Shown: piece after piece, positions 1 through 33,851 of the stretch | Numbering within the stretch: position 1 is the stretch's first letter | How the letters are laid out: the number at the start of each line of letters is the position of its first letter | Virus record (IMG/VR): IMGVR_UViG_3300043409_001570 | Span: 1 to 33,851 of that record | Length of the DNA stretch: 33,851 nt | Source of the DNA: a virus | Reading direction: 5' to 3' (one strand) | The notes under the pieces: generated by a model | What the model was told of the DNA's origin: nothing | The model's database searches: none | The model's input: the letters and a program-made list of their open reading frames with translations, nothing else | Translations under genes and position numbers: made by a program

Positions 1-10
1 ATTAAGTAAG

Positions 11-253
11 TTATTTTGTGGATATCCTATTTCCAATTGCATCAGAAATTTTAGTACTAACTGCTGTCCCCATAAATACTAAAAAAACTTCAAAATTAAA
101 TCCTTTCATAATAAAATATATTGTAGCAGTTGTAGTTGCGAATAAATAAGATGTAAACATTGTTAATGAAGTTCTACTCCATCTCATCTTACCATCTTCA
201 GTTTTTTTCTTTAATGTATCGTTAACTATTTCCTTTACTATATTCATTATCAT
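11..253 (-). CDS. Small two-helix membrane protein, holin-like
   Basis: This 80-residue protein has a charged N-terminal third (about residues 1-27, Lys/Glu/Asp-rich) followed by two hydrophobic segments at about 31-50 and 53-66 and a short basic tail. Two helices in such a small protein, placed last in a cassette after a holin candidate and a phospholipase, suggest a second holin, an antiholin or a spanin-like lysis accessory. Its ATG overlaps the stop of the patatin gene in an ATGA arrangement, so translation of the two is probably coupled. The size, topology and position are seen directly; the lysis role is inferred. It could also be an unrelated inner-membrane protein. Confidence 0.65.
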   Translation of the reverse strand: MIMNIVKEIVNDTLKKKTEDGKMRWSRTSLTMFTSYLFATTTATIYFIMKGFNFEVFLVFMGTAVSTKISDAIGNRISTK

Positions 254-1173
254 TTCAATGTATTTAAGTAGAATGCTCTCATTAAATCTCTATTAATCTT
301 TGCAGAGGATTTACCATCTTCAATCATAGCTTTCATATTTTCTTCAGAAGCATCGTCAATTTTTCCACTTGATGAAGAAACTAATGACTTACATCTAATA
401 TACGTTCCTAACCTTCTACCTAGTAAGTTTGAAATTAATACATATAAATTTCTTAAAGTGTAATCTGTAAGTTGAGATCCCTCTGCTAAAAGAATATCTA
501 CAGTTGGTTCAGCCCAAGAAAGTATTCCACCTGTTAATACTTTATTGTCTATTAGTGCAGCTTTCTCTCCTGTTGAAAAAGATATTATATTTATTCTTTC
601 ATAGCCATCCTTTAGACATTCAAGTAATGCCATTGCAGAAGGATTATTCACATACATACCTCCATCAATATATTTATCCCCATCTATATCGATTGGTTCA
701 AAAAAAGACTGTGCTGATGCACTACTTCTTATAACTTCAAATAATGAGTAGTTATATGAACTATCCTCTTTTGCTTTCTTAGATTTAAATAACTTACCTT
801 CCTTTTTTGTTACATTATAAGATGGGATTAATATCTCAGTTTTACAATCTTTTAATGTAAGTCCTTTAGTGTATTCTAAAAGAATTGAATTGAAATATGT
901 ATCGTCATATTTTGGTCTAAACCAACCTTTTCTAAAAAAAGATTTCTTAAATATTCTATCACCGTGAACAGTGTACAAACTTAATATATCATCAGTAGAA
1001 AATCCAACAGAAAGTAATACAGCTATTATTGCACCTGTAGATGTACCTGTGATTAAATCAAAATGATCTTTAATAGGTTTCTTGATAACTCTTTCAAATT
1101 CAATCAACTGCTCTAAAGCTATAAGACCTCTTATACCGCCACCATCAATTTCTAATACATTAGCTGTTTTCAT
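250..1173 (-). CDS. Patatin-like phospholipase
   Basis: This 307-residue protein carries the patatin signature in order: the oxyanion loop DGGGIRG (residues 10-16), the nucleophile elbow GTSTG (43-47, catalytic Ser45) and the DGG motif with catalytic Asp170. Patatins hydrolyse acyl esters of membrane phospholipids through a Ser-Asp dyad, and both residues are present, so an active enzyme is expected. There is no signal peptide. Its start overlaps the upstream holin gene by 14 nt and its stop overlaps the downstream small membrane protein, so all three are probably co-translated. That context suggests phospholipid attack during lysis, perhaps in place of a spanin. Sequence style resembles effector patatins of CBASS systems, but no nucleotidyltransferase gene lies nearby. 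The enzyme family is confident; the role is inference. Confidence 0.9.
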   Translation of the reverse strand: MKTANVLEIDGGGIRGLIALEQLIEFERVIKKPIKDHFDLITGTSTGAIIAVLLSVGFSTDDILSLYTVHGDRIFKKSFFRKGWFRPKYDDTYFNSILLEYTKGLTLKDCKTEILIPSYNVTKKEGKLFKSKKAKEDSSYNYSLFEVIRSSASAQSFFEPIDIDGDKYIDGGMYVNNPSAMALLECLKDGYERINIISFSTGEKAALIDNKVLTGGILSWAEPTVDILLAEGSQLTDYTLRNLYVLISNLLGRRLGTYIRCKSLVSSSSGKIDDASEENMKAMIEDGKSSAKINRDLMRAFYLNTLK

Positions 1174-1705
1174 CCGATGTAATTTTTTTAATTAAGGCTT
1201 GTAACCCAAATTTACTATTTAATAGTCTCACTAAAGATTTTGGTAGCAATTCTAATTCTCCACAATTTTCTAAAAGAGATGTTAAATATACCCCATAAAA
1301 TCCTGCCATAACAATAGATGGTAAAAAGAAAAATAGTGTACTACTCTTAGAAATCCACCAACTTATTGATAATACAAAAGATGTAGCCACAAAGTATATA
1401 GGCATTCTCCAAAACCTATAAGAATTAAAAACTCCTTTCTTCATAGACTTAAAGATACCTGTCAACCAATCTGCACCCATCAATGCCCATAAAGTGTAGA
1501 CTGCACTTGCTGTATCCCACATATACCCTGTTATAAATGTAGTTAAAGCTCCAACAAATGCAATTGAGGAATTCAAAGACCAATACTTAAATCTAAATAA
1601 TGATCCAATAAAATCAGACATTGATTCAAATCCTAAGAAAGATTTATTATTAGAACTCGGTCCGTTTCCTGTATAGGTTACTAAACTATATACTTGAGAC
1701 TTCAT
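1160..1705 (-). CDS. Phage holin family protein (class with several transmembrane helices)
   Basis: The 181-residue protein has hydrophobic segments at about residues 45-65, 68-85, 98-118 and 121-142 from the chosen start, with the polar loop DWLTGIFKSMKKG between the second and third. The D-x-x-T-G-I-F-K loop, the Ser/Tyr/Arg turn after it, and the later E-N-C-G-E-L...LPKSL stretch match the layout of the phage_holin_4 family. The family forms inner-membrane lesions that let lytic enzymes reach their substrate. The open frame extends to a TTG at 1726, but the ATG at 1705 is the better start. It opens the lysis-like cassette and overlaps the patatin gene by 14 nt. A promoter candidate lies about 50 nt upstream. 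Confidence 0.75.
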   Translation of the reverse strand: MKSQVYSLVTYTGNGPSSNNKSFLGFESMSDFIGSLFRFKYWSLNSSIAFVGALTTFITGYMWDTASAVYTLWALMGADWLTGIFKSMKKGVFNSYRFWRMPIYFVATSFVLSISWWISKSSTLFFFLPSIVMAGFYGVYLTSLLENCGELELLPKSLVRLLNSKFGLQALIKKITSDENS

Positions 1706-1754
1706 GGAGGATAATAAATTTTTCAAAATAGGAATTTTACAGATTAATAAAACA

Positions 1755-1788
1755 CGAAAGTAATATTCTAATTTTAATTATCAAAAAA
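1755..1788 (-). promoter_or_regulatory. Promoter candidate for the lysis-like cassette
   Basis: On the minus strand TTTTTTG is followed by 19 nt and TACTTTCG, one mismatch from the Bacteroidota -7 box TAnnTTTG. The same TTCG variant occurs in the main leftward promoter at 25365. The upstream T-run is also the loop of a short hairpin (ATTATC with GATAAT, 1777-1794), which may be a weak terminator for the gene before it. Leader to the holin ATG is about 45 nt. Confidence 0.5.
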
Positions 1789-1808
1789 GATAATCTTTTT
1801 TAGTATTT

Positions 1809-2111
1809 CTAATTTTGTGTTAGATCGGGGTACATTTCTAAATCTATTGTAAGTATTTGGGCGATGCCTAAACCTAAAGAGGAGGACTCTAACTGAGAAT
1901 ACTTCTCGTTAGTTTCGCTATCAAATCTATCGTAATACATAGACTCCAGGCGTTTCATCTCAACACCTGTAGGAGAAACTAAAACTTTATCAACTCTTAC
2001 ATTGATATTTCTAGTCTCAGCATTCACGCTAAATTCTTTTGTACGTAATTCGATGTCCAACCCTGTAGCAGAGTCGACACCGATTACTTTATTTGTAATG
2101 TAATTTTTCAT
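1809..2111 (-). CDS. Hypothetical small protein at the end of the appendage gene block
   Basis: I do not recognise this 100-residue protein. It is soluble, acidic towards the C-terminus and rich in alternating polar/hydrophobic stretches (about residues 18-50) that suggest beta strands, such as a small beta-sandwich. It starts at an ATG 30 nt after the stop of the 479-residue structural protein on the same strand and is the last gene before the lysis promoter, so it probably belongs to the structural or appendage operon. A minor virion protein or fibre chaperone would fit the position, but nothing in the sequence establishes either. Confidence 0.7.
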   Translation of the reverse strand: MKNYITNKVIGVDSATGLDIELRTKEFSVNAETRNINVRVDKVLVSPTGVEMKRLESMYYDRFDSETNEKYSQLESSSLGLGIAQILTIDLEMYPDLTQN

Positions 2112-2141
2112 AGTTGTAGTAGTATCAGTAGTTATAAATTA

Positions 2142-3581
2142 TTATTCAAAGTATCCATCTATATCGATAAAGAAAGTAATTACACCTGTAGTAGTTACAG
2201 CCCCAATATTCTTAGCTACAACTTGTACAAATTCCCCTGGATATACAACTACAGGAACATCAAAATTACTACCTATTGAAGCTGCTTGAGTACCTAATGC
2301 TGCTGCTGCAGGAAATTGATTTAGACCTAATATTTTTCTCCTTGGTGCTTTTGATGTTGCAGTTTCAGTAGTAGCTAAAGAAACAGCTGTATGACCATAA
2401 GCAAGAGAGTATGCGTAAATTACAGGAGTAGCATTACCTGCTAAAACCGTTGTCACTACGGCATCAACGTTTATATTTCTAATGTATAAAGTTTTACCTG
2501 GTAGTGCAGCTGTTCCAAGTGGTACTTGAAAAGAGCAGACAATACCATCTGTATTTGCAGCTAGTGTTGGTAAAGCCGAAAATTGACCACCTAAACCTGA
2601 ACCTAAAGCTGCTGTAGTATTAGTCATTGCAACACCTGCTGTTGGAGCTAAAGAGTTAGTGTATAGAGCTGTAGAACCCATAGTACCACCTGTTTGACCT
2701 TGAGATGCGTTACCTCCTGCCCCTGACATAATAGCGTTCCACGGTTTAGAAGTATTCATGTCTGCTAACGTAACGTTAACCATAGACACTTTCATAATTT
2801 GTGCAGACGATATAGCACTGAAATTATAATTTCTAAATGATAAAGGTAGGTTTTGAGAAGATGTTACTGTACCTGTAGCCGCAGGTGCATCTAATGTAGC
2901 AACTAATATATTATCTATCCAAAAGAAAGCTTTATTTGACATTATGTATATCAAAAAACCTCTTGTGTGATTTATTCCAATCAGAGCACTGAAGTCTAAT
3001 GTACCTGACTGAATCTCTGTACTGTTATTACTTATAACAGCTCTGAATTCACCAGTTGAATTTACTCTGAAAAACGCACCGTCAGTTGGTGATGCAGTAC
3101 CTGTAGATATAAACGCACCCCATTCACAAACATTACCTGCTACAGGTAAACTTGTGAAGTTCACTTCCATTTCAAAATAAGTAGTGTATGATTTATAGCA
3201 AGGGAAATTTCTATAAGTAGTCAACCTAGCCACTGCACCTGATGCTAAAGAACCTGCTGCATTTAGGTTAGCAAAACCACCTGCTACAGTTAAGGTTGCA
3301 GTTGTAACTGGAGCTGTCCATAAAGCACTGTTTAATGCTGCACCTGGAAATAACTCATTAAAAAGCATTTGATCTACACCTGTTCTTAATCTATAATCGC
3401 CTGTTACTTCAGGAGTTAAAGTATATCTAGTTCCTGTTACATCTCCTGCATCATTTTCAGCAGTCATTGACATAAATCCTGCTTTCTCTTCTACTGTTGT
3501 AGTAGCTACCTGTAATTCAAAATCTGCGTTTACATTTGCTTTTCCTGCAGTACTAGAACCGCCTTGTATTACTGTACTCAT
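2142..3581 (-). CDS. Structural or adhesion protein with a jelly-roll-like middle region
   Basis: This 479-residue protein is rich in Ala, Thr, Gly and Asn, as phage appendage proteins are. Residues about 1-75 form a leader region, about 80-275 contain alternating beta-strand patterns with aromatic residues (for example CEWGAFIST and FFWIDNIL) resembling a concanavalin/LamG jelly roll, and the remainder ends in a strand-rich tail with YPGEFVQVVAKN and FFIDIDGYFE. It has no signal peptide. The gene starts one nucleotide after the fibre-like gene upstream and probably shares its transcript. A role in host-surface binding is inferred from composition and position. I do not recognise a specific family. 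Confidence 0.7.
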   Translation of the reverse strand: MSTVIQGGSSTAGKANVNADFELQVATTTVEEKAGFMSMTAENDAGDVTGTRYTLTPEVTGDYRLRTGVDQMLFNELFPGAALNSALWTAPVTTATLTVAGGFANLNAAGSLASGAVARLTTYRNFPCYKSYTTYFEMEVNFTSLPVAGNVCEWGAFISTGTASPTDGAFFRVNSTGEFRAVISNNSTEIQSGTLDFSALIGINHTRGFLIYIMSNKAFFWIDNILVATLDAPAATGTVTSSQNLPLSFRNYNFSAISSAQIMKVSMVNVTLADMNTSKPWNAIMSGAGGNASQGQTGGTMGSTALYTNSLAPTAGVAMTNTTAALGSGLGGQFSALPTLAANTDGIVCSFQVPLGTAALPGKTLYIRNINVDAVVTTVLAGNATPVIYAYSLAYGHTAVSLATTETATSKAPRRKILGLNQFPAAAALGTQAASIGSNFDVPVVVYPGEFVQVVAKNIGAVTTTGVITFFIDIDGYFE

Positions 3582-3582
3582 C

Positions 3583-5232
3583 TTATGAAATTGTTATATA
3601 ATAATTTACTGAATAATTCCCACTTGCACCGTTTAAGGCTGTGCCCCTCACATCAAAAGATGTATTGCTTATAATATTTTCTACGTTACAAGTTACTCCG
3701 TTTAACTTGAAATCGTCCAAACTTGTTTCTGTTGTTTCCTGTGGTATAAAAGTTACTAACTTTATATTACTTGCTGTAATATTTGCATTGCTTACTGTTA
3801 CTATCGCAACATCTTCTTCGTTACCAAAGTTCAATACTGCAACACCTGTTATACTAGAACCCCATTGTGTAGAAGCTTGCAATGTTGCAGGAGATACAAA
3901 CTTATCAGTTACTAATCCTGCGTTAACTTCTGCTTGTGTAGCTTGGTAAGCATACTCCATGTATTCCCAAGTAGTACCATTTGAATGATACAATCCTGAG
4001 TTATAAAAAGTACCACCTAAGCTTCCAGGTAACCAAGATGTACCTTGACTAGCTTGACACCAATAGAACTTACCATTTACCGTTGTTGGATCAGGTAAAG
4101 CAGAATAGTTAGCTACAGTAACAATATCTTGACCAAATAAGGTGTTTATTTGATTTTGTACCTGACCAAATGCTTCTAAAATAGTATTGGTAGAAGTGAT
4201 AGCTCCACCTGTAATATTTAACCCTGTAAGGATCTTAGAAAGAATAGAAGTGTTAGAAGTAGCAGTGTTTATAGCTGTTGTAGTAGCTGTACTAACTACT
4301 TTATCAATATCCGCAGTATTGTCGACATTTGATAGCCCCACAGCAGACTTATCTAAAGTTTGCCAAGTTTTATCACCTCTCCAATATTGTAGAGTAGTAC
4401 CGCTAGATATAGCAGGTTCTTTTGCATTCCAAGTAGATTTTTCTACATCAGTAACAAATCTGTAGGTAGAACTTTGTGTAACATCTGCACCTGTGATGGC
4501 TTTGTTTTTCCAAAGACCACCTGCACCATCATAATATAAGAAATCATTATTTGCAGGCGTAGGTACTTCAACACCATGTAATTCATCAAGTTCGTAACCA
4601 TTTTGTATTGCGTAAAGAATACGTCCGTTTACCGCCTGACTTCTTGTTACATGACCTATAAATACAGTGTGATTAGGTTCTACAGGTATTGTTGTAGTAG
4701 CTAAACCATCAGTAGTCGCTAACCATAATTTATCTCCTACGTTATACATAGAGGTATCTAGGTTATGTACTTGACCTGCTATAATAATATAACCTATAGC
4801 ATCATTTAAGATATCTTCATAAACAGCTCCAATAGTTTTACTAGATGTTGCTTCTGAATTAGCGTTTGCTTTTAATACTTCTGGATAGTTTGTGCTAGAA
4901 GATGTTGCTTTGATATAAACAATAGTACCTTTAGTAAGAGTAGCTCCTGTTTTATTTATTACCTCAATAGGTAACTTTTCAGCAGAATCTACTATACCAT
5001 CGTCATCAGTATCATAAACTGCTTTAGTCATGTCACCACTTCCTCCACCTGCAGTAGTAAACGCATCAAGTATGTTACTAGAAGCATCTTTATAACGCAC
5101 TGTAAGATCTTGTCCTACTTGTTGTTTAAAGTAAACACTTGTGGGTAAACTACCATGATCAGCATCTGAGTCTACCTCATACGAAATAGGAAAACCATTA
5201 CCACCTGTTATTTTTACTGATCTAATTGCCAT
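3583..5232 (-). CDS. Tail fibre or appendage protein
   Basis: The 549-residue protein has features common in phage fibre subunits: an N-terminal strand-rich head (about 1-60), the linker GDMTKAVYDTDDDGIVDSAE (about 70-90), then a compact domain (about 90-215) with VINKTGATLTKGTIVYI and GQVHNLDTSMYNVGDKLWLA patterns seen in virion proteins that present exposed loops. A repeat-like shaft follows, with WRGDKTWQTLDKSAVGLSNV around 285-305, typical of trimeric fibres, and a C-terminal beta region. The start ATG overlaps the stop of the upstream gene by one base (TAATG), indicating translational coupling. A host-recognition role is inferred; exact attachment on the virion is unknown. Confidence 0.75.
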   Translation of the reverse strand: MAIRSVKITGGNGFPISYEVDSDADHGSLPTSVYFKQQVGQDLTVRYKDASSNILDAFTTAGGGSGDMTKAVYDTDDDGIVDSAEKLPIEVINKTGATLTKGTIVYIKATSSSTNYPEVLKANANSEATSSKTIGAVYEDILNDAIGYIIIAGQVHNLDTSMYNVGDKLWLATTDGLATTTIPVEPNHTVFIGHVTRSQAVNGRILYAIQNGYELDELHGVEVPTPANNDFLYYDGAGGLWKNKAITGADVTQSSTYRFVTDVEKSTWNAKEPAISSGTTLQYWRGDKTWQTLDKSAVGLSNVDNTADIDKVVSTATTTAINTATSNTSILSKILTGLNITGGAITSTNTILEAFGQVQNQINTLFGQDIVTVANYSALPDPTTVNGKFYWCQASQGTSWLPGSLGGTFYNSGLYHSNGTTWEYMEYAYQATQAEVNAGLVTDKFVSPATLQASTQWGSSITGVAVLNFGNEEDVAIVTVSNANITASNIKLVTFIPQETTETSLDDFKLNGVTCNVENIISNTSFDVRGTALNGASGNYSVNYYITIS

Positions 5233-5576
5233 TACGCTACAATTTTAGCATCAATTTGTTCTTGTACTTTTGTTTCAATCTCCAATCTAATGTTGTGCAA
5301 AGCTAACATTAAATCAGGATGTTCTACTCTTAAATCTGCTAAATTTACAGGAGGATGATCGTCACCTGGGTTTTGACATAAAATACGTGGCTCACAAAGA
5401 TGCTGATCCTCTGTAAGTTGAATAACAACTTTCTCAAAAGCAATGTTATAAGTATTCTCAAATAATACTTTTACAGGTAGAATACTGTCTAGTACATCTA
5501 CTTGATAATGCTCTTCGTTGAACATTGTATATACTTCATTTTTAACGAAGTCCACTGTTATGTTTTGTAATTCCAT
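5232..5576 (-). CDS. Hypothetical protein between two fibre genes
   Basis: The open frame can extend to a TTG at 5582, but the ATG at 5576 (MELQNITVDF) is a better start, giving 114 residues. The protein is acidic with beta-prone first two thirds and a helical C-terminus (about 88-112) that looks like a short coiled coil. Its stop overlaps the ATG of the downstream fibre gene. Small proteins sandwiched between fibre genes are often fibre assembly chaperones or connectors, and the coupling to the downstream fibre supports that idea, but I see no diagnostic motif. Confidence 0.65.
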   Translation of the reverse strand: MELQNITVDFVKNEVYTMFNEEHYQVDVLDSILPVKVLFENTYNIAFEKVVIQLTEDQHLCEPRILCQNPGDDHPPVNLADLRVEHPDLMLALHNIRLEIETKVQEQIDAKIVA

Positions 5577-5588
5577 GATCAATTATTT

Positions 5589-7730
5589 TTATTCTACGTC
5601 AGCATCCTCAATAATTACTCCACCTGTAGTGTTAGTTAATCCATAACTGTTCTCTCTTATTACAGCTGTTACAACATTAACTACCGTTTGAGTTGTAAAA
5701 GGTGTTCCTGCTACATCAGATTCTACATAAAAGTAAGCATCTGTTCCTGGAGTATCTTGTGAAGCTGTAATATCTAAAGTACCTGAGGCATTGATAAGTA
5801 CAGCCATTTGTTGTGCAATCTTAGCTTGAGTGTTGTAAGTTACTGTATCAGAAACTGTAAATACTTCCCAACCACCTACACCATCATTTAATTGTATAGA
5901 TGTAGTAGATATTGCTTGAACAGTTTGTTTATGTTTCTGCTTCTTAGCAGATAATAATCCTGTAATACGGTTAGTAGATAAACCACCTGTAAGTACTTTA
6001 ATATCTCTATTTGAACCGCCAACAATAATAGGTGGAACGTCTACATTAGATGTAAGTAATACTGCACCGTTACATACTAACGTACCACCGTTGTAAGTTA
6101 CACAAGTACCTGTAGATTGAGCTGTAAGAAGATTTTTAATTCTTCCGTTGATTACTAACTTACCTGAATTTAATGTAAATGCATCTTTATTTCCTAAGTA
6201 GTCAGAACCTCCGTATTCAAATTCACCATTTACTACTACAGTTCCTCCTGCAATAATTCTTGCTCCAAGAGTGAATACATTAGAACCATTACCCCAAAGT
6301 ATTGTTTTACCCCCCGTAGCATTTAAGGCGAATGAGTAACCGTGGTATGGTAATTCTATATTTGCAAAACCTCCTGTAATAGTATGATTAGCATTTGTTC
6401 CACTATCTGCTTTATAAGATACAGTACCTCCATTTATAGTAGCGTAACCAACAGTACCTCCTTTGAAATTACCACTTGTATTGTATAAATAGGCTGTAGT
6501 ACCATTATGATTAAAATTACCCCCACTAGTCATAGCTATACCGTTAGCATAGCCAGTAACAGTAATATCTACTGCACCTCCATTAGTTCCATAACCATAA
6601 ACAGAACCAACAGCTCTACCTACGTTAAATGTGCCATTTATAATTTGATACATAGCACCTACAGCATCAACAGTAGTAGACTGTAATAAGCTAGCATTTA
6701 CTGTAATATATGTGCTACCACTATTGAATCTTATAGCTGATCCTGCAGTACATCTGAATGTATGTGTATTTACTAATACATTACTTTGGTAAGCAATATA
6801 TAATAAGTGACTTCCTGATGCAATAGCATGTCTTACATTATATACGGCAAATGCATTATTATATATTGAGAAAGTAGCTGCTACAACTGTCTGTTGTACA
6901 AAATCTGCTTCAAAAGTAAAATCTAGGGATATACTTGTGCTATCATCACCTGCCCAATGGACACCTAAAGTACCACCTGTTTTGTAGAAAGTACCTTTAC
7001 CATAAACATTACAAGTACTAGCTAATCCCGACAAACTAAACATCCATCCGTTAGTCACCTTTGTTACAACTGCTCCTGGATAAAAGAACCAATTTACACC
7101 TGATTTTGCTAAACCGTTTGTGTCTGTTGTTGTTACAGTGTATGCCCCTGGGAATACAAATATAGTATCACCTGATACTGCAGCATCTCTAGCTAATTCT
7201 AATGTTGTATAATAAGTGAATATTCCAGTTGTTTGGTTTGGAATACCTACCTTTCCTCCTAACGTAATTGTTGCCCAAGTATTATCTCCTCTTAGAAAAG
7301 TTGTATTATCTCTTGTCCCCGATAACCCTAGACGGTTCACATTTACTACACCTGTTGCAAGATTGGTAGCATTTAAACTTGTTATATTACCACCACTACC
7401 TGTAAATGATGTAGCTCTTATTTGTCCTAAATGCTGTATCGATGCCGTCTTATTACCTCCTGCATCAATAGTTGTACCTGTTAAATAGAAAGGTGTTGAA
7501 GATGCTGCTACAGGTGTATATGATACATAAGAAATACCATCATAAATCCAAGTACTAGCATTAACAGTTGATACATATAATACATCCTCTGTTATTGGAG
7601 TATTTGGGCTAAACACTACTCCAGGTGTTGTTGGAGTTAATTGATCAAAATTTACAATCTCTGAAGGTGTTATAGCAGGTAATTGATAATAGTCATGTTT
7701 ACCTGTTATAGGATTAATTTTATATGGCAT
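5589..7730 (-). CDS. Beta-helix appendage protein (pectin-lyase-like fold)
   Basis: This 713-residue protein starts with a short virion-anchor-like region (MPYKINPITG) and a Pro/Thr-rich linker, then a fibre-like stretch containing LRGDNTWATI (about 148-157). From about residue 165 a line such as ELARDAAVSGDTIFVFPGAYTV matches the entry strand of right-handed beta-helix proteins, where a calculated location leads into many short Asn/Gly-turn repeats (about 210-590). The C-terminal 110 residues form a separate domain. Beta-helix phage proteins either bind or cut surface polysaccharide; I cannot see a diagnostic catalytic set. The gene sits 6 nt downstream of a small gene and is probably cotranscribed from the promoter at 8061. 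Confidence 0.75.
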   Translation of the reverse strand: MPYKINPITGKHDYYQLPAITPSEIVNFDQLTPTTPGVVFSPNTPITEDVLYVSTVNASTWIYDGISYVSYTPVAASSTPFYLTGTTIDAGGNKTASIQHLGQIRATSFTGSGGNITSLNATNLATGVVNVNRLGLSGTRDNTTFLRGDNTWATITLGGKVGIPNQTTGIFTYYTTLELARDAAVSGDTIFVFPGAYTVTTTDTNGLAKSGVNWFFYPGAVVTKVTNGWMFSLSGLASTCNVYGKGTFYKTGGTLGVHWAGDDSTSISLDFTFEADFVQQTVVAATFSIYNNAFAVYNVRHAIASGSHLLYIAYQSNVLVNTHTFRCTAGSAIRFNSGSTYITVNASLLQSTTVDAVGAMYQIINGTFNVGRAVGSVYGYGTNGGAVDITVTGYANGIAMTSGGNFNHNGTTAYLYNTSGNFKGGTVGYATINGGTVSYKADSGTNANHTITGGFANIELPYHGYSFALNATGGKTILWGNGSNVFTLGARIIAGGTVVVNGEFEYGGSDYLGNKDAFTLNSGKLVINGRIKNLLTAQSTGTCVTYNGGTLVCNGAVLLTSNVDVPPIIVGGSNRDIKVLTGGLSTNRITGLLSAKKQKHKQTVQAISTTSIQLNDGVGGWEVFTVSDTVTYNTQAKIAQQMAVLINASGTLDITASQDTPGTDAYFYVESDVAGTPFTTQTVVNVVTAVIRENSYGLTNTTGGVIIEDADVE

Positions 7731-7736
7731 AATCTA

Positions 7737-8027
7737 TTAAGAATAAGCTATGTTAATCACGTTTGAACCATTTATTGCAGAGTTTACGTATGTAAAAACT
7801 TCTGTAATAGTTTCAACACCATTTGGTGTTGTTCCTGAATGAAGAATGCTAATTACATTCTCTGTTCCAACAGGATCGTATGTTAAGGTTCTATTATAAT
7901 TTGAAGAAGCTTGAATTCTAGACATCTTTGAAGATTCTTCTAAAAGTAACTCTTTAACTAAACATAATTGTTTATTTAACGATTGCATTGTATGAAATGC
8001 ATTAGGATCTAATTTTGTATATTTCAT
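7737..8027 (-). CDS. Hypothetical small protein, first gene after a late promoter
   Basis: This 96-residue protein is not recognised. The first half is helical and amphipathic (about 12-45, with NKQLCLVKELLLEESSKM), the second half is strand-rich. It is the first gene of the transcript started by the promoter at 8061-8093 and lies 6 nt before the beta-helix gene. A helical N-terminus joined to a strand-rich C-terminus and this position suggest a small connector or fibre-associated protein. There is no membrane segment or signal peptide. Confidence 0.7.
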   Translation of the reverse strand: MKYTKLDPNAFHTMQSLNKQLCLVKELLLEESSKMSRIQASSNYNRTLTYDPVGTENVISILHSGTTPNGVETITEVFTYVNSAINGSNVINIAYS

Positions 8028-8049
8028 AAAAATTGTTTTAGTTCTGAGG

Positions 8050-8076
8050 TTTTAGAGTTTCAAATTTACTCTAAAA
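8050..8076. repeat. Perfect 9-bp inverted repeat around a -7 box
   Basis: TTTTAGAGT at 8050-8058 and ACTCTAAAA at 8068-8076 are perfect inverted copies separated by 9 nt. The spacer and the first base of the right arm hold the TAAATTTG box of the leftward promoter, so a dimeric regulator binding here would occlude RNA polymerase; as RNA only the left arm would lie in the leader. The related promoter at 10161 keeps only the outer TTTTA and TAAAA part. Confidence 0.5.
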
Positions 8077-8093
8077 TTGAGTAGACAACAAAA
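8061..8093 (-). promoter_or_regulatory. Late promoter A
   Basis: Minus-strand TTTTG, a 20-nt spacer and a perfect TAAATTTG form a Bacteroidota-type promoter that drives the 96-residue gene and the fibre genes after it. It lies immediately downstream of a strong terminator. The upstream flank AAGAAAGTCTATGATTTTG resembles the flanks of promoters at 10161 and 14181. Confidence 0.75.
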
Positions 8094-8112
8094 TCATAGA
8101 CTTTCTTAAAAC

Positions 8113-8137
8113 AAAAAAGAGAGGTAGTTACCTCTCT
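8113..8137 (-). terminator. Rho-independent terminator
   Basis: On the minus strand AGAGAGGT, loop AACT and ACCTCTCT form a perfect 8-bp hairpin followed directly by TTTTTTG. It ends the transcript that includes the 110-residue gene, about 30 nt after its stop. A nearly identical terminator lies exactly 2100 bp away at 10213-10237. Confidence 0.85.
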
Positions 8138-8169
8138 TTAATTTACATAGATATTAACTTATATACTAA

Positions 8170-8502
8170 TTATTGAATATGATTCTCAATAAGTGCATAA
8201 AAATTGTTATACATTGTTTTCTCAGCAGTTGTTAAGGCATCGTATCCACCTGCAAGTTTCCAATCATTTACTCTGATTGTTGCTACTGATAACGCATCTT
8301 CGTTTACCGATCCATCAATGTAATCAGTCATGTAAGCTGCAGCGACTCCATCAATAAACTTGTTGTAAATAGTTAAATCTTTTTTTACAAGATCTGTCAC
8401 TTCCATAAAGCTTGTGTTGTCATTTAAAAAATCACATTCAACAGATGTATCGAAGTCACCTGCTAAAGATTTTACTCGGTATGTTAATCTAATTAAGTTC
8501 AT
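8170..8502 (-). CDS. Hypothetical small protein downstream of the beta-helix gene
   Basis: The 110-residue protein is mainly helical, with an N-terminal strand pair (about 1-25) and helices through the rest, and is acidic. It starts 4 nt after the stop of the 512-residue beta-helix gene, so it is in the same operon, and is followed by a strong terminator. A fibre chaperone or minor virion protein would fit the position. I do not recognise its family. Confidence 0.7.
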   Translation of the reverse strand: MNLIRLTYRVKSLAGDFDTSVECDFLNDNTSFMEVTDLVKKDLTIYNKFIDGVAAAYMTDYIDGSVNEDALSVATIRVNDWKLAGGYDALTTAEKTMYNNFYALIENHIQ

Positions 8503-8506
8503 ATTT

Positions 8507-10045
8507 TTAAAAATTTGGTAATACTAATCCTGTTACTTGTATATAATCTTGTGGTGTGAACAATGCTGTTCCTAATGCTCCACCAATTGCTACATTTCCT
8601 TTTACGTTGTTGCATCCAAAAGAACCAACGCTTGTGTCATTTAAGAATTTATCTCCTGCCGCAGTAGCAAATGCTGTACAGTTGTAAAGATATGCTTTTG
8701 CAGTTGAATCTAATGCTAAAATGCTAGAAGCTACAGTATTATAATTTGCTAAAGCAGTATTTTTCACATAAACTTCACAACTATTATTAGCATATATACA
8801 CGGCATTGCAATAGCATCATTTAATAGTTTATTAACTTCTCCTTCTACTTTTACTTTATTAGTGTTACCAATTAAAAGTACTGGTACTGATTTAGAGCTA
8901 ATGTTTCCTTTTATGTCATAATTCATTGAGTCATTTCCTGCAGCATTTACTGTGTAAATTCCAAGTGTATCACCTGCATAAATGTTACCAAAAATTCTTG
9001 TTATTCCTCCTGTACATTGTATAGAACTTGCACAAGATTGATGAGGGTTAGTACCCGGAGAATAGGTAAAGTTATTTGATGTGTTGTACAAATCACCATA
9101 TATCTCAATAATACATGTTGCTGAAGAACCTTGATTCCAAATACAAGATTTAAACCCTGTTGCTAACGTTGTTGTTCTATTGTCAGATATTGTTTTTGGA
9201 CAATAAACTCTCATAGAACCTGTTAAGTATTTAGGATTTAATAAACTACCTGGACCTTTGATCCATTGCTTAACGTGAAGTGTGAAATCAGCTGCATATC
9301 TTGCTGTAACAGCATAACCGTTTTTACAATTAGATTCTATCTTGTTACAAACAACTAATGTTTTTTGAACATAACCATTTGCACTACTGTTAATAGCAGC
9401 TTTAAATAATGTCGCTTCTTGAATACATTCATCAAACTCCATGTATATATCACTACCAAAAAGTTGTGTAAGAGGCATAGCATTTACGTAGAAACACGCT
9501 TTACCGTAAACTCTACTGTATACTGTATTGATATCATCGTAAAAACCATTTGCTGTAAATACAACACCTTCTTCGCAATCTACGTATACATAAGGTTTCA
9601 ACAACAAGTTAGCTGTATAAATACCTTTTCTAAGAACAACTAACGCAGGTGTACTTACTGTAGGAGAGAGTGCAAGAGCTGCTGTTGATGCGGCGTTATA
9701 AGTAAGATATGGTTTATCAAACCTGTTTACCAAACCTGTTGAATCACTTCCATTTGTAGGATCTACAAAAAACACGTTTGCGTAAGTAACTGTAGCACCT
9801 AATACGATGTCTGTATTTTGCAACAAAGATACACCGTTTATTGTAGCTAAAGGTAAATCACCTGTTTGTCCGTCTATACTTGTGACACCTGAAGGTGCAG
9901 GTGGTGGTAATTTAGCTAATATATCATCTACAGTAGTAAAAGCTGCAGGCTTTGATTTTGTAGTTGTATATAAAGGTATACGTTCATCTCCTGATAAACT
10001 TCTATCCTTTTTAAGAGTATTTAATGAGAGTCCATTTATTGGCAT
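8507..10045 (-). CDS. Beta-helix tail fibre or tailspike-like protein
   Basis: The 512-residue protein has an N-terminal anchor (MPINGLSLNTLKKDRSLSGD) and a Pro-rich linker near residue 50, then VTSIDGQTGDL, a frequent phage fibre connector. From about residue 88 the sequence NVFFVDPTNGSDSTG followed by NRFDKPYLTYNAA is the standard opening of pectin-lyase-like beta-helix proteins. The remaining region contains repeated short strands with many Asn, Cys and Tyr turns. About a dozen Cys residues are unusual for a fibre and may stack inside the helix. The anchor is duplicated in a short remnant ORF just upstream (10072-10122). Polysaccharide binding or cleavage is inferred from the fold only. 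Confidence 0.78.
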   Translation of the reverse strand: MPINGLSLNTLKKDRSLSGDERIPLYTTTKSKPAAFTTVDDILAKLPPPAPSGVTSIDGQTGDLPLATINGVSLLQNTDIVLGATVTYANVFFVDPTNGSDSTGLVNRFDKPYLTYNAASTAALALSPTVSTPALVVLRKGIYTANLLLKPYVYVDCEEGVVFTANGFYDDINTVYSRVYGKACFYVNAMPLTQLFGSDIYMEFDECIQEATLFKAAINSSANGYVQKTLVVCNKIESNCKNGYAVTARYAADFTLHVKQWIKGPGSLLNPKYLTGSMRVYCPKTISDNRTTTLATGFKSCIWNQGSSATCIIEIYGDLYNTSNNFTYSPGTNPHQSCASSIQCTGGITRIFGNIYAGDTLGIYTVNAAGNDSMNYDIKGNISSKSVPVLLIGNTNKVKVEGEVNKLLNDAIAMPCIYANNSCEVYVKNTALANYNTVASSILALDSTAKAYLYNCTAFATAAGDKFLNDTSVGSFGCNNVKGNVAIGGALGTALFTPQDYIQVTGLVLPNF

Positions 10046-10071
10046 AATCTTTTTTTATATTGTGAAATTAA

Positions 10072-10122
10072 TTAAGTTTTAGCCTTCTTCAAAGTATTTA
10101 CTAAAATTCCATTTATTGGCAT
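10072..10122 (-). pseudogene. 16-codon remnant copy of the fibre gene start; possible upstream ORF
   Basis: An ATG ORF encodes MPINGILVNTLKKAKT and then stops at TAA. It matches the first residues of the downstream fibre, MPINGLSLNTLKKDRS, at most positions, including identical ATGCCAATAAATGGA at the DNA level. It lies 26 nt upstream of the fibre ATG and downstream of the promoter at 10161, so it would be the first start codon on the message. It is probably the stump of a former or duplicated fibre gene, and may now act as a leader peptide. Confidence 0.7.
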
Positions 10123-10160
10123 AATGTCTTCTTTATTATGATTTGAGGTTTTAGGAAAAA

Positions 10161-10193
10161 CAAATTTAATGTAAAATTAAGTGTGTCACAAAA
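10161..10193 (-). promoter_or_regulatory. Late promoter B
   Basis: Minus-strand TTTTG, a 20-nt spacer and perfect TAAATTTG. The upstream flank AGGAAAGTTTATAATTTTG is closely related to promoter A, and both leaders carry CTAAAACCTCA within 6 nt of the -7 box. It drives the remnant ORF and the 512-residue fibre gene. Confidence 0.75.
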
Positions 10194-10212
10194 TTATAAA
10201 CTTTCCTAAAAC

Positions 10213-10237
10213 AAAAAAGAGAGGCGGTTACCTCTCT
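10213..10237 (-). terminator. Rho-independent terminator
   Basis: On the minus strand AGAGAGGT, loop AACC and GCCTCTCT form a hairpin with one T-G wobble, followed by TTTTTTG. It ends the transcript of the 748-residue structural gene 22 nt after its stop. Sequence and spacing to the following promoter are the same as in the 8113-8137 unit. Confidence 0.85.
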
Positions 10238-10259
10238 TTCTTTTTATTAAGTTCACCTA

Positions 10260-12506
10260 TTAGATAGGGAAAGCTTGTACTGGAGAAACTCCTGCGTTAG
10301 CTGCCAAATTATTTAATAAGTCTTCGATTGCATTATGTCTACCAATCTCTACAAAGAAGTTGTAATCGATATCATCATTAATTCTTCCTGCGAATCCTTG
10401 TGTATGATTAAAGTTACTAACTTTCAATGTGTATTGAACATATTGAGCAGTGCTATCTGGTAAGTTTGTAGACTCACCTCTTAACAATTTACCTAAGTAA
10501 GATCTTGGAGATTCTCCTCTGAAGTAAGCGTTAGCTTCTTGCTCTTTTTTACGTAAATTACCTGCTAAGTGTGTTCTATGTTGTTGACGAGATAAGTATT
10601 TACCTTGGTACCCACCTTCAGGAATACTACCGATACCCTCACGAATTTCTTCAGGGAATCCTGCAGCAACTTGAATTTTTGTAGATGTTTCTAAGAAACC
10701 AACTTCTTCGTACAATGCCTCTTCAGCATCTAAAACGAATACTCTTGATTTAAATTTAATACCACATTTACAGTTTCCACTTGGAGAAACAGAAGCCTCA
10801 CTTGCTGATACAGTCCAGTCAATATTTTCATAAGACTCAGGAGCTGAAGTGATATAAGCATCTTTGTAGATAACATCACACTCTTCACCAACTAAGTTAG
10901 AGATAACTGAAGTAGTATATTTAGTTTGACAACCTGCTGTGTAAGTAACTGCTGCAGCTAATGTACCATCTAAATCAGTTGTATCATTTGCAATTGTAAT
11001 AGCTGGTAAAGCAACACCGATGTTTTCAAAAGTTAAAACCCCTAAAGCAGCTGTAACTTTAACACCTTCGTCAGCTAAAATAGTAGCTCCATGTGCAGTA
11101 ACAAAGTTAGCAGCAGTTTGAGTTAAACTAGTAGCAAAAGTTGCTAAGTAATCAGTACCACCAATATTAATGTTAGCTGTTCCAGAAGTACCTGTCAAAG
11201 TCAATGCTCTATATTGAGCTAAAGCAATAGTTAAATTAGAATACGCACCTTGTAACTCTACTAATCTATCATTTCCACATTCTCCATCAGCTAACCATAA
11301 GTCGTATGCTTCAGAAACTGCATTAACTGTATCACCTAAAGTCCAAGCTGTAGAAACAGGAGAAGCATTTGAATCACATAAGTCTGCAATTTTACCAACT
11401 AAGTCTACTGTAATTGTATTACTTGGAACTGCACCACCTAATAAAGTTGCAATCTGCGCATCAGAAATTTTAGCTGTAAATACTGCTGTATAGAATCCTA
11501 CACCTGCATCATTTCCAGATTTAATAACTGTACCTGCTGAGTAGTTTGCCATTGCTGTAATTAAAGCAGTTTTGTCAACACCATCATCTTCAATAGTGAA
11601 TGCGTAAACATAACCACCTGTTACTGCAGTGTATCCAGCAGGACAAGTATCACATCCTTTAATAAAAGAAGCAACTGTTGATGTAAAAGAAGCAGGGGCA
11701 CTAGCAGCTAATACTTGGTAAGTAGAGATAGATCCTTTACGTAAGATTCTTTTTACAGGGAAATTGTATTGAGCTGCAACTAAAGCTTTAGCAACATCAT
11801 CACCTGTATCACATAATTCTATTGTATAGAAATTGAAAGGGATTAAGTTAGCTGCAATATCATTTGCACATTCAAATACAGGTGTTACATCAATAAAGTC
11901 TGCAACTGTTTTTCCTCCTGTTACTTGTTTTCTACGGATTCTTTCTACTGCCTCAGTTACGATTACTTTACAATCAACTGCATCACAGTTATCACAAGTA
12001 TCACAAGTATTGAAAGGATCACATGAAGGGATCTCAATGTTAATACCTACGAACTCTTCAGCACCTTTTCCACCTCTGTACTCAATTGCACCTCCTGAAA
12101 GTTTCAATGCTAATCTAAAGTAAGAATCTCCTGTTTTCCATTTGAACTCAGAACCTGGTGTACCATCATATCCAATAACAACTTCATCAACGATGTGCTC
12201 TGTTGTTTTAGGAACTGAAACTGCTAATCCACGAATTGAATCTAAAGAAAAAGGAACTGTAGATTTGTCTTTATCAGAGTAAGAACGTCCTGGAGTTTTT
12301 CCATCGATACCTAATCTAATTGTAAAATCTTTTTTATCTTTTGCTTTTCCTGCGAAAGATGAAATAACCTTCAATCCATCAGCTGTAGCTTTAGTTTGAT
12401 CAACTGCTGCTAATTGCCCTTTTGCAAGGTGCAAAGATCCACCAGATGTCTTAACTGCTCCATTGATTAAGAAGAAGTCTCTGTTAAACGGTTTGTTTAA
12501 TCCCAT
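10260..12506 (-). CDS. Large structural protein with a cysteine cluster
   Basis: This 748-residue protein is placed between the adaptor candidate and the fibre genes, and a terminator follows it, so it is probably an abundant virion protein. The N-terminal 155 residues and the C-terminal 150 residues look like one interrupted core. Between them lie variable beta-rich insertions and a Cys cluster at residues 162, 168, 171, 174 and 179, with further Cys pairs later (for example GCDTC near 280 and NCKCG near 578). The Ala/Thr/Val-rich middle (about 410-525) resembles Ig-like virion decorations. A tail sheath, tail-tube or head-decoration role is possible. I do not recognise a specific family. 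Confidence 0.7.
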   Translation of the reverse strand: MGLNKPFNRDFFLINGAVKTSGGSLHLAKGQLAAVDQTKATADGLKVISSFAGKAKDKKDFTIRLGIDGKTPGRSYSDKDKSTVPFSLDSIRGLAVSVPKTTEHIVDEVVIGYDGTPGSEFKWKTGDSYFRLALKLSGGAIEYRGGKGAEEFVGINIEIPSCDPFNTCDTCDNCDAVDCKVIVTEAVERIRRKQVTGGKTVADFIDVTPVFECANDIAANLIPFNFYTIELCDTGDDVAKALVAAQYNFPVKRILRKGSISTYQVLAASAPASFTSTVASFIKGCDTCPAGYTAVTGGYVYAFTIEDDGVDKTALITAMANYSAGTVIKSGNDAGVGFYTAVFTAKISDAQIATLLGGAVPSNTITVDLVGKIADLCDSNASPVSTAWTLGDTVNAVSEAYDLWLADGECGNDRLVELQGAYSNLTIALAQYRALTLTGTSGTANINIGGTDYLATFATSLTQTAANFVTAHGATILADEGVKVTAALGVLTFENIGVALPAITIANDTTDLDGTLAAAVTYTAGCQTKYTTSVISNLVGEECDVIYKDAYITSAPESYENIDWTVSASEASVSPSGNCKCGIKFKSRVFVLDAEEALYEEVGFLETSTKIQVAAGFPEEIREGIGSIPEGGYQGKYLSRQQHRTHLAGNLRKKEQEANAYFRGESPRSYLGKLLRGESTNLPDSTAQYVQYTLKVSNFNHTQGFAGRINDDIDYNFFVEIGRHNAIEDLLNNLAANAGVSPVQAFPI

Positions 12507-12535
12507 TGTTAAAAATTTATTTATTTATTTATTGA

Positions 12536-13207
12536 TTATATTTCGGAGAAAAGTGCATTACTTTGAATTTCGTACCCTGTTGTATCCCCATTTGTTGCTG
12601 AAAATTGTTTTGCCATTGCAATAATGACCTTGTTCATGACTTTATCATCCAATTCAGGATCTATATCTACTGAAGGTGTATCATCAAGTTTTATGTAACC
12701 CTCTATATCTAGTTTCTTTGGATATCTGTAGTAACTTAAATCTACTTTATCAATTTTAAAATCTGATTTATAAACTGCTACTTTATTTTCAGTAGTTAAA
12801 TAAAAAGTCTCTCTATATTCAAAAGAAGGAGAATTACTAGAGTCTCCTAAAAGTTCCTCTATATTTTCGCTTTTTACTTCAAAAGGTTTTTTTAATTTTT
12901 GTAATTTACACTTTCCTTTTGAAGCATAAATATGAAGATTTGCAAAATCAAAATAATCTTTAGGAAGATGAAAGGTTGTAAAATTTGGCTTCTGTTCAGA
13001 TTCTGCCAATTCTTTCTCTAAGATAAGAAGAGGAGAGATGTAACGAATTACATCTTCATTCCTTTTCTCTAATATCCAAGATACATATCTTGTTAATGTT
13101 GTATTAAGAAGTGTAATAAATCTAGGTAAATCTACATTGACATTATTATTAGTCATGTTCCTATTCACTGTATCTAGAAATGATACGTATACTTCTTTAA
13201 TCTTCAT
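12536..13207 (-). CDS. Head-tail adaptor candidate
   Basis: The 223-residue protein has a helical N-terminal part (about 1-70), a middle part with the FHLPKDYFDF pattern (about 78-87), a strand section, then DLSYYRYPKKLDIEGY (about 157-172) and a C-terminal helical segment beginning DIDPELDDKVMNK. The LP-x-DY, Y-R-Y-P and D-x-E-L pattern is the layout of phage adaptor or tail-tubular-A type connector proteins that dock below the portal. It starts 11 nt inside the upstream gene. Position after the capsid genes fits this, but the assignment rests on pattern and context only. Confidence 0.55.
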   Translation of the reverse strand: MKIKEVYVSFLDTVNRNMTNNNVNVDLPRFITLLNTTLTRYVSWILEKRNEDVIRYISPLLILEKELAESEQKPNFTTFHLPKDYFDFANLHIYASKGKCKLQKLKKPFEVKSENIEELLGDSSNSPSFEYRETFYLTTENKVAVYKSDFKIDKVDLSYYRYPKKLDIEGYIKLDDTPSVDIDPELDDKVMNKVIIAMAKQFSATNGDTTGYEIQSNALFSEI

Positions 13208-14162
13208 CGTCTGCTAATAATATATCTCTTTTTACAGATGCTAATGAACTATTCTTAGCAATATTCTCTGCTGAATTTTTTAGATCTGGTCCAATCTCTT
13301 TATCTTCATAAAAATAAAGACCACTAATTTTTGTTACTTTACCACCTTTTTTATAAGCATCTCTAATAGCCTGATAAATTGTGATTTTTTCCAATCCAAC
13401 TTTTGTTTCAGACTCTTCAACTAATTTATTGAAGGCAGCTGTTTTATCGTCATTCTCTCCAGTTAAATAGTCGTTAAACATTCCTATTAAAACTGAATCC
13501 TCAATAGAGGATGAGAAATTCATTCCTGTGTAATGTAGGATTGATACAAGTCTTGTTTTATCTGTTTTCAGCAATGCTGTAAAAGCACCGATTGCAGCAA
13601 ACTTAGCTAATGCTCTCTCATCTTTAATTTTGATATCTTTACTAATATCAATAACTACATAAGAAGAATCATTGTATCTTGTATTCCCTTCTTGTCCTTT
13701 TGGAGTAACTTGCTTTGTTAATAATCCAAAGTAAAGTTCCATTCTGTCAATAGGATCAGTTGTGTTATATGTTTTCTTAGAGTAAACTTTAAAATTAGTT
13801 TTATCAAAGAACGCATTATTATTTAACTCAAAAGCCAGATCATCTCCTATTGCATGTCGATAAGGTAATAATAGATTTTTCTTTAAACCTGTTACTAGAG
13901 TCTTAATCTCTGCTGAGTCTGTATCTCTATAACATGGCGAGTATTCATAGAAACCTGTATCCCAAGTTCCTGTTCTTCCACCATCTCTACTTACAAAGCT
14001 TACTTGAAATGATTCAGATACTCCTCTTGAAGGAAGTTTTGTAACTCCTGCTTTGATGTACCCCGTTGGTGCATCCATATCCTTTTTGTCTTTTATGACG
14101 TAAGTTGAGTTTTCCTTAACTTCAAATCCGTCAATGACAAATAATGTTTTTCTTGTTGACAT
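13197..14162 (-). CDS. Structural protein downstream of the capsid gene
   Basis: The open frame extends to a TTG at 14183, but that codon lies inside the TAAATTTG promoter box, so the ATG at 14162 is the likely start, giving 321 residues. The protein is soluble, Lys/Asp-rich, begins MSTRKTLFVIDGFEVK and has mixed beta and helical regions with an acidic tail (LLADDED). It overlaps the adaptor candidate by 11 nt and has its own promoter. A head-completion, cement or minor capsid role fits the location. I do not recognise the family. Confidence 0.7.
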   Translation of the reverse strand: MSTRKTLFVIDGFEVKENSTYVIKDKKDMDAPTGYIKAGVTKLPSRGVSESFQVSFVSRDGGRTGTWDTGFYEYSPCYRDTDSAEIKTLVTGLKKNLLLPYRHAIGDDLAFELNNNAFFDKTNFKVYSKKTYNTTDPIDRMELYFGLLTKQVTPKGQEGNTRYNDSSYVVIDISKDIKIKDERALAKFAAIGAFTALLKTDKTRLVSILHYTGMNFSSSIEDSVLIGMFNDYLTGENDDKTAAFNKLVEESETKVGLEKITIYQAIRDAYKKGGKVTKISGLYFYEDKEIGPDLKNSAENIAKNSSLASVKRDILLADDED

Positions 14163-14180
14163 TCTTGGTTTATTTTTGTT

Positions 14181-14213
14181 CAAATTTACTTACAAGAAGC
14201 ATCCTTTACAAAA
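14181..14213 (-). promoter_or_regulatory. Late promoter C
   Basis: Minus-strand TTTTG, a 20-nt spacer and perfect TAAATTTG, with upstream TAGAAAATCTTATATTTTTG. The -7 box contains the TTG that would otherwise be read as the start of the next gene and lies 18 nt before its ATG. Confidence 0.75.
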
Positions 14214-14228
14214 ATATAAGATTTTCTA

Positions 14229-14266
14229 AAACTATTTGGGGAGATATTTCACTCCCCTTTTAGTTT
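14229..14266 (-). terminator. Terminator or hairpin after the capsid gene
   Basis: GGGGAG (14238-14243) pairs with CTCCCC (14252-14257) over an 8-nt loop, with outer arms AAACTA and TAGTTT beyond an unpaired internal loop. On the minus strand the 3-prime side is AAATAGTTTTAG, a weak U-tract, so termination may be partial and let some transcription pass into the next gene. The plus-strand side ends in TTTTAGTTT. Confidence 0.6.
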
Positions 14267-14285
14267 CATGGTTAGGTTTGATATT

Positions 14286-15980
14286 TTAACCTCTTCCTTT
14301 TTCTTGTAACTCAATAGTTACGTATCTTGTAGTATCTAATACTAAAGCAGAAGATTGAGAAGTTGCCCAGAATGTTCTACCCATTTGTTTGATAGAAGAA
14401 GCAACATTTTCAAATTGATCTTTATTAGCTGTACGTCCTTGCTCGTATCCGTATGTTACGTGAGGTTGACCTTCAGGTTTAACATAGTAGATATTAGCTT
14501 GTTGTGAACCACCTTCAACCAATTTAGCATTTTGTACTTTACTAGTTACATTAGAGTATTCTGGACTAGTAACATCCCAAATAACTAAAGAATTAGATGT
14601 GTGTGCAAAACCTTCTGAATAGAATCCTGAAGAGAATCTATCTGTACTTGGCATATAATCTAAAGAATCATCGTGCTCAACTGTAACTTTTCCAACTCCT
14701 GGGAATTGTACTTCTGTAATTGCTACTGCAGCTAAAGATAAGTTATTTAATGCTCCTGAGAATACTTTTGATGGTAATTGTCCGTCTGTACCGATTAAAC
14801 CTGCTGGTAAACCATTCAATTGGCTAATAGCGTGTTCACGGAATAATTGTAACATATTTTGGTAAGCTAACCAACCTGCTTTAAATTTAACAGAACGTTG
14901 TCCTACTGGAATGTCAGAGTTTTGGTAGATGTAAGAAACTGCTTCATAAATATGATCTAAAGTGATACCACCTTGTCTTGCATATTTAATCAATTTACCT
15001 CTACGGATTTGGTGCCATACACCTTCATTTACACGCTTAACTCCATTAGCAGTATTAACTGTAGCAGCTTTAGCGAATAAAAGCTCGTTTGCCTCCATTT
15101 GAGATAATTCCATCAATGCTAAGTATTCTAATGTAGAACCAATCATCATTGGGTTTAAAGTACCGTTAGCATTTTTCTTAGCTACGAACATACCGTTTTT
15201 ACCACCCATTGCTTCTAATTGAGCATTGATTTTATCAGATACACCATTAGCGAATCCTGTAAGTCCTGGAGATTTCATTCTAGCAGCTTTACCAGTAACG
15301 AAAGTCTCAATACCTCTTGGATCTGATAATAAGAACTCATTAGTAATTGTTCCAGCAGGATCTTTAATTAAAGATAAAGTTGAGAATGCAGTGTCAAACT
15401 CAGCAAGTTTGTTAGTCAATTTAATCCACTCTCTACCAGCTCTTAAATATTCTTTAGGGAAATATTTAGATTTATCATTAGTTTGCATTGTAACGTAGTG
15501 CTTGAAGTTTTCTCCAACTTGCTCTACATCATGTTCTGCAGAAACCATAACTTGTTCTCCATAAACAGGATCGTAAGTTAAGATATCACCTTTTGTAAAC
15601 TCTTGGTTTAATACTAATACAAAAATACCATTATCAATACCTGGGAAATCGTACTCAGCTGAAGTATCTTCTGCAGTGTAACATTTAACCTCTGAACGGT
15701 CAACTGGTAAATCATAAGTGATTGATTGTCCTTCTGCTACCTCTAAAACTGCTGCTTGAGAGAATAAATCTTTCAAGAATGGCATAGATTTTTTGTGAGA
15801 TGTTGCAAATAAGTTAATCAAACCTAAATGTTTTTTGTGAGAATCTTTTTCATCCATTAAGTATGTAGAAACCTTTGCAGAGTCCATCCAACCTAAAGTC
15901 TTTAATTCTTTCACGTTTGTAAATCCAACAACGTAATCACCGTTGATAGACTCATGTAAATCGAATCTGTTTTGAGACAT
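14286..15980 (-). CDS. Major capsid protein candidate
   Basis: The 564-residue protein follows portal and scaffold candidates in the usual head-gene order and is followed by a hairpin and a new promoter, as expected for a highly expressed capsid gene. The N-terminal part (about 1-75) has a helical stretch reminiscent of capsid N-arms. The central region (about 150-400) has long amphipathic helices and Gly-rich loops, and the C-terminal region is beta-rich with TYGYEQGRTANKDQFENV near 515-532. Size suits the large capsid proteins of Bacteroidota podoviruses. I see no motif unique to the HK97 fold, so this is a context-based call. Confidence 0.65.
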   Translation of the reverse strand: MSQNRFDLHESINGDYVVGFTNVKELKTLGWMDSAKVSTYLMDEKDSHKKHLGLINLFATSHKKSMPFLKDLFSQAAVLEVAEGQSITYDLPVDRSEVKCYTAEDTSAEYDFPGIDNGIFVLVLNQEFTKGDILTYDPVYGEQVMVSAEHDVEQVGENFKHYVTMQTNDKSKYFPKEYLRAGREWIKLTNKLAEFDTAFSTLSLIKDPAGTITNEFLLSDPRGIETFVTGKAARMKSPGLTGFANGVSDKINAQLEAMGGKNGMFVAKKNANGTLNPMMIGSTLEYLALMELSQMEANELLFAKAATVNTANGVKRVNEGVWHQIRRGKLIKYARQGGITLDHIYEAVSYIYQNSDIPVGQRSVKFKAGWLAYQNMLQLFREHAISQLNGLPAGLIGTDGQLPSKVFSGALNNLSLAAVAITEVQFPGVGKVTVEHDDSLDYMPSTDRFSSGFYSEGFAHTSNSLVIWDVTSPEYSNVTSKVQNAKLVEGGSQQANIYYVKPEGQPHVTYGYEQGRTANKDQFENVASSIKQMGRTFWATSQSSALVLDTTRYVTIELQEKGRG

Positions 15981-16006
15981 ATTTATTTATATTAATTTAT
16001 TAGTTA

Positions 16007-17173
16007 CTATTTTAAATCTTCAAGCCTTACAGCTTTATTTGTATTAACTGGTGCAGAAAGACTAGATGCAGAATCAGTTCTTCTGATAATCTTTAACTTT
16101 CTTGCCCCTTCAAGTTGCTTTTCTACAACTGCTTTCTTTGTTACTTGTTTAATAAACTCATCTTTATCAGTCATAAACAACATTAATTCAGCAGCTTTTT
16201 CAGGATTAAGTCTCATTTCATTGTAAACAATATCCATCTCATACTTACCTTCCTTATTAGCTTTAGTTGCGAAATCAACCAACTTAGACTTAGCTTTGTC
16301 ATTCAATTCAAAAACATTTCCTAGAGTAGTTTTAATATCAGTTTTATACTTCTTAAATAACTCTTCTCGTTCTTTCTTGTCTTGTTCTGACTTTAAAACT
16401 TCAGCCTTAACCTTTGCATCAATAGCTGTTCTCAACGATGCATCAGCTTCTTCAGCCATCTCTGCTAAAATACCTTCAGACTCATAAGATTTTATTAATC
16501 TATTGATATCAGCATCAGATTGTCCTGCAGCTTGATTTCTCAAAAAGATAACAGTCTTTTGGTCCTCAACATTTTCTAAATCTAGTCCTTCTAAAGGATC
16601 TGCGAATTTTTGTTTAATATCAAGTAAATCTTTTAAAGATCCTCCGTTGTTTTCAACTTCAATTAAATTCTTTGTAAATTCAGAAACATCATCAATAGAA
16701 ATTTTATTCTTGTTTGCTGCTTCTTGAATCTCATCAATTTTTGATTGAAATATTGACTTAAAAGTTTCTTCATCAAATTCAATATCATCAATTGAAACCT
16801 CTTGCTCTACTCCATCAATCTCTTGTACGATTGATCCGATCTCATCACCCCATAAACTTTTTAAAGTGTTACGGTAGATTTTAGAGCTTTCAGGTTCAAT
16901 TTCAGTATTTTCAATTTTCGTTTCAAAGTCTAAAATTGGATCATTTTCAGATTTTTCTTCATTTAAAGTTGGTTTCTCTTCAGTTGTAGAACTAATGTTC
17001 TCTGATTTGTCAACTTCTCCAAAATCAAAACCTGGTAATAAAGGTTCCTCATTTTTTAAACTGTCTGAAATAACCTTTGTTACTTCTTCAGCTGACTCTG
17101 TTTTTGTAATTGGTGCATTGTTCTCAAGTAAATCTTGTAGAGATACTACACCTGCACTTCCTTCATTTTGCAT
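16007..17173 (-). CDS. Head scaffolding protein candidate
   Basis: This 388-residue protein is highly charged and mostly helical. The first 100 residues are acidic and low-complexity (Glu/Asn/Ser-rich), the middle (about 125-300) has strong coiled-coil character, and the C-terminus has a basic helix (KLKIIRRTDSASS, about 358-370) like the capsid-binding end of scaffold proteins. It lies between portal and capsid genes, the standard place for a scaffold. It acts inside the procapsid and leaves or is cleaved before packaging, if the analogy holds. A promoter-like TAAATTTG sits 1 nt before its ATG, an unusual spacing. Confidence 0.65.
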   Translation of the reverse strand: MQNEGSAGVVSLQDLLENNAPITKTESAEEVTKVISDSLKNEEPLLPGFDFGEVDKSENISSTTEEKPTLNEEKSENDPILDFETKIENTEIEPESSKIYRNTLKSLWGDEIGSIVQEIDGVEQEVSIDDIEFDEETFKSIFQSKIDEIQEAANKNKISIDDVSEFTKNLIEVENNGGSLKDLLDIKQKFADPLEGLDLENVEDQKTVIFLRNQAAGQSDADINRLIKSYESEGILAEMAEEADASLRTAIDAKVKAEVLKSEQDKKEREELFKKYKTDIKTTLGNVFELNDKAKSKLVDFATKANKEGKYEMDIVYNEMRLNPEKAAELMLFMTDKDEFIKQVTKKAVVEKQLEGARKLKIIRRTDSASSLSAPVNTNKAVRLEDLK

Positions 17174-17174
17174 A

Positions 17175-17206
17175 CAAATTTATTTTTTGGTTTTTATTTT
17201 AACAAA
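17175..17206 (-). promoter_or_regulatory. Promoter-like site directly at the scaffold start codon
   Basis: Minus-strand ATTTG, a 20-nt spacer and perfect TAAATTTG end one nucleotide before the ATG of the scaffold gene. Geometry is the same as promoters A-C, but transcription would begin inside or beyond the start codon, so either the message is effectively leaderless or the match is fortuitous. Confidence 0.4.
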
Positions 17207-17260
17207 TTGATATTCAATTCATACAACTATTTTCATAATTATAAGAAAATATACAATATT

Positions 17261-20008
17261 CTAATTTTTATTAATTGCTGCTATATACTCACCACTTTGG
17301 CGAGTTTTAGATTTCTCTTCTAATGCTCTAGCTTTTAATTCTAAGTCTTTAAGTTTCAACTCTCTAGCATCATTCATTTGCTGTTCTCTTAACTTAAAAT
17401 TATTAGCATCACTTTCCATTCTATGATTTAATTCTAAGTTTTTTATAGATTGATTAGCTTGTTCACTGATATATTCCATACTATTTGGATCTGTTTTCAT
17501 ATCAGCAGCTCTACCCATTGCTTGTATCTTTTCTTGCTCTAATCTAGATTCTCTATCTTTTTGTTTAGACATTTCTTGTCTTTCCCACTCTTTTTGATTA
17601 TTTTGATCAATCATTTGTTGCTGTTGTGCAGCTTGTTGTGATTGTGAATCTTGTGCTTGTTGTTGTTCTTTTTGTCTTGCTTTTCTTTCCATATTAGCAA
17701 TTTCTACAACTTCAGACCAAGAATCTGAGCCTATTAATCTTGCTAATTCTAATGTATCTGATCCTGTTGTATTATTAGAAATAAGTAAGTTCTTAAATGT
17801 TTCAAGATTTTTTCTCTTCTTACTATCTGAAGTAACAATCATTCCAAGTCTTCGTAAAGGAAACTCAGGATCTGTCATTTTTAAAAATTGAATTGATCCA
17901 TCAGACTTTGTATAGTAAAGAGATAAATCTTTTTTATTAGACTGACAATATTGTGCTACAGATAAATGTAGCTCTAAAGCTCCTTTATGGAAATTTGAGA
18001 ACTCCTCATGTACTCCTGATATTTGAGCTACATTTGATTCATTACTTAATCTAACTCCCTCAGCAGTTTCATACTTTGTCGGTTGATTTAATATTGGATT
18101 TATTCCAATCAGTTCATAAGCTTTCTTTTGAAAGAAATCTGCTAATTGAACTCTACTTGCAATCTCTTGTGCATGTGAGATATTAATTGCTTGTATTGGA
18201 TTGGCATTATTCATTGTCTTCTGAGAATCGAGCGAGAAATTAACCGGCATAAGTCCTACAGATTTTGCTGTATTTCTCATAGCCATTAATGCACTTTCTG
18301 CATCTCCCCATCCTTCATACTCAGAAGGAATTAAATCAGTACTCATTAATAGTACCATACCCAACTCCTTTTCAATTAATGCACCAATCTGATTCATACA
18401 AAGATTATACTTTGCTTGGAATGGTAAAAACTTACCAACAGTAGATGCACCAACTTTACCTGCAACAGGCAATAACACATCATATTCCGAATCTCCTTTA
18501 ATTTGATGCTCCATTGGAGTTACATCAATATATATTGGCTCAGTTAAATTACCACTTTGTATTTTTACTCCATAGTATGTAACCGGTTTATATTGCCATT
18601 TCAATGTACCTGGCTCAAAACTTGTTATAATATCGTGAATACTTTGTTTAAAAGTCTGTTTAATATTATTCTCTTTTAAGAAATCTTTTAGGATATCTTC
18701 AGTAACTTCTTCCGTTACAACTCTTCCATACTCATTTTCATATGTAAGATATCCCCATAAGTCATATGCCTTAAAGTATACTTCTGTAACTTGACACAAA
18801 TCTCTTCTGTGTATAAAGTCATCTCTTAGTAATCTAGCTAATGAATTATGTATACCAACATTTCCATCTGCCATTCTAGGTAAATATCTTTCTTTTACAG
18901 AAGATGATCCATCTTTATTAAAAACAGTTTCAATACCCATTGGTGTATCTAACTCATCTTGTAAGTTCAACATGAAGTTATAATCATGATACCCTTTAAA
19001 AGGTACTGTCTCTAATTGAAGGAAATTTGAATTAATTGCTTGTTCTACAGTCCCTGAAACAACTCCTGCTGATACAAAATTGTCCCAAGTTGTATTTCCA
19101 CCTAAAAGCTCTTTTTGTTTTTCTGCTGAAATTTTATGTCCATACTCTGAAATACACTCACTTGGTGTTTTCGGTACAACTCTTCCAACATATTCTCCTT
19201 TTTGAATATCCTCTAATTCAATCTCTTTAGAGAAGAATGTGACTTTTGGACTCCAGTTATTAGGTTGGTATTTATCGTGGTATATTTTATATTCCCTAAA
19301 ACATCTTCCTGATGTTAAGTAATCTTTTAAAGATTGTTTATTTAACTTTAATAAATTAAATCTTTCTTCATCTTGCTCTAATGTAGCTTCACCCCAAACA
19401 ACTCCATTTGTTTTAAATCCTTTATTCTTAGAGTCTTCGTTTGCTTTTGTTGTAAACTCATTTCTAACCTCTTCTAATTGACTAAGATATTGTTGTTGTT
19501 CTTCTTCAGAAGAAAATTGCTTACCCTCTGAAGTAAATCCGTTTTCTGCTAAGTGTGTCTCTACATAATTATCAACTACTTCTTTAAGAAGTTTTTTGAT
19601 TTGATCGTCTTTATATCTTATGAAATCATTCTTTGCAACTTCTCCTGTATCTTGTACATGGAACTTATCTTGCAAATCAACATACTTATCAACAATAGTG
19701 TTTACTACAATACTCGTAATATCATAATGTTTTAAAAATGTTGGGATCCCTACACCATCTAATAAATTTTCTAATCCTTTTAAATGTGGAACTACTTCAG
19801 AAAGTTCTTGGTAAGACATCTTACCTTCAACCATTCTATAGTTATCAAAAAAACTTAAGTTCTCATGGATTTGCTTCAAACCAATATGCTCAAAAGAGTC
19901 CATTACAGCTTTCTTCCATTTATCCGTATCCTTTACCTTTTTAGGTACAGTCATTGGAGGAAGCAAATCTGTTCTACTAAGTGAATCTAAAAAAGACGTA
20001 TTCATCAT
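17261..20008 (-). CDS. Portal protein candidate
   Basis: The 915-residue protein follows the terminase gene and precedes the scaffold candidate, so it is in the portal position. The N-terminal 650 residues form a mixed helical/strand region with patterns such as TFLKHYDITSIVVNTIVDKY (about 90-109) and YYGVKIQSGN...YIDVTPMEHQ (about 485-510). Residues about 760-900 are a long Gln/Glu/Lys-rich coiled coil, consistent with a long barrel or crown. At this length it resembles the very large portals of crAss-like and related Bacteroidota phages rather than the 400-600-residue ones of siphoviruses. The role is translocation of DNA by a dodecameric ring at the capsid vertex. Call rests on order, size and architecture. 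Confidence 0.72.
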   Translation of the reverse strand: MMNTSFLDSLSRTDLLPPMTVPKKVKDTDKWKKAVMDSFEHIGLKQIHENLSFFDNYRMVEGKMSYQELSEVVPHLKGLENLLDGVGIPTFLKHYDITSIVVNTIVDKYVDLQDKFHVQDTGEVAKNDFIRYKDDQIKKLLKEVVDNYVETHLAENGFTSEGKQFSSEEEQQQYLSQLEEVRNEFTTKANEDSKNKGFKTNGVVWGEATLEQDEERFNLLKLNKQSLKDYLTSGRCFREYKIYHDKYQPNNWSPKVTFFSKEIELEDIQKGEYVGRVVPKTPSECISEYGHKISAEKQKELLGGNTTWDNFVSAGVVSGTVEQAINSNFLQLETVPFKGYHDYNFMLNLQDELDTPMGIETVFNKDGSSSVKERYLPRMADGNVGIHNSLARLLRDDFIHRRDLCQVTEVYFKAYDLWGYLTYENEYGRVVTEEVTEDILKDFLKENNIKQTFKQSIHDIITSFEPGTLKWQYKPVTYYGVKIQSGNLTEPIYIDVTPMEHQIKGDSEYDVLLPVAGKVGASTVGKFLPFQAKYNLCMNQIGALIEKELGMVLLMSTDLIPSEYEGWGDAESALMAMRNTAKSVGLMPVNFSLDSQKTMNNANPIQAINISHAQEIASRVQLADFFQKKAYELIGINPILNQPTKYETAEGVRLSNESNVAQISGVHEEFSNFHKGALELHLSVAQYCQSNKKDLSLYYTKSDGSIQFLKMTDPEFPLRRLGMIVTSDSKKRKNLETFKNLLISNNTTGSDTLELARLIGSDSWSEVVEIANMERKARQKEQQQAQDSQSQQAAQQQQMIDQNNQKEWERQEMSKQKDRESRLEQEKIQAMGRAADMKTDPNSMEYISEQANQSIKNLELNHRMESDANNFKLREQQMNDARELKLKDLELKARALEEKSKTRQSGEYIAAINKN

Positions 20009-20012
20009 TGTA

Positions 20013-20045
20013 CAAACTTACTAATTGTAGATTTCATATTAAAAA
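20013..20045 (-). promoter_or_regulatory. Promoter-like site upstream of the portal gene
   Basis: On the minus strand TAAGTTTG fits TAnnTTTG and is preceded by 20 nt and a T-run instead of TTTG. The flank TGAAAAATCTTATG matches the AAAATCTTAT element of late promoter C. The box ends 4 nt before the ATG. Confidence 0.4.
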
Positions 20046-20063
20046 ACATAAGATTTTTCACCA

Positions 20064-23000
20064 TTAAAAGGCACTAGGTCTCCTTGATCCAAAGACAGAT
20101 AACCCTACCTTTTTAGGTCCTGAAATATTATTATATTCAGTGGTTTTTCTCTTTTCTGCCGGCCTTACATTATTTTTATCCAACTCTCTTGCATAAGCTA
20201 ATGAATGCATAAATGCAGTGATCCTATCGAAGTTACCCCCTTTTCTATAAGAAAGCATTTCTTTTAGAAGAGCTATATCTAGGATGTACTCTACTCCGTA
20301 TTTAATTATCTCGTTACCATCTTCATCAATCCCAATTACGTGCTCCTCTTTGCAATAGTCTATAAGCATATTAAACATATAAGCCTTATTACCTCCTGTA
20401 GGATAAATACCGAATTTTGAGTTTAACTTTGCATTTCCATTTTGTGATGAGTTAGAAAAAGATATTGATGGTGCTAACAATTGTTCAGATTTATATTTAG
20501 TATCTAAAAACTGTTTAAAACTAACATCGACAGCCTCCATCATGCAGATGGCATGAAATGCTTCAATCAACGTTTCTCCTGTTTTATGAAAGTCAGAATG
20601 TCTAAAAGGTCTTGCTACATAAGATGCTGCAATTGTTTCACAAGGAGAGTTCATCTCCAAATTTCTTCTTTTCAATACATAAAAAGCACCAAGCGAATCT
20701 GTATCAGATTGATCTAATTTATAATCATCGAGACCTGATACATATGTGTACTTATGAGGTTGAGTCTCTGGAAGTTCTCCAAATAATAAAATTGGTGCAT
20801 CTGCTTCTCCTCCACCATGGGAAACTTCTGCTAATTTCTTTGAAGAAAATTCTTGTTTATATTCTCCGTTGTGTTTATAAATATTAACACTTTTACCTAA
20901 AATACCTTCATCTTCAAGCTTCCTTATATGCTTATCGATAACAGCTGTTGGGAAAGGGTTTGAGGAAGCTGTTATAAATACATCTGCAATTTCTAATGGA
21001 AAGTACATTCTATTTCTTTCTCTATCCTCCTCCTTTTTAAATGCATTGTTTTTATCTTTTATAAAAGTAGATGCTTTCTCCCAATCTGTTGCATTTACTT
21101 TTATCTTCTCTAAATCACCGTTTTCAATATCTAGGTATTCTGCTAAATTTATAGCTTTTTTAGGTACAGGTAAACGATAAGACATCTGTCCTGGAACAAA
21201 TGTACAGAAACTCTCTTTCTTACTTCTCTCCCAAGTTATAAACTCAGGATCAACTTTCCTATCTAATGTATCCCAATTCATAGGAAGCATATCGTAAGCT
21301 TCAGGATTTGATAATACATCCTTTGCATCTTTACTAAGATCCTGATTACCAGAAGTACCACTTAAAATAGGTACAAGCTTCATACCATATTGAGTCTTAA
21401 ATGAAGGGAGTGCAGATTGTAGTACTTTCTTAAATCCCCATTTTCCGCAGTTATGTGTAACTATATAATTCTCAGTAAGAAAAAGATTACTTTGGTTATC
21501 TACCTTAATACAATAGACTTGATTTTTTCCAACATACTTAATATCTGAAATAGTTATTCTTGTCTTATAAGCTAGTTTCTTTTTAGAGTTGTTATTTCCC
21601 TCTACTAGGTTATAGTTAGCTAATTTTCTATTCAATCTAAAAATAGGAAGGTCTGTATATAATCTAAATCTATAAGCATCTTTGCATACTACTTTCTTTC
21701 CATTCTTAGTATAAGATGTTTTCTTTATAGAATGTTTTAAACTAATACCTAACCCTCTACACAGTATTTCAAATGATTTTGCTAATTCAGGAATAGATGT
21801 TGAGAACTCAATATGCCCATTCTTTGACACACTCCCATCAGTATCCATCAATCCTTGTAGTAAGCTTAATCTATCCTCTATAGAAGAGTATAGATAATCG
21901 TTTGGTATGTTCTTCAAGATATCTAATTTGTATTCTCTTAGTCTATCAATTAAAGGATTCAAGTTATAACCTCTTTGTCCAATATTTGTAACAATCCTAC
22001 TTATATAAAAATCAGGATTAGGTGTGGAATTTGGATGAATTCTACTACACTTCATTCCTAGAGATTCAGCATAAGATTCACAATAGTCTAATATCTCTTT
22101 GTCAATACTACAAATAGAACTTGTGCCTATAAAACCATCTCCTAAATAAAGTCCTAACCAATAAGGATCTATCTTTAAATCCTTTTTACTATAGGATATT
22201 GGTTCATTAATAGGTAAAGAGTAAATAAGAGATTTTGATACTTTATTATATCTTTTATCTATTTTTTCATAGTAGTACTTTTTTCGTATTTCCTCTGTAG
22301 TTAATTCCTGCCAACAAGATTTAGAAGTATTGTATACTTTCCAAATATGATTATCAGAAGCTATTACTGATCTACCATCTGATAAGGTAATACTATATGT
22401 ATCAACTACTCCTGGATTTATCTTGTCTAATATCTTTGTTAGTTTTCCATCATCTCCATAGATTTGGTCTCCTACTTTTACATCTTTAATTGGTTTTTCA
22501 AATCCATCATAATAGATCAATGAATCTTCATGTAAAGCTTCATCTAGAATAAATCCTACAGGAGACAAACCTGCACCTTTCTCAGAAGAGTTATCTGTAC
22601 CACCAGATCCATTAGTTATGGATATGTGAGAATGTGGTATCCTAAAACCGTCTTTTTCTTTAATACCTAATTCAACTTTATTATCCCATTCTTGAATCAA
22701 TTGAGGTATATACATTGCAGGACTTACATTATTAAACCCAACCTTTAAAAGAGTTGATATAGCTTTTAAATCTCCATCATTGCCTCCCATAACAGAAGTA
22801 GTACCATTAGCTTTAGTTGAATTTAACCAAGTAATCAAAGATGCTAACATACTAGATTTTGTAAAACCACGACATCCAAAAAGCATTAATCCTAAACCTT
22901 TAGCTTCAGCCTCTTCATAATTCTCCATAACAAATAACATATTGTCATCTAGTGGAGGATTCATTATTAGCTCTTTACCATCTTCTGTTGGAATAGGTGT

Positions 23001-23201
23001 CTTGAAGAAGTTTAAATGCCAATATAACCAAGGGTGGATACGATACCCACCGATAGTTATACCTTCTGTAATTTTTCTCTTTTCCTCTAAATAAAAATCT
23101 ATTACATCTATTTGCTGATCAAAAAAGTTTTTTCTAGGATTCCACTTTGGAGGATTCTTAATATTTATGAAAAGTTCATTAGATGTTAGAAATTGAGACA
23201 T
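20064..23201 (-). CDS. terL: Terminase large subunit interrupted by an intein
   Basis: The 1045-residue precursor is the DNA-packaging motor. The ATPase domain has a P-loop variant GCRGFTKS (109-116, with Thr where Gly usually precedes Lys) and Walker B FILDE (217-221). An intein of 363 residues (222-584) sits immediately after the catalytic Glu221, and the host protein resumes at CGKWGF, giving a spliced product of about 682 residues. The nuclease domain has acidic clusters typical of the RNase H-like fold: GLDDYKLDQ (823-831) and FDRITAFMHS (991-1000). The mature protein docks on the portal, translocates DNA with ATP and cuts the concatemer. The small gene directly upstream is a candidate partner small subunit. 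The precursor is expected to be inactive until the intein splices out. Confidence 0.93.
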   Translation of the reverse strand: MSQFLTSNELFINIKNPPKWNPRKNFFDQQIDVIDFYLEEKRKITEGITIGGYRIHPWLYWHLNFFKTPIPTEDGKELIMNPPLDDNMLFVMENYEEAEAKGLGLMLFGCRGFTKSSMLASLITWLNSTKANGTTSVMGGNDGDLKAISTLLKVGFNNVSPAMYIPQLIQEWDNKVELGIKEKDGFRIPHSHISITNGSGGTDNSSEKGAGLSPVGFILDEALHEDSLIYYDGFEKPIKDVKVGDQIYGDDGKLTKILDKINPGVVDTYSITLSDGRSVIASDNHIWKVYNTSKSCWQELTTEEIRKKYYYEKIDKRYNKVSKSLIYSLPINEPISYSKKDLKIDPYWLGLYLGDGFIGTSSICSIDKEILDYCESYAESLGMKCSRIHPNSTPNPDFYISRIVTNIGQRGYNLNPLIDRLREYKLDILKNIPNDYLYSSIEDRLSLLQGLMDTDGSVSKNGHIEFSTSIPELAKSFEILCRGLGISLKHSIKKTSYTKNGKKVVCKDAYRFRLYTDLPIFRLNRKLANYNLVEGNNNSKKKLAYKTRITISDIKYVGKNQVYCIKVDNQSNLFLTENYIVTHNCGKWGFKKVLQSALPSFKTQYGMKLVPILSGTSGNQDLSKDAKDVLSNPEAYDMLPMNWDTLDRKVDPEFITWERSKKESFCTFVPGQMSYRLPVPKKAINLAEYLDIENGDLEKIKVNATDWEKASTFIKDKNNAFKKEEDRERNRMYFPLEIADVFITASSNPFPTAVIDKHIRKLEDEGILGKSVNIYKHNGEYKQEFSSKKLAEVSHGGGEADAPILLFGELPETQPHKYTYVSGLDDYKLDQSDTDSLGAFYVLKRRNLEMNSPCETIAASYVARPFRHSDFHKTGETLIEAFHAICMMEAVDVSFKQFLDTKYKSEQLLAPSISFSNSSQNGNAKLNSKFGIYPTGGNKAYMFNMLIDYCKEEHVIGIDEDGNEIIKYGVEYILDIALLKEMLSYRKGGNFDRITAFMHSLAYARELDKNNVRPAEKRKTTEYNNISGPKKVGLSVFGSRRPSAF
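21450..22538 (-). other. Intein with LAGLIDADG endonuclease domain, class 3-like, inside terL
   Basis: The intein spans residues 222-584 of the terminase precursor (363 residues). It begins with Ala222, not the usual Cys or Ser, in the block A pattern ALHEDSLI, and ends VTHN with Cys585 as the first downstream extein residue. Block B carries His285 with Trp287 (SDNHIW), block F carries Cys564 (VYCIKV), and block G carries Thr582 (VTHN). Trp at B:12, Cys at F:4 and Thr at G:5 make up the signature of class 3 inteins, in which the block F Cys attacks the upstream junction because residue 1 cannot. Two LAGLIDADG motifs, YWLGLYLGDG (347-356) and LLQGLMDTDG (447-456), show a probable homing endonuclease. 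Confidence 0.88.
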
Positions 23202-23203
23202 AA

Positions 23204-23668
23204 TTAAATATTATTAAACATTATTTTTAAATTATCTTCTGTTAAATGTTTTTCTGTTGTAGACTCCATAAATTTTGCAATGATTTCAGGTTGCAATTCT
23301 ATTAACTCACCATTTTTAACAGAATAGAATAATCTTGATACTTGTGTGATATTCTCAAGAATAAGTGTATCTTCTGGATCCAGGTATGACATATCAATTT
23401 CCATCACTGTTGCAAGATTTGTCAAAACAGTTATCCTATTCATCAACCCTTCTAAATCTTTAATAGCTAAAGTCGTAAACTGTTGTCCATGAGCAATCTC
23501 TAATAAAAGACCTCTCATATCATCAAAAGTAACTGATGGATTATTCTTTTTATATTCAACTACCTCTTGTTGTTTTTTAAAATTCTCTGATAAAGATTTA
23601 TCAATAACTTTAGATGTTTCCAAATACTCACTGATCTGGTTCTTAACGAATTCTTGTAACTTTTCCAT
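23204..23668 (-). CDS. Hypothetical protein directly upstream of terL; small terminase candidate
   Basis: The 154-residue protein is almost entirely helical with coiled-coil character at about 1-40 and 60-95. It ends 2 nt before the terminase start, and the position immediately upstream of terL is where the small subunit usually lies. No helix-turn-helix is evident, so assignment as small terminase is only contextual. It could equally be an assembly cofactor. Confidence 0.6.
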   Translation of the reverse strand: MEKLQEFVKNQISEYLETSKVIDKSLSENFKKQQEVVEYKKNNPSVTFDDMRGLLLEIAHGQQFTTLAIKDLEGLMNRITVLTNLATVMEIDMSYLDPEDTLILENITQVSRLFYSVKNGELIELQPEIIAKFMESTTEKHLTEDNLKIMFNNI

Positions 23669-23669
23669 A

Positions 23670-23888
23670 TTAATTATACTTATTTAATTTTTGTGATTCC
23701 TTTTTTAATGCTTTCTCTGCTGCTGAATAGAAGTCTTCATCTGTTATCGACAATAAGTCTGACTTACTGAATTTTTCAAATCCATCCATATTTTTTAAAA
23801 CTGCTAAAACTGTTTGTGAAAAAGTATAGTCAGGTATTAATGCCCTAAACTCTTCCATCTTTCCATCTACTAAAACTCTGTAATTCAT
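23670..23888 (-). CDS. Hypothetical small protein
   Basis: This 72-residue protein begins with a short strand pair (MNYRVLVDGKMEEF) and ends in a helical, Lys-rich segment. It is packed between neighbours with gaps of 1-3 nt, so it belongs to the same operon as terL. I do not recognise a family. Confidence 0.65.
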   Translation of the reverse strand: MNYRVLVDGKMEEFRALIPDYTFSQTVLAVLKNMDGFEKFSKSDLLSITDEDFYSAAEKALKKESQKLNKYN

Positions 23889-23891
23889 TTT

Positions 23892-24554
23892 TTATAATTT
23901 AATTATTCTAAATCTTATAGTTACAGTTTTAAACACTCTTTCTGTAACCTTATACTCTATGTTTAATGTTTTCTCATTTAATCCTTGCCTAAATCCAATT
24001 GTAGATATAGTGACATCTAATTTATTTTCACTTTTATTAATTGGCGTAATAACATCAACATGCGTACAACCACATCCAACAGTTGTTTTACTAATTGTCT
24101 GAGGTTTCTTTGATAGAATATTAAAAGAAAGTTTAACTGTATTCTGATCAGTCACCCCTAAATCATATAAAAATTCTTTATTAGTATTTTTTACTTTATG
24201 ATCTGAAGAAGTTTGGATTATTGTATAATCTCCTGAACTATCACTAACTTCAAGTGCTTCCCATAAAGGTGTCAATCCTATTTCAATTCTTCCACATGTT
24301 TCCGTTTTAGATGCACTCTTTTGTCTTATGCAACAACCACATGCTGTACAATGAGGGCCATCCCCACATAATCCTGTTTTAATTTTTAATTTATCAGTGA
24401 ATGACAATTTCTCTGATGGTATATTATCTGAATTATATTCACATGGTGAACACTTACTAACCCTATCTTGATACCACTCTTGGTCAATAGGCAATTCATT
24501 TAAGAAAGCTTTTGCAATAACTGCTCCTTTTTTAAGTATGTTTTTCATTTCCAT
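23892..24554 (-). CDS. Cys-rich protein with C-terminal DUF1573-like domain
   Basis: The 220-residue protein has two parts. The N-terminal half contains Cys at 35, 38, 63, 69, 72, 74, 75 and 87 (KCSPCEY, then CTACGCCI), a pattern expected of a zinc-binding or other metal-binding module. The C-terminal half (about 125-220) contains VKLSFNILSKKPQTI followed by VGCGCTHVDVI (159-169) and a strand-rich tail, the layout of DUF1573 Ig-like domains with their CGCT motif. Neither half has a signal peptide. Fusion of the two is unusual. It is encoded in the head-gene operon with a small overlap with the IHF-like gene, suggesting a virion or packaging accessory. Confidence 0.65.
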   Translation of the reverse strand: MEMKNILKKGAVIAKAFLNELPIDQEWYQDRVSKCSPCEYNSDNIPSEKLSFTDKLKIKTGLCGDGPHCTACGCCIRQKSASKTETCGRIEIGLTPLWEALEVSDSSGDYTIIQTSSDHKVKNTNKEFLYDLGVTDQNTVKLSFNILSKKPQTISKTTVGCGCTHVDVITPINKSENKLDVTISTIGFRQGLNEKTLNIEYKVTERVFKTVTIRFRIIKL

Positions 24555-24961
24555 TTTGTGTTTTGATAGTTTTCAATTTCCTCTACACTTTTTCTTCCAA
24601 CATAGCTGTAATCTGATACAACTGATTTTTTTGCATGTCTTCTTTCACATTTTGTAATCATTATCTTTGTAATATAGTTCTGTCTTTTTATTGCAAATAA
24701 TCTAGCTTTTTTGATATACAGCTCTTTACTTGTAGAGTAAACATCTTTGTATCTAAATGCCTTAAGAAATCCAACTTTAAGATACATATACCCTATGTAA
24801 GGTAATTTTATAGAAAGTACTAAAGGATCTTTCATCACTGAATGAATATACTTTGTTATAAATGTTAGAATATATTCAACCTGCTTTTCTGTTGCCCCTG
24901 TACGTTCTGCAACTTTTTTTACAATATCTTTATTTGTTGTTATTTCTTTTTCGCTATCCAT
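24545..24961 (-). CDS. HU/IHF-like DNA-bending protein
   Basis: In the 138-residue protein, residues about 9-70 match the N-terminal helices of HU/IHF proteins (NKDIVKKVAERTGATEKQVE, then a helix TFITKYIHSVMKD) followed by strand-like LPYIGYMYLKVG, the family's beta-sheet entry. The DNA-binding arm region is diverged and the C-terminus (about 80-138) is a basic extension rich in Lys and Arg. HU/IHF-type dimers bend DNA and help replication, packaging or gene control. IHF-like genes near terminases are a known feature of several Bacteroidota phages. Start and stop overlap neighbours by a few bases, implying coupling. Confidence 0.7.
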   Translation of the reverse strand: MDSEKEITTNKDIVKKVAERTGATEKQVEYILTFITKYIHSVMKDPLVLSIKLPYIGYMYLKVGFLKAFRYKDVYSTSKELYIKKARLFAIKRQNYITKIMITKCERRHAKKSVVSDYSYVGRKSVEEIENYQNTKWK

Positions 24962-25341
24962 TAACCTGCAACTAATGAAAACATCACTCTAGTAAAATCA
25001 CCACCATTACCCTGGTAATAATCTGAAAGAGCCTGTAGTTCAGGATTTAAGAAAGATACTCTTGTATTCATATCAGATTTGATTAAGAATCCACCCTCTC
25101 TTAACTCAGAATTTAAACAATTTAAATTCTCTTTTTCTAAACCTAATAATTTACAGGCATAATTTTTTGTGTCTTTACTATAACCCTTTTTAATATAAAT
25201 ACTTAGCAATGTAACTAATTTTGCTCTTAACATTTTTGTTTTATCTCCTGTTATAGTTTTATAACATGAATACACTGTAATCAAGTTCTTTAAAACCTCA
25301 AACTCATTTTTTGATTTAATCTCTAATTGATAAATATTCAT
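24961..25341 (-). CDS. Hypothetical helical protein, first gene of the leftward operon
   Basis: The 126-residue protein is helical and basic in the first two thirds, with Leu/Ile heptad-like spacing at about 14-34 and 40-66, and a more strand-like C-terminus (FLIKSDMNTRVSFL...). Its ATG follows the leftward promoter at 25365 by about 20 nt, so it is the first translated gene of the whole structural arm. Its stop overlaps the next ATG (TAATG). A regulator or structural cofactor would fit the location, but no diagnostic motif is seen. Confidence 0.7.
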   Translation of the reverse strand: MNIYQLEIKSKNEFEVLKNLITVYSCYKTITGDKTKMLRAKLVTLLSIYIKKGYSKDTKNYACKLLGLEKENLNCLNSELREGGFLIKSDMNTRVSFLNPELQALSDYYQGNGGDFTRVMFSLVAG

Positions 25342-25364
25342 ATCCTGTTTCTATAATTATGGGG

Positions 25365-25395
25365 CGAATATAACACTATTTTGTTAAAAAACAAA
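25365..25395 (-). promoter_or_regulatory. Leftward promoter of the structural arm
   Basis: Minus-strand TTTG, a 19-nt spacer and TATATTCG, one mismatch from TAnnTTTG. It faces the leftward operon and overlaps the palindrome at 25380-25395, which covers its -33 element. Confidence 0.55.
25380..25395. repeat. 16-nt palindrome in the divergent promoter region
   Basis: TTTGTT, a 4-nt AAAA spacer and AACAAA form a perfect 6-bp inverted repeat. A related inverted arm (GTTTTTTTAAC at 25437-25447, one base longer than the reverse complement of GTTAAAAAAC at 25383-25392) lies at the rightward promoter. Both may be operator half-sites that allow one regulator to control both arms. Confidence 0.4.
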
Positions 25396-25434
25396 CAACA
25401 TGTATAATATTTAACATATTTTAACTAAATTGTA

Positions 25435-25465
25435 TTGTTTTTTTAACATTCAAAATGTATATTTG
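25435..25465 (+). promoter_or_regulatory. Rightward promoter of the DNA-metabolism arm
   Basis: TTG, a 20-nt spacer and perfect TATATTTG lead directly to the ATG at 25470, with only 4 nt between box and start codon, implying a leaderless or nearly leaderless message. Confidence 0.6.
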
Positions 25466-25469
25466 TCTT

Positions 25470-25682
25470 ATGATATTTGAAGACTACTTTTACGAGGTTT
25501 GGAACGAGATGCCAGACTCAATTATAACAGAAGAATACTACAATAAAAATGAAGCCTTATTTGAGGCTATCACTTATGATTTCTTCCACTACAATGAACA
25601 GACAAATAGTTTGCCAACTTATGTGGCAAGGTTTGTTATTCAGCAGATTATAAATAATTCTTTAATTTTAGGAATTAGATGA
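25470..25682 (+). CDS. Hypothetical small protein, first gene of the rightward arm
   Basis: The frame opens at an ATG at 25455 that lies inside the promoter box, so the ATG at 25470 (MIFEDYFYEVWNEM) is the more likely start, giving 70 residues. The protein is acidic, with many aromatic residues in the first half, and is probably helical. Early genes in this position are often regulators or host-takeover factors, but I see no motif to support a specific function. Confidence 0.6.
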   Translation: MIFEDYFYEVWNEMPDSIITEEYYNKNEALFEAITYDFFHYNEQTNSLPTYVARFVIQQIINNSLILGIR

Positions 25683-25688
25683 TATTTT

Positions 25689-25720
25689 TTTGTTATTCTG
25701 AAATAATTTTTGTATTTTTA
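25689..25720 (+). promoter_or_regulatory. Promoter candidate for the polymerase-like gene
   Basis: TTTG, a 20-nt spacer and TATTTTTA, one mismatch from TAnnTTTG. It lies 54 nt before the ATG at 25775, so the message would have a leader. Confidence 0.45.
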
Positions 25721-25774
25721 CAAACTATATATTGTAACGAATAATAATTAAAAAAACCATATAATTTTCATCTT

Positions 25775-27160
25775 ATGAAAAAAAGAGTTCCAAGTAAATA
25801 TGTGTACAAATTGTACACGCTTCCTGAAAAGCTAAATAATGATATTTTAGCTTTAAATCTATGCTCTACTCAATATGATAGAGTAATTAGATTTATGGGC
25901 GTATTAAAAAGAAAATCTTATCAGCAAAATAGAGACTACTGTCTTCCTGTCACTTTACCTAGAGATTATTTGACAACATTTTTAACAACAGGTTACCATA
26001 AAATAACAAACATGTTGGTTGAAAAAGGAATAATTGAAAGAGATGACTACTGGAACCAAAAAAAATCAATCTGCAAAAAATACAATATTTCCCCAAAATA
26101 CTTTGAAAGAGATTTAACTATATTAGATAATATTAATATAGAAAATAGAGAAGAAATAAAAGGAATAAAAACAGTGAATCTATCACTTAAATGCGTGTTC
26201 GTAAAAGATGATGCTGAAACTGAGCGAGTTATAGACTCTACAAAGAAGCAATTAAATAGGTTAAATATTGACGGAAAAAGACTACGAGAAGTGTCTGAAG
26301 AGTTGGTTGAAAATATTTCTGAAAATGACTTCATTTTAAACTCAAACATTACAGAACCTCAATTTGAAGTTAAGATGATGGTCAATTCAGAATTTAAGTC
26401 AAGATGGGTAAACTTGAAAGATGCTCAAGATCTTGCTAAATTGAATGGTAAAGACTTAATCCAAGATAAAAAATGCTTCTATATCATGCGTATAGCGGAT
26501 TTTATCACTAGAAAAAAGGATATGGTTAGAATCTATCATAACGAGTCAATTGGTCGTTTAGAGAAGAAATATTGGACTGTTTCAAGAAATAGTACCAACA
26601 ATAGATTGGATACTAATTTAACAAACCTGCCTACAGGATTGGTAAAAGTTATCATGGAAGATAATGATCTGGTACAAGTTGACTTAAGTAATTCACAATT
26701 TGCTATTCTAGCTAGCCTTCTTCCTGAAAATCTTGTACACCCTAGTACAGTTGAGTTTAAGGAGAGTGCATCTAGCGGTAAGTTCTATGAATCTGTACAA
26801 AAAAAGTTGGATTTAGATACTAGAAATGTAGCTAAACAAACTACATTTGAGTTGCTATTCTCCTCTCATAAAAATAAGTCAAACAACTTGACAAAAATGA
26901 GAGAAGCATATCCGGAACTTATGAACTACATTGATGATTATAAGATAGAAAATGGTCATAAAAACTTCTCAATTTCCTTACAAAAAGAGGAATCGAGAAT
27001 ATTCATTGATGGAATCTTAAACAGATTATCATTTTTGAAAATACCTAGTTTATCAAAACATGATTCAATTATATGTAAACAGTCTGATTTTGAGGAAGTA
27101 TTGGATGTTATAAATTCTATTTTTTCTTTAAATAATTTCAAAGGAAACCTTGTTTATTAA
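25775..27160 (+). CDS. Minimal family A polymerase-like protein
   Basis: The 461-residue protein contains the three palm/fingers motifs of family A polymerases. Motif A is VDLSNSQFAILASL (302-315) with the metal-binding Asp303. Motif B follows the O-helix pattern with Arg350, Lys354, Phe358 and Phe362 (RNVAKQTTFELLFS), aligned with the R-x3-K-x3-F-x3-Y series of Pol I. Then comes AYPELMNYID, corresponding to the YP-x-x-x-x-Y-x segment, a Gln403 helix, and motif C SKHDSII (427-433) with Asp430. HDS rather than HDE at motif C is the form usual in single-subunit RNA polymerases. The first 250 residues show neither exonuclease signature; residues about 55-120 may be winged-helix-like. Catalysis is plausible, but a replication initiator or primer synthesis role is also possible. 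Confidence 0.7.
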   Translation: MKKRVPSKYVYKLYTLPEKLNNDILALNLCSTQYDRVIRFMGVLKRKSYQQNRDYCLPVTLPRDYLTTFLTTGYHKITNMLVEKGIIERDDYWNQKKSICKKYNISPKYFERDLTILDNINIENREEIKGIKTVNLSLKCVFVKDDAETERVIDSTKKQLNRLNIDGKRLREVSEELVENISENDFILNSNITEPQFEVKMMVNSEFKSRWVNLKDAQDLAKLNGKDLIQDKKCFYIMRIADFITRKKDMVRIYHNESIGRLEKKYWTVSRNSTNNRLDTNLTNLPTGLVKVIMEDNDLVQVDLSNSQFAILASLLPENLVHPSTVEFKESASSGKFYESVQKKLDLDTRNVAKQTTFELLFSSHKNKSNNLTKMREAYPELMNYIDDYKIENGHKNFSISLQKEESRIFIDGILNRLSFLKIPSLSKHDSIICKQSDFEEVLDVINSIFSLNNFKGNLVY

Positions 27161-27180
27161 ATCTTTTATTGTTATATTTA
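27150..27180 (+). promoter_or_regulatory. Promoter candidate before the 63-residue gene
   Basis: TTG, a 20-nt spacer and TATATTTA, one mismatch from TAnnTTTG. The -33 element lies inside the end of the polymerase-like gene. Confidence 0.45.
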
Positions 27181-27195
27181 CAAAAAATAAATAAT

Positions 27196-27387
27196 ATGAG
27201 CAAAAACAAGTTATATCCTGTTGTGTATATGGGAACTGAGTACACTGAAGAGACAATTAGTGAAGTGTTTGAAACATTCTACCATTCAAAAAGTTCTGTA
27301 AGAAGTGATGGTGGTATTTATATGTTTGATGGTATGGTTATTTATCCTGATGGATCTATGATTGACATAACTGACGTTGAATACTAA
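27196..27387 (+). CDS. Hypothetical small protein
   Basis: The ATG at 27196 (MSKNKLYPVVYMGTEY), preceded by an A-rich leader, is preferred to an upstream in-frame ATG that lies inside the promoter; the product has 63 residues. The sequence alternates polar and hydrophobic residues and has many Gly, Tyr and Asp, ending in YPDGSMIDITDVEY, suggesting a small all-beta fold. It is located 11 nt before the RecA-like gene and probably shares its transcript. No family recognised. Confidence 0.65.
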   Translation: MSKNKLYPVVYMGTEYTEETISEVFETFYHSKSSVRSDGGIYMFDGMVIYPDGSMIDITDVEY

Positions 27388-27398
27388 TAAAATCTACT

Positions 27399-28466
27399 AT
27401 GGCAAAGAAAGAAGGAAAAGACTTAAGTGTTAATGAAATACTTGATGATTTAAATAAAGTTTTAAAGACTAACGTTCAATTTGCTAATTCAGGAAAAGGA
27501 TTAGATATTGAAAGAGTTAGAACAGGTAGTATTACATTTGATTCTGCAACTGGAGGAGGTTTTCCAAAGGGTAGACATACAATACTTTACGGTCCAGAAT
27601 CATCTGGAAAGACTACATCTGCTCTTATGGCAGTTGCTAATTTTCAAAAATCAGATGATAAGAGACTTGCTTTGTTTATTGATGGAGAGTTTGCATTTGA
27701 CAAGAAATATGCCAAAGCATTAGGAATTGATTTGTCAAAACTATTAGTTGTTCAACCAGATCATACAAACCAAGCCCAAGATATTCTATTAGAATTATTA
27801 AATAAAGATTTGATAGGTATTCAAGTTTTTGACAGTATTGCTGCTGTTCAGCCTATTTCAGTTTTAGAAAATGATTCAGATGCTTCAAATATGGGTAAAC
27901 ATGCCTTAGCAATTGGTAATATCTTCAAGACTTGTAATGGACTTATTAGTAAGAATAAGGTTTGTTCAATATTCATCAATCAAATACGAGATAAGATTGG
28001 TGGTTATGGTGGTGGTATAAGTATGCCTGGAGGACATGCACCAAAGTTTTATGCTTCATTAATGGTCCAAGTTAATAGAGGAACTAGAACAGATAATCCT
28101 GATGGTACACATACAAATAGAGGATCAATATTTGTCACTAAAAATAAAACTGCACCTCCATACAAAAAAGGTGAATATGATATGGAACATGGAACCGGTA
28201 TATCAGTATCTCAGGAAGTTTTAGATTATGGGATTTTAACAGGTGTCCTATATAAAGCTGGAAATACTTTCTATTATGATGAAACATTTGAGAATAAGTC
28301 TGATAACAAAGAGTCACATGTAAAAGTTGGATCTTCAAAAGCATTGGCTAAAGAATTCTTAAATCAGAATACAGAGTTTAGAGATCATTTATATGAAATT
28401 ATTGTAAATCATGTAATATCTCAATTCAATGATGAAGATATTGACTTAGAAGAACAAAGAGATTAA
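27399..28466 (+). CDS. RecA/UvsX-like recombinase
   Basis: The 355-residue protein has the RecA ATPase core: Walker A GPESSGKTT (65-73), catalytic Glu97 in FIDGEFAFD, Walker B IQVFDSIAAV (141-150, Asp145), then INQIRDKIG (193-201), and GGHAPKFYAS (211-220), which corresponds to the DNA-binding loop 2 start. It lacks the long C-terminal tail of bacterial RecA. The protein forms filaments on single-stranded DNA and promotes strand exchange, most likely for recombination-dependent replication and repair. A strong terminator follows it. It is near an SSB and PhoH-like ATPase in the same arm. Confidence 0.93.
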   Translation: MAKKEGKDLSVNEILDDLNKVLKTNVQFANSGKGLDIERVRTGSITFDSATGGGFPKGRHTILYGPESSGKTTSALMAVANFQKSDDKRLALFIDGEFAFDKKYAKALGIDLSKLLVVQPDHTNQAQDILLELLNKDLIGIQVFDSIAAVQPISVLENDSDASNMGKHALAIGNIFKTCNGLISKNKVCSIFINQIRDKIGGYGGGISMPGGHAPKFYASLMVQVNRGTRTDNPDGTHTNRGSIFVTKNKTAPPYKKGEYDMEHGTGISVSQEVLDYGILTGVLYKAGNTFYYDETFENKSDNKESHVKVGSSKALAKEFLNQNTEFRDHLYEIIVNHVISQFNDEDIDLEEQRD

Positions 28467-28474
28467 ATATTAGT

Positions 28475-28497
28475 CCCCCTTAATCGGGGGCTTTTTT
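28475..28497 (+). terminator. Rho-independent terminator after the RecA-like gene
   Basis: CCCCC, loop TTAATC and GGGGG form a GC hairpin followed by C and TTTTTT. It lies 9 nt after the stop codon of the recombinase. The next ATG is only 11 nt downstream, so the following gene needs read-through or its own promoter. Confidence 0.85.
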
Positions 28498-28507
28498 ATT
28501 TTAAACT

Positions 28508-28933
28508 ATGGCAAAGAAAAAAGTAGTAAAAAAATCAAGAGTAGAAAAACCTTTTAATCACGGAACACAAAGTAAGGCTGCATTCTTCGGATCTATTAGG
28601 GCAGCATTAAGAAATTCTAGTAGATGGTGGAAACCAATTGCAGCATGTAAGGCTAATGCAAAAAGACCTTATAAAGGACCGAGTAAACTTCAGAAATATG
28701 AATACCAATGCAATATCTGTAAAGAGTACTTTTCTGAAAAAGAAATAGCTATCGATCATATTGTAGAAGCCGGAAGTTTAAAAGATTATAACGACTTACC
28801 AGGATTTGTAGAAAGACTTTTTTGTGAGGTGGATGGGTTTCAATGCCTTTGTAATAAGAGAAAAGACGGAAAAGTTAGCTGTCATACCACTAAGACTCAG
28901 GACTATATGAAAAAACAAAAAGAAAATAAATAA
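28508..28933 (+). CDS. HNH-family protein
   Basis: The 141-residue protein has a basic N-terminus (MAKKKVVKKSRVE) and a zinc-finger HNH core: CNIC (68-71), DHI (83-85), then CLC (113-115) and SCHTTKT (124-130). The first Cys pair and the later Cys/His pair would hold zinc, and the DH with the C-terminal His are the catalytic triad seen in the family. It starts 11 nt after the recombinase terminator, without a clear promoter. Role options include a freestanding homing nuclease, a packaging-related nuclease or a repair enzyme. The family is clear; the role is not. Confidence 0.8.
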   Translation: MAKKKVVKKSRVEKPFNHGTQSKAAFFGSIRAALRNSSRWWKPIAACKANAKRPYKGPSKLQKYEYQCNICKEYFSEKEIAIDHIVEAGSLKDYNDLPGFVERLFCEVDGFQCLCNKRKDGKVSCHTTKTQDYMKKQKENK

Positions 28934-28936
28934 TAA

Positions 28937-28968
28937 TTTTGTAGTTAATCATAAAAATCTTACTTTTA
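28937..28968 (+). promoter_or_regulatory. Promoter candidate before the DUF3310-like gene
   Basis: TTTTG, a 19-nt spacer and TACTTTTA, one mismatch from TAnnTTTG. The ATG follows 16 nt later. Confidence 0.45.
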
Positions 28969-28984
28969 TAAAAAATAAAAATAC

Positions 28985-29437
28985 ATGTTAGTACAATTAA
29001 ATTCAAATCCTCTTCCATTACTTCTAACAAAAGGAAAACGTTATAAGGCACTATCTGCTCTTATCGATGATGGTAATATGCATTCCTATGAAATAACTGC
29101 TGATAATGGAAATAATATACAGGTCCCTGCAAGATTCTTTTGTGTAGTTGAAGAATGTGAAGAATCAGGTGGACCAAAGTTCGATAATACTATATTAGAT
29201 ACATTAAATAATGGTGGATCAACAGATTACTATAAGCTAGATCCTAAATGGAAAGAAGCTTCTGATATTATAGAGGATAGAAATATGAATTATAATCAAG
29301 GAAACATCTTTAAAGCTGCAATGACATTTAATATTGGAAGGCACCAAGGTACAGATGAGTTAAGAGATATAAATAAGATAATATTCTTTGCAGAAAGACA
29401 AAAACAATTAATTTTAAAAAAACAAAAAAATGATTAA
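28985..29437 (+). CDS. DUF3310/SaV-like protein
   Basis: The 150-residue protein has a strand-rich N-terminal part (about 1-60) of unknown function and a C-terminal part (about 80-145) with YYKLDPKWKEASDIIEDRNM and NQGNIFKAAMTFNIGRHQG, then ELRDINKIIFFAERQ. That is the layout of the DUF3310/SaV-like family of short phage proteins, where the GN-IFKA stretch is the most conserved. T7 gp1.7, a nucleotide kinase, has been related to this family, so a role in nucleotide metabolism is possible. It overlaps the next gene by 8 nt. Confidence 0.65.
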   Translation: MLVQLNSNPLPLLLTKGKRYKALSALIDDGNMHSYEITADNGNNIQVPARFFCVVEECEESGGPKFDNTILDTLNNGGSTDYYKLDPKWKEASDIIEDRNMNYNQGNIFKAAMTFNIGRHQGTDELRDINKIIFFAERQKQLILKKQKND

Positions 29438-29744
29438 ATTAACACAAGTAATTTTCCAATTTTCAGAAGCATATGAAAAAAAGATTAAAGACATATCGGA
29501 AATCTACCAAGAGGAAGTTAGACAAGCTGAGTTATCTAACGGCATCATACCACAACCGCCAACTATTAAGCCAAAGCCTGAAGACTACATTTCAACTCTT
29601 GTCCCTTTATTTATAGATAAAAGTTTAGTTAAAGTAATTACTTCAGATATTTTAGGAGCAACAGTTATATCAGATGGATTGGATATTCAATACAACGTAG
29701 CTGAAACTCCAAGACAAGTTTGTAATTTATTAAAAAGAAAATAA
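29430..29744 (+). CDS. Hypothetical protein in the replication operon
   Basis: The 104-residue protein has a helical N-terminal half (about 1-35) with Lys/Glu-rich heptads, a Pro-rich linker (IIPQPPTIKPKPEDY, about 39-53), and a C-terminal strand/helix part. It starts inside the end of the upstream gene and the PhoH-like gene begins 5 nt after its stop. I do not recognise the family, but coupling suggests a function with the neighbouring DNA-metabolism proteins. Confidence 0.65.
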   Translation: MIKLTQVIFQFSEAYEKKIKDISEIYQEEVRQAELSNGIIPQPPTIKPKPEDYISTLVPLFIDKSLVKVITSDILGATVISDGLDIQYNVAETPRQVCNLLKRK

Positions 29745-29749
29745 ATATT

Positions 29750-30412
29750 ATGTCAACAAAGCCAAATAAAGAGAAGAGGATTCTGAAAACAGAACCTAAG
29801 TTAAAGATTGAATTAAGTGATGAACAGAAAGAAGTTGTTAAGTTATTTCATGAATTTGATGTAATCTTTATCAATGGTGACTTTGGTACAGGGAAAACAG
29901 CAACAGCAGTTCATATTGCTTTATCAGCATTTAGAAAGAAAATGTTTAATAAGATCTGGATTACAAGACCAATGCTTAAGAATCAGCTTGCAGCTCTTCC
30001 AGGTACATTAGAAGAAAAACTGCATCCATACATATATCCAATTCTTCAAAACATGGAAATGTGTCAAGGAAAAGAGTTAACAGAGAAAATGAAAAAAGAT
30101 GGTAATGTTGAAATTATACCTTTTGATGTTGCTAAGGGCCTCACATTTTCGGACTCCGTTGTAATTGTAGATGAATGGCAAGATATAGATTATCAAGATT
30201 TCAGAACTATTTTAACAAGATTAGGTAAAGATAGTAAAATGATTTTCTGTGGATCAAAGGAACAGATTGATAGAACAATGTTAGATAAAACTTGTTACCA
30301 TCGTGTATCAAAATTAGAAGGTAGTGGGATAGTTGGATGGGCAGATTTAAAAGCTAATCATAGAAACGAGATTTTAATGAAAATTATAAATTATCTAGAA
30401 AAAAATGACTAA
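29750..30412 (+). CDS. PhoH-like ATPase
   Basis: The 220-residue protein contains the P-loop GDFGTGKT (43-50), the ITRPM strand (71-75), the KGLTFSDS loop (129-136) and the Walker B VVIVDEWQD (137-145), followed by the sensor strand KMIFCGSKEQID (163-174). These match the PhoH family in order and spacing. PhoH-like proteins are common in phages and are predicted RNA or DNA helicase-like ATPases, but the biochemical role is unsettled. The gene overlaps the next small gene by 8 nt. Confidence 0.9.
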   Translation: MSTKPNKEKRILKTEPKLKIELSDEQKEVVKLFHEFDVIFINGDFGTGKTATAVHIALSAFRKKMFNKIWITRPMLKNQLAALPGTLEEKLHPYIYPILQNMEMCQGKELTEKMKKDGNVEIIPFDVAKGLTFSDSVVIVDEWQDIDYQDFRTILTRLGKDSKMIFCGSKEQIDRTMLDKTCYHRVSKLEGSGIVGWADLKANHRNEILMKIINYLEKND

Positions 30413-30605
30413 AGATAGATATAAAGAAATAAGAAATCTTCCTAACTTCCTCCATATATATTTTATGGAGGAAAGTGGGACTAGTATTACTCCACAAGAC
30501 TTCAATCAATTCTTTACAACATGGATGTTTGCTATGAATGGAATGGATCCAAATCAAGGAGTGCAAAAAATAATTAATTTTTTAGATACAAAGTTTGCAA
30601 ATTAA
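30405..30605 (+). CDS. Hypothetical small protein after phoH
   Basis: The 66-residue protein (MTKDRYKEIRNLPNFL) is helical, with aromatic residues and an acidic middle. Its ATG overlaps the PhoH-like gene end by 8 nt, and a promoter for the SSB gene overlaps its own end. I see no diagnostic motif. Confidence 0.65.
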   Translation: MTKDRYKEIRNLPNFLHIYFMEESGTSITPQDFNQFFTTWMFAMNGMDPNQGVQKIINFLDTKFAN

Positions 30606-30624
30606 ATATTTATTACTATATTTG
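30594..30624 (+). promoter_or_regulatory. Promoter of the SSB gene
   Basis: TTTG, a 19-nt spacer and a perfect TATATTTG. It overlaps the 3-prime end of the preceding gene, and the leader to the ATG at 30673 is about 45 nt, containing an ACACACACA run. Confidence 0.65.
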
Positions 30625-30672
30625 CATATATAATTAATAACAGTAGTAACACACACACAAAAAACAAAAAAC

Positions 30673-31377
30673 ATGAACTACAACAATTTCAGCATTAGTG
30701 CAAGTAAGGGAAAACTTTTCTTAAAAGAAAAAACTCCAACAGAAGGTTATGAGGAAATAACTTATGGAAGTGAAAACAAAAAAACTTACCACAAGTATTT
30801 TTCAAGTATCAAAGGGACTCCAAAGTACTTTGACACAAAAGAAGTGAAATTTGATGGTAAGACATTACGTTTCTTAGAGTTGACATTAATTGATGGTCAA
30901 GAGTCAAACAAAGTATCTGTACCTTTAAAAAACACAAAAGGTGGATATACTGATGAGACAAGAGCAATCATCTCTTCATTAAACTCTTTAAAATTAGGTG
31001 AAGAAGTTACACTTTCAGTGAAAACGACAACATCTATTGGTAAGAACGGAAAAGAGTACAAAAACTTGAATGTGTATATTAATTACACAAACATCCTTAA
31101 TGACGAAGGTAAAGGACAAAGTACAGGATTCATTCCTTATACAGAAATTCCTGGACCAGAAGCAAAAGTTATTGCAGGAGATCAAGTTTGGGATTGGACA
31201 GCACAAACAGAGTTCTTCTACCATAAGTTAGAAGAGATTAAAGCTAAGTTTTCTGCATCTGCTCCTACAGCTTCAGCACCATCTCAACCAATAGTATCGG
31301 CTACTCCTGCTCCTACAGTGGAGACTTTGCAAAAAATAGAGGCAGTAACTATTGAGGATGATGATTTACCTTTCTAG
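30673..31377 (+). CDS. ssb: Single-stranded-DNA-binding protein
   Basis: The 234-residue protein has a strand-rich N-terminal core (about 1-150) with the spacing of an OB-fold, a low-complexity linker rich in Ser, Ala, Pro and Thr (about 193-222), and an acidic C-terminal tip IEDDDLPF (227-234). Bacterial SSB proteins end in an equivalent acidic DDD-x-PF tip that docks replication and repair partners, so the same role is likely here. Core homology to OB-folds is weak by eye, so the call rests on architecture, tip and context near RecA-like and PhoH-like genes. It has its own promoter and terminator, as expected for a highly expressed protein. Confidence 0.75.
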   Translation: MNYNNFSISASKGKLFLKEKTPTEGYEEITYGSENKKTYHKYFSSIKGTPKYFDTKEVKFDGKTLRFLELTLIDGQESNKVSVPLKNTKGGYTDETRAIISSLNSLKLGEEVTLSVKTTTSIGKNGKEYKNLNVYINYTNILNDEGKGQSTGFIPYTEIPGPEAKVIAGDQVWDWTAQTEFFYHKLEEIKAKFSASAPTASAPSQPIVSATPAPTVETLQKIEAVTIEDDDLPF

Positions 31378-31419
31378 TAATCAGACACTTAACTAAACTA
31401 AAACTATAACTATGAAAAT

Positions 31420-31446
31420 AATCCTCCATTTTTTGGGGGATTTTTT
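31420..31446 (+). terminator. Rho-independent terminator after ssb
   Basis: ATCCTCC and GGGGGAT form a 7-bp stem (with one T-G pair) around a 7-nt loop, followed by TTTTTTG. The T-run also forms the -33 element of the next promoter. Confidence 0.8.
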
Positions 31447-31474
31447 GTTTATGTAATATTTATTATTATATTTG
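31441..31474 (+). promoter_or_regulatory. Promoter overlapping the terminator T-tract
   Basis: TTTTTTG, a 19-nt spacer and perfect TATATTTG lead to the ATG at 31501. The -33 element is the U-tract of the preceding terminator. Confidence 0.65.
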
Positions 31475-31500
31475 TAAAAAAATATTTTAAAAATAAAATT

Positions 31501-31788
31501 ATGGCAAATAGAAAACCAAATGCATCCTATACATTTAAACAGAATGTGCAACTATTTAATTACGCAATTAAATTTATTAAGAGTGAACTTCCAAGCAACT
31601 GTACATTCTTATCATTGATCAAGAAACCGGATGGTGAAATTATGATTAAAGCTTCAATCAAGAATAGAGCCACTAATATAAAAGATTCTTTTTTGTACAC
31701 AGTTCCTCAAGATTTCTCATTAACTGATTCTGACTTAGCTAGAATTAAAGAATTAATATCTAATAAGTGTGTTGAATATGGGAGCTAA
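31501..31788 (+). CDS. Hypothetical small protein
   Basis: The 95-residue protein starts MANRKPNASYTF and consists of a helix (about 12-30), a strand pair with LIKKPDGEIMIKASIKN, then another strand and a C-terminal helix. This alpha/beta pattern could be a small nucleic-acid-binding fold, but I do not recognise it. It begins the operon that leads to the phosphoesterase; its end overlaps the following ORF. Confidence 0.65.
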   Translation: MANRKPNASYTFKQNVQLFNYAIKFIKSELPSNCTFLSLIKKPDGEIMIKASIKNRATNIKDSFLYTVPQDFSLTDSDLARIKELISNKCVEYGS

Positions 31789-31963
31789 GGAGATGAGAGC
31801 CATCTATGAGGATTTATATTCTTCAGGTGATTTACTAGATATGTTTCCTACATTAACAGGAAACTGGAAAGAGGATAAAAAAGATTTTAAAGAATTGTAT
31901 AATCAAGTTAATAATTCTTTTGGTACAGATTTTAATATATATTTTGGAGATGAAGAATATTAA
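31778..31963 (+). CDS. Hypothetical small protein
   Basis: The frame opens at a GTG at 31769, but the ATG at 31778 (MGAKEMRAIYEDLYSS) is preferred, giving 61 residues. It is acidic and helical. It overlaps both neighbours by 11 and 14 nt, so translation of the three genes is probably coupled. No family recognised. Confidence 0.55.
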   Translation: MGAKEMRAIYEDLYSSGDLLDMFPTLTGNWKEDKKDFKELYNQVNNSFGTDFNIYFGDEEY

Positions 31964-33209
31964 CATTAAAGAGTTTTTAGAGAGTAAAAGAGAAGAGTTG
32001 TTTAATATCTACGAAGATATGTCAAACATCGCTAAATCAGCTAGGAAGTTGTGTGAGCAATATGGAGTGGAGTATACAGAATCTTTCAGAGCATGTGCAT
32101 CTAAGATTATAAACAGTGATAGAATGTTTGAAAATACATCTGACACTGAAACTAATCAATACAAAGATGATTCAAATCCTGTATCAGTTTTATCTGCCTT
32201 AAGAACAGATGGATCTATAATGAATATCACAGAATATTGTGAAACATATAATTTACCTTTTGACCAGGTTAAGAGTTATAAATTAGTTACACACACTGGT
32301 AAAGGTGCTTATTATAATATTGCTAGCAATAATGTTTCTAATTCTTTTGATCTGGATTTCTTTAAAGATAGTTTATTAGAAGGTATTGAAAAAATATCAA
32401 CTAGACCAAGGACTTTAATTAGAAAAGTAAATAATCAATCTTCAGAAGGGCACTTATTAGTAGTGGATCCAGCTGACGTACATATCCAGAAGTTAGCCAC
32501 TGTATTTGAGACAGGTGATGAATATAATAGCCAAATAGCTTGTCAAAGAGTTAGAGAAGGTATTGAAGGTTTATTGGAAAAATCAAAAGGTTTTAATATA
32601 GATAGAATTCTTTTTGTAGGAGGAAATGATATTCTTCATACAGATACACCAAAAAAGACTACAACCTCCGGTACATTCCAGGATGTAGATTCAAATTGGT
32701 ATACAGCTTTTGCAGTGGCAAAAAGTTTATACATTGAAGTTATTGATAGACTTTTAGAAGTAGCAGATGTGCATTTTGTTCACAATCCTTCAAATCATGA
32801 TTGGATGATATCGACACTTTTAGCAGATGTAATTCAAACTTATTATAAAGATTGTAAAAATATTTCATTTGATTGCGATCTTAGACATAGAAAGTATTTC
32901 CAATATGGAAAGAACTTGATAGGAACTACACATGGAGATGGAGCTAAAAACGATATTCTTCCAATATTAATGGCTACAGAAGAACCTAAAATGTGGAGTG
33001 ACTCAAAGCATAGATATGTTTACACACACCATGTTCACCACAAAGTTTCAAAAGATTACATCGGAGTAACTGTAGAAGCACTAAGAAGTCCTTCAGGAAC
33101 AGATGGTTGGCATAATAGAAATGGCTACTGTGGTGTACCTAAAGCTGTAGAAGGTTTTATACATCACCCTGAATTTGGGCAAGTTGCACGTCTTACACAT
33201 AATTTTTAA
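31950..33209 (+). CDS. Helix-turn-helix plus calcineurin-like phosphoesterase
   Basis: The frame extends to a TTG at 31920, but the ATG at 31950 is the better start, giving 419 residues. The first 60 residues (NIAKSARKLCEQYGVEYTESFRACASKIIN) look like a helix-turn-helix. From about 165 the metallophosphoesterase motifs appear in order: DVH (176-178), GGND..H (224-230), SNHD (281-284), HGDG (328-331) and HHVH (360-363). These coordinate the two metal ions in the family, which includes DNA exonucleases such as SbcD/Mre11. Fusion with a DNA-binding head in a replication operon suggests a DNA-directed nuclease or phosphatase. Substrate is not visible from sequence. Confidence 0.8.
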   Translation: MKNINIKEFLESKREELFNIYEDMSNIAKSARKLCEQYGVEYTESFRACASKIINSDRMFENTSDTETNQYKDDSNPVSVLSALRTDGSIMNITEYCETYNLPFDQVKSYKLVTHTGKGAYYNIASNNVSNSFDLDFFKDSLLEGIEKISTRPRTLIRKVNNQSSEGHLLVVDPADVHIQKLATVFETGDEYNSQIACQRVREGIEGLLEKSKGFNIDRILFVGGNDILHTDTPKKTTTSGTFQDVDSNWYTAFAVAKSLYIEVIDRLLEVADVHFVHNPSNHDWMISTLLADVIQTYYKDCKNISFDCDLRHRKYFQYGKNLIGTTHGDGAKNDILPILMATEEPKMWSDSKHRYVYTHHVHHKVSKDYIGVTVEALRSPSGTDGWHNRNGYCGVPKAVEGFIHHPEFGQVARLTHNF

Positions 33210-33212
33210 CTA

Positions 33213-33851
33213 ATGAAGACATTGATTATTTCATTTGTCCTATTTATCAACTGTAGCTTGGCCCAATTTTGTGGGCCTTCTACTTTTGTAGGACTCCTAT
33301 CTCCAAGCAGTGTAGAACAAACAACACCTCCTACAGGTAATGGACAAAGACCTTATTGGAGATTCAAGGCCACTGCAGGATGTAACTACACATTTCAAAC
33401 TTGTGGCCTCACTACAACTGACACTGAGTTGGAATTAATTTTCTCAAGTCCTATCTTATTCAATGATGATTATTGCCTACTACAATCTAGTATTAGTTGG
33501 GAATGTACAATTGATGGAACCTATATAATCTTTCTAACTAGATATAGATCAGGTACATGTAAAGTGTTAAACCAGGATGTATCTATAAAATATAAAACTG
33601 ATTGTGTTATTCTTCCAATAGAATTAGCCTCATTCACTGTTAGAAATGAAAACGGATCTAACTTAATTAAATGGACCACTTACTCTGAAGATAACTCAGA
33701 CTATTTTTCTGTTGAGAGGTATGATGGCTTTTGGGAATCTATATCAAATATTGATGCAGCAGGATATTCTCAACACACCTTGAATTACAGCTACTTAGAT
33801 AATACTTTTAACAATGGATGTGTAAATTACTACAGACTCAGAATGGTTGAT
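33213..33851 (+). CDS. Secreted protein with type IX secretion-associated domain, open at the right edge
   Basis: An open frame of 213 codons runs off the window. It starts 3 nt after the phosphoesterase stop. Residues 1-17 form a signal peptide ending ...CSLA followed by Gln18; the lone Cys14 does not sit in a lipobox. The next part (about 19-130) is Cys-rich and contains GCNYTFQTCG, NDDYCLL and SISWECTIDGTYIIF, resembling secreted beta-sandwich domains of Bacteroidota. From residue 134 the sequence LPIELASFTV, IKWTTYSEDNSDYF and NYYRLRMVD matches the domain that often precedes a type IX sorting domain. Whether a sorting domain follows is unknown because the gene is cut. Unusual for a phage operon; likely accessory cargo. 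Confidence 0.82.
   Translation, partial: MKTLIISFVLFINCSLAQFCGPSTFVGLLSPSSVEQTTPPTGNGQRPYWRFKATAGCNYTFQTCGLTTTDTELELIFSSPILFNDDYCLLQSSISWECTIDGTYIIFLTRYRSGTCKVLNQDVSIKYKTDCVILPIELASFTVRNENGSNLIKWTTYSEDNSDYFSVERYDGFWESISNIDAAGYSQHTLNYSYLDNTFNNGCVNYYRLRMVD

Follow-up and report, generated by a model that had tools for sequence, protein, structure and literature searches.

To the two broad primase families that are generally recognised, SCCmec has recently added a proven exception, a primase of the PolA type (PMC7581432). In that element the polymerase CcPol, in complex with its partner MP, primes DNA de novo in a template-dependent manner (PMC7581432, PMC10061031), whereas CcPol without MP only extends primers (PMC7581432). 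Minimal polymerases of the PolA type have been described twice. The TV-Pols, reported in 2008, were predicted to be minimal prim-pols of mobile elements, Bacteroidetes members included; they are 400-600 aa long, have two palm Asp residues, a hairpin Arg preceded by an antiparallel thumb of two helices, and RxxxK fingers with a conserved Asp, lack a nuclease, and are tied to integrases and resolvases (PMC2579912). The divPolA2 proteins, reported in 2024 from Rheinheimera barbaviruses and Vibrio ICP1-like phages, are encoded in variable gene neighbourhoods by phages that also encode a regular DNA polymerase, and a role as RNA polymerase has been suggested for them (PMC11348598).

Here we analysed a virus record of 33,851 nt (IMGVR_UViG_3300043409_001570; hereafter the window), itself a fragment, in which an ORF at 25775..27160 (+) encodes a minimal PolA-superfamily polymerase-like protein of 461 aa, as judged by ORF analysis, alignment, AF2, Foldseek and hhalign. 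With moderate confidence, we propose that it is a prim-pol or initiator for replication of mobile elements, that is, an origin-binding minimal polymerase of the TV-Pol type.

Active-site motifs and predicted fold

In an alignment of 29 diverse relatives (17-57% identical to the window protein), R277, T280, T283, D303, Q308, G335, Y338, K354, E406, H429 and D430 were invariant (29/29), and N281, N306, S307, R350, P380, L402, Q403 and S431 were conserved in at least 90%. These residues define a template-arginine hairpin (residues 272-285, NSTNNRLDTNLTNL; 26588..26629, +) of the form [DN]xx[GN]R, which carries R277 and aligns with TGRLSS of PolA; motif A (residues 299-313; 26669..26713, +), in which D303 lies within VDLSNSQFAILA and Q308 occupies the steric-gate position of Pol I; a GxxY in the fingers (26777..26788, +) formed by G335 and Y338; motif B, or the O-helix (residues 350-362; 26822..26860, +), with the pattern R-x3-K-x3-F-x3-F (R350/K354/F358/F362); an LQxxES helix (residues 402-407; 26978..26995, +), of which LQxxE is common to TV-Pol; and motif C (residues 427-432; 27053..27070, +), with HDS at 429-431 and D430 as its Asp. 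Within motif B, R350 is kept in 28 of the 29 relatives and K354 in all of them, and F or Y occupies position 358 in 22/29 and position 362 in 28/29. No invariant Asp lies between motifs A and B in this alignment, where GxxY is found instead, and the fingers Asp named for TV-Pol corresponds to no invariant column in the family. A first-pass annotation, made from the window's letters and ORFs, had placed the 461-aa ORF, motifs A, B and C and their key residues correctly, and with the conservation seen among the 29 relatives the pattern is far from chance.

The conserved active site indicates a polymerase, and we consider it very probable that the window protein is an active nucleic-acid polymerase of the PolA superfamily. 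The opposite reading, in which the fold is catalytically idle or repurposed and has no role beyond regulation through DNA binding or initiation of replication, would be compatible with a winged helix predicted at the N-terminus (see below), and PolA-derived RRM proteins without catalytic residues do occur beside SSBs (PMC10061031). However, essentially every relative retains both catalytic Asp residues together with the arginine hairpin and R-x3-K, which would not be expected without catalysis, making an idle fold highly improbable.

The AF2 model of the window protein (pLDDT 83, pTM 0.78) predicts the palm and fingers of a family-A (Pol I/T7-type) enzyme, as the motifs had led the first-pass annotation to propose. 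A strand at 299-305 ends in motif A, HD429-430 lies in the turn of a hairpin (425-428/431-435) in the arrangement of the PolA palm, and helices 147-162 and 167-179 precede the palm. When the model was compared with the PDB by Foldseek, M. smegmatis Pol I, KlenTaq, apicoplast Pol (apPol) and Pol theta came first (best match E 6e-5, probability 1.00) and yeast mitochondrial RNA polymerase came later, below the Pol I-type enzymes. TM-scores were modest (0.3-0.48) because only part of the protein aligns. Foldseek matches also include the divPolA2 of Barba31A. The family thus has the motif order and predicted palm/fingers fold of the Pol I polymerase domain, but differs from it in having Gln in place of the steric-gate Glu and mostly Phe at the O-helix position of Tyr766. 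No exonuclease domain was found by Pfam, in agreement with the earlier reading of the sequence.

Glu710 of Pol I is a ribose gate, and Tyr639 of T7 RNAP discriminates the 2'-OH. Their counterparts in the family are Gln308 and mostly Phe362, so the choice of sugar is not readable from sequence. The first-pass annotation had described "hybrid DNA/RNA polymerase motifs" and raised the idea of an early transcription enzyme. A single-subunit RNA polymerase, which would transcribe early genes or make RNA primers only, is suggested by the resemblance of the [DN]xx[GN]R hairpin and HDS to T7-like RNA polymerases, by the invariant Gln in place of the Pol I steric-gate Glu, by the mitochondrial RNA polymerase in the Foldseek list, and by the only match of the family HMM to PDB sequences, N4 RNAP II, which is non-significant (E 0.67). 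Yet Pol I-type enzymes rank higher in Foldseek, Pfam gave no RNA polymerase match, and a T7-type promoter-recognition domain was not seen. Furthermore, TV-Pol-like proteins have HDG and several divPolA2 have HDS, so HDS is no mark of an RNA polymerase, and the arginine hairpin is likewise common to both groups; the hybrid reading was therefore an over-interpretation, and transcription of early genes gained no positive support. We regard an RNA polymerase as quite unlikely.

The N-terminal region (residues 18-105; 25826..26089, +) was predicted to adopt a winged-helix fold by two AF2 models and Foldseek, with helices at 31-52, 63-70 and 74-83 and wing strands at 87-93 and 99-105. Residues 31-105 form a helix-strand-helix-helix-wing in both predictions, consistent with the winged helix suspected earlier. 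When the isolated domain was compared with the PDB by Foldseek, winged-helix proteins were the best matches, led by the DnaD N-domain and including the plasmid initiator 4pt7, all with non-significant E-values of at least 0.05; the winged helix is therefore supported as a fold, and likeness to an initiator is a hint.

Relationship to TV-Pol, divPolA2 and PolA

Sequence comparison with Pfam, PHROG and the PDB gave the window protein no usable match; single-sequence Pfam, PHROG and tblastn searches were nearly empty, Pfam DNA_pol_A recognised neither the window protein nor the family, and relatives were recovered by alignment-based search. Similarly, single divPolA1, divPolA2 or PolA sequences, or shallow alignments of them, gave low profile probabilities, and deeper alignments resolved the relationship. 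In the profile search against polymerase families that had been suggested with the first-pass annotation, which we ran in hhalign with 47 family members, the family matched divPolA2 over palm and fingers at 98.4% (E 5.4e-15), presumed TV-Pols at 80.8% (E 1.3e-5; collinear from winged helix to motif C) and canonical PolA at 68% (E 4.7e-5), with tyrosine recombinases (0.4%) and reversed profiles (0.0-0.1%; 0.0% for the TV-Pol comparison) as controls. The TV-Pol set consisted of Ma-LMM01 MAP_030 and a close copy, a protein of Calothrix plasmid6 and proteins of two Polaromonas plasmids, which we take to be TV-Pols from the published mention of Ma-LMM01, their motifs, and the adjacent recombinases or transposases. 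MAP_030, which is probably the TV-Pol mentioned for Ma-LMM01 in 2008, is a 506-aa ORF annotated as hypothetical that lies beside a transposase pair (20350-21867, -, in L185) and was located by position; the family profile gave no match in the record of this Microcystis phage, and a search of viral contigs yielded no further TV-Pol relatives.

In a tree of 65 proteins, divPolA2 (100/100), PolA (100/100) and TV-Pol (95/90) were separate, and the window family formed a single, weakly supported group (90/39) in which several members have long branches. Based on the profile and tree results, we describe the family as a minimal PolA-like clade beside TV-Pol and divPolA2; judged by its sequence, the window gene appears to be a member of this clade, which is one of Bacteroidota. 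The kind of protein has already been described (TV-Pol in 2008, PMC2579912; divPolA2 in 2024, PMC11348598), and some of the Bacteroidetes TV-Pols of 2008 may belong to the window clade. In the literature and sequence collections that we compared, the apparent novelties are the recognition of this clade, its connection with divPolA2, its occurrence in megaphages, its standing in compact prophages and elements as the sole recognisable replication gene, and its likely part in a phage group whose examined contigs contain no recognisable DNA polymerase.

Like the family, divPolA2 is small (~430 aa), consists of a minimal palm and fingers without an exonuclease and with an undescribed N-terminal domain, and has the hairpin Arg, the R-x3-K of motif B and the motif C Asp (within HDS in several members), but its motif A lacks NSQ and it forms its own tree group. 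The family shares with TV-Pol the size range, palm Asp residues, hairpin Arg, RxxxK fingers, lack of a nuclease and ties to recombinases set out above. The protein of Polaromonas pW9NP1 (GRLYT...LQNAPKELRK...YDLSNCHFAIIA) aligns with the window protein (NRLDT...NLTNLPTGLVK...VDLSNSQFAILA), with DLSNCHFAIIA versus DLSNSQFAILA in motif A and HDG versus HDS in motif C. In contrast to one TV-Pol subset, no D5-type helicase was found beside or fused to the family members examined, and the TV sequences are separate from the family on the tree, although the family branch is weak (90/39). CcPol-MP resembles the family in being a recombinase-associated PolA-superfamily polymerase of an integrating element, but CcPol is much closer to Pol I, retains part of the exonuclease domain, depends on MP as an OB-fold partner and acts together with a helicase, none of which was seen for the family. 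The only candidate OB-fold partner in the window is a weak SSB match several genes downstream, and none was identified in the small elements.

Recombinase linkage and compact elements

Alignment-based searches recovered 34 relatives in IMG/VR and 11 loci, all in Bacteroidota, in GTDB genomes; tblastn with the single query against phage and plasmid collections found only LR756501/503 and one Hymenobacter plasmid. In one class, that of a Flagellimonas genome, E <= 1e-6 was reached in 22 of 295 genomes, a few of which hold multiple copies, and six megaphage records of 595-735 kb encode a family member. A tyrosine or serine recombinase lies within 6 kb of the gene in 27 of 30 chromosomal neighbourhoods (among them three pairs >75% identical), whereas none of 20 control windows, each 13.4 kb long and taken from the genomes concerned, contains one (Fisher p 4e-11, an optimistic value because the controls were hand-placed and some detection seeds came from the same loci). 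The contrast between loci and controls is plain. An integrase, an unknown gene, an HTH_17-type protein and the polymerase recur in this order at four loci (L044, L046, L148 and L155). At L047 (7206-9050; Pfam ANT 1e-8) the family member carries a phage antirepressor KilAC domain as a fusion at its C-terminus, and at L040 the polymerase gene is immediately followed by one for a large Eco57I-type restriction-modification methylase (9615-12629), suggesting that some elements carry defence cargo.

A compact context is that of L046, a Bacteroides MAG, in which a ~6.4-kb element (3604-10167) lies between tRNA-Ala (10091-10167) and a 92-nt duplicate (3604-3695) that reaches into the 3' part of the tRNA gene. 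It contains an integrase, an unknown 337-aa gene, HTH_17, the polymerase and small genes, and no Walker A motif was found in ORFs >150 aa within 4 kb; by this measure, 16 of the 30 chromosomal neighbourhoods have no Walker A ORF. Two related loci with identical gene order, G005 and G006, appear to be complete prophages of 31 kb that run from a large serine recombinase to lysis genes. Neither has a match to PolA/B/C, DnaB, Toprim_2 or D5_N, and a Pfam scan of ten ORFs of G006, non-structural or packaging, identified the large serine recombinase, HTH, GIY-YIG and packaging proteins, with a sub-threshold Phage_F match and nothing of replication. In the 31-kb prophages and the 6.4-kb element, therefore, the family gene is the only recognisable replication gene, although further replication functions could be concealed among those genes of the small elements that lack family matches. 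The enzyme can also be one of several replication proteins: DnaB and PolB matches occur in the megaphage LR756501, and the Hymenobacter plasmid, which we had considered as a case of a sole Rep, encodes ParA and a replication initiator of its own.

The pairing of recombinase and polymerase in compact elements with no recognisable primase, helicase or initiator points to the start of replication, and these neighbourhoods favour the primase-polymerase or initiator idea raised by the first-pass annotation. They also count against an RNA polymerase, since the elements are tiny and hold almost nothing to transcribe. For the prim-pol/initiator that we prefer, in which we infer catalysis, priming, DNA binding, origin choice and any sugar preference, the winged helix would bring the protein to the origin of the element or phage, or to single-stranded DNA. 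The palm (D303 and D430, with two metal ions), the R277 hairpin and the fingers (R350/K354/F358/F362) would then join nucleotides on the template, starting de novo or from a short primer, and the product would pass to the host replisome (host DnaB/Pol III), a hand-over that we propose because the elements yielded no genes for a helicase or a replicative polymerase. CcPol-MP of SCCmec would be the precedent, by analogy, for a priming role (PMC7581432, PMC10061031). A stronger form of the proposal, which we put forward tentatively, is that a single polypeptide of ~400-500 aa combines origin recognition, priming and DNA synthesis and so constitutes the complete element-encoded initiation machinery, with the host replisome doing the rest, across a broad range of phages and ~6-kb integrating elements in Bacteroidota; it would be a PolA-type primase-initiator that needs neither helicase nor partner. 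If true, a third, PolA-type route of priming would be common beyond SCCmec, and a family of smaller PolA-like enzymes that is invisible to Pfam and PHROGs, spans prophages, 6-kb elements and the largest phages, and ties TV-Pol and divPolA2 into one class would offer compact, testable systems for the primer-free start of DNA by a family-A polymerase.

The polymerase module of the window

In the window, the polymerase ORF stands first in a module of plus-strand genes. The next large gene encodes a UvsX/RecA-like recombinase (27399..28466, +; Pfam RecA 4e-59, PHROG 97), and the module also encodes an HNH protein (28508-28933, +), a 150-aa protein with weak polynucleotide-kinase-type matches, a PhoH-like ATPase (29750..30412, +; Pfam PhoH 1e-40), a possible ssDNA-binding protein (30673..31377, +; weak PHROG SSB match, E 0.02), the homologue of which in L001 has the C-terminal end DDELPF, and a DNA repair exonuclease-like protein (31920..33209, +; PHROG 704, 1e-66).

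This setting bears on whether the enzyme is not a primase but a DNA polymerase that depends on primers, elongating 3' ends already present, such as R-loop RNA, UvsX recombination intermediates or recombinase nicks. UvsX and exonuclease genes adjoin it here, its fold is best matched by Pol I, and CcPol without MP only extends primers (PMC7581432). The 6-kb elements, with a recombinase, HTH and small genes, have no recognisable primer source, although host RNA could serve, and a winged helix argues for specific DNA binding. We therefore consider a purely primer-dependent enzyme a serious but rather unlikely alternative, and prefer the prim-pol/initiator.

Neither the window nor G001 (70.9 kb), G002 (83.5 kb), G003, G005 or G006 had a credible match to PF00136, PF07733, PF03796, PF13155 or PF08706, and the five sequences other than the window had none to PF00476 either; DnaB_C matches in the window, G001 and G002 were weak, corresponded to the RecA-like P-loop of the UvsX gene, and were rejected. 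No other DNA polymerase, DnaB or member of the primase families searched was found in the sister contigs; these, like the window, are fragments, and the DNA that is missing could encode a helicase or polymerase. The window group thus differs from divPolA2 phages in having no regular polymerase in the contigs examined, which are incomplete. A search 5' of the polymerase gene revealed no clear iterons in the window, with only one 10-nt repeat pair and AT-rich inverted repeats, and the same search in G006 found scattered 14-18-nt repeats.

Upstream of the polymerase gene are mostly minus-strand genes, structural ones among them, including the terminase large subunit (20064-23201, -), the portal (17261-20008, -) and a virion protein (14286-15980, -; PHROG 35737, 1e-95). 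The terminase contains a ~360-aa intein with Hint and LAGLIDADG domains (residues ~223-584) that is missing from the otherwise 96-98% identical terminase of L001. The virion protein has a weak, below-cut-off Pfam match to the Crassvirus major capsid (E 7e-4), and by this sequence likeness the phage may be distantly crAss-like. A patatin-like phospholipase (250-1173, -; Pfam 1.7e-24) adjoins a holin (1160-1726) and is possibly part of lysis.
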